64,000 nucleotides of DNA, taken from contig CAJNDS010000197.1 of assembly GCA_905221605.1 (NCBI GenBank), positions 1-64,000 on the forward strand. The letters are read 5' to 3'. The position numbers were made by a program, and so were the translations under genes. Source of the DNA: Symbiodinium natans. Its lineage: Eukaryota; Sar; Dinophyceae; Suessiales; Symbiodiniaceae. Below, in pieces: positions 1 through 64,000 of this stretch. The notes beneath the pieces are model-generated. The model was not told the DNA's origin, ran no database searches, and worked only from the letters and a program-made list of their open reading frames with translations. How positions within the stretch are numbered: position 1 is the stretch's first letter; every line of letters begins with the position of its first letter.

Positions 1-1775
1 CGTGCCATCTCCATGTTGAGGGACAGCGGTGGCCGCTACTCCCATTTGTTGACACCTGTACACAATGCCCATTACTGGTAATGCGCTGACAGCTCTCCTC
101 AACATTGCCCTCTGGAACAATGTGGAAAAATCTGAGTCGCTCGCTTGAAGTTGGTGTCTGGCCCCTGGCTTCGCCCGGAAGCGCTCATATTGGAGTCTGT
201 GAACAGGCTCCCGCGACAGTGGGGCATCTGTCGCAACCCTCACCCCCGACGCATCACACTTGACACGTCGTCCGGACTTGGGACCGGACAAGCTCAAGGA
301 ATGAAAATCGAAAAGGTCGAGAAAAAGTGTTGTTTCCTGCAAGTGGGGATTCCGTGCTGGTATGTAGGATGCTACGGTGTCGCTCCAGACAGGTTGGAGG
401 GTGGCCTTGAAGGCGTGTGAGCATAATGACCTCACGAGTGAGCCATGGGAATGCATCCATCGACAGGTATGGGACCAAAAGCACATAAGCAATGGCAAGA
501 AGGGACTGCTTGCCCTCGGCCTGCGATGCCATGTCCGTATTTTCCATCGGTGCGTTCTCCATCGAGACCTGTCAGGACTAGGAGCTACTCGTGGCTGGAA
601 GTCATAGTTGTCATTGTGCATTCTGGGCCCCCCTTGGTTATGGCAAGGCTGTTTATCCAAGCACGCAGGGTTCAGCATCGATAACGGATGTACGGTGGGG
701 AGGTCTGGTGTACCAGGTACCTCAGGCATTCGGCGGGCACGCCCCCCTCTTGCTCCCCCTCCGCTGCAATAGGTGCATCGGGTAAGGGCAGTGCACATAT
801 TCAATACCCGAAACTGGGCGTCACTGCGCCTTATGAAGGTCTTCAACCAGCTGCTCGAAAAGCAGAGCTGCATTCTGTGACACAAGGCTGGGCTCATTCG
901 AACTGGCGTGCGATGCTGATTTCCCTGTTCGGCGGCTCCTGATGGTGATATGGGCGAGGGTGCACGGCACACACAACGTTTTTTAAAAGGTGCACTTACA
1001 TCAAAAGCGATGGATATAGAGAGACCGGGGTGCATTCTATCATCGTGTATGCTCATGACCAAGTAGAGGTGGTACCACGTCATCTTTGCCTCATTGGCGA
1101 TCCGGGAGTGGGATTTGGTGAGCAAATGCCGCTGCCATTCCCGCAGGTTGCCAGGACTGTGTGAGCACAAGAGGCACGTCTCCGTAGTCCGCCAAAGCTT
1201 TTGCTCCAGTGCTGGGAGCCAGGTCATCTGCATGGCATCCAGCAGCTGTTCGCTGGTGACCCCAAAACGTGTCGCCGTAGTCTTCGCAAGTTGAATCATC
1301 TTGTCCACGAGAAGGTCACTCTCCTCTTCGCCCATCTCCATCTCCTTGCTTGGTGCCGGGTCCACCTTCACGGAAACCTCCTTGCTCCCGGGTGTCGAGG
1401 ATGACGATGCTTCTGGCTCTGCTCGTTGGGGATCTGCCACCTTGGGCTCCGAGTCCGGGTTGCCAACGGGTTGACCTACGTCGCCCTCCAGGTCCTTCTC
1501 GTAGTGGCCCCCCCGTCTCTTAGGCATGGGTGGCTGAGGCGGCACTCGTCTCCACGTACTGCTCGAGCTGGATGATTTGCCGTAGGAGGTCTGTGTGCGG
1601 GGCTTCCATGGTGTCCTGTTCTGTCGCCGATTCCAGTGGTTTTGGTACCATTGTCGGAGCTCCTCATATGGCAGCGGCTGCCACTCCTCGATCGGCTCGG
1701 GGTATTCCCAGGCAGGTGTCCGTGCCGGGCTGCGAAACCTCGTAGGTGGCCTCGTCGCTGAACGTGCCTTTGCAG
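1..1775 (-). CDS. Partial C2H2 zinc-finger protein, runs off left edge
   Basis: Product not recognised. On the minus strand one frame stays open from the TGA at 2271-2269 to the window edge, more than 750 codons with no stop, which chance makes very unlikely. The most protein-like part, about 1775 to 1050, has a tryptophan- and tyrosine-rich stretch (YEELRQWYQNHWNRRQ), a basic PKRR segment, an acidic stretch, and a textbook C2H2 zinc finger at 1176-1108: C-x2-C-x12-H-x5-H, with the cysteines in CLLC and histidines in QRH and KSH. The upstream limit given here is an estimate of an exon start; an intron probably separates it from the acidic proline-rich exon at 2269-2886, which lies in the same frame. 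Below about 1050 the composition is less convincing, so part of the open frame may be intron. A nucleic-acid-binding role is inferred from the finger only. Confidence 0.5.
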
Positions 1776-2268
1776 CAGGCGATTTCCCATTGACACGCGT
1801 GAAGCTATCACAGGGATGGGCCGGCTTGAGTAGAATCTGCAGAGGGCCCGGTGGTATGCTGTCTGAACTTGGAGAATTGCAATGTCTGGCAGGCAACTGG
1901 GCACACATGTGAGCAGGCGTGGCGTGCCTGTTCTTATCCATCGTGGAGTCCGGCTCCGGGGTGCGGTGGGCCGCACATCCCCAGCCTGAGTAATCAAGGG
2001 TGCACACTGAGGTACAGCCGCAATGACTGTCTCTGTGTATGGCGCCGGCCACCAAGGTCGGGACTGATGTTTTGATATCTTCCTGCGCGCGCACTGGCGA
2101 GTGTGTAGTTGCATGGTATAGCAAAGTGTCGTGAGATTGATCTGCAATCTGTTGACTTGTTTTGACACGGAGGTGCTCAATCCCTGTGAGGCAGCCCACT
2201 GTCGCTCTCTTGGCTCCAGCTGGCACGGTACAGGAAAGCAAGGAGTAAGGAGCATCGGCCCATGCTGG

Positions 2269-2886
2269 TCAGTCCCACGCAGCTGGAGTGCTTGCATCAC
2301 CTGGCCTGCTTGGCCCACCCTGTGTCGGAGGAGTTGGCGGTGGCACCATAACCTGATGCGGCACACTGCCTTTTGGGAAGGCATCGAGGGACATCCAGGT
2401 GACGTTGGTGTTGGGGTCCCAGACCACGGTGTAGATCCCCTGTTGCAGCACCCCACAGGCTCCCTTGGCCGGGGTAGGTGGCGGCGGTCCGCCTGCTCCC
2501 AGCGGCGGTCGGCCTCCTCCGCCCATCCCCGGTGGGTTGTGTGGTGTAGGAGGCGGAGGCCCGGCCGGCATGCATGGTGCAGCCCCCATTGTCTTTGGCA
2601 GCACTGCCGGCGCACTCGTTGTCGTCTCCGCGCCAGTCGCCGAGGTTTTGGCCTTTGCTCCCACGCTGGAGTCGTTGGTAGTGCCTCCCACTCCGCTTGC
2701 CTTGGCAGCACTGCCGCTGGCCTTTGCCGAGGAAGATCGTTCCGCCACAGGGGACCTAGTCCGTGTCCGAGATCTCCGCGAGGTAGGTGTCTCCATGATC
2801 TCCCGCATGGTGCCGTCGGCGTCATCGTCCTCCTCATCGATTGGCTCATGCGCCCCCTCGGGGCTGCTTTCGTCCTCCTCTGCCAT
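2269..2886 (-). CDS. Acidic, proline-rich N-terminal exon of an unknown protein
   Basis: Product not recognised. The ATG at 2886 opens with MAEEDESSPEGAHEPIDEEDDD, a strongly acidic start. It is followed by an Arg/Ser/Thr stretch, an Ala/Ser/Thr linker and a glycine/proline segment with several PPPP runs, then a more ordered piece with TVVWDPNTNVTW and MSLDAFPKG. Such composition fits a disordered nuclear or scaffold protein, which is inference only. The frame ends in TGA at 2271-2269, but the same frame is open again right after it to the window edge. A GT donor is available a few codons before the stop (CCAG then GTGATG), so I read this as the first exon of the gene that continues at 1-1775. 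An alternative is one gene broken by a single nonsense codon. Confidence 0.5.
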   Translation of the reverse strand: MAEEDESSPEGAHEPIDEEDDDADGTMREIMETPTSRRSRTRTRSPVAERSSSAKASGSAAKASGVGGTTNDSSVGAKAKTSATGAETTTSAPAVLPKTMGAAPCMPAGPPPPTPHNPPGMGGGGRPPLGAGGPPPPTPAKGACGVLQQGIYTVVWDPNTNVTWMSLDAFPKGSVPHQVMVPPPTPPTQGGPSRPGDASTPAAWD

Positions 2887-2999
2887 GGTGGGGGATTCCC
2901 CTGTAGCCAAGAGTGGCCGAGGTGGCACAACACACAATAGCGCTCTTTTGAACCAGAGCTTCGAAACGGATTGTATTGAGTAGCTGTGCACGCGGGTGC

Positions 3000-4283
3000 G
3001 GACTGGGCAAATGGGTGGTTAGACAGAAGCAGAGCGCAAGTCTGACTCAAAATACTGGCGTGTATGTCGGCAGCTCTCAGCGGTCCTGCAGTGGTGTTCG
3101 TCGCGGGTGTGAGCCTTGGCGGTGCAGTACCTGCGACATCTGGGTACAGGAGACTTCCATGCAAATGCCAATGCGAATAACCAATCAGCATGCTCTTTCG
3201 GCACTTAGTATCGGTCGCAGTTCTCGGCTGCCTCCGGTGCAGGAAACGCTTGCGGCTGGGAGCATACATGAACTCAGTCTGAGATTCATTACACACTGCA
3301 AGCAGAGTAGCGGTGTCCGCTGACCCCGGCCTGTTCCATGGCGAGTATCGACCCGCTCCCATGTATGGTTCAGAAACGACGCATGATTCGAGAAAGGCTG
3401 GCGGATGTGCATGGGGTGAAGACAAAGCTCGATGCCACAAGAGGGAGATTGTCATGCAAGCACGCAGCAAGGGCTTGGGTTTTTGCTGTCTGAAAAAGCG
3501 ACCCTCCATGTCAATGCTATGTGTCTCCCGTACAGCGACATCCATGTGTGCAACTCCATCATATAGGCCAGTATCGCTCTCCTCAGCGCTCAGGGATTTT
3601 GCGAGATCCTGCAGCCACAGTGGGTAAAAGCACAAATGTAGAGCGGCCCAACAGCTACTGCATTCCGTAAGCTCGTCCCGCCTGGTCGCGTTCTCCGGCA
3701 GTTGATCCGATTGCAGTATTGTGGCGATGTGCTCCATGAACTGGGCTAAGGCTTCTGCTCGATCCGTCCCTCCCCGTTGTGTCAGCACCGCATGGATCGT
3801 GGACAGGACAGTGTACGCCGGTATTTGCCGTGCAGTGTTCCTAAGTGCAGAATGGAAATCTTGCTCCGACAGTGCTCGCCCCTCACCGGAAAAGTGGATC
3901 CAGCATATTGCTGTCAAGGCATGTAGCGCCCCTTGAACATGAAAAGTGACCATAGGTGCAGTCTGCGTGGGCGGGGCATGTTCGGTGGAAGTCTGTGTGT
4001 CTGGTACCGTAGCGTCGCGGCAAGTGTGTGATGTTGGTGCCGTAGGTGTGTCTCCCGGGCAGATCAGCGGGATGGGTGCCGCAAGCTGTTCTAGGACGGG
4101 AGTACTGAAAATGTTCGGCACATTGTTCTGTCCTCCGGGGTGCGGTGTCCGCCTACCCGGGTTGTCCCCCACTGCTGTCTTCCCTGGAGCCGCATAAGCC
4201 AATGTAACATAGAGCAAAAATAAACTCACAGCCATTCTCCATGTGTACAATCGAGAGAAATGCATTTGGAGTTTTGCAACCAT
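3000..4283 (-). CDS. Unknown secreted protein, 5' exon(s)
   Basis: Product not recognised. The ATG at 4283 starts MVAKLQMHFSRLYTWRM followed by the hydrophobic run AVSLFLLYVTLAYA and a small-residue cleavage site (AYA-AP), a convincing signal peptide at residues 17-32. The next about 80 residues are Pro/Thr-rich, then an apparently folded part with helices (for example EALAQFMEHIATILQ) and Cys pairs such as CSSC. The frame remains open to 1476, but below about 3000 it overlaps the better-supported acidic/proline-rich exon in another frame and becomes Arg/Gln/Trp-rich nonsense, so I end the call near 3000; the true exon end is not resolved. It sits 70 bp beyond the end of the preceding minus-strand ORF, so it may be a separate gene or later exon of it. 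Confidence 0.4.
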
Positions 4284-4355
4284 GGCAAGCAGCTACAGAG
4301 CTACTGAGAAAGAAGCGAGGACACTGTGGCCCCCCAAGCAACACACAACAAGAAA

Positions 4356-5528
4356 AAGATTCACTTGAGCCGGGGGCTTCTGCGTGATGATAGGGTCATA
4401 AACCTTCAAATACGCTGCCGGAAACGTTTCAGGCAGATGCAGTAGCGTGTCAGCGATTCCGATCAGCATACCCGAGTCTTGCAGCTGGTTCGGTATGCCG
4501 TTCAAAAACACCTCATAGGCCCTATATGCCCGAAGCTGCTGGCAGTGTGTTGTGAGGTGTTGCGAGTCACGCAGGTTCATGTAGGGCCGAGGTTTGACAT
4601 TCTTACCAAAGTGATGTCCCGCTGCAAGTGCGCGCCACATGAGATCACAGACCGAGACTGTGTTGCTCTGCATGATGGGTGCGCAGGCTGGGGCGCTGGG
4701 ATCGCGGGTGCCGCTGGGCTCGCTAGGCCCTCGAGGCTTGGCTTTTGGTGGTTCCAGCTGCTGAGAGCCGTCTTCGTCCAAAGCGAGAGGCCGACTTTCC
4801 TTGCGAGCTTGGACAGCGGGCACAGGCCTGGCGGGGATGGGCGTCAGGCCATGGGGAGGCATAGGGAGATCCGATTTTGGTTCCGTCAGGCCAAGTGAGT
4901 CCGTGGGAGACTTAGCGCAAGGGGGCTGTGACGCTTCAACCGTCCTAATCCCATCCGGAGATGCTGTGTGCGTGGGCCGTGTCCGGGGGCTGGGTGGACG
5001 TCGTACGCCAGGCGGCGGGTCCCCAATGTTGCCGCCACTACGGGGTGGACACGAGGCGGCGCTACCCCCTCCGATCCTGTGATCAACTTCACTAGAGGGA
5101 GTCGTCACACAAGCATCCAGAGCAATAGGACTCGCGGCCGGCACAACCGCATGCTCTTTCGTTGCAGGCTCCTTCGTCAGTGGTCCTCTCTCCCGCGTTG
5201 GGGTGCCGCAAGGGGTTCGGGAAACGTCCCGTCTAGCTGGCGGAGGCGGGCTGACAGCTGCCGCAATGGAGCCCCTCGCGGCCCGAGGCTGGAGCCATGG
5301 TGTACCCCACCGCTCGCCATGGCGCGCGTTTGCGGTAGCCTCGCCTTGGGCTGGCGACTGCTGCGGCGTAGGAACCTCGACTGCAGTAGCAACTACCACG
5401 TCGGGACTGTTACTACCCGCGGGCACAGGGCTGTTTCCCGGAGAGTCCACATCAATCGCAGTTTCGGAGGCAGCCTTACCCGTACGCACAGGAGGAGGTA
5501 TTGAGGCCACAAATCTTTTCAAACTCAT
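4356..5528 (-). CDS. Unknown proline-rich protein with C-terminal helical domain (first exon)
   Basis: Product not recognised. The ATG at 5528 begins MSLKRFVASIPPPVRTGK; an open stretch upstream has no ATG. Residues 1 to about 290 are Pro/Ser/Ala/Thr-rich and probably disordered. The last about 100 residues look folded, from MQSNTVSVCDLMWRALAAG through YEVFLNGIPNQLQDSG to GIADTLLHLPETFPAAYLKVYDP. The exon end near 4356 is supported by a degraded copy on the other strand at 24.3 kb, which matches up to the codons for DPIITQ and then continues with a different coding sequence, as expected if that copy came from spliced RNA. At the boundary the genomic sequence offers GA rather than GT as donor (ACGCA then GAAGCC). 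The frame runs on to 4293 without matching the copy. Confidence 0.5.
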
Positions 5529-6016
5529 GTGACTACCCCACAGGCAGCGGAGAACCACGAGGCAACCTCCAGACACCAAGATCCCTGGAAAGCCCTTACA
5601 AAAACAAGGGAGGGACTCAAGGAAAGAGAGGACCAAACAAAAAGCACAACACACAGGAGAGAAGAAGCAGAAAGGCGAGAAAAAACCAGTCAGGAGCGTT
5701 ACAACCCTCTACACAATGGGTTCCTCGTTCAGTCAGCCAGCCACCCTTAGCTTGAGCCAGGGCACATCCAACGCGCAACCTGAAAAGGGATGCAGCATGT
5801 CATCGCAGGTGGCTGTTACTTGTGGCTGCAATGTGCTGCATGTACAAAGCAATGACCTGGAGACGATGGCATCCTTTACTTTGTCCGTGCACAGTAGTAC
5901 ACCAGAATGCAGGCGTACCTCGGTTGCTGGTCTGTTTGTAGCGGCAACACAAGGGCCGGCGCGCATAAATCGATTAAAATGGAAAAAGGAAGGCACTCTC
6001 TACCCTGCCCCGACGA
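5529..6016. other. Spacer between two minus-strand genes
   Basis: No gene supported. Short ORFs occur on both strands (for example on the minus strand around 5733-5996) but none has recognisable motifs or a clear composition bias. The sequence just upstream of the ATG at 5528 is purine-rich on the plus strand (5590-5700), so the transcript leader would be pyrimidine-rich. Confidence 0.4.
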
Positions 6017-6886
6017 CTACTCCGGGAGCTCGATATGGTCCGCCAGCAGCCAATCAGGATCGCTCAGCAATGCAGGCCACACCACATGCTCCGGGTCCTT
6101 GCCGATAACCACCTGGCGGATTGTGAGGCCGGGGGCCCAGGGGTACTGCGTGCGTCCGTAGCCCTTGAAGGCGGTAAAGTGTGAGTCTTCGGAAAGGGCT
6201 TCTGTGACAGGAGGCACGCGATGATTGCCCCGCACCGAGTAGCCCATCCGAAGGTGGTGCTGAAAGGTCTCTACGTCCTTTCGTCCGCCATAGACTAAAA
6301 TTCGTGTCTCCCCGCCCGTTGGGGCTGGCAGCAAAGAAGGCAGCCTAATGGGGCCCATGCAAACACAAGCCCGGAAGGTCGCATGGGCCTCGGAAATTGC
6401 AATCTGGTAGGTGATGGTTCCTCCAGAGCCAAGGCCCATGAGATATGTGGGCAAGGAGATGCGAGGGCTCGCATCACGTTGGACGGCCAGTAGGAGCGGT
6501 AGAATTTCCATTGTATACACTGCCTTGGTCCAGGCAGCACCGTCAGGCAGAATCCAGGCAGGCGGTGAGCCTGCTTGTCCCGCCACAGGCCATGCGCAGG
6601 CAATGACGGCCTTTTTGAAAGCCAGGTTGCTCCACAGATACTCGATGGCCCCTTGCCAAGGCAGTGGGTGCATATTCTCCACATAGAAATGTCCACAACC
6701 AGGGAGGAGAAGCACTATCGAGTTGGCTTCCCCTGCATCCGCACTCGGCCGGGATACAACAAAGGGGAGGGCTGAACTGCCATGGCTCGCCGTAATCCAG
6801 GTGTTTTCACGCCCAGCTACGAGCGGAGGGGCGACCAATGGAGGAGGCTGCAGGTTCTCCAGGCCAAGGGGCTCTTGCAATGCCAT
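6017..6886 (-). CDS. Alpha/beta-hydrolase-fold protein (esterase/lipase-like)
   Basis: Probable serine hydrolase of 289 residues from the ATG at 6886. What is seen: a beta strand and oxyanion-type loop at residues 57-67 (IVLLLPGCGHF), a nucleophile elbow at 149-156 (LMGLGSGG) with Ser154, a strand plus acid candidate Asp204 (LVYGGRKD), and a late histidine His268 (GKDPEHVVW). The order and spacing of Ser, Asp and His fit the alpha/beta-hydrolase triad. The elbow is L-G-S-G-G rather than the usual G-x-S-x-G. In-frame sequence upstream of the ATG adds a hydrophobic run (INWVGCLFFAMA) that would make a signal peptide if an upstream exon supplies the start; the neighbouring minus-strand ORFs also look secreted. 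Substrate cannot be read from the sequence. Nearest alternatives are PHB-depolymerase-like or carboxylesterase-like families. Confidence 0.6.
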   Translation of the reverse strand: MALQEPLGLENLQPPPLVAPPLVAGRENTWITASHGSSALPFVVSRPSADAGEANSIVLLLPGCGHFYVENMHPLPWQGAIEYLWSNLAFKKAVIACAWPVAGQAGSPPAWILPDGAAWTKAVYTMEILPLLLAVQRDASPRISLPTYLMGLGSGGTITYQIAISEAHATFRACVCMGPIRLPSLLPAPTGGETRILVYGGRKDVETFQHHLRMGYSVRGNHRVPPVTEALSEDSHFTAFKGYGRTQYPWAPGLTIRQVVIGKDPEHVVWPALLSDPDWLLADHIELPE

Positions 6887-7184
6887 GGCGAAGAAGAGGC
6901 AGCCTACCCAGTTGATGGGGCAAGGTAGAGGAAGACTGGGCAGTCTTGCCTGAGAGCCGTGCCGTCCAGCGCAAAGAATGTCACACAACAACAAGCTTGC
7001 TCCCAACTTCCCCTGACTCAGCTCCCTTCAGTTGGAGACTACATCAGCAGTATAACATGATCAATGGTTACAACTTTCCAAATCGGTCAAGACAACAGCA
7101 TGACATTACAGGAATGCCGCATGACCATGGATAACGACCGATGTACTAGGCCGCCGTTTGTTCCGTCTTCGCACAAGGTCAGCG
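6887..7184. other. Spacer, no gene seen
   Basis: About 300 bp between two minus-strand ORFs. It may contain the upstream exon of the hydrolase (in-frame open sequence to about 7006, no ATG), otherwise nothing recognisable. Confidence 0.3.
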
Positions 7185-7901
7185 TTAGATGTCACTATCC
7201 GAATGCCGATTGTCCTCAAGCAGATGCATGGTCTCGTCATCTAAATGCTCGAGAATGTCGGTAGCAATACGTTCATAGAGGAAGCACGCTACCCACTCCA
7301 GAATGACGGCATTATCATTGGGGACAGCATCGGACATCGCTTGCAAAAGCAAATTGACTTTATCGGCAGTGAAACGCCATGCAAGCAAAAGATGCTGCTC
7401 CAAATGTGCTTTTATGAGGTAAATTGGAAAATCTTCCTGGCTAGGCACAATGATTGGCCTGGCCCAGGCTAAAAGGGCATTCTGCTGTGGTCCAGGCGGA
7501 CGTCTGAACATAGCCAGTAACGCCCCGTACTCCTGGGCAAGCTCGTTCCTCAAATCCTGCGAAAGATCTCGAAGGTGGTGTGCAAGCCAGGCACGATGAC
7601 CTCCAACAGAGTGCGCGAGTTCGGCCGCAGCAACCATGGCGAGGGTCCGTTGATTAGGACGTCCTTGGGCTGCCGAGGCATCGCGGATTCCTTGCAGTAC
7701 GAGGAGCTTGGTGAGCGATATCCAGCCAGCACTACAAGTGTGGCCGTGGCCTTCGAGGATGGGCTCGCTGGAAAAGATCTCCGGGTGTTCGTAAGGGTAG
7801 CATCTTTCCCAGTCACTGTCGCCATCTCCATTGACCAGTGTAAAGGCTGCCACCAATGACCAACGAAGCAGCCATGCCGGGCAGTTAGTTCGGGGAGGGC
7901 A
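7185..7901 (-). CDS. Unknown helical protein with N-terminal hydrophobic segment (partial)
   Basis: Product not recognised. The minus-strand frame ends at 7185 after an acidic tail (LEDNRHSDSDI). It reads upstream through an amphipathic, mostly helical protein of about 235 residues, with segments such as LSQDLRNELAQEYGALLAMF and IKAHLEQHLLLAWRFTADK. Its start lies in another exon: no in-frame ATG precedes the hydrophobic stretch PAWLLRWSLVAAFTLVNG, which looks like a signal peptide, and an acceptor-like CAG occurs just upstream. The reading frame is uninterrupted and the composition is protein-like, so I consider it a genuine exon. It joins three other minus-strand ORFs nearby that also begin with hydrophobic leaders. 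Confidence 0.45.
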   Translation of the reverse strand, partial: CPPRTNCPAWLLRWSLVAAFTLVNGDGDSDWERCYPYEHPEIFSSEPILEGHGHTCSAGWISLTKLLVLQGIRDASAAQGRPNQRTLAMVAAAELAHSVGGHRAWLAHHLRDLSQDLRNELAQEYGALLAMFRRPPGPQQNALLAWARPIIVPSQEDFPIYLIKAHLEQHLLLAWRFTADKVNLLLQAMSDAVPNDNAVILEWVACFLYERIATDILEHLDDETMHLLEDNRHSDSDI

Positions 7902-8045
7902 AGCGGGCGCCTGCTCCTGTGAGCCCTGGCGGCACAGAACAAGGGGGCAAGTTAGCGGGTAACACCATCACTCCTTTATGTTCGCGGCTGAGAGGGCTAT
8001 GAGCCACAGGAACAAACTGTCAATCCATGCGGGGGACTAGGGCGT

Positions 8046-8296
8046 GTGAGTGCGGGCGCACTCACGTACCCAACATCAAATCACTCCCGCACCCTCACAA
8101 GATTCTCCGCAGGTAATACTCGGGAGCAAGGGAGCAACCCGAACGGGAGCTCCTGAGCCGCTTCATCGAGCCCCTGCTCGGAAATTGCGGTGGGGGGTCA
8201 CTGCTCGTCAAACTTGTACAGAGAAGGTAAATGGATCTACTGCCTTGAGAAGAGATGCAGGTTCCTACACCGCCGTGTGCGGGCGCACTCACGTCG
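8046..8296. repeat. Segment flanked by a direct repeat with hairpin potential
   Basis: GCGGGCGCACTCACGT occurs at about 8051-8067 and again at about 8279-8294, about 228 bp apart. The left copy sits in a small hairpin (GTGAGTGC loop GCACTCAC). A run of ten T follows the right copy at 8302-8312. The arrangement could mark a short inserted element, but no coding sequence lies inside. Confidence 0.35.
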
Positions 8297-8743
8297 CATG
8301 ATTTTTTTTTTTGGACTGACGCCTCTTTACTACATCAGTAGCACAGTAGGCCGGTCTTGTTGGGCTCGACGTAAAGGGTGAAACAAAGTCAGCGCACACA
8401 ATCCGCCAAACACACCAAGCAACCACCAAGCAAACAAACACCAAAGAAACAAAGCGAGCAATCGCGCTGAACTACTAGATACCCCACGGACTCAGTACTC
8501 GAAGTCGTCAATGAAGTCCCGGTTCACAAGGAAGCACAGAGCTTGTGGGGGAATCGCAAATTGCGACATTGCCAGATTCTCAAAACCACCATCATGTAGC
8601 CACTGGTGCGACAGCGGTTATTCAAATCGAGGGTCATCAGATTCGGATCACGTACTCGTTGTCAAGGACAGACAACCGACACTCAATGGCGAAAGGATGT
8701 TGCAAGTCAGACTCCCTGGGGGGGATGAAAGATGTGCATACCC
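8297..8743. other. Non-coding stretch
   Basis: Contains a T10 run (8302-8312) and an A/C-rich tract of CAAAC/CCAAG words (8390-8455). No credible gene. Confidence 0.4.
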
Positions 8744-9057
8744 CATGGTGGTCAGCCAGTGGGGACTTAACAGCAAGAACAATCAAGGCAAGACCGGCCC
8801 AGGGCACTCCATGGTGGTCAGCCAGTGGAGTAGCTCCGAGCTCTGGGTGCTCCATTCACCTTGGCGTGCAAGTGCCCACCCAGAGCACAGGCACATGCCC
8901 CATGGAAGTCAGCCAGTGGGGACTTGACAGCAAGAACAATCAAAGCAGGACCGGCCTAGGGCACTCCATGGTGGTCAGCCAGTGGAGTAGCTCCGAGCAC
9001 AGGGTTCTCCAGTCAACCTGGCGTTCAAGTGCCCACCCAGAGAGGTGCCGCGCACGA
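8744..9057 (+). repeat. 157-bp tandem duplication with internal CCATGG motif
   Basis: Two imperfect copies with a period of 157 bp (first starting at 8744, second at 8901). Each contains two occurrences of a conserved 20-mer, CCATGGTGGTCAGCCAGTGG or a one- or two-base variant, at about 8743, 8810, 8900 and 8967. The 263-residue ORF spanning the area is only a by-product of the repeat. The same motif in reverse complement occurs near 26,019. Confidence 0.75.
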
Positions 9058-9529
9058 CTAGAGGGAGGCGAGAGTAGCTGCAGCTACCGATTCCACGGGG
9101 AGAGTCCACACAGCGAGTTACCAAACCCTGAACGCCACAGGGTTTATAATGACAACGAGGAGGAACCTCCCAGTCCAGACATCTCACAAGGCCACGCAAC
9201 CTTGGCGCTGGCCTGCGCATCCGCACGCATCAGGTCCCTCCAAACCCAAACCCGCGAGGTGCGTCGGTCAGGAGATGGAAGGGCTCACATCACATTGGTG
9301 CCGAATGCAAGGATCTCCATAGTATTGCTACTTTGATTCGATCAGAGCCTTCAAGTAACATCCACGCGGGCGGGGAGCCACTTGCCCTGCCGCAGGCAAG
9401 CTCAGACGAGGGCGACCCTCCAGAGTCCCAAGAGGGCCAGATTGTTCTACAAGTGGGGAATGGCACTCAGTAAGAGGCCGGGAGCACACATGTAGCACCG
9501 AGTGCGCAGGTGCGTCGCAAAAGGAAGAA

Positions 9530-9705
9530 ACAGAAGAAGAGAGGGTTTTTTCTTGGCCCCGCACTGTGGTTGAAAAAAAGACAGAAGTTTTTTCTTGACC
9601 CCAATACCTTTTCCAAACAAAAAAAAAAACACGGAGGGTTTTGAAAAAGACACTTTGGGGCCAAGAAAAAAACCAGCTCGGACTTATCTGCAGACAGGTG
9701 ACTTA
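9530..9705. repeat. Degenerate repeats of GGGGCC-(A)n / (T)n type
   Basis: Alternating T-rich and A-rich tracts joined to GGCCCC or GGGGCC words (for example TTTTTTCTTGGCCCC and GGGGCCAAGAAAAAAA), partly palindromic. It resembles the repeat cluster at 24,000-24,260. Non-coding. Confidence 0.4.
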
Positions 9706-9792
9706 AGAGGTCTTTCTTGGCAAGAACCTTTTGACGTTTTTCCATGCAATCCCGGGTGATCCTTTGCCAACTTTGTTTGGAATTTTCTTTAA

Positions 9793-10088
9793 CGAGCACT
9801 TGTGCCGCTTCAGCGAGCACTTATGCCGTCGGCGAGCATTTTGCCGCTCAGTCGTCCAAGAATTTCTGTTTTGAAAACTTTCCAAAGAGATGTTTTTTGT
9901 TTTTTGTTTTTGCAGCTCTGGTCGAATGAAAGTTTTCATGCAAGCATCGTGCCGCTCTTGACGAGCACTTGTGCCGCTTCAGCAAGCACTTGTGCCGTCG
10001 GCAAGCATTTTGCCGCTCAGTCGTCTAAGAATTTCTGTTTAGAAAACTTTTGAAAGAGATGTTTTTTTATGTTTTTTGCAGCTCTGCC
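9793..10088 (+). repeat. 169-bp tandem duplication
   Basis: Two diverged copies start at 9793 and 9962. Each begins with CGAGCACTTGTGCCGCTTCA, repeats the phrase GAGCACTT/GCCG internally, then runs through TTTTGCCGCTCAGTCGT, AATTTCTGTTT, AAAGAGATG and a T-rich tract to GCAGCTCTG. No coding capacity of note. Confidence 0.7.
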
Positions 10089-10254
10089 ACATTGTGTTAG
10101 ATCAAGTCTGATAAAATTTTTTAGAATTCTCGCGATCCTGTGTCCGCGCAGTGGACACATCTCTGGAAATTTTTTTAGCTTCTGCACCTCGAAGAAAAAG
10201 TATCCTGGTGCACAGGTGTGTTGTCATTGCCATTTTTGCAGGCTTTATTAAGGC

Positions 10255-10821
10255 TTTTGGGTTGAAGACGCAACTAAGGAAGCTTTTTGAGGCTTGAGGA
10301 AGGCTGAAGGGGGCTTAAGGGGGATCCTGAGGGCTTCAAGGAGGGCTTAAGGGGGGGAGGGCTTTGGGGGTGCTGAGGTGTTAAGACGAGAGAGAAGAGA
10401 TTTATTCTAAATCCACCCCTCTGAACCTTTTCATTCAAGTGAGACTTTAAACAGGTTTTTCTTGAAAAATGAGAGAGGGGGTTTCTTCTAAATTCACCCC
10501 CCTCGAATCTTGTTTTGTTTTTTCGATTTCATTTTTCGAAACCAGAGAAGTGAGACGCTAAACATTAACTTCTCTTCAAGAAGTGAGAGAAGGGAATTTT
10601 TTTCAGCCAGACCCTTTGAAGGCGCTTCTAAGCGGGAGTTAAGGGGCTTAAGGGAGGCTTCAGAGGGCTTAAGGGGGAGCTGAGGGGGGGGCTTAAAGGG
10701 TTTGAACCTTTTGCCTTCCCGAAAAAAAGTCATTGCTTAAAGGGAGCGTGAAGGAGGGCCAAATGGAAGAAGAGAAGAGTCGAGAATTTTAAATTCCACC
10801 CCCTTAGTTTCTTGTTATCCT
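10255..10821 (+). repeat. Degenerate outlier copies of the 676-bp repeat family
   Basis: Contains GGGGGCTTAAGG-type low-complexity sequence and two diverged copies of the sub-unit seen downstream, recognisable by AAATTCCACCCC and AGAGAAGTGAGAC. Probably an older, decayed part of the array that follows. Confidence 0.5.
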
Positions 10822-12848
10822 GAAGGGGCTTCAGGGGGGGCTTCAGGGGGGGCTTAAGGGCTTAAAGGGGGCTTAAAAGGGGGCTTAAAGGGGGCCTTAA
10901 GCGGGGGGCTTGGGGGGGGGGCTTCAGGAGAGGAGCTTAAAGGGTGTTGAAGGTGTTGGGCCGCCCTTTTGGTTTAATTATATTCTTTAAGAAAAGAGAG
11001 AAGGGATTTATTCTAAATTCCACCCCCCTGAAACCTTGTTGTTTTTTGGTTTCATTATTCGAGGCCAGAGAAGTGAGACTCTAAACAGTAATTTATCTTG
11101 AAGATGAGAGAGAGGGATTTATTCTAAATTCCACCCCCCTCGAATCTTGTTTTGTTTTTTGGACGTCTTTTTTCGAAACCAGAGAAGTGAGACTCTAAAC
11201 ATTAACTTCCCATTAAGAAGAGAGAGAAGGGAATTTATTCTAAATTCCACCCCCCTCGAATCTTGTGATGTTTTTGTATTTGGTTTTTGGATTTCACTAT
11301 TCGAAACCAGAGAAGTGAGACTCTAAACATACATTTCAATCTTGCCCGGCTTAAAAAAAGCGGGGGGGTTGGGGGGGGCGCAGCCCCCCCCATTTGCAAA
11401 CACGATGCTTGCATTATGGGCTTAACAAGCATTCTTATGCTTTGAAGCAAACCTGCCCGGCTTACAACAAGGAGGGCCTTTTGTCAAGGTGAGGCTTGAA
11501 GGGGCTTCAGGGGGGGCTTCAGGGGGGGCTTAAGGGCTTAAAGGGGGCTTAAAAGGGGGCTTAAAGGGGGCCTTAAGCGGGGGGCTTGGGGGGGGGGCTT
11601 CAGGAGAGGAGCTTAAAGGGTGTTGAAGGTGTTGGGCCGCCCTTTTGGTTTAATTATATTCTTTAAGAAAAGAGAGAAGGGATTTATTCTAAATTCCACC
11701 CCCCTGAAACCTTGTTGTTTTTTGGTTTCATTATTCGAGGCCAGAGAAGTGAGACTCTAAACAGTAATTTATCTTGAAGATGAGAGAGAGGGATTTATTC
11801 TAAATTCCACCCCCCTCGAATCTTGTTTTGTTTTTTGGACGTCTTTTTTCGAAACCAGAGAAGTGAGACTCTAAACATTAACTTCCCATTAAGAAGAGAG
11901 AGAAGGGAATTTATTCTAAATTCCACCCCCCTCGAATCTTGTGATGTTTTTGTATTTGGTTTTTGGATTTCACTATTCGAAACCAGAGAAGTGAGACTCT
12001 AAACATACATTTCAATCTTGCCCGGCTTAAAAAAAGCGGGGGGGTTGGGGGGGGCGCAGCCCCCCCCATTTGCAAACACGATGCTTGCATTATGGGCTTA
12101 ACAAGCATTCTTATGCTTTGAAGCAAACCTGCCCGGCTTACAACAAGGAGGGCCTTTTGTCAAGGTGAGGCTTGAAGGGGCTTCAGGGGGGGCTTCAGGG
12201 GGGGCTTAAGGGCTTAAAGGGGGCTTAAAAGGGGGCTTAAAGGGGGCCTTAAGCGGGGGGCTTGGGGGGGGGGGCTTCAGGAGAGGAGCTTAAAGGGTGT
12301 TGAAGGTGTTGGGCCGCCCTTTTGGTTTAATTATATTCTTTAAGAAAAGAGAGAAGGGATTTATTCTAAATTCCACCCCCCTGAAACCTTGTTGTTTTTT
12401 GGTTTCATTATTCGAGGCCAGAGAAGTGAGACTCTAAACAGTAATTTATCTTGAAGATGAGAGAGAGGGATTTGTTCTAAATTCCACCCCCCTCGAATCT
12501 TGTTTTGTTTTTTGGAGTTCTTTTTTCTAAACCAGAGAAGTGAGACTCTAAACATTAACTTCCCTTTAAGAAGAGAGAGAAGGGAATTTATTCTAAATTC
12601 CACCCCCCTCGAATCTTGTGATGTTTTTGTATTTGGTTTTTGGATTTCACTATTCGAAACCAGAGAAGTGAGACTCTAAACATACATTTCAATCTTGCCC
12701 GGCTTAAAAAATGCGGGGGGGTTGGGGGGGGCGCAGCCCCCCCCATTTGCAAACACGATGCTTGCATTATGGGCTTAACAAGCATTCTTATGCTTTGAAG
12801 CAAACCTGCCCGGCTTACAACAAGGAGGGCCTTTTGTCAAGGTGAGGC
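10822..12848 (+). repeat. Three near-identical 676-bp tandem copies (higher-order repeat)
   Basis: Copies start at 10822, 11498 and 12174 with the words GAAGGGGCTTCAGG and differ at only a few positions. Each copy is itself layered. It has a G-rich part of GGGGGCTTAAAG units, then three about-100-bp sub-units marked by ATTCTAAATTCCACCCCCCT and CCAGAGAAGTGAGACTCTAA, then a GC-rich inverted repeat (GGGGGGGCGCAGCCCCCCC) within a segment beginning CTTGCCCGGCTT. Repeated small ORFs on the minus strand at the same phase in each copy are repeat by-products. High identity implies a recent expansion or gene conversion, or possibly an assembly feature. Confidence 0.9.
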
Positions 12849-12931
12849 TAGGGGAAGCGGCTGCGGCCTGCACCTACCCGACGCCTCCTTTGTGCAGTGA
12901 CGTGGCGCGGGGCTAAGCCGAGAACCCATGT

Positions 12932-13060
12932 TTTAGGGTTTAGGGTTTAGGGTTTAGGGTTCAGGGTTTAGGGTTTAGGGTTTAGGGTTTAGGGTTTAGG
13001 GTTTAGGGTTTAGGGTTTAGGGGTTTAGGGTTTAGGGTTTAGGGTTTAGGGTTTAGGGTT
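12932..13060 (+). repeat. Interstitial telomere-type array (TTTAGGG)n
   Basis: About 18 units of TTTAGGG with one TTCAGGG variant and one extra G. This is the plant/dinoflagellate-type telomere repeat. It lies internally, between the 676-bp array and the 518-bp array, so it is an interstitial telomeric sequence rather than a chromosome end. Confidence 0.95.
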
Positions 13061-14270
13061 TTGTTTTGTTTTGGAGATGATTCATATGCTTCCACGCAAA
13101 CTTGCTCGGCTTAAAGAAGCGGGAGGGTTGGGTAAAAAGCCCGGGGGTTGGGGCAAACACGTTGCTCGCGTCAGAAGTGGATTCAAATGTTTTTGTTTGC
13201 CTCTTAAAATGCCTCATTGACAGCTGCCTAAACCCTTTGTGCAGATGTTTTGTTTTGTTTTGGAGATGATTCAGATGCTTCCACGCAAACTTGCCCGGCT
13301 TAGCGGGAGGGTTGGGTAAAAAAGCCCGGGGGTTGGGGCAAACACGTTGCTCGCGTCATGGGTTTGAGTGGATTCAAATGCTTTTGTTTGCCTCTTAAAA
13401 TGCTGCCTAAAAACCCTCCACAGAAGGGCCAGGAAGTATTTCGCCTCTTACACTGCTGCCCAAACCCTCCAGAAAAGACCCAAAAGGCCCAGCAGGTATT
13501 ACGCCTCTTAAACTGCTGCCCAGACCCTCCAGAGAGGGCCCAGCAAGGATTAGGCCTTTAAACTGCTGCCTAAACCGCCACAGAGGGCCCAGCAAGTGTT
13601 ACGCCTCCTAAACTGCTGCCCAAATCCTCCAGAAAAGACTCCGCAAGTATTGGGCTTTTTAAACTGCTGCCTAAACCCTCCACCAGGCCCAGCAAGTGTC
13701 GAGTGGGGTGGGCATTGGGCCTCATTGACAGCTGCTTAAACCCTTTGTGCAGATGTTTTGTTTTGTTTTGTTTTGGAGATGATGCATATGCTTCCACGCA
13801 AACTTGCCCGGCTTAAAAAGCGGGAGTGTTGGGTAAAAAAAGCCCGGGGGTTGGGGCAAACACGTTGCTCGCGTCATGGGTTTGAGTGGATTCAAATGCT
13901 TTTGTTTGCCTCTTAAAATGCTGCCTAACAACCCTCCACAGAAGGGCCAGGAAGTATTACGCCTCTTACACTGCTGCCCAAGCCCTCCAGAAAAGACCCA
14001 AAAGGCCCGGCAGGTATTACGCCTCTTAAACTGCTGCCCGGACCCTCCAGAGAGGGCCCAGCAAGTATCATGCCTTTTAAACTGCTGCCTAAACTCCCAC
14101 AGGGGGCCCAGCAAGTGTTATGCCTCTTAAACCGCTGCCCAAATCCTCAAGAAAAGACTCCGCAAGTATTGGGCTTTTTAAACTGCTGCCTAAACCCTCC
14201 ACCACAGACCCAGCAAGTGTCGAGTGGGCATTGGGCCTCATTGACAGCTGCCTAAACCCTTTGTGCAGAA
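13061..14270 (+). repeat. 518-bp tandem repeat, two full copies and a deleted one
   Basis: Full copies at about 13243-13751 and 13752-14268 (the word ATGGGTTTGAGTGG recurs at 13358 and 13876, 518 bp apart). A shorter deletion derivative is at 13061-13242. Each copy starts with (TTTTG)n and GGAGATGATTCA, then a segment with TTGCCCGGCTTA and GGGTTGGGTAAAA related to the end of the upstream 676-bp unit. It finishes with six to seven about-50-bp sub-units of the type CTCTTAAACTGCTGCCCA and CCTCCAGA. Cysteine/proline-rich ORFs here (CCPDPPE motifs) are repeat artefacts. Confidence 0.85.
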
Positions 14271-14334
14271 GGCCCAAGCCCCCCTTAAACCCGTACTTCA
14301 TGTCCCTTCAAGCCCCCCTTGAACCTCCCTCGAA

Positions 14335-14680
14335 GCCTCCTTGAAGCCGTAAGCCCTCTGGGGGGCGTAAAGGGGGGGCTTTAAGGAGACTTTAAGGACG
14401 GCAGAAAGGGGGGGGGCTTGGCTTTAGGGGGGGCTTTAAGGGGGGCGTTAAGGGGGGCTTTAGGGGGGGGGGTGCTTAAGCGGAGGGCTTTAGGGGGGGG
14501 CTTGAAGGGGGGCTTTTAAGGGGGGCTTCAGGGAGGCAAAAGGGAGGGGCAAACGGGGGGGCGTAAGGGGGGGGGCCTGGGCTTAAGGGGGAGTAAGGGA
14601 GGTTAAGGGAGGGCTTTAAGGGGGGCTTAAGTGGGGGCTTAAGGGGGGGGCTTAAGGGCTTTGACCCTTTGCCCCCCCCC
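14335..14680 (+). repeat. G-rich low-complexity tract (GGGGGCTTAAG)n
   Basis: Long G runs separated by CTTTAAG, CTTAAG or CGTAAG. The same motif builds the G-rich part of the 676-bp repeat. It has strong potential for G-quadruplex structure. Non-coding. Confidence 0.8.
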
Positions 14681-15253
14681 CTCGGGGCCCATCCTCATGC
14701 TTCGAGCGTTTCAGCGAGAGAGACTGAAGACCCACTGAAACCTTTGAAGTTTTCCTGGAAAATACCGCAGTGAGAGCGATCGAGTGCTGACGTAGTGGAG
14801 ACAAGAGCGGAATTTGTGCAGAGCGGATGTTTTCGATTCTGGTGGGGGGATACCTTGGTCTAGGTTGGAGTCGGAGCACTGTCGTAAGCCCATGATTGTT
14901 CTCGTGGTCATGTTTGCGCAATCGCACCTTGTCTGGCGCTCAAAAAAATCCGCACGGATGCCGCTGCTGTTTTTTGTATTTCTGGTCCGAATCTGAGAGT
15001 GAATAGTGGCCTAGTGAGTTTCCTGGTTTGGAAGTCATCGTCGAATCATCGGCGCAGGCGGAGGAGTGTCTGCGGTGCTTGAAGAGTTCAATTTCGGTTG
15101 GTGTTCTGTTTTGTGGGCTGATGCTGCCCCTTTGGTCAGGATGTTGCTCTCTGTCCTGGACGTTGAGCAAATGTCGCACACGCAACGACGCGTCTCGTAT
15201 CTCGAAGGTTGTGGTGTCCAGACAGTCTAGACATGCTGCCTCACGCTAGCATT
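14681..15253. other. Boundary zone before the plus-strand coding block
   Basis: Repeats stop near 14,690 and unique sequence begins. Short ORFs exist on both strands but none is convincing. If the three-module transposase ORF belongs to a larger element, its left end could lie here; I could not see a terminal inverted repeat. Confidence 0.3.
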
Positions 15254-16340
15254 CTTCCTTTTGACCGTGCTGCCAGGTCAGCGAGCTCTTCGACATGCCC
15301 ACCATCTCGCGAGCGATTTGCAAATTCAGGTCTTGCGTTTGCGAGGCGCGCTGGTGCGCTCCCAGGAGGCTGTACACGCTCTTCGACACCTTGTTGTCCT
15401 GCCCTCTTTTCGTGGTGGGCAGCATGGCGAACTGGTTCGCCGCATTGCTTCATGCCTGTATTTGCCTTACGTTCCTTGCTCTGATTTGTGCAGCTGCGTT
15501 TTTCTAGCGCACCAACCAAGGCCGAATTTCTCTTCCCCTCTATGGGCGCACCGACCTCGCCACTTGTGCGGGTTCTTTCCCTCCATCCGTGTCCGCGGTG
15601 CGTGCAGTTGTCTCTTCGCGAGCCGCTGTTGGGCCCGGTGCCCCTCGAGGGCCTCCTGCGGCTGCAGCATGAGGCGCGCGCTTGAGCTTCGTCTTGGGTT
15701 CAACGGCGCCAAGAAGTTTCATGTGCGCAGGTCCTGGCACAGCGCGACTTCGTTCATGCGTTGACTTTGGCATTGATCCGGCTAACTGCACGTGTCTGTG
15801 CTTCCGAAAACTTGGAGGGCTTTCTCTTCTGGGAACTGGGGTGCATCTAGTTTACAGTCTAAGCGCGGTCCGTACGGCCCTGTGAATGTTTGTGATTGTT
15901 GCTGCCGCTGTTCCCAGAATCGTTCAGTGAGCAATCGTTCAGCAAGCGTGCTGTTGCAGCTTCAGCGTTTGAGAAGAAAAGCTGCTTCGGATTGCTTGCC
16001 TTCAGCGCTTCTTTCCAGCTGCTTCGATTCTGGGCTGGCCTGATCTGAGCCTGGCAGGCAGACTACGTGTTAAGTCTGGGCCTCAACTTGTGTTCTGCCA
16101 TATTCTGCACACTTCTTGACTCAATCCTGTATATGCTTTTGCAGAACCCCAGGACATGCTCGACAGCTTGGAAGACACATGACTCGCAGCTGCTCTATAA
16201 ATTCTACAAGCAAGTGTGATGCAGCATCGCCGTGTCTAGTTTTCAGACTCTTGCAGTTTCGTTTAAGCAGCGTGCGCGCTTCGGCTCAGGCGCGAGACGG
16301 TCAAGAACTCAAAGCTGAGGAGGCTGGGTTTCGTTGAGGG
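15254..16340 (+). CDS. Candidate multi-exon gene, product unknown
   Basis: Not recognised and only tentatively a gene. A plus-strand frame around 15276-15450 reads as a charged, leucine-rich helical segment (DLQIQVLRLRGALVRSQEA, VHALRHLVVLPSFRGGQH) like a coiled coil. Further protein-like pieces follow in other frames behind pyrimidine-rich, AG-ending acceptor-like sites: about 15494 (after TTTGTGCAG), about 15919 (after GTTCCCAG), about 16145 (after CTTTTGCAG) and about 16252-16337. That pattern suggests short introns of the kind seen in the gene at 22,303. I could not build a single consistent frame. It lies directly upstream of the giant ORF, on the same strand. Confidence 0.25.
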
Positions 16341-16577
16341 CTGCAAGGGATCTTCATACGCTTGCAGCGAACGCAGAAGTCAACCTGACGAGGTGCTCCA
16401 GCCGACCTTGGGCTGTGTTTTTTTTGGAATGCTGCGTGGAGTCAAAAAACCTGCCCGAGCCATCGTTTTGAGGCGGTGTCGGACAGTGAGCGTGACCTGC
16501 AACATCGGGAGCATGTTTGTGTCGCTTTTGCAGCCTTTGGTGCAAGTTGCGAGTTGTGATTGTCCTCAACGTAACTA

Positions 16578-19500
16578 TTGGTCTGTGCTATGTCCCTCCT
16601 TGGCCGCCCCTTGCGTTTGGGTCCCGACCACCAGCGTGTGGCCCCGGGATTCGTGGTGGCGGAGGTTGACACCGTCCTGTGGGCTTCCCCCACGTCGTGG
16701 AGTGTTCGCTCTCGCGTTCGCCGTGGCGATGTTTTTCTCGCAACCAGCTTTGTGAAACAAGTGGGCCCATGGACCATGCTTCCTGTGCATGGCGGTGGTG
16801 CGGTGGAAGCTAAATCCTTTCGGGCGGCCATGGCAGATGACCTTAAGATCGCAGCTCACGTCGTGGTCTTGGATCTTGATAGCAGAATCAAAGTCCGTTG
16901 CGCGCAACCGCGACGTGTCCGGAGCACTCGGACTGCAGCGCCGCCCTGTGAGCGCCTTCCCCTGCCTCCGGATGACTGTTGTGCTGTGTCTGACACGGTC
17001 GCATGCTCATTTCGTGAAGTGCTTCTCAAAGCCGTGCGCATGTGCTGCGGTCTGACCCGGAAAGACCGGAACCGCCTCATGCATGCGCTGTTCGGCAACA
17101 CTGGCCGCCCGATTCCCTCCCCCAATGCACACGTTGGCTTTGCTAACCCTTCTCTGACAACTTGCTATCTGGGATCTGCGTTGCAGATGCTACTGGCAGT
17201 GCCGTCTGTTACAGACACCTTGTCATCTATGACAACTTTGTGCCGCAGCGATGCTTGTCCTGTTTGTTTGTTATGTACCACTGCATTGAGCGTACGTTCT
17301 GCCACGCAGCCTGTGCTTCTCTCATCGTGGGGGGCGTGGATCCGTGCCATCGGGCGAGACTTCGCAGAGTATCAGGATGCAGGTGAAATCCTGCGTTCTT
17401 TGCTGGTGGCCATGTCTGCGCACATCTCGCATCCTGACCTTGACTTCGGGCATTTTTTCCGTTTCAAAATCATGGAAGAAGTTGCGTACGCATGTTCCGC
17501 TGGGTGTCCCCCGCCAGCAGAGCGTCATAACCTTCTCGCCGAAATTATGTTGCCGGTTTCCGTGTCCTGTTGCTCGGAGGTGTCTTTGGAGGGCTTGCTG
17601 GGAAGCTACTTCGACCAAGAGGAAATCATTCTCCCAGAAGGCCACTCGCCGCCGCAATGCGTGTGCACTCAGCTTCTGACACGTGCCGTGCGTCGTCGGC
17701 TTGCGACGTTGCCGGAGTGGTTTCTCTTGGACATCAAGCGCCAGGACGGCGAGCCGGCGGTGGTTCTCAGTCGTTTCGATAGCATCGTGCTATCCGGAAC
17801 GACTCTGGACTTGGTAGGGGCTGTGACGCGCCATGGGCAGCATTTCATGGCGCATGTTCGGCGCAATGACTCGATTGTCACCTTCAATGACGACTGGGTG
17901 TCGCTGTCTTCTGCTTGGCCCGAGTCGGTGTACGCGTGTAGCACAGTGCTGTTGTTTGCACGCCGGCCCGCCTCGCCAACCATGCCTCTTTCTTCAGCCT
18001 CCACGCAGCGATCCCTTGCAGATGACGCTGCCACCTTGCTATCACTGTATGCTCAGCGGAAGAATGTGGCCTGCGTGCAGTTCCTGCAGTCCTTGCCGTT
18101 GTTTTTGGTGCCCGATAGTGTGCAGCTCAAGGATTTGCCGCATCACCTTCGTGCTGCCATAGAAATCTTGCAATCCGAGGCCATCAACGCCGCGTCGGCT
18201 CTTGAGTGTCGGTTCAGCTATCACGACAGCATGCTGTATCCCTTGGCTGTGCTGCTTGAGGCAACGGCGATCGCCTCCGGCATGCCTGCTATCTTCTACA
18301 TTGATACCGTGCATGGCCTGGTGAACTCCTTATTCCATCATCGCCTCTGCGTGAATTTGGGAAAGTTTCCTGAGTCCCGAAGCCGTTATTGGTTTTCAGG
18401 AACCGGGAACATAGGGGATGGCAAGTCACCTGCAGTGAAACCCATCGTTTCCCTTTTGGATTCGGTTCTGGAACGCCATCCGCATTTGTGCGTGGGCACG
18501 GCTGTCGATCGGTTTCATTATCAGCAAAGTGGTACGACTGCCGCTGCAATTGACAAGCTTCGTCAGTGTGAGGGGTACCTGACAGTCCATGCGGACGAAG
18601 CAGGCCGTTGTTTGTGTCCCAAGTTTGCTTCCGGAGGCGAGACAGATGTGAGCAAGTTTGTGGACCTTACTCACTTCTTCGATGCTGCGCACGGTGGCGA
18701 ATTCTCTCACACCAATAAGCTGGAGCGGCAAAAATATCTTGGCAAGAAACGGAGAGGAGATCCGAAGGGGCCCGTGCCGACCGAGCTGGAGTTGCACATC
18801 AAACACACCAACGTTCACTTCCTGTTCCTTCAGCAGGAGCATCATTTCAGCCATTTCTTTGCTCAGGCAGCAGCCACCCGTCCCACCGGGCTTGCCCAGC
18901 GGTTCTTGTTTTCCTTTGGGGCGTACGAAAACCCTAGCCAACAAGATCACCATGGCTTCTTTGAGCAGATTGCTGCTCCAATCATTTCGCGCTTGTTTGA
19001 GCTTGTGCTGACCCGTTTCGGCCCGCGAATCCCTGCTGCGGAGGAGATTGCGTTCCGGATCTCCGATGCCCAAGAATCCACCGTGGCTTCTCTCAGCGAA
19101 ATGGTTTTCATGTTTGCCCGCCGCCGCGGCCGAGATGCGTTTCGAAGTGCTTTGCCCAAGAGCTTGTACTGGCTAGGCACGTCCTTGCTGACCAATCATG
19201 TCTTGGAGCAGTTGTGGCCGCATGTTCTAGACAATACGGTGCCGTCCCAGTACGACCTCAACATTTCCGATGATGCGTTTGTGGCAAGCGTGCATTTTAT
19301 GCACAGGCGCTACCTCCGGGGCCAATCAATTTTGGCTGTCAACGTTGAAGAGAGGACGTGGTTCTTCTCTGATGCTGACCAGTTGACGGACGAGCAGGCG
19401 CTCTTTCTCCGCATTTTGCGTGGTTGCTCCACCCGCTCTGTTACAGTGGAGGCTTGCTGTCGTTGCGACTTGTGGTTGAAGTGCGAGATTCGCCAGCGGT

Positions 19501-22052
19501 CCCCTGCTGCGCTGGACTTGCTACAGCAGTTTTGGCAGCTCTGTTTTGATTTGAACCTGGGTATTTTGATCGGTGACCTTCGGAGCGATCCCCTCGTTTG
19601 CTCTCTGCGAAAGCACCACTTGTCGTGTCTCCACGACACTGCACGCACGTGGCTTGTACGCCATCGCATTCCACTTGAGAACTGGACTTTGTTCCCAGTC
19701 GATCCGAGCGAAGTCCCACAACAGGCTGCCGTTGCAGCGCGTGCCGCGCGGTGGAACTTCCGCGGGAGTGCTACGTCCGCGACTGCGCCGACCGCGCCTG
19801 ATGCCCCCACAGCGCCAGCTTCTGTTCAATCGGACGCTGCGCGTGACCCAGATGCCTCGTCCAAGCTGACTCCCGCCAAGCGCGACCCAGGTGCCTTGGC
19901 CCAGGCGCGGCCTCCAACTGAGTGCAAGCCAGGTGCCTTGTCCTCACTGCCTCCCCACGAAATCACTGTGCCTGTTCGTCGCCAGGGTGATGTGGCACGA
20001 TATCTTTCTGGGCACGCCGCCTGCAGAAGCTTTCGGCACAGGGTACATTATTCACACTTTGATGATACCAAGTACACCTTCCAGGTGCATTGCTTGGAAG
20101 GGGCTGCTTGTCCTTACAAAGTTCATGCCACGTACTTCCGCCAGCCTGCCGGGTACAAAGCGGGGACCCTGTTACTGACGGCCGTGGGAGATCACAGTAC
20201 CCACGACGGGTGCGCTCGAAGCGGAAAGATTTTCACCCCCGAGCAAGACAGTGTTGCTCAAACTTTCTTGCGCGCCGGTGGCGGCTGTCCCAAGCTTCTG
20301 CTGCGCAAGTTGCAGGACGAGTGCCGAGGAGGTCGGCTGCCTGATAAACGTCAGCTGACGAATTGGTTGCAACGTGCAAAGCAGAAGCGGGACGCAGACA
20401 GTGCGAAGCCAGAGCCCATCGACCGAAACCGCGCTGCAACTCTTGGCTGTAGGCTCTCACAATGGAACCGGGTGCCTGAAGCCGTGACGGACTTGTATAC
20501 GTTCGCAGATCACATTCGCTTGGACCCGCTGGAGATATTTGTGCCGTTTGCTTGCCAAGGCTTGTTGCAAGTCATGAAGCGGTGGTGCGGTTCCGAGGTG
20601 TGCTTGGTTGTGGATGTCAAAATGAAAGTTCTGGAGCGTGGTCGAGGCATTGCAACTGCAAGTTTGCTCACCAAGACAGGCCTGCGGAACACCCGGTTGG
20701 GAGAAGGTCGCAAACAGGGCAAGGCCTGCGCGTCACGACCCTTTCCTCTCCTGCAGGCTATTGTGGGCTCCGAGTCGCATGAAGTCATCTCATCCTTCTT
20801 CAACCTTCTGTGTACTGTCTGGGATACGCATGCAACGCATTGCGTGCCACTGCGGGACCATGTGGTGCAAGTCCACAAAGATTTTGCGCCAGGCTTAGAG
20901 TCTGCGCGTAAAGCCTGTTTCCCTTGCAGTCGCCCGTGTGATGACTATTATCACTTTAGGCAGAAGCACCTTGAGCTCGACAGTCGTTTGTCGCACACTG
21001 CGTTGGTAGCAGGCAGATTTCAGAAGGCTCATCTTGGGTGGCTGCAAGCCGTTTTAGGATCCCTGCGGCTTCTACCTCGCGCCTCCATCTTTGACGCCTG
21101 CTGGCGAGGACTGCTAGCCCGCCTCACATCCATGGGCGAATGCACTGTGGCTGCGTACTTGGACAACACGTACACCGCTGCAATGCCACAGGCTCTCTTG
21201 CGCCACGAGCACGAATACTTGCCACATCATCGGTTTGCAGGTTGGTGGGTCGGATGTCGGGGCATTGTTTCGGGCACTGGCTGCGGCAGTAACCCTGCAG
21301 AAGCCATTCACAGTGCATGGCAGTCGAAACTCGAGTCCGTGGGTGGGCGTGCACCGTTGGGTGAAGTCCTTGGAGTCATGCAAAACCTGTATGCTGACCA
21401 CTGGTTAGACTCCTTTGATTGGGCCTCCGACACTGCGCTGCACTTGCAAAGCGTGGATGTTGATCCCACACATCTGCACGGTGTGCAGACTCTCAGTGCC
21501 GTTCACCGTTCTGCCGCGACGGAGCTGTTTCGTAGCCACTCTGAGCTCAGCCCTTCCTTCCATATTTACGACATTGAAACGGATGCTCTGTCCGTTGTCG
21601 CAGTTCGTATGTCTTGTTATGCTCCCGTACTCGCTGAGGACATGGCGCAGCTTGGTGTGCAGCTTCTAGTCTGCTCGCCTCACCAGGTGAAGCATTTTTT
21701 GCAAGAGGCTGGTGTCCTGCGCTGTGCAGGGGCAGCGTCGGAGTGGGAGTTTCAATATGGTCCGTGCAAGAAGCTCTTTGACAATATCGCTTACGTGACC
21801 GTTGAGCCTGCGCGGCTAGCTTGCACGTGTTTGCCTTATGCTCTGTGGGGCGGCTGCGAGCACATCCTGCTTTGTCGTGGGCTGACGTTCTCGCACCGTC
21901 AGGCCGATCTCAGCTTGGAGAATGTGCGTATCAGCAAGCCTCGTGGCCGCCCTCCCGGCGCCCGCGCGAGGCAGGCCATGGGCAAAGCTCAGCCCAAACC
22001 AGCTCCGAAAAAGGTTCGGAAGCCACGGAAAGTGTATCCTGAGTTGAAGTGA
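16578..22052 (+). CDS. USP-like protease / DUF3987-like P-loop / MULE transposase fusion
   Basis: One intronless ORF of 1,824 residues with three modules. (1) About 185-460: ubiquitin-specific protease fold with Cys box NPSLTTCYLGSALQ (Cys196), QDAGE (266-270), PEWFLLDIKRQ, and His box GQHFMAHV (His422) with FNDDW (Asp438/439), so the triad looks intact. (2) About 480-1050: DUF3987-like P-loop module with GTGNIGDGKSP (608-618, Lys616), a DEAG Walker-B-like site and TGLAQRF. (3) After an Ala/Pro/Thr linker (about 1055-1140): Mutator-like transposase with a WRKY/GCM1-like zinc finger (Cys1172, Cys1178, His1206, His1209), DDE residues Asp1346, Asp1435 and Glu1575, a SWIM finger C-x-C-x8-C-x-H (1749-1762) and an AT-hook (RGRPP, 1789-1793). 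All key residues are present, suggesting recent function. Expected role: cut-and-paste DNA transposition in the nucleus, with the protease perhaps removing ubiquitin from the transposase or host factors (inference). Confidence 0.85.
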   Translation: MVCAMSLLGRPLRLGPDHQRVAPGFVVAEVDTVLWASPTSWSVRSRVRRGDVFLATSFVKQVGPWTMLPVHGGGAVEAKSFRAAMADDLKIAAHVVVLDLDSRIKVRCAQPRRVRSTRTAAPPCERLPLPPDDCCAVSDTVACSFREVLLKAVRMCCGLTRKDRNRLMHALFGNTGRPIPSPNAHVGFANPSLTTCYLGSALQMLLAVPSVTDTLSSMTTLCRSDACPVCLLCTTALSVRSATQPVLLSSWGAWIRAIGRDFAEYQDAGEILRSLLVAMSAHISHPDLDFGHFFRFKIMEEVAYACSAGCPPPAERHNLLAEIMLPVSVSCCSEVSLEGLLGSYFDQEEIILPEGHSPPQCVCTQLLTRAVRRRLATLPEWFLLDIKRQDGEPAVVLSRFDSIVLSGTTLDLVGAVTRHGQHFMAHVRRNDSIVTFNDDWVSLSSAWPESVYACSTVLLFARRPASPTMPLSSASTQRSLADDAATLLSLYAQRKNVACVQFLQSLPLFLVPDSVQLKDLPHHLRAAIEILQSEAINAASALECRFSYHDSMLYPLAVLLEATAIASGMPAIFYIDTVHGLVNSLFHHRLCVNLGKFPESRSRYWFSGTGNIGDGKSPAVKPIVSLLDSVLERHPHLCVGTAVDRFHYQQSGTTAAAIDKLRQCEGYLTVHADEAGRCLCPKFASGGETDVSKFVDLTHFFDAAHGGEFSHTNKLERQKYLGKKRRGDPKGPVPTELELHIKHTNVHFLFLQQEHHFSHFFAQAAATRPTGLAQRFLFSFGAYENPSQQDHHGFFEQIAAPIISRLFELVLTRFGPRIPAAEEIAFRISDAQESTVASLSEMVFMFARRRGRDAFRSALPKSLYWLGTSLLTNHVLEQLWPHVLDNTVPSQYDLNISDDAFVASVHFMHRRYLRGQSILAVNVEERTWFFSDADQLTDEQALFLRILRGCSTRSVTVEACCRCDLWLKCEIRQRSPAALDLLQQFWQLCFDLNLGILIGDLRSDPLVCSLRKHHLSCLHDTARTWLVRHRIPLENWTLFPVDPSEVPQQAAVAARAARWNFRGSATSATAPTAPDAPTAPASVQSDAARDPDASSKLTPAKRDPGALAQARPPTECKPGALSSLPPHEITVPVRRQGDVARYLSGHAACRSFRHRVHYSHFDDTKYTFQVHCLEGAACPYKVHATYFRQPAGYKAGTLLLTAVGDHSTHDGCARSGKIFTPEQDSVAQTFLRAGGGCPKLLLRKLQDECRGGRLPDKRQLTNWLQRAKQKRDADSAKPEPIDRNRAATLGCRLSQWNRVPEAVTDLYTFADHIRLDPLEIFVPFACQGLLQVMKRWCGSEVCLVVDVKMKVLERGRGIATASLLTKTGLRNTRLGEGRKQGKACASRPFPLLQAIVGSESHEVISSFFNLLCTVWDTHATHCVPLRDHVVQVHKDFAPGLESARKACFPCSRPCDDYYHFRQKHLELDSRLSHTALVAGRFQKAHLGWLQAVLGSLRLLPRASIFDACWRGLLARLTSMGECTVAAYLDNTYTAAMPQALLRHEHEYLPHHRFAGWWVGCRGIVSGTGCGSNPAEAIHSAWQSKLESVGGRAPLGEVLGVMQNLYADHWLDSFDWASDTALHLQSVDVDPTHLHGVQTLSAVHRSAATELFRSHSELSPSFHIYDIETDALSVVAVRMSCYAPVLAEDMAQLGVQLLVCSPHQVKHFLQEAGVLRCAGAASEWEFQYGPCKKLFDNIAYVTVEPARLACTCLPYALWGGCEHILLCRGLTFSHRQADLSLENVRISKPRGRPPGARARQAMGKAQPKPAPKKVRKPRKVYPELK

Positions 22053-22302
22053 CCGCGCTCAGCACATTGGCGCTGGATGTCTCGCTCCGTCGGACACGAC
22101 AGAGTCCTTGCCGGCACCTGGTGTAGCTGTGAGATGCCATGCGAAATGACAAAAGCTGTGTGCCATTGCCACGTGGTCTGCCTGTGTGTGCCTAGCAGCA
22201 GCATTGAAGCCAGTTGCGCGCCGTGCACAATGAGCATGGGTTGTTGCCTGCAGCTTTCGGTTGCGTGCTTTCTGGTTTCTTTGCTCGTTGCTACGTAGCT
22301 TC
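22053..22302. other. Spacer after the giant ORF
   Basis: 250 bp between two plus-strand coding regions. No terminator or inverted repeat was identified by eye. Confidence 0.3.
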
Positions 22303-23687
22303 ATGGCTGGGACACGCGTCTCCAAGCACACCAAGACAAGGCTGGCGTTCTCATTCGTTCTTAGGATGTGCCTGCTTGAACAGTGGCCAGGCGTGGCGGT
22401 CGAAGCGGCTGGCAACGTGCCCAGCAACCTGCCGCCTTTGTGCGAAGCAACGGTCGGGTTATGGGAGGAGTGCCGCCCGAAGCTTCACGTCGCGGCCTTG
22501 GCTTTATGTCCTGCTGACGTTGGTGCCTGTTGGAAGTGGATTAGGCAGCTCGGCAAGCAAGGTCGAGGTCAAGGCGGGCGCTTGCTGCTAGTCAGTTATA
22601 TATACGTTTGCTTGAGTCGTAGGAACCTATTGCTTTTGGTAGAACTGGCTTCCGGCAGCGGAAGCGGCCTATACCACCTTCCGGGTGGCCTTGCTGGGGC
22701 TCCTGCACGAGTGGCATGTTCGTCTGCAAGCTTTTTGCAGGCAACTTTTCATGTCTAAATGTGCGCATTCTTGTGAGTCTAGCACCTTCTCCTTCTCGTG
22801 CTATCTCCACTGTGTGCATCATCCAGGACAGTTCAGACGCATGCTGCGACGGTGGAGATGCAAACGCACCTCTTGCAGATGGTCAAGGCAGTGGACTTAG
22901 TTTCGTTCTCAGATGTGATGTGCCGCAGTATAGTGACATAGTATGTGACACCTGTGCGTTTCACGGTCATGGTAACGGGCTGGTGCGGCGCCCTCAAGAG
23001 ATTCCCTCCTCTCCTGCGTGCTAAAGGCCAAGTGGGAGGATGTACGTGCAGCACACCTGGATGCGTCTCTTTGCCGAGCTCTTCCCGAGGGATGGTTTTT
23101 TGGAAAACTTGCGCAGACACTGCCGGGTGTCGTAACAGCTGCTCTCCGGCTGCATCTCTGCTTCTTGACAGATTGACATTGTTCTCTGCTTTTTCTGCGC
23201 CTTCAGGACTTCGAACCATCCCCGTGTACCGAAGAAGCGCTCTTGGCTCATGTCAGCCGTGCTGTTGCACGTCTGGAAGGCTTCGTGCGTCCGCTCTCAT
23301 ATCTGCAAGAGCGGGTTTGTTCTGTCCGGCAGGACACCCAGAACCTCGCAATATTGAGGTTCGTCGTTTGCTCAAGTGACTCGAGTGTGCTCGCGTGTGT
23401 TTGCTGTTGTTTGCCTTCGAAACCTTTCCTTGTAGGACGTCGGCCCCTATGAGCGCACTGAAGGGCGGGTGCAGAAAGTCATCCCAGTTTCCAAAGGGGC
23501 CGCTTTCTTGGTCTTGATAGAGTTTCGTTTGGACAAAGATGGGCCCCTACTCGGTCTTAGCGGAATCATAGACAGCTCCGAAGCCATTGTGCGTGGTGAT
23601 CTGGCTTCTTTTTCGATTGGCTGGCGGCGGGATCGAGGCACGTGGGTACGCACGGCCGTCGCAATTTCAAAGCAGCCGGACATCTGA
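22303..23687 (+). CDS. Six-exon gene, product unknown (about 338 residues)
   Basis: Product not recognised, but the gene structure is self-consistent. Proposed exons: 22303-22590, 22643-22752, 22827-22932, 23027-23131, 23207-23362 and 23436-23687. All introns are GT-AG, 52 to 94 nt long, and every junction keeps the frame (phases 0, 2, 0, 0, 0). The start is ATG in MAGTRVSKHTKTR; the end is SKQPDI-stop. The protein is mostly helical, with Leu/Ala-rich amphipathic stretches (AAYTTFRVALLGLLHEWHVR, VEMQTHLLQMVKAVDLVSF, LLAHVSRAVARLEGFV) and a beta-rich C-terminus (AAFLVLIEFRLDKDG). The fourth intron could instead use a GA donor at 23171. It follows the transposase ORF on the same strand by 250 bp and might be an accessory gene of the same element or a host gene. 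Confidence 0.55.
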
Positions 23688-23819
23688 GCGCAGAGACTCT
23701 TGACTCTTGCTTGAGAAAAGCAGCAGTGTTTGCATTTGCAAACATGCGGTGTCTTAGCCGTCGTCGTAGCAGATACAAGCCGGCCCCCCCTACCTGTCCA
23801 GGGAACCAGCCCCTAGTTC

Positions 23820-23945
23820 TCAATTTCGGGTTTAGGTCGAACTTTAACTTTAGCGTTTGGAGCTTTTGGGGGTTAAGGTTTCAAAGCTTGAGGTTTAGGG
23901 ATTCAGAGTTTAGGGTTTTGGGATTTAGGGTTTGGAGTTTGGAGT
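23820..23945 (+). repeat. Degenerate telomere-like repeats
   Basis: Decayed GGTTTAGGG and GGTTTGGAG words, about 125 bp, with no intact run longer than two units. Confidence 0.6.
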
Positions 23946-23999
23946 TGTGAACTGCACCTGTTCGCTTGCAATGCATGTTGCACCTCCTTTTTGAAGCTC

Positions 24000-24262
24000 T
24001 GTGTGTTCGGCAAAGGTTGAAAAAAAAACATTCCGGGGTCCGAAAAAAGAAGCGGGGTCGGTCACAAGACGCTGCGGGGTTGAGAAAAAGACGGTCGTTC
24101 CTTCTTTGACGGCTGCGAACAGGGTCGTCAAAAAGACATTTTTGTTTTTTTGGGCCCCGTAACGAGGCCGGGAAAAAGACCGAGGCCAAAAAAAAGACTT
24201 TCCGGGGTTGAAAAAGGTCGCGGGGTCGGAAAAAAAACATTCCGGGGCCAGGAAAAAGAGAA
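24000..24262 (+). repeat. Short interspersed CCGGGG-(A)n-GAC tandem repeats
   Basis: Eight to ten degenerate units of about 25-30 bp, typically TTCCGGGGTC followed by GAAAAAAA and an optional GAC. Minus-strand ORFs rich in Phe/Pro (FFSDPATFF-like) are translations of the repeat. Related in style to 9,530-9,705. Confidence 0.6.
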
Positions 24263-24264
24263 GC

Positions 24265-24770
24265 CCAAGCCCGCGGAAAGCCAGCCTGCGCACCCATCAT
24301 GCAGAGCAACACAGTCTCGGTCTGTGATCTCATGTGGCGCGCACTTGCAGCGGGACCCGCCATGAACCTACTGAACCAGGTGCAAGACTCGGGTGTGCTG
24401 ATCGGAATCGCTGACACGCTACTGCGTCTGCCTGAAACGTTTCCGGCGTCTTTTTGAAGGTTTATACCCTATCATCACGCAGTGCCTCAGATTGTTGCAG
24501 CATTTCGACCTTGCTGAAATGTTGGATTGCCCGGTCTCGCAGCTGGACAAAGCGAGGCTTTCGGAGTCCCTGGTGGGGTATGGCTTTCTTACACAGCGCA
24601 GTACATCGCGGATCTTTTCTCTGCGGTGTCGGACTTGCCGAGTGTCATCAATGCCAGTTTTCCTGCAATGCTCAGCTACGCTAACCCAGATTATTGGCTG
24701 GGTGCACTTCTGCTCACATTCGAGTCCCACCAAAAAGGTCCCCTGGAGCGTACGGCAGGGCTGCCCATTG
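24265..24770 (+). pseudogene. Degraded, probably retrocopied paralogue of the gene at 4.4-5.5 kb
   Basis: The plus strand encodes MQSNTVSVCDLMWRALAAG, identical over those 19 residues to the minus-strand gene at 4356-5528. It then has shortened versions of the following part (two internal deletions) and LQDSG/GIADTLL/LPETFPA with a stop just after. Beyond the point that matches the exon end (DPIITQ) it continues with new protein-like sequence, LRLLQHFDLAEMLDCPV and DKARLSESLVGYG. A frame change follows, then AQYIADLFSAVSDLPS and LSYANPDYWLGALLLTFE. The simplest reading is a copy of spliced RNA that preserves the next exon of the source gene. Stops and frame changes make it non-functional. Confidence 0.7.
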
Positions 24771-25065
24771 TTCTTGGTTTTCCTGAATCTAACAATAAAA
24801 TTACTGACCTGCAGATCAATTGGCTCGGATTGGAACGAAGCAGGTTCTTGTTGCGTGGGTTTGGTGGTTTGACTTTTGTCGCAGCTGCTCTTCGCATTTC
24901 ACACGCTTAAAAGGCATTCCGTAGTAAAGCAACGCCGGCTCTAGGCTTCCGCAGCTGCAAGCATGATTGGAGGAAGAGAAGTGGACATCAGCGAAACAGT
25001 GAGAGAGGCCGTCACTGTTTGCCTGGACGTGGTCGTTGCCCTGGAGCCTTCTGGCATGCCATCTG

Positions 25066-25306
25066 TCCGTTGTGGTGCCTCTTGCTTTCTGCGTTGAAGA
25101 GGCGTTGACCACTTGCCGTCAGTTTGTGCATGCACGCTTTTGCGAATGATTGCCCCTTGTTCCTTCGCGGCAAAACAGAGTTCGAGTGCTTTCTGGTTTG
25201 CTTGTGAGCGCGAGTTTATATATTCCCGATGTGGATTGATGAGTTTACTCTTTGCCAATACATTTGCTCGAGTTTTACGATTGCAGTTTTGTAAATCAAT
25301 AAGACG
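25066..25306 (+). repeat. Direct duplication, copy 1 of 2 (about 241 bp)
   Basis: Nearly identical to 25646-25887, about 580 bp downstream, from GTGGTGCCTCTTGCTTTCTG to AAATCAATAAGACG with only a few substitutions. On the minus strand both copies keep the same open frame (SKLIHPHREYINSRSQANQK), which may be a fragment of a mobile element or gene. Confidence 0.8.
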
Positions 25307-25309
25307 ACT

Positions 25310-25645
25310 AATTCACGGAACGTGATAATGTGGTCTTTTGATTGAAAGTCGCTGCAACAGCGACGCAAAACTGCAAGTGGTTTCATGTTTTAATTGTGTT
25401 GACACGGAATGTTCCAAAAACGGAGCCACGTGTTGAGCGTGTTTTCATTCATGGATGTGACTGTTTGGTATGAAGTTTTTACACGGCGCATACTCAATGC
25501 ACAGGGAGAATTCTGTGCCGTCAGTATGGCCCGAACCTGCAGAGAGCAGTCAAAGTAGGTCATTAAACTGGCCTTCAGATCCGAACAGGTTTCATCTCCA
25601 CCCACCCACCCAGCAGTGGGGTCTTCGGGGAATGGGGTATGGCGG
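25310..25645. other. Unique spacer between the two duplicated copies
   Basis: About 340 bp separating the duplication. A minus-strand open frame crosses it and joins the copy-2 frame (25390-26037) but has no recognisable domain. Confidence 0.3.
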
Positions 25646-25887
25646 GTCCGTCGTGGTGCCTCTTGCTTTCTGCGTTGAAGAGGCGTTGACCACTTGCCGT
25701 CAGTTTGTGGATGCACGCTTTTGCGAATGATTGCCCCTTGTTCCTTCGCGGCAAAACAGAGTCCGAGTGCTTTCTGGTTTGCTTGTGAGCGCGAGTTTAT
25801 ATATTCCCGATGTGGATGGATGAGTTTACTCTTTGCCAATACATTTGCTCGAGTTTTACGATTGCAGTTTTGTAAATCAATAAGACG
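25646..25887 (+). repeat. Direct duplication, copy 2 of 2 (about 241 bp)
   Basis: Second copy of the segment at 25066-25306, same orientation. The sequences on either side differ between the copies, so the boundaries are sharp at GTCCGT on the left and AAGACG on the right. Confidence 0.8.
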
Positions 25888-26004
25888 GTCCCTGGCAATG
25901 ATAGGACAACTGGGGCATCCGTCCCCAGAGCTTGCTACGGCAAGAATGAAAGCATCCGATGCAACATGAGCTGTGAAGAGCGACGGAATCGGTAGCCTCT
26001 TGGC

Positions 26005-26290
26005 TACTCTTGGATAGCCCCACTGGCTGATCACCATGGGGCAGGAAGATTCAGTGGGGCGAATCCCTCACTGACTGGTCACGGTGCGTGCTTCTACGTT
26101 GCACTGTGCTGTTTCGCCTTGATCGATGCTGCCTGGCGAGCCGGGTTGGAGCGTCATCTTGCAAATGACGCTTACCGGAGCTGCCTCGGCACGTTTGGCG
26201 GTGCGCGCCCTTGGCTGATCGCCATGGTCAGTCGGCTGTGGCTACTTAAGGAAGAGCTGATCACCATGGGGCAAATTTGGCCTACCCTCC
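26005..26290 (-). repeat. Dispersed CCATGG-motif copies
   Basis: Reverse-complement copies of the 20-mer found at 8.7-9.0 kb: CCACTGGCTGATCACCATGG at about 26,019. Shorter relatives are at about 26,214 (TTGGCTGATCGCCATGG) and about 26,253 (AGCTGATCACCATGGGG). They recur within 250 bp, as in the first locus. Confidence 0.55.
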
Positions 26291-26934
26291 CTGCGGGAGG
26301 GGTAGGCATCGATGGGGTATTGCATGCCTCGGTTACCACAACAGTCAAACTTCGGCCGATGCAGCAGTTTGAGTAGGCTCACACCGCCCATTCTTGGAAC
26401 GTCGGCAATGACAGCTGCGAGTATGTGAACATCCAACCTGCAGGCTGCCAACTTATTCAGATGATTGTGTGATGGTGATTTTGTTCTCTGGCACACAATC
26501 GCATTTTGCGATTCCCTCACACGACTTGGTGCTGCTATGGCTCTGATCAGGGACTACATCGACGAGCTTGAGTACTGAGCGCGTGGGGTCTTCTTAGTAG
26601 TTTCGCCGCCCTTTTCTGGTTTGTTGTTTGGTCGTTGTGTTGCTGGTTTGTTTGGTTGGGTTGTTTCTTCTCTCTTGGTTGTGTTGCTTCTTTCTGGCGA
26701 CCTGTTTCACACCTAGTTGAGAGACCCACAAGATCGGCCTACTGTGCTACTGATGTAGTAAAGAGGCGTCCGCTTAAAAAAAAGTTTTGCAATGCTTCCC
26801 GGCAAAACCAGCGTGTGACTTCTCTGATTGGAATTGAGAGATTATGGACATTTGGAATACTGGAACATTCTGGCATGGATATTGGATTGATGACATTTTT
26901 TCTCGAAGTGCTGGCGGCTAGAACATAAATACGT

Positions 26935-27365
26935 GAACACTCGCACGCACTGGAAGCACGGACGTCAAAATCGTGCGGGCATGGATGCTCTGGCCACTCG
27001 TGCGCACTGGTACCAGGGACGTTTTCATCGTGGAGGCATGGATGCTCTGGCCACGCATGCACTGGTAACACGGACGATGTCATGGATGCTCTGGCCACCC
27101 GCATGCACAGGTAACACGGACATTATCATCGCGCAGTCATAGATGCTCCAGCCACTCGCACGCACTGGTAAATCAGACTTTATCATAGTGCAGGCATGGA
27201 TGCTCTGGCCACGCGCACGCACTGGTAACACGGATGTTATCATGGTGCAGGCATGGATGGTTTGGCCACTCGCACGAACTGGTAGCACGGACGTTATCAT
27301 CACGCGGCGGACGTTATCATCGTGCGGCCATGGATGCTCTGGCCACTCGCACGCACTGGTTCCAC
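26935..27365 (+). repeat. Minisatellite, about 57-bp unit, 8 copies
   Basis: Repeats of ATGGATGCTCTGGCCACTCG, CGCACTGGTAACACGGACG and TTATCATCGTGCAGGC, with small length changes. Both strands stay largely open across it, giving ORFs with MDALATR on the plus strand and WPEHPCPHD on the minus strand; these are by-products of the array. Confidence 0.85.
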
Positions 27366-27616
27366 AAAAAGCGTTTTGGCAGGAGTCGCTCGTGGCGCCG
27401 TCACCAGAAACAATGGTATGCTTTGAAACTGTTTTTGGCAAGGCAAGAGCTTTGGCACTTGTTGTATGAAGACTGGACAGTTTAGAAGCCGCCCTGACCT
27501 GCCATGCGACTTGTACTGGCTGGCATTGAAAAGGCAGCCTTTACAACCCAAGCTGCAGAACTGCGCCATGTACAAAGCTGCACAAACGAGCCAAAACCCT
27601 GTCCAAACACGTTAGA

Positions 27617-27775
27617 ATGGAAGCAGCCCAGTACTTCGACATTCTGAGGCATGCATTCGTGCAGCAAAAAGTTGGTTCTATTGCATTGCCTGGCTTTGCT
27701 GCCGAAGCATCTTCAACGTCTCCTGCTTCGTTTCCATGTCTTCAAAGGTTGAAGCAGGTTGCGATGTTGGTTTAG
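27617..27775 (+). CDS. Possible short exon or micro-ORF (52 residues)
   Basis: Not recognised. The ATG at 27617 gives a compact, protein-like sequence starting MEAAQYFDILRHAFVQQKVG, with a Ser/Ala-rich middle and a hydrophobic end (LKQVAMLV). No flanking exon could be linked. It could be an exon remnant. Confidence 0.2.
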   Translation: MEAAQYFDILRHAFVQQKVGSIALPGFAAEASSTSPASFPCLQRLKQVAMLV

Positions 27776-27779
27776 CTGC

Positions 27780-28245
27780 AAGCTAAGCTGGGCTTTCCGC
27801 CGGCTTTGTGCAGTTGCGCTTCAAAGCTTTGTTCGTACCTTACAAGCCTGAGAGAGGGTGATAAAACGATTTTCGTACAAACCTGGGGCGACGCTTATCT
27901 CAAAATGCAGACGCTTGCGGATATAGCACGTTGGGTAGGGTGCAAAATCCATTGCCAAACTTCCATCCCTGTTAGGAAGCAACCAGAAGTAGGCAGACGT
28001 TCTTCGTGAAGATTCTGAAAGGCCGCAAAAAGCAAAACCACAATAGAACCAGGTCGACTTTTTGCTGCAATTTGGGGATCCAGTTTGTTTTTTTGGTGAG
28101 AGGCCCTAAAAACTTTGAGCTTCAGACGGGTGATGTAGCTGACACACCAACACACCAGGCTAATTGAAAACAAAAAGAAGCAGAGTCCCTAGTCAACCCC
28201 ACAGTATCCGTGCAGAGAATGGCTGGGCACTACCCCGAAGAGCAC
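27780..28245. other. Non-coding or decayed sequence
   Basis: A plus-strand frame at 27806-28009 reads SSYL-type helical sequence (YLTSLREGDKTIFVQTWG) but lacks supporting context. Nothing else is recognisable. Confidence 0.25.
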
Positions 28246-28246
28246 C

Positions 28247-28355
28247 TTGTTTGGCACTTTCGGACTTTGGCTCGCACGCACTTCCGCACCTCTCGCACCT
28301 GTCGCACTTTCGCACGCACGCATTTTCGCACTTTGGCACTTTGCACTCTCGCAGG
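28247..28355 (+). repeat. Short tandem repeat of TCGCAC / GGCACTTT words
   Basis: Roughly ten degenerate units of CGCACTTT, CGCACGCA and CGCACCTC over 105 bp. The frame 28210-28560 over it (RTHFRTLA repeats) is repeat-derived. Confidence 0.6.
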
Positions 28356-28359
28356 TGAA

Positions 28360-30330
28360 AAAGCAAAAAAGACAGACGAAAGACCCGAGGTCTCGCCGTC
28401 CAAGAACTCGGCAGTAGAAGCTTGGGCACGATCTGTTGAACGTGTTCAGGTTCGGGCTGGGCCCAGGCATGGACATGCGTCCTCTCAACCTCAGAAGTAT
28501 CGTTCCATTATCGGATGTTCCCCACGGAACGCTCTCGGACATCGAATTGAATGTAGATGATTTTTAGCCAGCGCCGCAGATGAGGAAGTCCTGAATAAGA
28601 ACAGACGCCTGGGAGATTCTGGGCAAGGTGTGACAAAAGCAGAGCTTGCTTGAGAGGTCGACAACTCGGTTGAATCCCCTGGAATATCAACAAATTGCTT
28701 AAGGCAAGCAAATGAGCCCTTGAATGGCTGGCTCCACAGATGCTTGAAGTTGGTGTGACTTGAGGATTTCCGCGTCATCTCTGCTGCGGGATCTGTAAAA
28801 GCTTTGTGATCTCGCTGAGTGTTTTCCCATACCGTGTAGAAACATGATGTGGCGCGTGTGTCTGTCGGATCAGGCCGGAGTATCCCGTGTCCAGCATCTG
28901 CTCAGTATTCAACGCTCCCTAGACTGTCAACAAAAGAGTGTCATGTCGTCAAAGCAGCATCGCGGTCCAGGAAAAAGCCTGGCGCCGCAATCGGGAAAGC
29001 CTTACGATCCCACGCAAGTCCACATTTACCACAGCTGTACTTCACCACAAAATTGTAAAGTTTTTGGAGCACGCAAGACCCTAATTAAGCATTAAGCTTC
29101 CTGGTCCGGTGCGGCAGCCCCCCCCAAAGCAGTTGCTTCTTCTGTTTTTCCACCACCATGGAGCCTCCGCGCGAAGCCAAAAGACCCGAGAAGGCATGCT
29201 GCTGCTCAGAGTGGACACTCTTGAAATTTGTTTTTTCGAACCTTCAGCCTTGAAATGCAAACTTGGAAGAACCCTGGAGGGCTCATCTTTCACCCGGTGG
29301 ACCTTCGATGGTCTGGAGGCGCGACTTGTTCCGGAACGAGTTAGACCAGATCCATGAGCTTTTCAAAACTCAGAAGTAGGTGTTGGTGTTGTTTTGATGC
29401 AGACTTGGGGTAAGATGGGCTTTTTCTTGCCAACACATGCCAGAACCTACGTGTCCAACCTCAATTCACGGGGTTTGGGGCGTGGGGGGTATTTTTCCAA
29501 GGCTTCGACAAGTCTGGGCCTGAAATGAAAAAAATGAGCCTTAAACAGATGAGCTTTTCCGAGTTTTTTTGGTGGTTTCGCTAACATCTTGGGCTTGTGG
29601 GCTTTGAATGAACTTGGAAGCCCAACCTCTAGAGTAGATCCCCCAAACTCGAGAGGTTAAGCCATTCTTTCATCAAATTTCCGAACCCCATGCTGCCACC
29701 TTTTGCTGAAGGTGGGTCCGGGTGAGCGTGGGCTGCCGCTGGTCGTCAATGTGAGGTTGCGGATACCGATGCCTGTGTCCTAACATAAACCATGCGTGCT
29801 GGACCTGGGGGCTCTGGCCATGATGCAGTTGAGGGGGGGGGTGGGGTCGGGCACAGCCTGGTATCTAGCAAGAAACTCCCCCCCCCAAACATGTAGTAAA
29901 CACGCAAGCACGCAAATACGCTTGGGTAAACCTTGGAGCCTATGCTCGGAACCATGCCTCGGAGCTGCCCTCGACCGTCAGAGCGCCAGGCGCTTCCAGC
30001 AATCTCAGAAGGAAACGGCGCAGCCCGATTGGGGAGTTCACGCCTCGGTACGCGGCGGTGTTTGTGCGGGCTTTTTGACCTCGTGGAGTGTTAGTGTGTG
30101 CATGTTTCGAGGTGTGGTCTATGTCTATGTTTTTTTTTGCCCGGGTTTTTTGCATGCTTGCACATCCCAAAGCTCAACTCGGGGGGCGGCCTGAGGATCT
30201 GCGGAATGCACAGAAGCCCAGCACACCGAGCTGAAGTCGGAGCCGCTGCCTTTAAGCCGAAGCCTTGGTGCACGGCCCTGACCCTGACCCTGTGCATTCT
30301 TCTGCAAGACTTCTGCAAGACTTCTGCTCT
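28360..30330. other. Gene-poor stretch upstream of the ferroportin gene
   Basis: About 2 kb with only short ORFs. None has a domain, and no repeat dominates. G and C homopolymer runs occur at 29,835 and 29,878. Confidence 0.4.
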
Positions 30331-30335
30331 GAGTC

Positions 30336-30380
30336 CACCATCATGCACCATCATGCACCATCATTTGCACCATCTCTCTG
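30336..30380 (+). repeat. ACCATCATGC short tandem repeat in the leader of the transporter gene
   Basis: Three to four copies of ACCATCATGC or a close variant end four codons before the transporter ATG at 30384. They contain upstream ATG triplets in the presumed leader. Confidence 0.6.
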
Positions 30381-30383
30381 CCC

Positions 30384-31871
30384 ATGGAGCCGCTGCTAGG
30401 ACTCTCGGATGACGAGGTCCGGCAGAAGATCCTTTGGAGCCATGGCATCACGAGGCTCGGGACCCAAGCCTGGCTCTTTATCGGGCCTTTGGTCCTGTTG
30501 CGCTTCACACCCGGCCGGCTTACGGGTCCCGCGTCCTGGGGCTTTGCGACCACAACCGCCAGTCTGCTGATCTCCCCAGCTCTTGGTTCCTGGGCGGACA
30601 GGACAAGTCGTCGCCGTGTGGTGGCCTGTGGTGTGATTGCCCAGGCAGTGGGTGTGCTGGGATCCACTGCCGTGCTGCTCTTGTCGCTACAACGCGAGGC
30701 TGGAAAGGCTGGAAGCTCCGACTTTCTGGCGCTCCTCTTCTTCCTCGGATTCAGCATCGTGGAGGAATTGGGGACTGTGCTCAGCGATGTCTCGGTGAAA
30801 AGGGACTGGACGCCGCGGCTTTTCGCTGGTGACATGCTGAAGTCGATGAACTCGACCATGTCCCAGATTGACCTCATCAGCAAGACAGTCGGGCCACTGC
30901 TGGCAGGGCTCCTGATAACCCCTCGCCTCGCCATCGACCTTGGCTTTGATGATGCCGAGGCAGCCGGATTTGTGTCTGTGGGCCTCCTGAACGCGATGTC
31001 CTTTGCACCACAGCTCAGACTGCTTCTCCAGGTCTATGATGCGCGGATCGAGCTGCTGCAGCCCATGGCGGCCAATCAACAGGCGCCGCACGAGCAGAAC
31101 CAGCAGAACCATCAAAACCCAATGGTGCCCGTGACCGCTTGGAAGGCATGGTGGCACCACCCGAGCGGGATCCAGTTTCTGAGCTTCTCCTACGCCTTCC
31201 TTTACTTCACCGTGCTCTCCCCTGCTGGGTCCATCATGACCGCTTACCTCATGCTGAAGAGTGTTGCCAGCTGGCAGCTCTCCTTGATGCGCTGCAGCGG
31301 TGCTTTGCTCGGTGTCTTCGGGGTAGCAGCATACCCGCGCTTGGTCGCAAAGCTCGGCTGCCGTGGTACCAACTCAGCCTCGGTGGCTTGGCTTGTTTGC
31401 AGCATCGTCCTGGCTGTGGGCGCTTTTCGATCAGTGACTCCATCTGGTCCAGCTGGTCTTTATGTGCTGATCTTCGTAGTTGCTGTGTGCATGGCCCGAC
31501 CTGGGCTGTACGTCTTCGAGCTAGGGGTACTGAACGCGGAACAGGACCTTGTCGATGCAAGGCATCGCTCGGCGATTGGAGCAGTGGACATGGCCCTGAC
31601 TTCAGCTGGCACGCTGGTGGCCTATGGCTCCAGCCTGATTCTGGATCGGCCAGAGCAGTTTAAGATCTTGGTCAACGGCTCGTCGCTGTTTATCATTCTG
31701 GGCGGAGCCACGTACTGGTTGTGGACGCAGCTGTTCCATTCGCACCTGCACCGGCATGATGACCACAGCCAGGACCATCCCCACACGCTGCAGCAAGAGG
31801 CCGCGTTGGAGGACGGTTGGCACGATCACCTCCACTACTACCCGGCCTGGTGGTGCTTGAAGTCACAATGA
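30384..31871 (+). CDS. Ferroportin-like (SLC40) iron/metal exporter
   Basis: Intact single-exon ORF of 495 residues, a polytopic membrane protein with about 11-12 hydrophobic segments in two bundles. Ferroportin-family signatures seen: GSWADRTSRRRVV after TM2, MNSTMSQIDLISKTVGPLLAG, AFLYFTVLSPAGSIMTAYL at the start of the second half, and GLYVFELGVLNAEQDLVDARHRSAIGAV late. A hydrophilic Gln/Asn loop (about 230-250) separates the halves. Known role of the family: export of ferrous iron or other divalent metals across the plasma or an organelle membrane. Oddities: the position I align with human Asp39 is Thr27, and a histidine-rich tail (452-467, HSHLHRHDDHSQDHPH, plus DGWHDHLH) could bind metal. 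Plant IREG-like members share the VLSxG motif better than the animal form. Lack of introns may mean a retrocopy that stayed intact. Confidence 0.85.
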   Translation: MEPLLGLSDDEVRQKILWSHGITRLGTQAWLFIGPLVLLRFTPGRLTGPASWGFATTTASLLISPALGSWADRTSRRRVVACGVIAQAVGVLGSTAVLLLSLQREAGKAGSSDFLALLFFLGFSIVEELGTVLSDVSVKRDWTPRLFAGDMLKSMNSTMSQIDLISKTVGPLLAGLLITPRLAIDLGFDDAEAAGFVSVGLLNAMSFAPQLRLLLQVYDARIELLQPMAANQQAPHEQNQQNHQNPMVPVTAWKAWWHHPSGIQFLSFSYAFLYFTVLSPAGSIMTAYLMLKSVASWQLSLMRCSGALLGVFGVAAYPRLVAKLGCRGTNSASVAWLVCSIVLAVGAFRSVTPSGPAGLYVLIFVVAVCMARPGLYVFELGVLNAEQDLVDARHRSAIGAVDMALTSAGTLVAYGSSLILDRPEQFKILVNGSSLFIILGGATYWLWTQLFHSHLHRHDDHSQDHPHTLQQEAALEDGWHDHLHYYPAWWCLKSQ

Positions 31872-34800
31872 CTGAGTTCGTGCTTTTCAGGAGGGGTTGG
31901 CACCTGATAAGTCGGAGCATGAGGACATGCCTGGCTGAAATCAATTGGGCCCAGAACCCTAAACCCTACAAGCCCCACGCCCTCAAACCGCCCATGTGCC
32001 CTAAGAAAGACCCCGCCCCAAACTTCAAGGGGGGGTGGGGGGCACACCAACCATAAACCTTAAATCCCGAAGCCCCAATTCACTCAACTCCTTATCTCAG
32101 GCCCGGGCCCCCTTTCCCCTCCCCCCCCACATCTTACCGGACCATACCTTGGGGTACCATAAAAGCGTCCGCGCTCCGCTTTCTCGAGCAAGTAGATCAT
32201 ATGAGGATCCGGGCCTTGGTTGTTCCGGACTCCATCGCAACGCCCAGGTTGCAATAATTTCTCAATGTGGTGGCCGGGGGCTAAGTCTGAGACACTACTC
32301 TTGAGCGTCTTGAGCGTCTGAAGACCCGAAGGCTGGCATTTTTGATCATTTTTGCATCTTTAAGTCTCCTAAGCATCCCGTGAGCGAGAGGCCATGACGA
32401 GCTGTTGCCCATGGAAGTTGATGACAAGGCTGCACGGCTGTGAAAGAGGAACGTTGCCCGGGAAATGGTGTGTTTCTTGGTTAGGCTCCTCATGGCTGAT
32501 GGCGTGCGCAAGCGGTAGTATCGTTGACGTAACATAGGATGAACACCTGTCATCGGCTGGCGAATCTGTGACGGGCTCACACGGGGCGGTGCTGCTGGTG
32601 CAATCTCCGTTGACTTCTCCACACTTTGAACCCGCCTTAAGTCATTCTCCGCTTCGGTGCACATGCCTACCTTGAGTCAGGTCCTACGATGAGTCGCACC
32701 CAGAGCCGCATGGAAACCCAGCATGCCTCGCCGAAGCCTTGCCCAGATGACATGTCTAGTTCGTACAGCTAGGTCGCCTGCGGTCGAGGCGTGATGGCAC
32801 AAATTTTGTGAGCTTGGAGATTCTCAGCATGAGGGCCCGGGGCGAGGTTTGAGGGTTTATGAAGTCTCAGCCCTCAGCCCCCCCCAACGCACCCCGAGCC
32901 GACCTACGGACCTACGGGAAGATCAGGCGCGCAAGACGCTAAGCACAAAAAAGCCGTCGAGTGGATGCACCAAGCGCAACGAGTTATCGCTGAGGTTCCG
33001 CCTAGCGACGTCGCCGATCCTCAAGGCGCCCACCATCCTCACCGACCAGCAGGCAACCGAAACCTCAGGGCCTATGAGTTTCGGCGTTGGCGTCTAGCCA
33101 AACCTGAAACGCAAAACTGCGGATGCCCGTCGGGATCAACCTGCGGATCAGTTGAACCCGAAATCATCCGTATCCCTGATATGATGCAAGGTGTAGTGCT
33201 TGGTTGATGAAGGGGTGTCGGGTTCTTAGGGTGTATAAGGCCTAGACCCCTGATTTCGATTCGACATGCAAGCCCTTGTACCAATTATCACGGAAGAGCT
33301 AGTTCCTTCGCTGTTCGCAAGTTCACATGAGGCAAGCAATGTAATCGCACTAGTCACTAGTCGGATCAAAAACAGGAATCCTCGGGTAGCAGATATGAAG
33401 CTGCGTGGGGAGAAACACTGAGAAACACTTCTTGGGCTGCATGCCCAGCTCTTACCATTGCAGGGCTTTGATAGGCAGGCCTCATTTGCCGTGTCCATCG
33501 TGTCCAGCACTTTGTGCAGGCTGAGACGCAGAGCACATCCTCTCCACGGAATCGCATTCAAGGCCGGAAAAAGAACGTTTCGCAGACAATGCTTTGTGCA
33601 AGCGCCTGAAGTCTGCCAAGTCGCTCGGCTGGATGAGCTCGGCACCTGCTTTCAGATGGACCACAGAACATCCTGATCAGATTCTTAAGCTCACAGAGAC
33701 CGAGGTCTGTTGATCCCGAAATCTAAAGCAAGAAGCCTGGAATCTGCCCGACTTCCCACAGTGCTTCGCATGGTAGAGGTTCAAGGTAGGCTTGTACCCA
33801 CCGGCACGACAAGACACAAAATGCTTTTAAACAGTTTGCGCAATGTACGCAGAAAGATCCACACCACCCCACCCGCCCTGTCCCGAAAGGACACTGAAGC
33901 TTTCAAAGCCTTCGGAGTAGCTTGGCATTTCTAGGCAAAAGGTTTCAGGTTCCCGTGACGCCATGGGGACGGTCTTGAGCCAAGCCAACTGCTGTGCTTC
34001 CTGGTTGAGAGATCCGAAAAGCCCCAAAGAGGAGATTTCTTGGTGTGCCGGGCTCTTCGGTTTGTTGGGATTTCCGTCGTGAGTTTCGCTGGATGTGCAT
34101 GTGCCATGGACGGGTCAGAAGCTTCGCTCTCGTGGCCTCTATGGTGAACTCACGTGAACCCTTCGACCTTCATCTTCATGCCTGCTGAGCCCGAAAGTCA
34201 GCTTGCAGCTCTAGGCTCGAGACTTTCGATATGGGGGGGGGGGGTTTCGGGCTCGCTTCCATCGTTTACATGACGCACTACATCAACCCCCGCGTTTTTT
34301 CTCTAGCCTCCATCTAAAGGTACGAGGTATCTGCCGCAGCTTCGAATTCTTCTGGACCCGTGTTTCTCGTTTCCTACCATGGGTTCGGGGGACTTCCAGG
34401 AGTGCAGAAACCATCCAAGGGTTCGGACCAGGGGAGGCGTTGGGGCCGAGGAGGCATTCCAGGTTAAGGCTCAGTACTTTCGAGTGTGTACATGTATGCA
34501 GAAATATATGCAGATGCACATTCATGTAAATACGTATGCTCATACGTACATATCTTGTTTGAGTGCCGTCCTGGTTGAGGGAGAGGACCTGAGGTCAAGA
34601 TTTGAAGGGTTCATGATCTCCGAACCTCGGGCCCCCCAAAAGCCCCAAATCCCCAACGAGCCGTCATATGCCAGAGTGCCTGGGCTTTCAAGGAGTTCAT
34701 GAAGGGGTCTGGGTACGCAGCAAGGTGAGTTTAGGGCCTCTTCCTTCTCTTCTCCTGTTGCAAGGGCCTTGAACCCTAAGCGATCTTAGCCCTCGGAGTT

Positions 34801-37600
34801 GGCCAGAGCTGTTCATTGAAGACTTCCCTTTTTGGCTACTTGGTTTTCCCATCTCGTTGCTCTTAAAAGGCTACCCCTGGGCTTTCTCTTGGCAAGGGGC
34901 TTCGGAGCTCCTCACCCTTGCCGTAGGATCCTTAGGATCTTGGACTCCTCCCCCTTATCCCAGGTTGGCCGCGACAAGGAGCTTACCCAGTCGTTGGCAC
35001 CTTGGGGTGCAAGGGGTTGGGTCATTTTTCTGGTTCCGCAGCCCTGGGGGCCTAGCAGACTTGCTTGCAGACCTGGAAAAAAGAGGGAGCAAGCCCAGAG
35101 CCCTGTTCCTATCGCACCTCGCAGGTCGATTGTAGTGGAGATCTCCAGTCACCACCCAGAGGTTCTACAGGATTTCTTTTTGAAGCTCACAAGTCCTTCA
35201 GGCCAAATGGGCAAGCCCCAAATGCCAGACGAGAAAGCTCCAAGACGTCCTGTGCTAGGAGTTCCCTTTGAACCCAATGGGCCCCTGGAACCACTGCACT
35301 TAATTCCCTCTCGGATCTTTGACTGAGACGGCTAGCAGCTCCGGAGACGCTTGGCCAGAGAGGGGACAGGGGGTCTTCACTGGAACAGGGGTTGGGGCTG
35401 ATTTTCGGACAATGTTTGTGGGATGTCTTTAATGGTTGAGGATCCAGCCACCTGTTCAACAGGTTCGAGATAACATTGGAGCCGGAAGCCTCGCCCAGAA
35501 CCCGGGGTTCATTGAGACATCCCGAATCCTGAGCCATCAGGCCACATAAGCTCGAATTCTGAGCCTTAGTTCAACCAACGAGACCTCTGAGTCCATTGCT
35601 ATTCGGGGGCTGAACCTTGGGTTGCGCGCCCGAAAGCCCTAAACCATAAGGAAGGCCGAATATGCTGGAAGTAGAGACTTCTCCTCCAAAGGCCTCCCCC
35701 CCCCTGGGAAGCCTCTCCATTTTGTCGGGAGTTTTGCACGAAGGGCAGTGCCTATCAGACGGTTGGGCCGCTCCCGGTGCAGGTCGTGGAGCAGGTTGCG
35801 CCGTGAGGGTTTGGGATTTCGGGTTTCAGCCCCCAACAGGAAATCCCACAAGCCGCAAACCTGCGTCTTCGGAGCCCAGCAACCCTACGCCTACAACCCG
35901 TAGCTCCCGAAGCCCTAAACCCTAAACTCACAGGAGCCGGTCTTTGGGGAACACCGCTTGGAAAGGCCCAGCCGCTCGCTCAAAGAAAGAGCCTGTTCCC
36001 ACTCGAGGTTTAAGAGTGTTTAACGGCGCTGGTTTGGGGTGCAGGGGTTCGAGAATTTAGTGATTTAGGCGGGCTTTAGGGTTCGGAAGAAGCCCTCGGA
36101 AGTCTTGACCGTCCCTCAGCCAAGGATGCTCTTTTGGCAACCGCTGCCGCCGGAGCAACCCCGACCACTTCCTGCGGGAGAGCCATCCGACGGACCCCGA
36201 CAACGAGGCGCCCAGTCTAGGCTCCCTGAGCTTGCCCCAGTAACACGGTGACCACAAAAAGAGCCCCAGTTGAGGGGCCCAAAAAAAAGCCTCCCTCCCT
36301 GAGGCCGACAGCTTGCCAGTCCCCAGCGTCCAGCCTGGTCAGCAGCTGGCCCAGAGGTGGGGGGGCTGCTGGGAAACCCCTAAACGCGGGTCCTAAACGC
36401 CGTGAGTCTAAAGACTGGTAGCTACGGCGGATGCGTTTCTGACCGCGAATAGCTACCTGTACCAGGGACGGCAACTTTGCCTGGATCCGGATGGCCAACG
36501 AGAAGGCGGCTGGCCAATCGGGGTTTCCACGTCCACACGAATCCCCCAACCTTAAAAATCCAGCTTGAACTCCCAGGCCAAAGCTGCCAAGACCATGAGC
36601 CCTGAATTGGCAGCCTGGCCTGGATACCCTCTGCAAGACTGCGTTTTTGAAACTCCCAAATTCTGCCCTGCAAGATTTCATGACCCCCAACCCGTATGTA
36701 TAAAGAGACAGCAGACACCTTTTTTTGGCTGCTTCGTCGTTTGAGTCTTTGCTTTCGTTCTGCCTTCTTTCTCTTCGCTTGCAGCGCATTTTCCCTGTAA
36801 GCGAACCAATGCGACTCGATCCCTTGGCCAGCTCCCTGGTTCACCATGAGGTTCCATGCTCTGCCGCAAAATCATTCGGCCCCCCCGCTTTCGAAGCGCC
36901 TCTGGTAGGCAGACAGGGAGCTGAGAATGGCCTCGGCTTCACTCAGCCTGGATGCGCCGAGCTGAGTATTTCGAGGTTCAGATTTAGGGTTAGGGGGACT
37001 TTACATGGCCAGCCTACAAAGACCCGTAAATCGACCTTGATTTGGGCCTCGTTCTGCAGGGTGTAGTAGGATGCCATAAGGTCTCGGGTCTCGGGTTCAC
37101 ACCTTGCAGGGACCTCCACAAGCCCGACAACGTGAAACAACTGCGGACGGAGATGCCGTTGCAGGTGTGCCAGGCGAGAGGCTATCAGCTGGGCAACGCA
37201 AGGGTGGCGCTCCGGCAGGTGGAGAAGTTGCTGCAAGGCGCCTCAGAGCTAACCTCAGTCACAAACTCCAAGAGCCCCCGAATCAACCCCCCCCCCCCGG
37301 ACCGAACCCAGAAGCTCTCCAACTCCACCCCGTTGAGGGGAGGCCCGCCCCAGAGGGCTGGTTCTTGTGTTGCCTGCGTTGCTGCGGTGGGTTTTGTTGG
37401 TGTTGAGGGCCCTCCTTTGTTGCTTGCAGTGCTTGTGTTGGTCTTGGGGTTTAGGGCCTACGGGCTCTTTGGTTGGATTTGTTTGACAAGGGCTGACGAT
37501 GAAGTGCCCTGCAGGCACACGCATCCTGACCGTTGAGGAGGCCACGTGCAGCCGCAAACCCTAAACTCTGCAGAAAGCCGCTTTGCCTTCGGGGTTAGGC
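31872..37600. other. Gene-poor 5.7-kb stretch with telomere-like fragments
   Basis: No ORF here shows a domain or coding bias; the longer ones (36217-36789 minus, 35187-35537 minus, 34832-35326 plus) are compositionally random and overlap in several frames. Scattered CCCTAAACCC or GGTTTAGGG words occur at about 31,957, 35,916-35,930, 36,988 and 37,448. A G13 run is at about 34,231 and a C10 run at about 37,291. Confidence 0.5.
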
Positions 37601-37610
37601 CTGTTTTGGC

Positions 37611-37648
37611 GGTTTAGGGTTTAGGGTTCAGGGTTTAGGGTTTAGGGC
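37611..37648 (+). repeat. Short interstitial telomere-type repeat
   Basis: Five TTTAGGG-type units including one TTCAGGG, within otherwise unique sequence. Confidence 0.85.
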
Positions 37649-37809
37649 AGTTTATGGTTTTAGGGATTCGGCCAGCACTTCGCGGATCCCAACAAAACAA
37701 ACCTCGGAAGGCCCTCGCCCCACCCGAAACCCGGCAACGCTAAACTCAGGCATGTTTTTCTTTTTGCAACTTTCTGCTTCCGTGAGAATAAACATTAATA
37801 TAAGTAAAC

Positions 37810-37890
37810 AAATACATATATACACACACATATATATATATATACGCTTTTCGATATACATGTGTATATATATATATATGTGTGTGTATC
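37810..37890. repeat. TA/CA-rich palindrome
   Basis: ACACACACATATATATATAT and its near-complement ATATATATATATGTGTGTG flank a short loop around CGCTTTTCG, giving an arm of about 30 bp. It would extrude a hairpin or act as an unstable microsatellite. Confidence 0.75.
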
Positions 37891-38066
37891 TTATTTTTTA
37901 AAGCTTTGTTTTTTGTAGACGCCTTGTTGCTACCATGATCTGTTCCATGGGCCACTTCAAAAACCCCTGAAGGCGGGTGGCTCCCTCGCCAGCAACGCGC
38001 AGCCGCGCCTGTCAGTGGCTTCCGAACCCACTGTGGCTGGCTGTGAACTTGAGAGCCTGCGGAAAG

Positions 38067-38088
38067 TATATATATATATATATATATG
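38067..38088. repeat. (TA)n microsatellite
   Basis: An uninterrupted run of about 11 TA units. Confidence 0.9.
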
Positions 38089-38199
38089 AGGCAGGAACCT
38101 TTACGTATGATTTGACATAGGTCTTTTGTTTATATACATTGGACTATTTAAACCCTAATCTCTTTGGCCAGACACGTTCTGCTGCTGGCTCCTTCTGCC

Positions 38200-38589
38200 A
38201 CAAAAGCAGAAGCATTTAAACCTTTGGAAGCCATTATAACTATTTCTTATCTAAAACTTCAACAGGTTAACCCTTGTTTTTTTGCGGGAAAGGGAGTAAC
38301 CACAGAATTGACGAGATTTCGGGCCTAGGGTAATGGACGGAAGGTTTCTACAAAGAAAGAGTCTAACCGAGTCTAACCACAGAATTTGACGAATTTGGTG
38401 TGTAGGGTTTAGCCGAAAGTTTTTGAAGAGAAAGGGTCTAACCGACGCGCTTTTCTATACCGTATTGTTTTTACAAAACCCACAGAAGCTACCTGAAACT
38501 AAATTGCACAACATTCGTTTCGGTTGCTTCTTTATGTTTGCTGTCTTTGTTGAATAAGTTGTTCTTTCCGTAGACCTTGCGTTATTTCT
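38200..38589 (+). repeat. 390-bp direct repeat, copy 1
   Basis: About 98 percent identical by eye to 42377-42766, same orientation, 4,177 bp apart. Starts ACAAAAGCAGAAGCATTTAA, contains two GTCTAACC words and ends near AGACCTTGCG. No coding sequence. Confidence 0.9.
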
Positions 38590-39577
38590 CAATGCATTTT
38601 GTTTTGTTGTTGCAGAACCACAAACTCTAGTCGAAACTAAGTTGCTCAACTTCAATTCCTTTTTTCTCTCTCTGAAAATATGGTGTTTTCCATAGCCTTG
38701 TGCTGCTGTTCAATGCGTTTTGTTTTGTTATTGTAGTATGAGCCACAGAATTCTTCAATTCCCTTCCTTATCTCCTATGCTCTTTTCCTTCTTATTGCAA
38801 CAGGAGAAGACAGGAAAAGGGCTTCCATTCCCCTCTTGTTCTTCCTTTCTTGTGTTTTTGTCATTTAGAGAGGAACAGGAGAAGAGGAGGGAGAGAGAAG
38901 GAGAGAGGAGAGATAACAGGAATCCAATTTCAATGGAATAGCAAAGAAAAGAATAGAAGAGAGATGAATAGAGAAGATGGAGAGACAAAACAATGCGCTG
39001 AGAAGATGGCACTCTTCTTTATCTTTCCTCAGAGCAGAAGAGATAGGCCGAGAAGAGGGATATGATGAAGTACGGCAAGGTTTTATCATGCAAGTTCCTT
39101 TATTGTGTTTTATCAGTTAAAAGGAAACAGAAGGAGAGAAGGGAAAGGGAAGTGAGAGAGGAGAGACAGCAAGGAGGCCATTTTATTTTTCTGGAAGGGT
39201 ACTGAACAGAAGAGAGGAGACAAGAAACAAGGAGACGGAGGAACACAACAAGGCGCACAGGAGATGGCACTCTTCTTTATCTATAATCTCTCCCTTCCTT
39301 GTCTCTCCCTTTCCCTCTATAATTAAACAAGACAAGACTATTCTTGCTCTTCGCAGATAGGTGCCCTCTCTCCTCTTCAGGAAGCCCTTGCCCTCATTTT
39401 GCTTGCTCTCTGAAACGACAAGGAAACAACACATAGAACGAGAGGAAAGGGAATGAAACAATAGGCAGTGGAGCTCTTCAATTTGTTTCCCCATCTCGTT
39501 TTTTCTTTTTTCTTTCAAAAAGGCAAAAGAAGCTTCCTTTTGTGTGTTTTTGAGATTTACAGGAGAACAAGAGAAGA

Positions 39578-39579
39578 GA

Positions 39580-39624
<45 letters not shown>
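39578..39624 (+). repeat. (GA)n microsatellite
   Basis: More than 20 nearly perfect GA units. Confidence 0.95.
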
Positions 39625-39625
<1 letters not shown>

Positions 39626-40736
39626 GAGAGGAGAGATCAAAAGGAACGCAACTCTACTGGGATAAGCAATGACAAGAATGGAAGAGAAATGAAGACAGGC
39701 GAGGGAGGCGCAAAAATCAGGCAAAGAGAAGACGGTGCTCGTTTTCATCTTTCTTCTGGTTCTAATTTTTCTCTTCTCTTGCTCATTTCCGTTAGAAAGA
39801 AAGAAACAAAAGGAAGAACAATGAACATGTAAGCAAACCCAGCTGATGCTCATGATTTCTCTCTCTCTCTCTCTCCCTATATATGGGCGATGGAACGGGT
39901 GTCCTGTTTGATCGTTCTTTTGCTCGTTTGAAGACACAGAAGGCGATTAAAAAGGACGCCCATTTTGGATCGGCAGCAAACCCAGCTGATGCTCATGATT
40001 TCTCTCATATATGGGCGATGGAACGGGTGTCCTTCCTGATCGTTTTCTGCATCTTCAAGGGAGAAAGAAGGGCGACAACCAAGAAAGAATAATAGCGTCA
40101 GATATAGGGAGGGAAATTGAAGGGCTCCTCTCTTTACTTAGTCATTCACTTTCCTCTCTTCTTATCTGTTGTTTTCTTCGCTTCAAAAAGCAAAATAAGG
40201 GAAAGGAAATTTCCTGAAGAGGAGAGGGGGCACCTATCTGTAAAGAGCAATCGTTTAGAGGGGAACAGGAGAAGAGGAGCGAGAGAGAAGGAGAGAGGAG
40301 AGGAGAGATAACAGGAATCCAGTTTCAATGGAATGGCAAAGAAAAGAATAGAAGAGAGATGAATAGAGAAGAAGGAGAGACAAAACAAGGCGCTGAGAAG
40401 ATGGCACTTTTCTTTATCTTTCCTCCCTCCCTTATCTCGCCCTTCCCTCTTTCTTTTCGAAATTTGAACAACTAAACAGGAAGAATTATGAAAAGGAGAA
40501 CAGTAAGAAAAAAGAGCAGAAGAGATAGGCCGAGAAGAGGGATATGATGAAGTACGGCAAGGTCCACGCGCAAGGAGTCACCCTCTGCTTTACCTTCCAC
40601 TGCTTTATCACGCAAGTTCCTTTCTTGTGTTTTATCAGTTAAAAAAGAAACTAGAAGGAGAGAAGGGAAAGGGAAGTGAGAGAGGAGAGAGATAGCAAGG
40701 TGGCAATTTTTCTGGAAGCGTGCTGCCGTGTTTGAA

Positions 40737-40818
40737 GAAAACAGGGCGGTTCAACAGTACCAAATTTTTTCAAGACAACCTTTAAGGAAATTTGGTACTG
40801 TTGAACCGCCTTGTTTTA
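40737..40818. repeat. Perfect 23-bp-arm hairpin
   Basis: Left arm 40745-40767 begins GGCGGTTCAACAGTACCAAA; the right arm 40788-40810 is its exact reverse complement, with a 20-nt loop. The pairing extends outwards by about seven more bases with one mismatch. Coding capacity is nil. Confidence 0.9.
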
Positions 40819-42243
40819 AAGGAAACAGGGCGGCTCCGTTGCCTCTTAAAGGAATGAGATACTTTTTTCGAAAATGAGAAAGTGCCGTCTCCACTTTCAA
40901 TAGGAAAGGAAAGAGAAGCGATATGAAGCAAGCTTCTCCGCCTCTTAAAGGAATGAGGTACTACTTATCTGAATAGGAAATGAGAAAGTTCCTTTTCCAC
41001 TGTCAATAGGAAAGGAAAGAGAAGCGATTCTGCGACTCGGAATTCCTCTACCTGGTCCCTACCTCGTAGCTCCTCTACTTACGACATCTTGGCATTAAAT
41101 TAAAGAGCCATTCATTGTTGAACTCAACACATGATGAGTTTCCTCTAGCTGGCAAAAAAGACAACAGGAACACAGTCCATTTTTCAATGATACAATAGGA
41201 TGGGAGCATGATTTGACGGAATGAAGCTGGCTCCTCTACCTCTTAAGGGCTGAGATGAATAGAGCATGAGAAAGTTCGTTTCCACTTTCAATCGGAAAGG
41301 AAAGGGAAACGATTCTGGAACTCGAAATTCCTCTACCTGGTCTGTACCTTGTAGCTACTCTGCTTCTTATTGGTATTAAATGAAGAGCGCCATCGCTGTT
41401 TAACAAGACATGAAGAGTCCCTCAAAGCATAAAGCATGACAAACCCCCTCCAGTCCTCAGGAAGAAAAAGACAGCTCCTTTATCGCTTCATGCCTCTCTA
41501 AGTCCTAATCGGATAGGGATCCATGAAGAGTTCGCCTAGCTGTTAACAGAGGCACCAATCTATTTCCCAATAGGAAAGGAGCGACAAAGCGAACGAAGAC
41601 ATAAAGCCAAAAGCCCCTGTACTTCGTAATCGGAGAGGGGAACGGGAGAGCGTGACAGAGCTTTTGCCTCTTTAAACAGCAATGAAGAGAGCTCCTCTAC
41701 CTCTTATAAAGGAATGCGATATGAGAAAGTTCCCTTTCCACTTATTCTGGAACTCGGAATTCCTCTACATGGTCTCTGCTTTGTAGCGCCTCTACTTCCT
41801 AGTAGTTACTAAATGAATGAGCTCCTTCTCCGTCTAACTTAAAACATGAAGATTTCCTCCAGCTGTTAACATGTTAACATAGGCAATGTATTTCCCACTA
41901 GGAAAGAAGCATGACAAACCCCTCCCTTACCCAGTAAGCATGAAGACATAAAGCCAAACGCCCCTTTACCTTGTAACCGGCTAAGGAGTGGGAGAGCGTG
42001 ACAGAGCTTTTGCCTCCTTAAACGGGAACGAAGAGAACGCCTCTACCTCAAAGGAATGAGATACTCTTCTCTGATTATGCCATGAGAAAGTTCATTTTCT
42101 CTTAATGGGAAAGGACAGAGAAGTGACGCTAGAAACTCGGAATTCCCCCTACCTTGCATATAGCTCCTCCACTTCTTGGTATTCAACGGAAGTTTAACTA
42201 GATTTTGTCCGTCCTCTATTCGGAGAAATCACGAGAAAACACG

Positions 42244-42298
42244 CTGGTGCGATCTACTCGCTGCCTTTTCACAAAAGGAGGCACGTAGATCGCACCAG
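42244..42298. repeat. 14-bp-arm hairpin containing a second inner stem
   Basis: CTGGTGCGATCTAC (42244-42257) pairs with GTAGATCGCACCAG (42285-42298). Inside, CCTTTT pairs with AAAAGG. The flanking GATTTTGTCC and GGAGAAATCAC words are shared with the inverted repeat at 45,337-45,463, so they look like one family. Confidence 0.8.
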
Positions 42299-42376
42299 AC
42301 GTCCGTCCTCTGTTTGGAGATATCACGAGAAAACGCGACTGCAAAAATCTGGCGCGACCGACTCACTGCCTGTTCT

Positions 42377-42766
42377 ACAAAAGCAGAAGCATTTAAACCT
42401 TTGGAAGCCATTATAACTATTTCTTATCTAAAACTTCAACAGGTTAACCCTTGTTTTTTTGAGGGAAAGGGAGTAACCACAGAATTGACGAGATTTCGGG
42501 CGTAGAGTAATGGACGGAAGGTTTCTACAAAGAAAGGGTCTAACCGAGTCTAACCACAGAATTTGACGAATTTGGTGTGTAGGGTTTAGCCGAAAGTTTT
42601 TGAAGAGAAAGGGTCTAACCGACGCGCTTTTCTATACCGTATTGTTTTTACAAAACCCACAGAAGCTACCTGAAACTAAATTGCACAACATTCGTTTCGG
42701 TTGCTTTTTTATGTTTGCTGTCTTTGTTGAATAAGTTGTTCTTTCCGTAGACCTTGCGCTATTTCT
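42377..42766 (+). repeat. 390-bp direct repeat, copy 2
   Basis: Second copy of 38200-38589, same orientation, with a handful of substitutions. The downstream flank differs. Confidence 0.9.
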
Positions 42767-44384
42767 CTTTTCTGAAAAAATCAAATGTGCTTTGTTTTAT
42801 TATTGTAGTATGAGCCACAGAATTCAATCGAAAAAGTCATGTGTCTAGGTCATCTGAAAGCTCTTTTATCTCTGTGTAGGTAATGAATGCCCTTGCCTCT
42901 TCTGAAAAGGGGTCCTCCAAGGGCTCCCCTCTCTCCTTCTCTTTTAGGAATGACAGAGCTCCTTTTTTACAACTTATGAAAAAGCCTTTCTCCTACTTGA
43001 AGAAGTGTTTACTAGAAAGAGATAGAGTAGATCTTCCATTTCCTCGAGAGACAGATCTTTCAATGAAAACGAATACAGGAGGACTTTCATGTCCCATTAG
43101 GAGAGAGAGGACCTCTCTCCTGCTGCATTAAAAGATAGAGGACATCGTTCGTGTCCAGTTTTCGTTTCCTATAAAGGAGAGGGGGGAGAACGGGGGAGGG
43201 GGGTGGGTGGCTCAAATAGGGTGTATTTGGAAGCTAGGGCTCGGGTTTTGCCCATGGCAAAGAGAAGATGGTATTCGTCTTCATCTTTCCTATCCTTCTT
43301 GTCTTTCTTCTCTCTTGTTCGTTTCCCTTTGAAACAAAAAAACCAAAGGAATAACAATGAACATGAAAGGAACTCGCTTTCTTTTCCGTTTGGGCACAAG
43401 AGGAGGGAGCATGGAGAGGGGCCACGGGCAAGCAGCCAACCCCGTTCATGTCCCCAACCATTGAAAAAGGATAAGAAAGGACAAGGGCCTCCATTCCCCT
43501 CTTATGTTTTCCTTGTGTTTTTTGTCGTTGAAGAGGACGGAGAGAGAAGGAGGAGGAGAAATAGACAGGATTGCATTTTTAATGGGAAGAGCAAAGACAA
43601 CAATGGAAGAGAGATGAAAAAAGGATAAGGAAAGACAAAACAAGGCATCTTCTTTATCGATCCTCTCTCCCTTATCTCTCCCTTCCCTTTTTCTTCTCGA
43701 AATAAGGAAAACAAAAAGGAAGAATTATGAAAACAGGAGAAGGGTAAGGAAAGGAAGCCGAGAAAAGAGATATGATGAAGTACGGCAAGGTCCACGCGCA
43801 AGGAATCACCCTCTGCTTGCCTTTCCTCTGCTTTATCATACAAGTTCCTTTCTTGTTTTTTAATCAGTTGAAAGGTAATAGGTGGAGAGAAGGGAAAGGG
43901 AAATGAGAGAGGAGAGATCACAAGGATGCCTTTTTTCTGGAAGCGTACTGCAAGGAATAGAAGAGACAGGAAGCAATGAGAGGGACGGACAAAACAAGGC
44001 GCAAAGAAGATGACTTTCCTCTACATCTATCTTCTCTCCCCTGTCCCTTTGAATGAGAAAACAACCCTTCTTGCTCTTCACAGATAGGTGTCGCCCCTGC
44101 TCTTCAGGAAATCTCCTTTCCCTTATTTTGCTTTTTGAAGCGAATAAGAACAAGAACAGGTAGGAAGAGAGGAAAGGGAAAGAATGAGTAAAGAGAGGAG
44201 CTCTTCAATTCCCCTCCCTGTCTCTTGTGTTCTTTTCCCTCTTGGGGGGTGTCGTTCTTTCTCCTTTGAAGATGCAGAAGACGATTGAAAAGGAAAAGGA
44301 CACCCGTTCCATCGCCCCTCTCTAAAGAGAGAGATATCATGAGCATCAGCTGGGTTTGCTGCCAATCCAAAAAGGTGTCCCTTT

Positions 44385-45309
44385 GAGCCGCGAATTTCTC
44401 ATCGCACACGAAGAGCAGCCCGATTTGGCCAAATTTTGCCCGGAGGCTGCCCGGCAAAATTTGGCCAAACCGAGCCGTGCATTTCTCATCGCACACGAAG
44501 AGCAGCCCGATTTGGCCAAATTTTGCCCGGAGGCTGCCCGGCAAAATTTGGCCAACTCGAGCCGCGCATTTCTCATCGCACACGAAGAGCAGCCCGATTT
44601 GGCCAAATTTTGCCCGAAGGCTGCCCGGCAAAATTTGGCCAAATCGAGCCGCGCATTTCTCATCGCTCACGAAGAGCAGCCCGATTTGGCCAAATTTTGC
44701 CCGGAGGCTGCCCGGCAAAATTTGGCCAAATCGAGCCGCGCATCTCTCATCGCATACGAAGAGCAGCCCGATTTGGCCAAATTTTGCCCGGAGGCTGCCC
44801 GGCAAAATTTGGCCAAATCGAGCCGTGCATTTCTCTGCGCGTACGAAGAGCAGCCCGATTTGGCCAGATTTTGCCCGGAGGCTGCCCGGCAAAATTTGGC
44901 CAAATCGAGCCGCGCATTTCTCATCGCATACGAAGAGCAGCCCAATTTGGCCAAATTTTGCCAGGGGACTGCCCGGCAAAATTTGGCCAAATCGAGCCGT
45001 GCATTTCTCATCGCACGCGAAGAGCAGCCCGATTTGGCCAAATTTTGCCCGGAGGCTGCCCGGCAAAATTTGGCCAAATCGAGCCGCGCATTTCTCATCG
45101 CACACGAAGAGCAGCCCGATTTGGCCAAATTTTGCCCGGAGGCTGCCCGGCAAAATTTGGCCAAGTCGAGCCGCGCATTTCTCATCGCACACGAAGAGCA
45201 GCCCGATTTGGCCAAATTTTGCCCGGAGGCTGCCCGGCAAAATTTGGCCAAATCGAGCCGCGCATTTCTCATCTCCGACGAAGAGCAGCCCGATTTGGCC
45301 AAATTTTGT
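44385..45309. repeat. Array of ten 87-bp units, each a perfect hairpin
   Basis: GAGCCG recurs from 44385 to 45255, exactly 870 bp, giving ten full 87-bp units plus a partial one. Each unit holds GATTTGGCCAAATTTTGCC and its exact reverse complement GGCAAAATTTGGCCAAATC around a 12-nt loop, then a 37-bp linker (GCATTTCTCATCGCA and GAAGAGCAGCC). Because 87 is a multiple of three the array is open in several frames on both strands. Long ORFs of 343, 348, 282, 412 and 211 codons result; plus and minus strands even give similar peptides (LAKFC and QNLAKS). Unit-to-unit divergence is a few bases. Confidence 0.95.
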
Positions 45310-45336
45310 CCTTCGTGTTTTTTGAGAAAACACCAT

Positions 45337-45463
45337 GGACAAAATCTGCCCGGATCTACGCGGCGCTGTTTCTTACAAAAAAAGTGATGCGTAGATCCAG
45401 GCAGATTTTGTCCGTTGTGTTTTTGGAGAAATCGCCATGGACAAAATCTGCCTGGATCTACGC
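45337..45463. repeat. 25-bp inverted repeat with a third copy
   Basis: Arms 45337-45361 and 45389-45413 (GGACAAAATCTGCC and GGATCTACGC, against their reverse complements) differ at one base. A third, left-oriented copy follows at 45439-45463. Directly adjoins the 87-bp array. Confidence 0.85.
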
Positions 45464-45589
45464 GGGGCCCGGCAAAATCTGACCAAAGTGACGCGACCCT
45501 AGTTTATATAATTTACATAGTTCTTATAATTTACATAAAATAAAAATAATTTAAATGGAAATGGAGGGGGGGCTGGCCCGCTTCCGAAA

Positions 45590-46135
45590 AGGCTCGGACT
45601 CGTGATTTAGTATTGGGAGAAGGCCCGGGCTCGTGATGTAGTATTGGGGGGAGGCCCGGGCTCGTCATTTAGTATTGGGGGGAGGCGGGCTCGTGATTTA
45701 GTATTGGGAGAAGGCCCGGGCTCGTGATTTAGTATTGGGAGAAGGCCCGGGCTCGTAATTTAGTATTGGGAGAAGGCCCGAGGCTTTTTTAATAGTTTTA
45801 AAAGTTTTAAAAGTTTTAATAGTTTTAATAGTTTTAATAGTTTTAAAAGTTTTAAAAGTTTTGAAAGTTCAGGAATCTCATGGCCGGTTAGTATTGGAAG
45901 GAGGCCCGGGCTTGTAGTTTAGTATTGGGGGGAGGCCTGGGCTCGTGATTTAGTATTGGGGGCAGGCCTGGGCTCGTGATTTAGTATTGGGGGGAGGCTC
46001 GGGCTCGTAATTAATATTGGGGGGAGGCCCGGGCTCGTAATTTAGTATTGGGGAGAAGCCCGGGCTCGTAATTTAGTATTGGGGGGAGGCCCGGGCTCGT
46101 GGTTTTGTATTGGGGAGAGGCCCGGGGCCCTGTCC
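45590..46135 (+). repeat. 31-bp tandem satellite
   Basis: About 15 units of GGCTCGTGATTTAGTATTGG followed by GGGGAGGCCCG, in two blocks (45590-45785 and 45888-46135). They are split by about 100 bp of the TTTTAATAG repeat that dominates the next region. Confidence 0.9.
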
Positions 46136-46139
46136 AGGA

Positions 46140-49100
46140 AATTCCTGAACTTTTAAATCTTTTTAATGTTTTAATAGTTTGAAAGGCTTTTTTAAAGTTG
46201 AAACTATTAAAACTATTAAAACTATTAAAAAGGCTTCTGTTTAATAGTTTTAATAGTTTGGGAGGCTTTTTAAAAGTTGAAACTATTAAAACTATTAAAA
46301 CTTTAAAAAGGAGAAGGCCTGGCCTGGAGATTCCTGAACTTTTAAAACTTTTAAAACTACTAAAACTATGAAAAACTATTAAAACTATTAAAAATGCTTC
46401 TTTTCAATAGTTTTAATAGTTTCGGCGGCTTTTTAAAAGCTCAAACTATTAAAACTATTAAAACTTTAAAAAGGAGAAGGCCTGGCCTGGAGATTCCTGA
46501 ACTTTTAAAACTTTTAAAACTATTAAAACTATTAAAACTATTAAAAAGGCTTCTTTTTAATAGTTTTAATAGTTTGGGAGGCTTTTTAAAAGTTCAAACT
46601 ATTAAAACTATTAAAACTATTAAAAGGAAGCCTTTTTAAAAGTTTTAATAGTTTTAATAGTTTTAAAAGTTTTAAAAGTTTTAAAAGTTCAGGAATCTCC
46701 TGGCCAGGCCTTCTCTTTTTTAAAGTTTTAATAGTTTGGAAGGCTTTTTAAAAGTTGAAACTATTAAAACTATTAGAACTATTAAAACCATTAAAAAGGC
46801 TTCTTTTTAATAGTTTTAATAGTTTGGGAGGCCTTTTAAAAGTTCAAACTATTAAAACTATTGAAACTTTAAAAAGGCAAAGGCCTGGCCTGGAGATTCC
46901 CGAACTTTTAAAACCTTTAAAACTTTTAAAACTATTAAAACTATTAAAACTATTTAAAACTATTAAAACTATTAAAACTATTAAAAAGGCTTCTTTTTAA
47001 TAGTTTTAATAGTTTGGGAGGCTTTTTAAAAGTTGAAACTATTAAAACTATTAAAACTTTAAAAAGGAGAAGGCCTGGCCTGGAGATTCCTGAACTTTTG
47101 AAACTTTTAAAACTATTAAAACTATTAAAACTATTAAAAAGGCTTCTTTTTAATAGTTTCAATAGTTTGGGAGGCTTTTTAAAAGTTCAAACTATTAAAA
47201 CTATTAAAACTTTAAAAAGGAGAAGGCCTGGCCTGGAGATTCCTGAACTTTTAAAACTTTTAAAACTATTTAAACTTTTAAAACTATTAAAACTATTAAA
47301 ACTATTAAAACTATTAAAAATGTTTTTTTTAATAGTTTTAATAGTTTGGGAGGCTTTTTAAAAGTTTAAACTATTAAAACTATTAAAACTATTAAAAGGC
47401 AGCCTTTTTAAAAGTTTTAATAGTTTTAATAGTTTTAAATGTTTTAAAAGTTTTAATGGTTTTAAAAGTTCAGGAATCTCCTGGCCAGGCCTTCTCTTTT
47501 TTAAAGTTTTAATAGTTTGGAAGGCTTTTTAAAAGTTGAAACTATTAAAACTATTAAAACTATTAAAAAGGCTTCTTTTTAATAGTTTTAATAGTTTGGG
47601 AGGCTTTTTAAAAGTTCAAACTATTAAAACTATTAAAACTTTAAAAAGGAGAAGGCCTGGCCTGGAGATTCCTGAACTTTTAAAATTTTTAAACTTTTTA
47701 AACTATTAAAACTATTAAAACTATTAAAACTATTAAAACTATTAAAACTATTAAAACTATTAAAACTATTAAAACTATTAAAAAGGCTTCTTTTTAATGG
47801 TTTTAATAGTTTGGGAGGCTTTTTAAAAGTTCAAACTATTAAAACTATTAAAACTATTGAAAGGAAGCCTTTTTAAAAGTGTTAATAGTTTTAATAGTTT
47901 TAATAGTTTTAAAAGTTTTAATAGTTTTAAAAGTTCAGGAATCTCCTGGTCAGGCCTTCTCTTTTTAATGTTTTAATAGTTTGAAAGGCTTTTTTAAAGT
48001 TGAAACTATTAAAACTATTAAAACTATTAAAACTATTAAAACTATTAAAACTATTAAAACTATTAAAACTATCAAAACTATTAAAACTATTAAAACTATT
48101 AAAAAGGCTTCTTTTAATAGTTTTAATAGTTTGGGAGGCTTTTTAAAAGTTGAAACTATTAAAACTATTAAAACTTTAAAAAGGAGAAGGCCTGGCCTGG
48201 AGATTCCTGAACTTTTAAAACTTTTAAAACTATTAAAACTATTAAAACAATTAAAACTATTAAAAATGCTTCTTTCTAATAGTTTTAATAGTTTGGGCGG
48301 CTTTTTAAAAGTTCAAACTATTAAAACTATTGAAACTTTAAAAAGGAGAAGGCCTGGCCTGGAGATTCCTGAACTTTTAAAACTTTTAAAACTATTTAAA
48401 CTTTTAAAACTATTAAAACTATTAAAAAGGGTTCTTTTAATAGTTTTAATAGTTTGGGAGGCTTTTTGAAAGTTCAAACTATTAAAACTATTAAAACTAT
48501 TAAAAGGAAGCCTTTTTAAAAGTTTTAATAGTTTTAATCGTTTTAATAGTTTTAAAAGTTTTAATAGTTTTAAAAGTTCAGGAATCTCCTGGCCAGGCCT
48601 TCTCTTTTTTAAATTTTTAATAGTTTGGGAGGCTTTTTAAAAGTTGAAACTATTAAAACTATTAAAACTATTCAAAAGGCTTCTTTTTAATAGTTTTAAT
48701 AGTTCGGGAGGCTTTTTAAAAGTTGAAACTATTAAAACTATTAAAACTTTAAAAAGGAGAAGGCCTGGCCTGGAGATTCCTGAACTTTTAAAACTTTTAA
48801 AACTATTAAAACTATTAAAACTTTTAAAACTATTAAAACTATTAAAACTATTAAAACTATTAAAACTATTAAAACTATTAAAAAGGCTTCTTTTTAATAG
48901 TTTTAATAGTTTGGGAGGCTTTTTAAAAGTTCAAACTATTAAAACTATTAAAACTATTAAAAGGAAGCCTTTTTAAAAATTTTTAATAGTTTTAATAGTT
49001 TTAATAGTTTTAATAGTTTTAATAGTTTTAAAAGTTCAGGAATCTCCTGGCCAGGCCTTCTCTTTTTAAAGTTTTAATAGTTCGGAAGGCTTTTTAAAAG

Positions 49101-49205
49101 TTGAAACTATTAAAACTATTAAAACTATTAAAAATGCTTCTTTTTAATAGTTTTAATAGTTTCGGAGGCTTTTTACAAATTCAAACGATTAAAACTATTA
49201 AGACT
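46140..49205. repeat. 9-bp AT repeat in alternating inverted blocks
   Basis: About 3 kb built from ACTATTAAA on one strand and its complement TTTAATAGT. About nine forward boxes with AAGGCCTGGCCTGGAGATTC and six reverse boxes with GAATCTCCTGGCCAGGCCTT punctuate it. Runs of both orientations face each other, so the whole block can fold into many long stems. ORFs rich in LLKLLK, TIKTIK or FNSFNS are translations of the 9-bp unit (three codons) and are not genes. Confidence 0.95.
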
Positions 49206-49251
49206 TTTAATACAGAAAGCAGCCATGTCAAATAGTACATAGAGGTTCCTC

Positions 49252-49470
49252 TTACATATATATATATATATTTTGTTTCTTCCTCTCCCTCTCTCTCTCA
49301 CACTCTCTTTCTCTTTCTCTCCTTCTCTTTCTCTTTCTCGTTCCCTTTCTCTTTCTCCTTCTCTTTTGCTTTCTCTTTCTCTTTCTCTTTCTCTTTTTCT
49401 TTTCATTTTTATTTCTCTTTCTCTTTCTTTTTCTCTTTTTCTGTCTCTTTCTCTTTCTCTCTCCCAGGAG
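49252..49470. repeat. TA run followed by a (CTCTTT)n polypyrimidine tract
   Basis: About 18 bp of TA repeat, then about 190 bp almost only of C and T in CTCTTT-like words. It is the right-hand limit of the repeat block. Confidence 0.95.
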
Positions 49471-50210
49471 AAACTCCCCAATTACTAGAACCCAAGAAGA
49501 AGTTGTCAACTCAGGAAGTGGCGTTGAGGATTACTTTCTTGATGTGGGAATTTCCAGATATACCCCGCAAGATACTCTCATCTGTACTTTAGGAACCCCA
49601 AAAAGGGCCGTCAGGAAGCTTTTGCTTTCCTGAAGGACATGGAGATGAGATATAAGTCTACATGGGCAACCCACAGTTCAAACTCTGAAAGCAGGCCTTC
49701 GACGCTGCGCTTGCACGCAGTGCCCGTGGTGAACGTGTGGCGGTTGTTGGCGCTGCCTCTGCCTCTCGGCCTGCAGGAGTGTTCCACAACTGAACTAGTC
49801 CGAAACGGCCTGCGCAGGGCCTTGCAGCCAGGAAGCCACCCGAAACCGCGTCGCGAGGCTTACCATCCCTGTGGCGGATTCCGCACCGGTGGCCGACATG
49901 CGCTGGAGGCGTTTTCTCAGTTTCCATGCGTCTGTTCCATTTTTCTGCCTGGTGCTTGCGGGCATTCCTTCAGTTGCCCTTGTGTCCAGGACCTCGAATT
50001 CTTAATTCTTGGTCAGGGTTCAATCCGCTGTGTTCCAGCAACATTGAAACCTGAGCCCACGAGTGCGTGTCGTCGTGTTTCGGAAGGCGCCTGCTACTTA
50101 GAGGTTCCGGGCTGCATTTCTGAGATGTGCCCCTGAGGAGGCGATGTGTGTTCAATCGTCCCTCTCCATCTCACTGCAGCGAGCGGTGTGGCTGTCCAGG
50201 CCATCGAAGA

Positions 50211-50260
50211 GTTTAGGGTTTAGGGTTTGTAAGGTTTAGGGTTACCGGGTTTAGGGTGCT
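50211..50260 (+). repeat. Short interstitial telomere-type repeat
   Basis: Four to five TTTAGGG-type units with interruptions. Confidence 0.8.
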
Positions 50261-52120
50261 AGAGCCGAAAGGTCCGGGGCTTCAGGGTCAGTGGTGGGGC
50301 TTAAGGCAGAAAGCCACACCAATTTTCAGCATTTACCTCACGCGTATGAAGCACTTCAAGAGTTCACGGGTGTTTGCTTCATGTTACACCGGGGCCCTGA
50401 GGCACGGCGCGGTCCAGGTGACTCAGCTTCTTCTGGGGGGTGGATGTCAGGGGCACTTGCACTGGCGAAGCCTCTCTCCTCCTGTCACCACCCAGCAAAC
50501 CCTGCAAGACCCTAAGCGGCCTTGCACCGGAGACTCCTCAGGTGACTCTTCCAGAGCGGTTAAAGGCAGATGGCAGGACCTCCGTGCCATTCCGTGCCTT
50601 TGGCCCTTCGGATATTTAGGAGCCCCCAAGCCTCCATTTTCCCAAACCTCCGTGGGCAAGGCAGGACTGGTTCTGCTACATCCCGGAGCGTGGGGCGATC
50701 CTCTCCCCTTCTGTGGAGGCCTTTGGGGAGGGCCTGGCGGCGTCGTTTTTCCCGTAGCACCCTGGGTGCCCAGCTTTTGCCGGGTTTTGGTGGGGGGGTT
50801 TTGGGCGCTTGCTTCAAGCAGTTTTCGTAGCGAAGTTGTAGTCTAATAAAATCATATAAAAGCCTTCTGTTCGGATGGATGTTGAATGATCAGTTGCTGC
50901 CCGCATGCCAAGAACTCAGATGTTGCAACTCGTATCTGGGCTTCACAAGTGAAACGAACCAACTCTCTTTGGCAACAGCTCCGAGGCTTCCCAAGCACGG
51001 GTTTGCCTCCAAGCCCCCTCCACCCCCGGGCTTCGGGCATTCAGTGGGGGGGTGCACGCTTGCAACCCTTTGAGGTCTTTAGAGCAGGGTCCGACACGGG
51101 AGCCGCGGCAGCACAGTGATTAAGTGCAGTTCTGAGTCAGAAACCCGCAAACCTGAATGCTAGCCCAGAAAGCCCAAAAACCTGAACAGCCTGGCCCCGA
51201 CAGAGTTTTCAGTCGAGGGCTTTTGCCTTGTGTCTTTATGGCTGGGATTTTAGTCTGGGTCTAGGGATTAGAGGGCTCAGAGGCTTGGCTAGCGGCTACT
51301 GACGGCTAGTGTTGAGGGCTGACAGGTGTGAACCTGTGGGATGAAGTTCTGCAATGCACACATCTGGAGTTAAAGCCGCCGGAGCTCAACTCCGTGCCCC
51401 ACATTGTCATGACTACAGGCTCGCGTCTGAAGCGCATGTTTGCAGTCATGTTCTTTTGAGCTCGTCGTGCCGTTTCGAGGCTATGCCTTCCTGAAGAGCG
51501 CCGTGGAATCTCCGCGGCAAGCACTCTGATGTTGTGCATGTGGGGGTGTCCGCAAATAGGGGTACCCTTTTGAGGGGTTCCTAGCACAAGGACAAGACTA
51601 TTTTTGGGGCATATTAAGGGAAATGCGTAGGTGGTTTGTTGGCAACTAGGTGCGCGGCGCACATCTCGCCGTGCGTTTTCGTGCAGAGATTGAAAATTAA
51701 GATGGCTGGAATTTGCAAAAAATGGTGCTATTTACAAGGTACTCGGCGTCCTGAGAGGTGGGAGCGCGTTATAAACGGCACTCTAAGGGGGAAACACGTA
51801 TTTTAGTGTTTTCGCCTAGGGAATTCACTCCCTTTAAGGAGTTCTGAAATGCCTAAAACTACTTTCCGTTTTCAAGGATTTTAGGGCTTTCAGGGGTTTA
51901 GAGTTTAGGGGCTTAGGGATGTTTTAAGGTGTAGGGCTTTATAGGAAAAGTTGCTTGAGGATTCTGGGGCAGTAGGATTTCCGGAATCAGGTTTTGGGAA
52001 AACCTCAACGCAGAACCTCAAACCCAGAGACCTCGACCCTAAGCCCCACATCCTCAATCCTCAGTCCTAGCCCTAAACCCTGGGACAAAGCAGAGCCGTA
52101 AGTACCCTTAAACCCCCTAA

Positions 52121-52158
52121 GCCCTATACACCCTAAACCCTAAACCCTAACCCCCCCC
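52121..52158 (-). repeat. Short interstitial telomere-type repeat (CCCTAAA strand)
   Basis: CCCTATA, CCCTAAA, CCCTAAA and CCCTAA units followed by a C run; opposite orientation to the other arrays. Confidence 0.85.
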
Positions 52159-53295
52159 AAGCCCATAGGGCGGATTTAGCAAGTCGGAGGGCTACGGTTT
52201 AAGTCTTAGCATCTGCAGAGTTGCCAGAGGCCTAAACCCCGAAGCCCAACATCAAGGCTAAACTCCAAGCCCCAAACCCTGCAAACTGGAGCACTAAATG
52301 ACTGAGGACATGCTGGCAAGTTGCAATAGGGGGGGCGGAATTATCCCCCCCCCCCCCACCCCCCCCCAGCCACCCCACCCAAGAAACCGAAGGAAACCAC
52401 GCGGCGAGATACGCGCCGCGCTCCAACTACCTCGGCACAGCCTGGAAAAACCTGCAACGCGAGAAAGGAGTTGGCGGCGGTCGTCAGCGTGGCCATGCCG
52501 AACATGAATCCTTCGGTCAAGGTCAGTAGTGGAGCATTGGGCATCTAGTGTTGTCCTGCAACTTGCACCCTTGCAGGACTCGCCGCTGGATGCCCCCTCG
52601 GATCTCAATGCGTGGCCGTTCTGCATTGTGCCATTGTGCCGATACTGCTTTTGCATGCGTTTGCTGCATTTCCACGATAAACTTCTTGGCTAGTTAGTAG
52701 AAGCTTCAAGGCCTATGACCGCCCAGGATGGTTCGAGATCACGCCAACCCTTATCGCTAGCCTCCCATGTTGATCACCTTTGATTTTTGGCCGAACGGCC
52801 TAAGCTAAAGCCAACTTCAAACCCAAGCCCTGCACACCAGATCTAGTAAAAGCGGGTCCCCGAAATGGTTTGGATGAGGTTGTATGTGTTACAAGCGACG
52901 ATCCCCCTGAGCCCCAACCGAGTCGTTAAGAACTGGGATTGCCTCGTCGGACTCTTGTTCTTGCAGTTTAGTGTTAAATAGAAGAAGTGCACGGATTCGG
53001 GTGTCTCCCGGACTAGCCAGGAAAATGCATGAGAACACACATTGCTGTGCTCAAGGTACCGGGCGTTGCTCGCAGACAAGCTCAAAGCGGCCCTGTACGG
53101 GGCAGCTCGGCATCCACAAGTGGCCTCAGGGCCAAGCTTGTGGGGTCCAGGTACTTCTCGGAGCGTCTTTGAGGGGTCGACATATGCCTTCTACAGACCC
53201 TAGGCCGTGCAGCACTTCGGATTTGAATTATTGGGACCAGGCCTACTGTATGGCAGCTGTGGCCCAAGGAAATCTCTCCAATCTGGTCCCCCCCC

Positions 53296-54397
53296 ATGCG
53301 TACTTGTGCGGCATGTTGCCGCCTGGGCCTGGTCCTGGCCCTCATAAGCAACGGAGCTGAGGGCTCTGATCTGACCTTGGCTGAGTCACTCGAGCAGGTC
53401 GAGTGTGATGCCGTTCGGGTGGCTGTGAACATGTTGCAGGCGCAGGTTGCGCGGGTCCCAACTACTTCGCGGCTGAAGCCTTGGGACGTATACTGGTACT
53501 TGGTGGGAACGAACCACAAAGTAGGCACCATCCTGCTTCGTAACGTTGTTGGGCGTATGTTTTTGGTACTTGGTGCCACGTACAGCTGCCAGATGGACTA
53601 TCAGGAAAAAGCTCACCCTGAGGGGATGATTACAGCAGATGGCCTGCACAATTGCAGCGACAGCCCCAATGCCCACATCCGATTCGACAAGGACGTGTGT
53701 CCGGTGAGTCTGAGGATTGTGCGGAAGCTCGCTGGCGGTTTTATGCGTGGTTTGGTCATGATCAGGGACCCCGCGACGATCCTGGCGTCGGCTTACTGCT
53801 ACCACCACCGTGGCGAGGAGTATGGGTTGCAGCCAAAAGAGGACAGGAAGCAGTGGCCCTGGCCTGGCATCATGTTGATGGGCCCCAAAGAGGGCATGGC
53901 GGCTATCTCCGATGGCATGTTTGGAGTGATGGACTGCCTGACAGAGTCCGCGGAGGTTGCAGGTAACGATACAATGTTAGTCCGGTATGAAGACATCACG
54001 CGGTCCTCTGAGGACTTTGACAGGACGGTAGGAGACATGACAAAGTTCCTCTTCGGAGAGCTGGCCACCCCTGAGGAGCACCTGCAGATGCTGGTGGAAG
54101 CCCGAAAAGAGGACCTCCATCGCTTCACGGACTCGTACACACAGGAGCACACCAACGATGAAGGCTGCGAGCAACAGGCCTTGGCCGTGCTGCCTTCGCT
54201 CCCAGAAGTGCATGCTCAGATCAAGGACGCTCAATTGACTAAGTTTCAGAAGGTATGCTCGTTTTATGTACATGAATTGGGCCGAATCGGAGTTAGACCG
54301 ACCAGTAAACCAGTGCCAGTAGCATCCATCACCTCATGACCTGTCTCCCTGTTTGCAGGAGTATCAGCGTCGCCTGGGGTACCGTTCAGACTTGTGA
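53296..54397 (+). CDS. Sulfotransferase-like protein with signal peptide, two exons
   Basis: Predicted PAPS-dependent sulfotransferase of 331 residues. Exon 1 is 53296-54252 (319 codons), exon 2 is 54359-54397. The 106-nt GT-AG intron (GTATGC...TTTGCAG) lies between codons; reading through it would add an unrelated tail ending at 54339, whereas splicing gives KFQK joined to EYQRRLGYRSDL, a plausible family-type C-terminus. Motifs: signal peptide at 1-23, a 5'-phosphosulfate-type loop at 70-82 (VGTNHKVGTILLR, with Lys75), and a 3'-phosphate-type motif at 155-169 (MIRDPATILASAYCY, Arg157 and Ser165). The family moves sulfate from PAPS to sugars or other acceptors, usually in the Golgi. The acceptor is unknown here. 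The gene stands alone, more than 3 kb from any other credible coding sequence. Confidence 0.7.
54253..54358 (+). other. Intron of the sulfotransferase-like gene
   Basis: 106 nt, begins GTATGC and ends CTCCCTGTTTGCAG before GAG. Phase 0. Inferred from the frame and protein end, not from transcripts. Confidence 0.7.
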
Positions 54398-56930
54398 GAT
54401 GCCCTGCGGAGGACTTGGCTCCCGCTGGTTTAACGTGATTTGAATGTGATGATAAAGTGATTCTGGTGTAAATCAGAGGCAAACCGATCAGGGGCGGATG
54501 TCGCACAGCCTCCGGCAAAGGCCGTCGAAGCCTCCCTGCCGTCGTCGAGGTCCAGGCTTTCGTGCCCTTGCCTTTACTGAAGCAGCGCAGATGCAAAGCG
54601 CTGTGGAGCGCAGCAAAGCGCGGTGGAGCGCAAGCGCAGCCAAAGCGCCGTGCAAGTGCACGCAGAGCGGTGACACCGGATTCCGAAGCAACACCAGCAA
54701 AAGGCACCAACGAATCGCCGAATCGACGTTTCAAGGGGGCTGTCCTTCAGTGTCCGGTGGTTGCTCAACCGACTTCAGCCCGTTCAGCCTCTGTAAGGGC
54801 GTCTTTCTCACTCTTAGAGTCTTACAGGTCGATGCAGGAAATTGCAAGGAATTCAACATGAATCCAGGAACCGACAAAGGGACGCCAAAAAACACAAAAT
54901 GACTTGGGCCTTTTGCTGCCACTTGCGTAGAAGGCATCCCTGGCTGGGGCAACCACCATCGTTGTCCCGGGCGTGGGCTGCGGCGTTTTCAAAAATGATC
55001 CCAGCCGCTTGTCATTACTGGTCTGTGATTTGGCAGGTAGTGGGGTTGGCAGCTGTTTTAAGCAGAGAGAGTAGGCTTGGAGTGCCTGGGCAGGTGTAGA
55101 GCTTTGAGTTGGATGTTGTTGTTGCAGGTTGTGCAGTTTGATGCATGGAACTTAGCATGGGAAGAGGCCATTTTAGGCACCGAAAGTTTTGCGGTCTTGT
55201 GCTCTGCTCGAGAAGGTCAGGGCGACAGCAATTTATGCCCTTTCCTGCAATTCCCCGTGCTTCCCTTCTCCCCTCTGGCATGTCGTCCGTGAAGATGCAG
55301 TGCGCTACAATCTACAAATTCCGACCTACTCTGACCTTTAGGGCCCCTTTGAGAGGTGACGTCGGCGCAGCACTGGCAGAGGCCATCCGCTCCGCAGGCG
55401 CAGGGCTCCGCGAGGCGGGTGAACCTTGCCAAAGGTTCATAATTCCCACAAACTCCCTTTAAACGGGAGGTGTGCGTCTTAACTTTAGGTAACGTCACCC
55501 TCGTTTTTGGAGGTACAAGGGATGCACTGACAGTGGGTACTTCAGGGTCCGGCGTAATGGGCCGCCGCTCTCCAACAAAGACAATGCGAACACACTTTGC
55601 GAGCCAACGGAAGTTGCACACCTTTACCCAGCCCCAAGCACCCCTCGACTCTTACCTTGAAGGTGGTCCTGGCGGGGGTCCCACAATCCATGGCTTCGGC
55701 GGCTGCTGCGCCACTGGGCCAGCGCCTGTGAGAGGGCAGCAGTTCCCACACAGCAGAGTCTTGGACCTCACTGTCTCCCGGGGCAGCCTTTGAAGGGTCA
55801 ATAAAACAGGCGCCGTGCGCAGTGCACATTTTGTTCAGTCGAGGATTTAGAGGAGTGTTTAGAGGTCTGGTCCACCAGTAGGGTTCGGCTGCATTCCGTG
55901 CCATCCAGTGCCTGTCCCTGGCAACCCGTAACCTGGGGCGTGTAAAGCGCGGTGCATGAAAGGGGCGGGGGGCGCGGTGGCAGCACCGGAGCAGAGTCCG
56001 CCTCGGACCCAATGTCTCGCAGTTGCCGCGCAAGTTTTCGCATCAGGAGCCACGGGTCGTGGACAGCGGGGATGCTCTCAAGAAGCCGGTCCTGGTCGTC
56101 GCAAGTGCGCCGGAGCTGGCGCGCGACGAAATCGCATGCAGCCAGTGCCGACCAAGAAGGGCAGTAAGCCCGTCCTTCGGCTTGGAGAGCGGCTCTGGCA
56201 CCCTGCGCTGCGCAGGCAGGGCGCGGTGTCTACCGGCTGCTCCAACGTAGGTCTGCGCCGCGTCCGGGCATGTCCGGGCATCGCGCATGAATCGCTGGCG
56301 GTCCCGGTTTGCAGCTTTTGGCAAGGGTGACGACTGGGCTGCTGCTCGCAAGGTTGCCTGTTTGCCGCGCCGAGCCTGGGAGGTTTCGACCTATTAACAG
56401 CTGAATGGGCAGCGCCGGCAGCATACTGGGCGGCGTGGGCAGATGCGCTCCCGGTGTTGCGCCAATGTTACCCCGACGCAGCAGGCCGGCTCGTGCGCGA
56501 GCTCGAGGCCGCACCATCGTCACCTTGCCTGCGCGCAGCCGCGGAGGCGGCGCGCCAGGGAGAGGCGCTGACGTCCCAGCAGCTGAGGGCAACTCGGCCT
56601 CGGAAACCCTGTTTGGCAGCGACATGCCGTTCTCGCACTTCAAACTTTTTTTCGAGAACGCGCGTTGCTTCCGGCCTTGTCTCCTGCCGCTCAAGCCCTC
56701 CTCCAATCTCAATCCGGTCCGCTTGCCACGATATACCTTCGGATGCGGCGTCCACCCTCGCGCCCGATCTCATGCACGTCGATGCGGCGCCGCTTTCGCT
56801 TGCCCCCCGCTCGCGGAGCTGCAGTGTGGCGCGGAAGGCCGACACGGTTGTGGGGCTGAGGTCGGTGCATATGGAGACCACCACCTCGCTGCCCCCGCAC
56901 AGGTCTGCTGCCTCGACGGGGATTCCTTGC
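54398..56930. other. No supported gene; possible exon remnants
   Basis: Short repeat of AAAGCGC and GTGGAGCGCA words at 54,590-54,650. A plus-strand piece near 55,295-55,462 (ALAEAIRSAGAGLREAG) and a minus-strand piece near 56,000-56,351 (GRHWLHAISSRA, TRTGFLRASPLS) look protein-like and may be exon or retroelement remnants, but I cannot assign them. Confidence 0.3.
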
Positions 56931-56939
56931 GGAGAGGGC

Positions 56940-57462
56940 GTGGGTTAATTCAGGTCGCTCGTGAGGCAGTCGGTCCGCAGGGCCGGGTCGTGCCGCAGCA
57001 GTGGCTGTCGCCCACCACAGCGGCGCACATCCATGCCGACGACCGTCGCCGCCTCGACGTCGTCTACTGCGGAACAACGACCTTCGAGGCCTTGTGCTGT
57101 GATGCAACGCTGGTGTTCTCGCTCACTCGTGCCCGGGGCCGACGCCCGGGCGGCGGTCACGCTGTTGCGGCGCGCAGGCGCAAAGTCGCACGCTACCTGG
57201 AGCTCACGCGTGGAGGGCCTCGACGGCCGGTTGTCCTGGCTGCTGCAATTCCTCCGCACCCTGCTCCGGCTCCGCGTCCAGCGCGCACCACCACCCTCGC
57301 GCACCGGCGCGGCGCTGGTGGAGTTTGCCGAGCGGTCGCCAGCTCCGCGATTGGCGTGTGCTCCATGCTGCCGCTGCCTGGTGCGCCAGACACGCTCCCG
57401 TTGGGTGACGTGCTCGACCTCGCGAGTGCGAGTGCCCCAAGTCGGCTGCCGCTTCGTTAGCA
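56940..57462 (+). pseudogene. Retroelement C-terminal domain fragment, frameshifted
   Basis: The plus strand carries AREAVGPQGRVVPQQWLS, RRRLDVVYCGTTT and ALCCDATLVFSLTR, then moves to another frame for LLQFLRTLLRLRVQRAPPP, and returns to the first frame for LGDVLDLASASAPSRLPLR. From memory this series is the C-terminal nuclease-like region found after the reverse transcriptase in many dinoflagellate LINE-like elements. Two compensating frameshifts and loss of everything upstream make it a dead fragment. A second scrap of the same start motif lies at 62,873-62,932. Confidence 0.6.
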
Positions 57463-58740
57463 CTCCGTCGGAGTCGGAGGCGGACGCGCGGAGGAGCAGA
57501 GAAAAACAAATCAAGCTTGGAACCATCGAGTGCAGCCGCGTACAGTCTGTACATTTTTCGTTAACGATTTCCACATGATAATGCTGCAGCGGGTGTCGTG
57601 CGCTTACTGGGAGCAAAACTCCGTCGCTGGACGGCCCTGGCAGCGCTCTGCGGGCCCACGCGCAGACTCTCCTCGAGTCTTCGAGCTGCCAGTCCACCGC
57701 GTTGCTGGACGCCAAAAGGCGCGAAAAACAAAATAACGGGCGGATTCATTTATCGCTGTGCCCTGCGGGGTGACTCCGCAAAACACGCGCTATTTCACGG
57801 TTCCATCCTACTCTCACGATGCTATCCCAAAATATCCCAAAAAAGGTATAGAGAGCAAACCTTTCCTATCATTGTCATGTTTTGGGTCTTGTGTGCCCTC
57901 GGGATGCCGGTTCTGGGCTGACATGTTGGGCTACCTATGGCTGCTTGCTGTGCCCGGGGTTATGCTATGCAACGTGATGCTGATGCAGGCGTGGCGCCAC
58001 AAACGATTGAAGCTCCCTTTCACTCGGACAATAAAAAGCCTCGGTAGGCAAAAATACAACCTTAGTGCGTGTGCTGCTGGATCTCTGCCCAACGTTGGTT
58101 GGGTACCGCAAAGAGGAAACTGCACTACCCTCAAGGCCTTGTCGTGACCTAATGGGCTTTAAAAGCGATCTGCAACACGTTCACAGGCTCGATAACATAG
58201 CCGTTGAAGCATGACTGAAAACTAACTCGGTCACAGGGCTCCGTCCTACGCTACAGCTCGGACAGTTTGCATCAATTACTACGTCTTACGGACTACTCAA
58301 AAGATGAGACTCATGGAAAACCAGTCCACGTAGATTTTCACAGAGTCACCAAAACGCTGCAAGGATCTGGGGGTTACAGTTCATCATCTTCTCATAACTG
58401 CAAACTCTGTCCTTCCTCGCCATGACTGCGAGAGCCTGCGTGCTCCTTGGGAAATGTCGTCTAGGATGTAGTCTGGATCTTGGCCTTCAAACTGAAACCA
58501 TATCCTCCGTCTACCAGCGAGGCGCGGCGTGTTGCTCCAATTCCTTCAGCTCCCGCACATGCAGTGTGCCTGGCTTCTGCTCCGTTGTTGCGCAGCTCCG
58601 CGCGCTCAGCACCTGCTGCGCACTGTTCCTCCGGCCGCGATAGCCGAGCACGCACGTGCGCGTGGTCTGGTCGTTTTTTTTTTTTTTTTTTTCCCCCACG
58701 CCTTTTTACGAACGGTCGCCGCGGTCCCTGTGCAAGAAGC
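57463..58740. other. Non-coding stretch with a T18 run
   Basis: No gene seen. A homopolymer of about 18 T at 58,675-58,692 is followed by CCCCC. On the minus strand it is an A tract just downstream of the retroelement pseudogene that ends at 58,748, as expected for a retroposed 3' end. Confidence 0.45.
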
Positions 58741-58747
58741 CTACCAA

Positions 58748-59958
58748 CTACGGGCCGGTTCGAGGCGCCGGGAGGCGGCTTGCGAGCAGTGCGGGGCCAC
58801 CGCGGACCTCAGCGAGGACCTCGTGCAGGTCAGGCGCCTCTCCCGCATCGCAGAGGTCACCCCCAGGCGGCAGCTCCAGGAGGGAGGCCGCATAGGCGCG
58901 CATAGCGGCGACCGCGAGGAAGCCGGACCAGCGCTGGACCCAGCCGGCACTGGCAGCGGCCCGGAGCGGCGGCGGGAGGCTGGAAGCGCGGTGCCGCGCG
59001 AAGTGGCGTAGGAAGGAGGCGGCTTCAGCACCGAAGCGCCCGCCAACCTCGACCCCGACAACGACGAGACGCGCCCGTCGCGCGCTCGCGAGCTCGGGGT
59101 ATGTTTGGCGCCGCTTGCGACGAGCGGCGGCCTGGACTGCCGCGCCAGGGCGTGCGGCGGCGCCCGGCTGCGGCTCGCCGGCCCGCGTAACCGGACTGAC
59201 GATGGTTGCATCAATCGCGAGCTGCGCCCCGTGCCAAGGGGGCAGGCCGTTCGCGACGACCTCAATGCAACGCGCGTCGCTGACAGGAACATCGATGTTC
59301 ATGTCAGCGAGCCTGACGTTGCGTGCAACTCGCGCGCCGCTCTCCCGGCAGATGCGGGAGACCGCGTGCTCAAGTGGGAGGGCTCTGGACGCCAACACAC
59401 CGGACGTCGCACAGGCTGAGCGGTGGTCTCCCAGCGGGTCGAGGCGGCCTGGGCAACGACAGGTGCGCGGCGCCAAGGGGAGCGGCAAGCGCAGCCGTCG
59501 CAGAAGGAGCACCCGGAGGTGGTCGGGGGGCAGGGCGACAGCGGCAGACGTTGGTCATCGGTGTCGGCCCAGCCACTTGCAGCACAAACCGGGCAACGCA
59601 TGTCATCCGGAGTGTCGGACTGGGCACGCTGCTGCGCGAGACACGCGAGGTGCAAACGGTGGCGGGCGCATGTTGGGTGGAGGACTGCGGATGCCTCGCC
59701 TGTGGCTGTGAGGTCCATAGGGTCCAGGCAAATGGCACACAGGTCGGCTGCTGGGAGAGCGGGCGGTGGGTTGAGGGAGAGGTCCGACTCTCGTGGGGTG
59801 TTGGGGGGCGTGTCGTCCAGCACCGTTACAACAGAAGCCGCGCCTCCTGCATTGCCAAGGCCGGCGGCTGCCGAGGGGGGCGCGCTGCCACCTGGCACGG
59901 CGTGGACAGGAGGGCTGCGGCGGGAGGTGGGAGAGGCATCACGCGAACGCCTGGACAT
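58748..59958 (-). pseudogene. RING-H2 plus nuclease-like C-terminal part of a retroelement, frameshifted
   Basis: Starting from the ATG at 59958 the minus strand encodes a Pro/Ala-rich leader, then a RING-H2 finger at 59739-59584: C-x2-C, then C-x2-H-x2-H-x2-C, then C-x2-C (CAIC, CARHRLHLAC, CPVC). Near 59,470 the coding frame changes. The second frame carries a Cys/His knuckle (CRCPGRLDPLGDHRSAC), ARNVRLADMN, EVVANGLPPWHGAQLAID and a helical end (WSGFLAVAAMRAYAASLLE). I know the second part as a very frequent dinoflagellate retroelement C-terminus; the D/E-rich core resembles a PD-(D/E)xK nuclease (inference). An A-rich tract follows the end on this strand, consistent with retroposition. Confidence 0.6.
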
Positions 59959-60600
59959 ACGGATGTGCAATTGTAGATCTGCGCTGGACCCTGCGCAGGC
60001 GCACGAAACGTTTTGTTGACGGCAACACGACACGCTTTGTTGATCTCACGGGAAAGCAGGCTAGCAGTGTCCGTCGGAGAAGTTTGGTCCAACTGGCCGG
60101 AACACTGGACAGGCAGATGGAGGAGTATTATGCAGCCCGGCAGCGTCAGCGATGCAGGGGCTGCACGGCTGCGCGCGCCAACCACAAAGCTGAGGCCCCG
60201 GCCGGAGGGTACAAAGCGACACCTGTCTGTTTGCTGGCCGCGGCTGCAACACGAGGCGAGGCGCTGCGCACCACCAGCCGCGGCTGCCCAAGGAGCGCCG
60301 GCGGCCACGGGCGGCCTAGCAAGTGGGCCCGGATGGGGGCCACGGCAAGTGTCGAGGAGGCGGACACGGGTGACCGGGAGCAGTGCCGGGCGGTCTCGAC
60401 CGAGGGGGACTGGATGCCGCACAGGGCAGTGCCAGACAGTCCCAAGGGAGGTACCGGATGCTCACACTATGGCGCGGGCTACGGCCCCCCAGCTGCGCAC
60501 CAATCGCCCAGGAGCGGCCAAGCGGCCTCCCAGCTGCACCAACGCGTGCCCAGGGACGACCGCAACAAACCACCTGTTCTGTTTGCTACACTTCGCTCTG
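59959..60600. other. GC-rich stretch between retroelement pieces
   Basis: Several overlapping ORFs on both strands, none convincing; may include more of the element upstream of the RING part. Confidence 0.3.
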
Positions 60601-60639
60601 TGCCTTGAGCTAAAATCTCTACACTTGAGCCAAAATATT

Positions 60640-61490
60640 CGTCTATGGTAACAAATTGGAGACCAATCGCGGCGCTCAAAATCACCTACAAGATCTTTTC
60701 GAAGCTGGTACATGCGAGAATTCAAGATCTACTGGAGCGTGAACAAAGTTGGGATCAAATGGGTTTCCGGTCATTACTTGGAGTGGATCACGCGCTTGCT
60801 GTTCTTGACACGGTTTTGTCCAAAGCTGTGGAGTGAGATTTTGACGTGTGGTGCGCCAGTCTGGATTTGAAAAAGACCTTTGACCGCATCGAGTTCAAAC
60901 CACTTCCCGAAGCATTGCGATGTCAGGGTTTGCCCGACTGCTACAAAAACTTATTGCAAGCATTGTACCGCTCACAATCTGGATCCGTGTAAAAGGGTCC
61001 CCCATTTGACATCCAACGTGGGGTGAAACAAGGTTCCAAGTGGGATGGGCAAAGTTTCGGAAACACCGTCATCTTCTTACACAAACATGTGTCCATCGCA
61101 TTGAGATTGAGATTTTTCGGTACAGTATTGACTCCAACCGTTTTGTTTGGATTGCACGTATTGCCGTTGACTCTGTCACAAATTCATGCGCTGGATGCAT
61201 TGCAACGCCGAATGCGTCGCTCTGTGGTTGGCTGGGTGCGAGTTGCAAACGAAGATTGGCACAGCACTATGAGCCGGAAACACAGACTGACTGCAGCGTT
61301 ACACATACACTGGTCTGGCCAACTTGCACGACGTCAGTACAACTTCACTTTCCAACTGTTGCGAATTCCCAATTGGGCCGCGGCCGTTGTTAAATGGTGT
61401 CCAGAAAGCAACTGGCAAGAACATTTTGCTTTACAACTACATCGTCGACCTGGTCGCCCGACTCCGGAATTTGCAGCCTATGATTTTCCA
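60640..61490 (+). pseudogene. LINE-type reverse transcriptase, internally deleted
   Basis: A single frame gives reverse transcriptase blocks in order: NWRPIAALKITYKIFSKLV and DQMGFRS (RT1/RT2), SLDLKKTFDRIEF (catalytic block A with the first Asp), then RGVKQGSKWD (block B). Next, without the YxDD catalytic block, comes the C-terminal connection-type region (TVLFGLHVLPLT, LDALQRRMRRSVVGWVR). In-frame stops occur at 60834-60836 (TGA) and 60990-60992 (TAA). The missing part lies near 61,050. The element is therefore dead. It lies on the strand opposite to the RING/nuclease remnant next to it. Confidence 0.8.
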
Positions 61491-61655
61491 GCGGTGAATA
61501 CGTGGACTGATCTTGTGCAAGCGGCCGTCGGCACCACTGCCCTTGGCCCGGCGCCCTGCATCTCGGCAGGCTCGGGCTTCGCGCCGCTGCCGCTGGACCG
61601 AGTCCTAGAGCCGGGCGTAAGTGCGGCAACTAGCCGCCTGCCCATGCGGCCTTGA
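61491..61655 (+). pseudogene. End of a retroelement ORF (PLDRVLE...SRLPMRP)
   Basis: Continues the reverse transcriptase frame and ends with AAVGTTALG, APLPLDRVLEPG and ATSRLPMRP-stop. This parallels the end of the fragment at 57,400-57,460 (LGDVLDLASASAPSRLPLR). Suggests that the reverse transcriptase and the nuclease-like C-terminus belong to the same class of element. Confidence 0.55.
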
Positions 61656-62202
61656 GACCACGAGTCAAATGCTGAAACAGCAAATGGGCCGCCGACGCAA
61701 CCCTGGTGTCGCCCGTGCGATGCGATGGCAGCCCCCAAGCTGGAGCGCCTGAGGGGATGGGGTCGCACTTGCGGTGGCGCAGTGCCGCAAGCTCGCACGG
61801 GATCGCGAGCTCACCCGCGAGGGCCCACATCGCTTATGCGTTCTAGCCGCTGAAATCGTGGGGTGCTGAAACGACGAGTCCCAACGTCTAGTGCAGCGCC
61901 TCATCGCACTGCGCGTCCGCCGGGCCCAATGACCTGGGACCTCGTAAGAGGATCAGCAGATTGCCACGTTGCATAAAACCTACCTGCTAGCACTGCCTGC
62001 CAATACACCCACTACTCGGAGCAAGGTCCTCCATCAATGGGGAAATACGCTTCCACGATGCTCGCGTCTCCGCCCGAGCGTCTCCTCCCGCATTCATGGA
62101 AAAGGCACAAGCGCAACAAAGACTACGCAGGAGGAAACAGGGTGCACGCCTGCGCTGGGACTGCGCTGTTGGCACTGGTGGGTAGGTTTTCCTTGAGAGC
62201 TC

Positions 62203-62400
62203 TTGAAACCCAAAACCCGCGAGGCGCCGGCGCAGTTACGCGCCGCAGCGGCACGCCCACTTCACAGCTGGACCGGCCTTCTCGCCGTCGCAGCGCAGCG
62301 AGCCTTGGCCTGCTCCCTGCTCGAACTCCCGATGGCAGGAGCGGACGGGCGTGATGGAGCGGAACTGTTGGGTGACCTCCTGGCGGACGCGAGGGCCACG
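62203..62400 (+). pseudogene. Short retroelement C-terminal fragment
   Basis: Encodes HSWTGLLAVAAQRALACSLL and ELLGDLLADARA, matching WSGFLAVAAMRAYAASLLE and LHEVLAEVR near the end of the minus-strand pseudogene at 58.7-59.5 kb. Opposite orientation, so a separate insertion. Confidence 0.6.
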
Positions 62401-62872
62401 GAGAACGTGCCGGCAAGCCTGTCCGAGGAACAAAAGGAAAAACCTGGAGCTTTGGCTTGGCCGGCGTGGCGGAGCAATGGGGAGGAAACTGTCGTATTGT
62501 TTTGCTCCCGGCGGAGGACGCGCCCATGCACGTTGGGACTTCATGGCGGAAAGGAAAGTCACCGCGTGACCTTTAGGCTTGCTGTCCTCGGTTGCCGTGT
62601 GGGCAGTCGAGGCGCTCCAGTTGCCAGTATAGGCATGTGTGCCACAGAGGGCCGCCGGGTCCCCATGGGTGCAAGAATTGCACGTTGTGTGCTCGGAACC
62701 AACCGCGTCTTGCTGCCCTCCTTGCCTTGCCCCACCTTTTTCGGTGCGTTTACAGTCTGGCCTTTCTCATGGCCATACCCCAGGACCCACTCCACGCTGG
62801 CCCCTGTGTTTCCGGTGCCTGCCACTGCGGCTCGCCACGTGCTGTTACGGCGGAGGGTGTGGGTTCCCATGG

Positions 62873-62932
62873 GTCCGCGTCGCACGTGAGGTTGTTGGTC
62901 CGAATTGCCAAGTGGTGCCCCAGCGGTGGCTG
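62873..62932 (+). pseudogene. Scrap of a retroelement motif
   Basis: VAREVVGPNCQVVPQRWL, similar to VAREAVGPQGRVVPQQWL at 56,955-57,010. Too short to classify further. Confidence 0.5.
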
Positions 62933-63372
62933 CGCGCTTTTTGCTTTTGAACTTTGGTGGGTTTTGTATGCGCGTACAGGGTGTCGAGGCCCGCCTTGCC
63001 GGAAAACACATTTTCATGTCATGGTATAGGAGATGTTGCGCAGGCATCGGACAGGGATTGCAGCAGTGTTGGAAATCGATTGTCCAGGAGATTCGCCAAT
63101 TAGTTTGATGCACATTGTGAGGCGCAATGACGCTGGATCAAGGAAGGGACTAAGTTGAATGACATATGGAAAAACGTACAATATCCAAGCCGAAAACCTC
63201 CAGGCCCCAACAATGCGGTTTGAACCGCACCCTGGTTAGCCGGCGCTGGTTGACTAACCCGTGCCATCGTCTACAATGCAAGAACGTAGGGAATCATTTT
63301 TCATACACACATATAGTTGTATGTATACATATGCGTATATACATGTGCAAAATGGCATTGTTTTGTCGTTAG
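62933..63372. other. Non-coding stretch
   Basis: No gene seen. A TA/CA-rich stretch (about 63,303-63,345) precedes a possible splice acceptor at 63,372. Confidence 0.4.
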
Positions 63373-63752
63373 CCCAAACGTATGCTGTAGCAGTGCCTCC
63401 ACATTCGCCTGCGCCGAATTTCATGCTGGCTGGGAGTTCTACTGTGAATGGCACAGTCCAGCACGCAATGATGGACGACGGCAATGAGCATGGCTCCAGT
63501 TTGCACAGCCGCTTGAAGACGGAGTTCGACGAAGTCATGAGTACCAGCATGCAGCGTCGTTTATCACGTCTTCGGGAGGAAGTGGATGTGCTTTTCAGTA
63601 CATTGCAGACTGGTACCACGCCCAACGGCTGTGGTAGCCACAAGCAAGCTGCAAGCGCTTCGTCTGCTTCTGCTACGGCTGGGCCGGACACTAAACCGCT
63701 CTGTGAAACGGTTGCCAAAGCTATGCGCCGTGCCAACAAGTGCCGTGGCTAA
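63373..63752 (+). CDS. Possible 3' exon of an unknown protein
   Basis: Not recognised. After an AG at 63371-63372 the plus strand is open for about 126 codons, starting AQTYAVAVPPHSPAPNFML (first base from an upstream exon). A charged helical segment follows (SLHSRLKTEFDEV, MQRRLSRLREEVDVLFSTLQ) that could form a coiled coil, then a Ser/Ala-rich linker and a basic end (AMRRANKCRG-stop). The composition is protein-like and unlike the surrounding repeats, but no upstream exon was identified. The minus strand over the same stretch is also open and is probably a shadow. Confidence 0.35.
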
Positions 63753-64000
63753 ACAAGGTAAAGCGGCACCGAAACATGTTTTTTCCAAATGCTAGCAAAT
63801 GTAAGCTCTTGCTTTCATGCGTGTGATACTGGCACAGGTGCGCGCTGGAGCAGACCAAGCAGTATCCATAGCTCCCTCATAGTACGTTTTGCATCCCTTT
63901 GCTTTCAATCTGAACATTGTCAGAAGCTTTCTTGCGTTTAAGACTCCAAGGCCTTCGCCCAGAGACAGCGTGTTTTCGTGTCCAGCTAAGGTATGGCCCA
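63753..64000. other. Right edge, nothing recognised
   Basis: About 250 bp of unique sequence with no ORF of note. Confidence 0.3.

Follow-up and report, generated by a model that had tools for sequence, protein, structure and literature searches.

We consider it highly likely that the DNA analysed here contains a large DNA transposon of the MULE type, in a gene-bearing copy that measures 14.7 kb in the window (the whole 64,000-nucleotide stretch, C197:1-64000 of the 759-Mb assembly that served as the genome throughout), in which a USP domain, a DUF3987-like ATPase and a DDE transposase are encoded as one polypeptide. That a mobile element with this fusion is present is a reading in which we place very high confidence.

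An open reading frame with three modules

A single uninterrupted ORF of 1,824 codons spans window positions 16578-22052; the stop-to-stop frame on the plus strand (16575-22052) has 1,825 codons, and its first ATG lies at 16590. From this ATG to the stop (16590..22052, +), the ORF encodes the USP, the DUF3987-like ATPase and the MULE transposase, an assignment that draws on the frame itself, its homologues and matches in the genome. A search of ~5.8 billion proteins, in which 8,000 candidates were scored, returned five proteins, all at E 0 and 42-71% identity, two of them aligning with nearly the whole of the window protein. P0002 is 71% identical over 92% of the window protein, P0003 (Symbiodinium sp. 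CCMP2592) is 67% identical over 100%, and P0004 is 42% identical over 89%, whereas P0005 and P0006 are shorter models; according to the P0005 label, its 1,314 residues correspond to a locus of 3,945 bases, and this model is thus intronless. Module-wise protein searches gave five plus six additional relatives, among them P0017 (Effrenium voratum). The order of the modules is kept down to 42% identity in proteins from other sources, of which the named ones are dinoflagellates. These relatives point to a dinoflagellate as host of the window, probably one of the Symbiodiniaceae. In a six-row alignment, conservation is strongest in the ATPase (51-54% identity to each of three distant rows), followed by the transposase core (47%) and, last among the modules, the USP (25 and 31% to the two of those rows in which a USP is present); a poorly conserved linker at residues 1037-1130 (19686..19967, +) has 17-35% identity to homologues. 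The three-module architecture is judged to be more than chance because five outside proteins align with it at 42-71% identity.

The original prediction placed these three modules, in this order, in a single intact frame, and the ORF, the homologues and the profile tests agree with it; the same order, which it had proposed to seek in other copies, was found both in the genome and in proteins of other sources. It further expected separate domain searches to recover UCH, DUF3987 and MULE. Pfam did so for UCH, but DUF3987 and MULE stayed under the Pfam cut-off and were recovered by profile-profile comparison. A plain domain search thus found one of the three families and missed two, an outcome that the original prediction had counted against itself, and relatives and profile comparison were therefore used.

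The USP (UCH) domain, at residues ~187-460 (17136..17957, +), contains Cys196, His422 and Asp438 and was delimited by Pfam and the alignments. Pfam UCH gave E 9.6e-5 and 22.5 bits with the whole window protein, under the cut-off of 23.9, and E 7.3e-6 and 26.2 bits with residues 1-507, over it. No PDB chain matched the window's own USP part at E 10. Two sister frames of the genome gave UCH matches of E 5.2e-21 (C76) and 5.3e-10 (C2320), and the C76 USP piece matched 54 distinct solved sequences in the PDB at E 0.001 (best E 2.5e-11), all 54 being named ubiquitin or Ubl carboxyl-terminal hydrolases. Cys196 is kept in 5/5 aligned rows reaching that position, two sister frames of the genome included, and His422 and Asp438 are each kept in 8/8 aligned rows; these three residues of the catalytic set originally proposed are thus conserved, but Asp439, which had been named together with Asp438, is not conserved in the six-row alignment. 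The domain match and the Cys/His/Asp residues of the USP family are both present. Since the triad persists while the rest of the USP changes, this part is probably an active deubiquitinase.

The DUF3987-like P-loop ATPase occupies residues ~550-1036 (18225..19685, +), with a Walker A motif at 608-618, DEAG at 673-676 and a GLAQRFLF motif. P-loop residues Gly613, Gly615, Lys616 and Ser617, together with DEAG 673-676, are kept in 6/6 rows, as would be expected from the predicted P-loop and downstream DEAG, but Gly608, where that loop was taken to begin, is not conserved in the six-row alignment. Pfam DUF3987 gave no match on the window protein; matches at E 0.0023-0.18, all below the cut-off, came from three relatives and from the first of two consensus pieces, the second piece matching DACNG (E 0.0056) instead. 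The best PF13148 score, obtained with a consensus of distant relatives, was 17.6 bits and did not reach the cut-off of 27; a genome-wide PF13148 search gave three matches, the window not among them. C1557, which has a DUF3987 frame, was not among the matches listed for the family in genome searches that scored the best candidates. Pfam, PHROGs, NCBIfam and PDB searches with the ATPase and transposase parts gave nothing over any cut-off, two peptide patterns each found no relative in viral and prokaryotic contig collections, and the P0016 search found no relative in plasmids and one match, at E 8, in phages.

Comparison of profiles by hhalign aligned 13 family rows with seven phage/plasmid proteins over 313 columns (Prob 82.2, E 1e-5), and the Walker A, DE, QQ and GLxxRFL motifs were in register. 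Three of the seven references carry a DUF3987 annotation; similarity to one of these three led to the remaining four. The controls were 30 column shuffles, which reached Prob <=0.32, and four decoys, other nucleotide-acting enzymes of one phage, which reached Prob <=0.28. Against single DUF3987 references, the family reaches only Prob 0.13-2.9, and the DUF3987 link thus rests on profiles. Since no other part of the protein is conserved as well, we give the ATPase an even chance of being needed for transposition.

The N-terminal part of the transposase is zinc-finger-like (20022..20204, +; Cys1172, Cys1178, His1206 and His1209), as suggested by the alignment and by a Pfam DBD_Tnp_Mut match of E 0.22 on the window transposase piece. 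The MULE catalytic domain, residues ~1320-1640 (20535..21497, +), contains Asp1346, Asp1435, Asp1456-x2-His1459, Trp1557 and Glu1575 and was recognised by hhalign, alignment and the spacing found in Muta1; a SWIM-type CxCx8CxH finger (residues 1749-1762; 21822..21863, +) and an AT-hook-like KPRGRPPG (residues 1787-1794; 21936..21959, +) were recognised by motif and alignment. Asp1346, Asp1435 and Glu1575 lie at the positions originally given, and the SWIM-type motif and the RGRP hook, named in the original prediction, are present as well. Among 11 rows, Asp1346 is kept in 10/10 that cover it, Asp1435 in 11/11, His1459 in 10/10 and Trp1557 in 8/8; Glu1575 is kept in 8/10, the other two, which have R, being slices whose frame ends before the Glu part. 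Cys1172 and Cys1178 are kept in 8/8 covering rows, His1206 in 9/9, and the SWIM-type Cys/Cys/Cys/His in all 9-10, with no SWIM family match in the Pfam scans.

Pfam PF10551 gave no match on the window protein, and a genome PF10551 search gave 16 matches, the window not among them. The PF10551 cut-off is a profile threshold and no defining trait of the MULE group. Relatives matched PF10551 at E 0.022 and 0.033 (15.1-15.6 bits against a cut-off of 27.6); a relative matched DBD_Tnp_Mut at E 0.034 and a relative matched IS256 at E 0.023, each below its cut-off, and the unrelated models CDC45 and ZrgA had better E-values on the same relative. The genome also supplied two elements that match PF10551, and 11 family rows aligned to these by hhalign gave Prob 94.7 and E 6.4e-8 over 237 columns, as against Prob <=0.78 in 30 column shuffles and 0.21 for the reversed profile; one row of this two-row reference is over the PF10551 cut-off (39.6 bits), and the other is just under it (26.1 of 27.6). 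The transposase part has the DDE triad with (C/D)xxH and Trp and homology to MULE transposases, and on its sequence we class it as MULE-type.

Element ends, copies and gene-less derivatives

The window and C1898 diverge at position 24268, and the last 369 bases before this point have 40 matching places in the genome. Nineteen of the 40 cover at least 363 bases at 91-100% identity; the other 21 are short matches. The right terminus placed from these shared ends is a 30-bp inverted repeat at 24237..24266, ending AGAGAAGCCC. Twelve of the 19 were cut out with their flanks, and all 12 end AGAGAAGCCC and then continue into differing sequence; C2266 and C2089 have the same terminus, C2089 with one base changed further in, and the C371 contig ends before the last bases of its right end. 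The readable right ends thus agree to the same base in 14/14 cases, the remaining four of the 19 being outside this count.

The left-terminal module (GAGCTGGTTTTTTTCTTGGCCCC, 9657-9679, minus strand) lies at 9537..9680 on the minus strand, inverted with respect to the C398 copy, and was identified by a 146-bp inverted match of 95% and by the exact terminus pattern. GAGCTGGTTTTTTTCTTGGCCCC has 20 occurrences in the genome within three mismatches, 11 of them exact, as against 0 and 1 for the control pattern read backwards. A subterminal repeat region common to other copies, delimited by comparing them, extends over 9786..14660 and comprises a 677-bp tandem unit, a TTTAGGG run at ~12936-13063 and G-rich short repeats. 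The original prediction suggested 14.6-24 kb as the span in which to look for the ends of the element; the left end lies outside it, at ~9.5 kb, and is inverted with respect to another copy. An inverted-repeat scan of 11.0-16.6 against 22.1-28.0 kb found nothing above chance (best 11, shuffle median 12) because the left end is further left and inverted. A relict spliced leader, sought in the window by its pattern, occurred at chance level only.

In the C577 copy, the outer 30 bases of both ends agree in 25/30 inverted positions, a value reached by 1 of 200,000 random window 30-mers, which is possibly the end itself. This copy has a perfect 9-bp target duplication, TCTTGCAGG, and the C2234 copy has a perfect one of 10 bp, GGAGCTGTAA; at C2014 there is a 9-bp duplication with one mismatch. 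Overall, seven left/right pairs are on the same contig: two have perfect duplications, one has a duplication with a mismatch, and four have none. Among these four is an additional left end that lies within the C2234 pair, whose right end has its perfect partner, and nesting is possible there. Terminal inverted repeats with 8-11 bp duplications had originally been named as what would define the element, and the family shows them: the ends agree at 25/30 positions and some derivatives have duplications of 9-10 bp. For the window copy, with its inverted left end, no target duplication was seen. When 11 left flanks were compared with 13 right flanks, two more matches of at least 9 bp appeared at new sites, both between different contigs and both offset by two bases (C398 left with C1898 right, 9 bp; C371 left with C2187 right, 10 bp); C2187 and C577 have a common left flank. 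We read the cross-contig matches as probable assembly switching between long identical repeats.

The window protein has 33 matches listed in the genome, where 26 of 108 candidates were scored. Among the matches listed, three are full-length frames at ~100% identity, on C197, C398 and C1898, which differ pairwise by 2, 4 and 6 bases; partial copies at 91-98% are on C319, C2068 and C465, and there are further distant matches. The window and C1898 are 99.7% identical over 16.9 kb (window 7412-24268, where 7412 is the edge of the compared sequence), and their similarity includes at least 2.1 kb to the left of the left module; C398 is without this left flank, and its contig ends within the element on the right. 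The window and C1898 may have arisen by segmental duplication, or the assembly may contain a single locus twice, and because their similarity extends beyond the element, the three frames may represent only two independent insertions.

Ten other copies were read inwards for ~1.9 kb from the right end, and over this distance none has a trace of the window protein at E 0.01. Four of the ten (L031, L034, L035 and L040) have the right 441 bases joined to left repeats; the other six match the window right end over 501 bases and have no left-repeat match over 200 bases, and one of the six, on C319, has a decayed gene piece further in. No trace of the window protein was found in the whole 4.8-kb C2234 element (1072199) or in the 5,281 of ~6,540 bases examined in the C577 element, which has 1,812 bases in one block without a window match. 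Among the matches listed, there is none to the window protein on C2234, C577, C2187, C2014 or C371. These protein-free copies imply that the family, in the manner of cut-and-paste transposons, includes members both with and without the gene. That the gene is part of a mobile element, as originally claimed, is thus supported by the shared ends, the inverted repeats, the derivatives and the duplications on some copies.

Sister groups and alternative readings

Seven further copies, on C76, C1762, C1823, C1057 and C2320, have a 587-705-codon frame in which the USP is joined to the first part of the ATPase; in one copy this frame has an internal TAG. A MULE part follows downstream on the same strand in all but one of the seven, the exception, without a MULE part of its own, being a member of the tandem pair on C1762. 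C790 and C2162 have a decayed ATPase and then MULE in order, with no USP seen. At C1907, an ASCH domain (Pfam E 1.4e-4, over the cut-off) and a stretch with GDGACGLHAIF, a motif of OTU-like appearance, come before the ATPase; Pfam and PDB searches of the C1907 N-terminus did not confirm OTU. C2031 has the same N-terminal part and C2402 has pieces of it. In C1907 and C2402, the ATPase resumes after a gap of ~90 bases and the MULE frame then follows, whereas in C2031 the first 39 or 40 residues of the MULE frame were found and nothing more. As judged from these frames, the ATPase-MULE order recurs in four divergent groups, and the USP in two.

The gene might be a domesticated MULE, a host gene that gained USP and ATPase, serves the alga and is no longer mobile. 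Its conservation between sources, its intact catalytic residues and the rearranged left end of the window copy would suit such a gene, but three contigs have near-identical frames, whose left flanks are of at least two kinds, there are 19 shared right ends and gene-less derivatives, some with target duplications, and the decayed copies at 91-98% look like a repeat family that is both dying and renewing itself. We therefore regard domestication as very improbable. Nor do we favour the view that a MULE captured the USP and the ATPase from a host or a virus and carries them as functionless passengers. MULEs tend to pick up host gene fragments (PMC6446971), and the USP is the fastest-changing module; however, proteins of 42-71% identity retain the Cys/His/Asp and Walker residues, with the triad also in a sister group, the frame is intact in three copies, and USP and ATPase start share one frame in the seven sister copies, the internal TAG of one notwithstanding. 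Passengers of this kind are unlikely.

It is likewise improbable that the transposase belongs to another DDE superfamily with a similar (C/D)xxH core, e.g., ISL3-like or KDZ-like, rather than to MULE. The best Pfam match of one family consensus is DDE_Tnp_ISL3, at E 0.013 and under the cut-off, and the same model gives E 0.092-0.32 in single family members; none of the family proteins scanned reached the PF10551 cut-off, and the motif is DxxH rather than CxxH. Yet the reference PF10551-matching elements likewise have DxxH, and the family profile matches two such elements at hhalign Prob 94.7 when its shuffles stay at or below 0.78. The IS256 match at E 0.023, the SWIM-type motif and the duplications of 9-10 bp also argue for the MULE assignment.

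Possible mechanism and relation to known systems

For a transposon of the MULE type, the transposase part would bind the ends and move them by cut and paste, since the shared termini, the inverted repeats and the 9-10-bp duplications are the traces of such an enzyme. The ATPase part would act on DNA or on the transposition complex, for which unwinding, remodelling and target capture are all possible. The USP part, acting in cis, could deubiquitinate the transposase or proteins at the ends, and the complex would thereby be shielded from ubiquitin-dependent removal. The roles originally proposed, in which the protease protects the transposase or strips ubiquitin from chromatin and the P-loop part works as an ATP-driven helicase or assembly factor, likewise stay hypothetical. 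That such protection in cis is the main role of the USP is possible, although we put it at somewhat below even. More speculatively, the family may represent an ATP-requiring eukaryotic DDE lineage, in which end pairing, the choice of target or the separation of strands is driven or licensed by a motor of the DUF3987 type, as it is by separate ATPases in Mu and Tn7, the deubiquitinase prevents extraction of the complex, and sister groups have swapped the N-terminal protease around an ATPase-transposase core (USP in two groups and an OTU-like part beside ASCH in a third).

The protease-carrying plant MULEs that the original prediction drew on are an apt parallel, and a wider one than it stated, with OTU in a cnidarian MULE and VTD/OTU in Helitrons. 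In the Kaonashi (KIU) and VANDAL plant MULEs, the Ulp1 domain is described as conserved and of unknown function; as here, a MULE carries a ubiquitin-family cysteine protease, but it is of the SUMO-protease type and lies in a VANC-type gene, and the available text describes no transposase fusion and mentions no ATPase (PMC13317346). MuDR-6_HM of Cnidaria is a MULE tabulated with an Ovarian Tumour (OTU) gene, and thus differs from the window element in having OTU in place of USP and no DUF3987 listed (PMC6446971). Helitrons combine VTD and OTU deubiquitinases with a helicase and a nuclease; they share with the window element a deubiquitinase joined to other enzymes in a transposon protein but differ in their rolling-circle HUH mechanism and in their classes of helicase and protease (PMC9741609).

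DUF3987 domains are described as predicted helicases of mobile elements (PMC5862659), and they occur in phage satellites (PMC10803314). The window P-loop module is related by profile to the DUF3987 ATPases of phages, plasmids and satellites, but those are linked to primases, whereas the window module is linked to a eukaryotic DDE transposase. Muta1 of Aedes aegypti is an active MULE of 504 aa with DDE and essential His and Trp residues, and duplications of 8-10 bp are given as a MULE feature (PMC5225508). Its Asp-His spacing of 24 and Trp-Glu spacing of 18 are the same as here, and its N-terminal zinc finger may have a counterpart in the zinc-finger-like part of the window protein, but Muta1 is a transposase alone (PMC5225508). 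The open-access papers searched gave no example of a DDE transposase with a fused USP or DUF3987.

The ubiquitin-family proteases known in transposons (Ulp1, OTU and VTD) are of classes other than USP. A USP-transposase fusion would make the resistance of a transposon to ubiquitin-dependent removal directly testable, as it involves one protein and one catalytic Cys. Through the putative ATPase, a type of motor familiar from phages and plasmids is linked to a DDE transposase of a eukaryote, and the defined ends, together with short gene-less derivatives, provide a practical handle on such an element in a dinoflagellate.

Ends and interior of the element

Comparison of the copies revealed that the left-end module of the element (positions 9537-9680) is inverted in orientation in the window and on contig C1898 relative to contig C398; all three loci carry near-identical full-length frames. 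A telomere-like TTTAGGG run is located within the element at 12936-13063, adjoining a 677-bp tandem repeat. When flanks were compared between two further copies, those on contigs C2187 and C577, the 30-bp left flank was identical in both, whereas the right flanks beyond the repeat differed, which suggests that the assembly has joined sequences across copies of the element.

Sequences flanking the element

About 6 kb to the right of the element is a ferroportin-like open frame of 512 codons (30333-31871, plus strand), which matches nearly the whole FPN1 profile (E = 3.4e-58). The open-frame scan also found long minus-strand frames of 756, 938, 471, 336, and 260 codons across positions 1-7967; four of the five were searched with Pfam, and none scored above the cut-off. 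Within this region, 4616-4691 and 4380-4495 have a second, inverted occurrence at 24281-24482, where the intervening gap is nearly absent, an arrangement resembling that of a processed copy. The sequence immediately left of the copy on contig C2419 contains an inverted, 96% match to another repeat of the window, at 8304-8662.

Overlapping long open frames occupy several frames of both strands at 44104-45503; this stretch is perhaps a tandem repeat, and the Pfam matches within it are probably spurious. In 2-kb steps, G+C is 0.26-0.33 across 46001-50000 vs. 0.42-0.64 elsewhere in the window.

Relatives of the ATPase

The genome search found a DUF3987 match above cut-off, counted with its neighbours, inside a 2,357-codon open frame (contig C1557, 1123035-1123436, of the same genome). 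In relatives of the element's ATPase at two other loci, L019 (contig C1907, 356000-365999) and L024 (contig C2031), an ASCH domain, together with an OTU-like motif, lies upstream in place of the USP.
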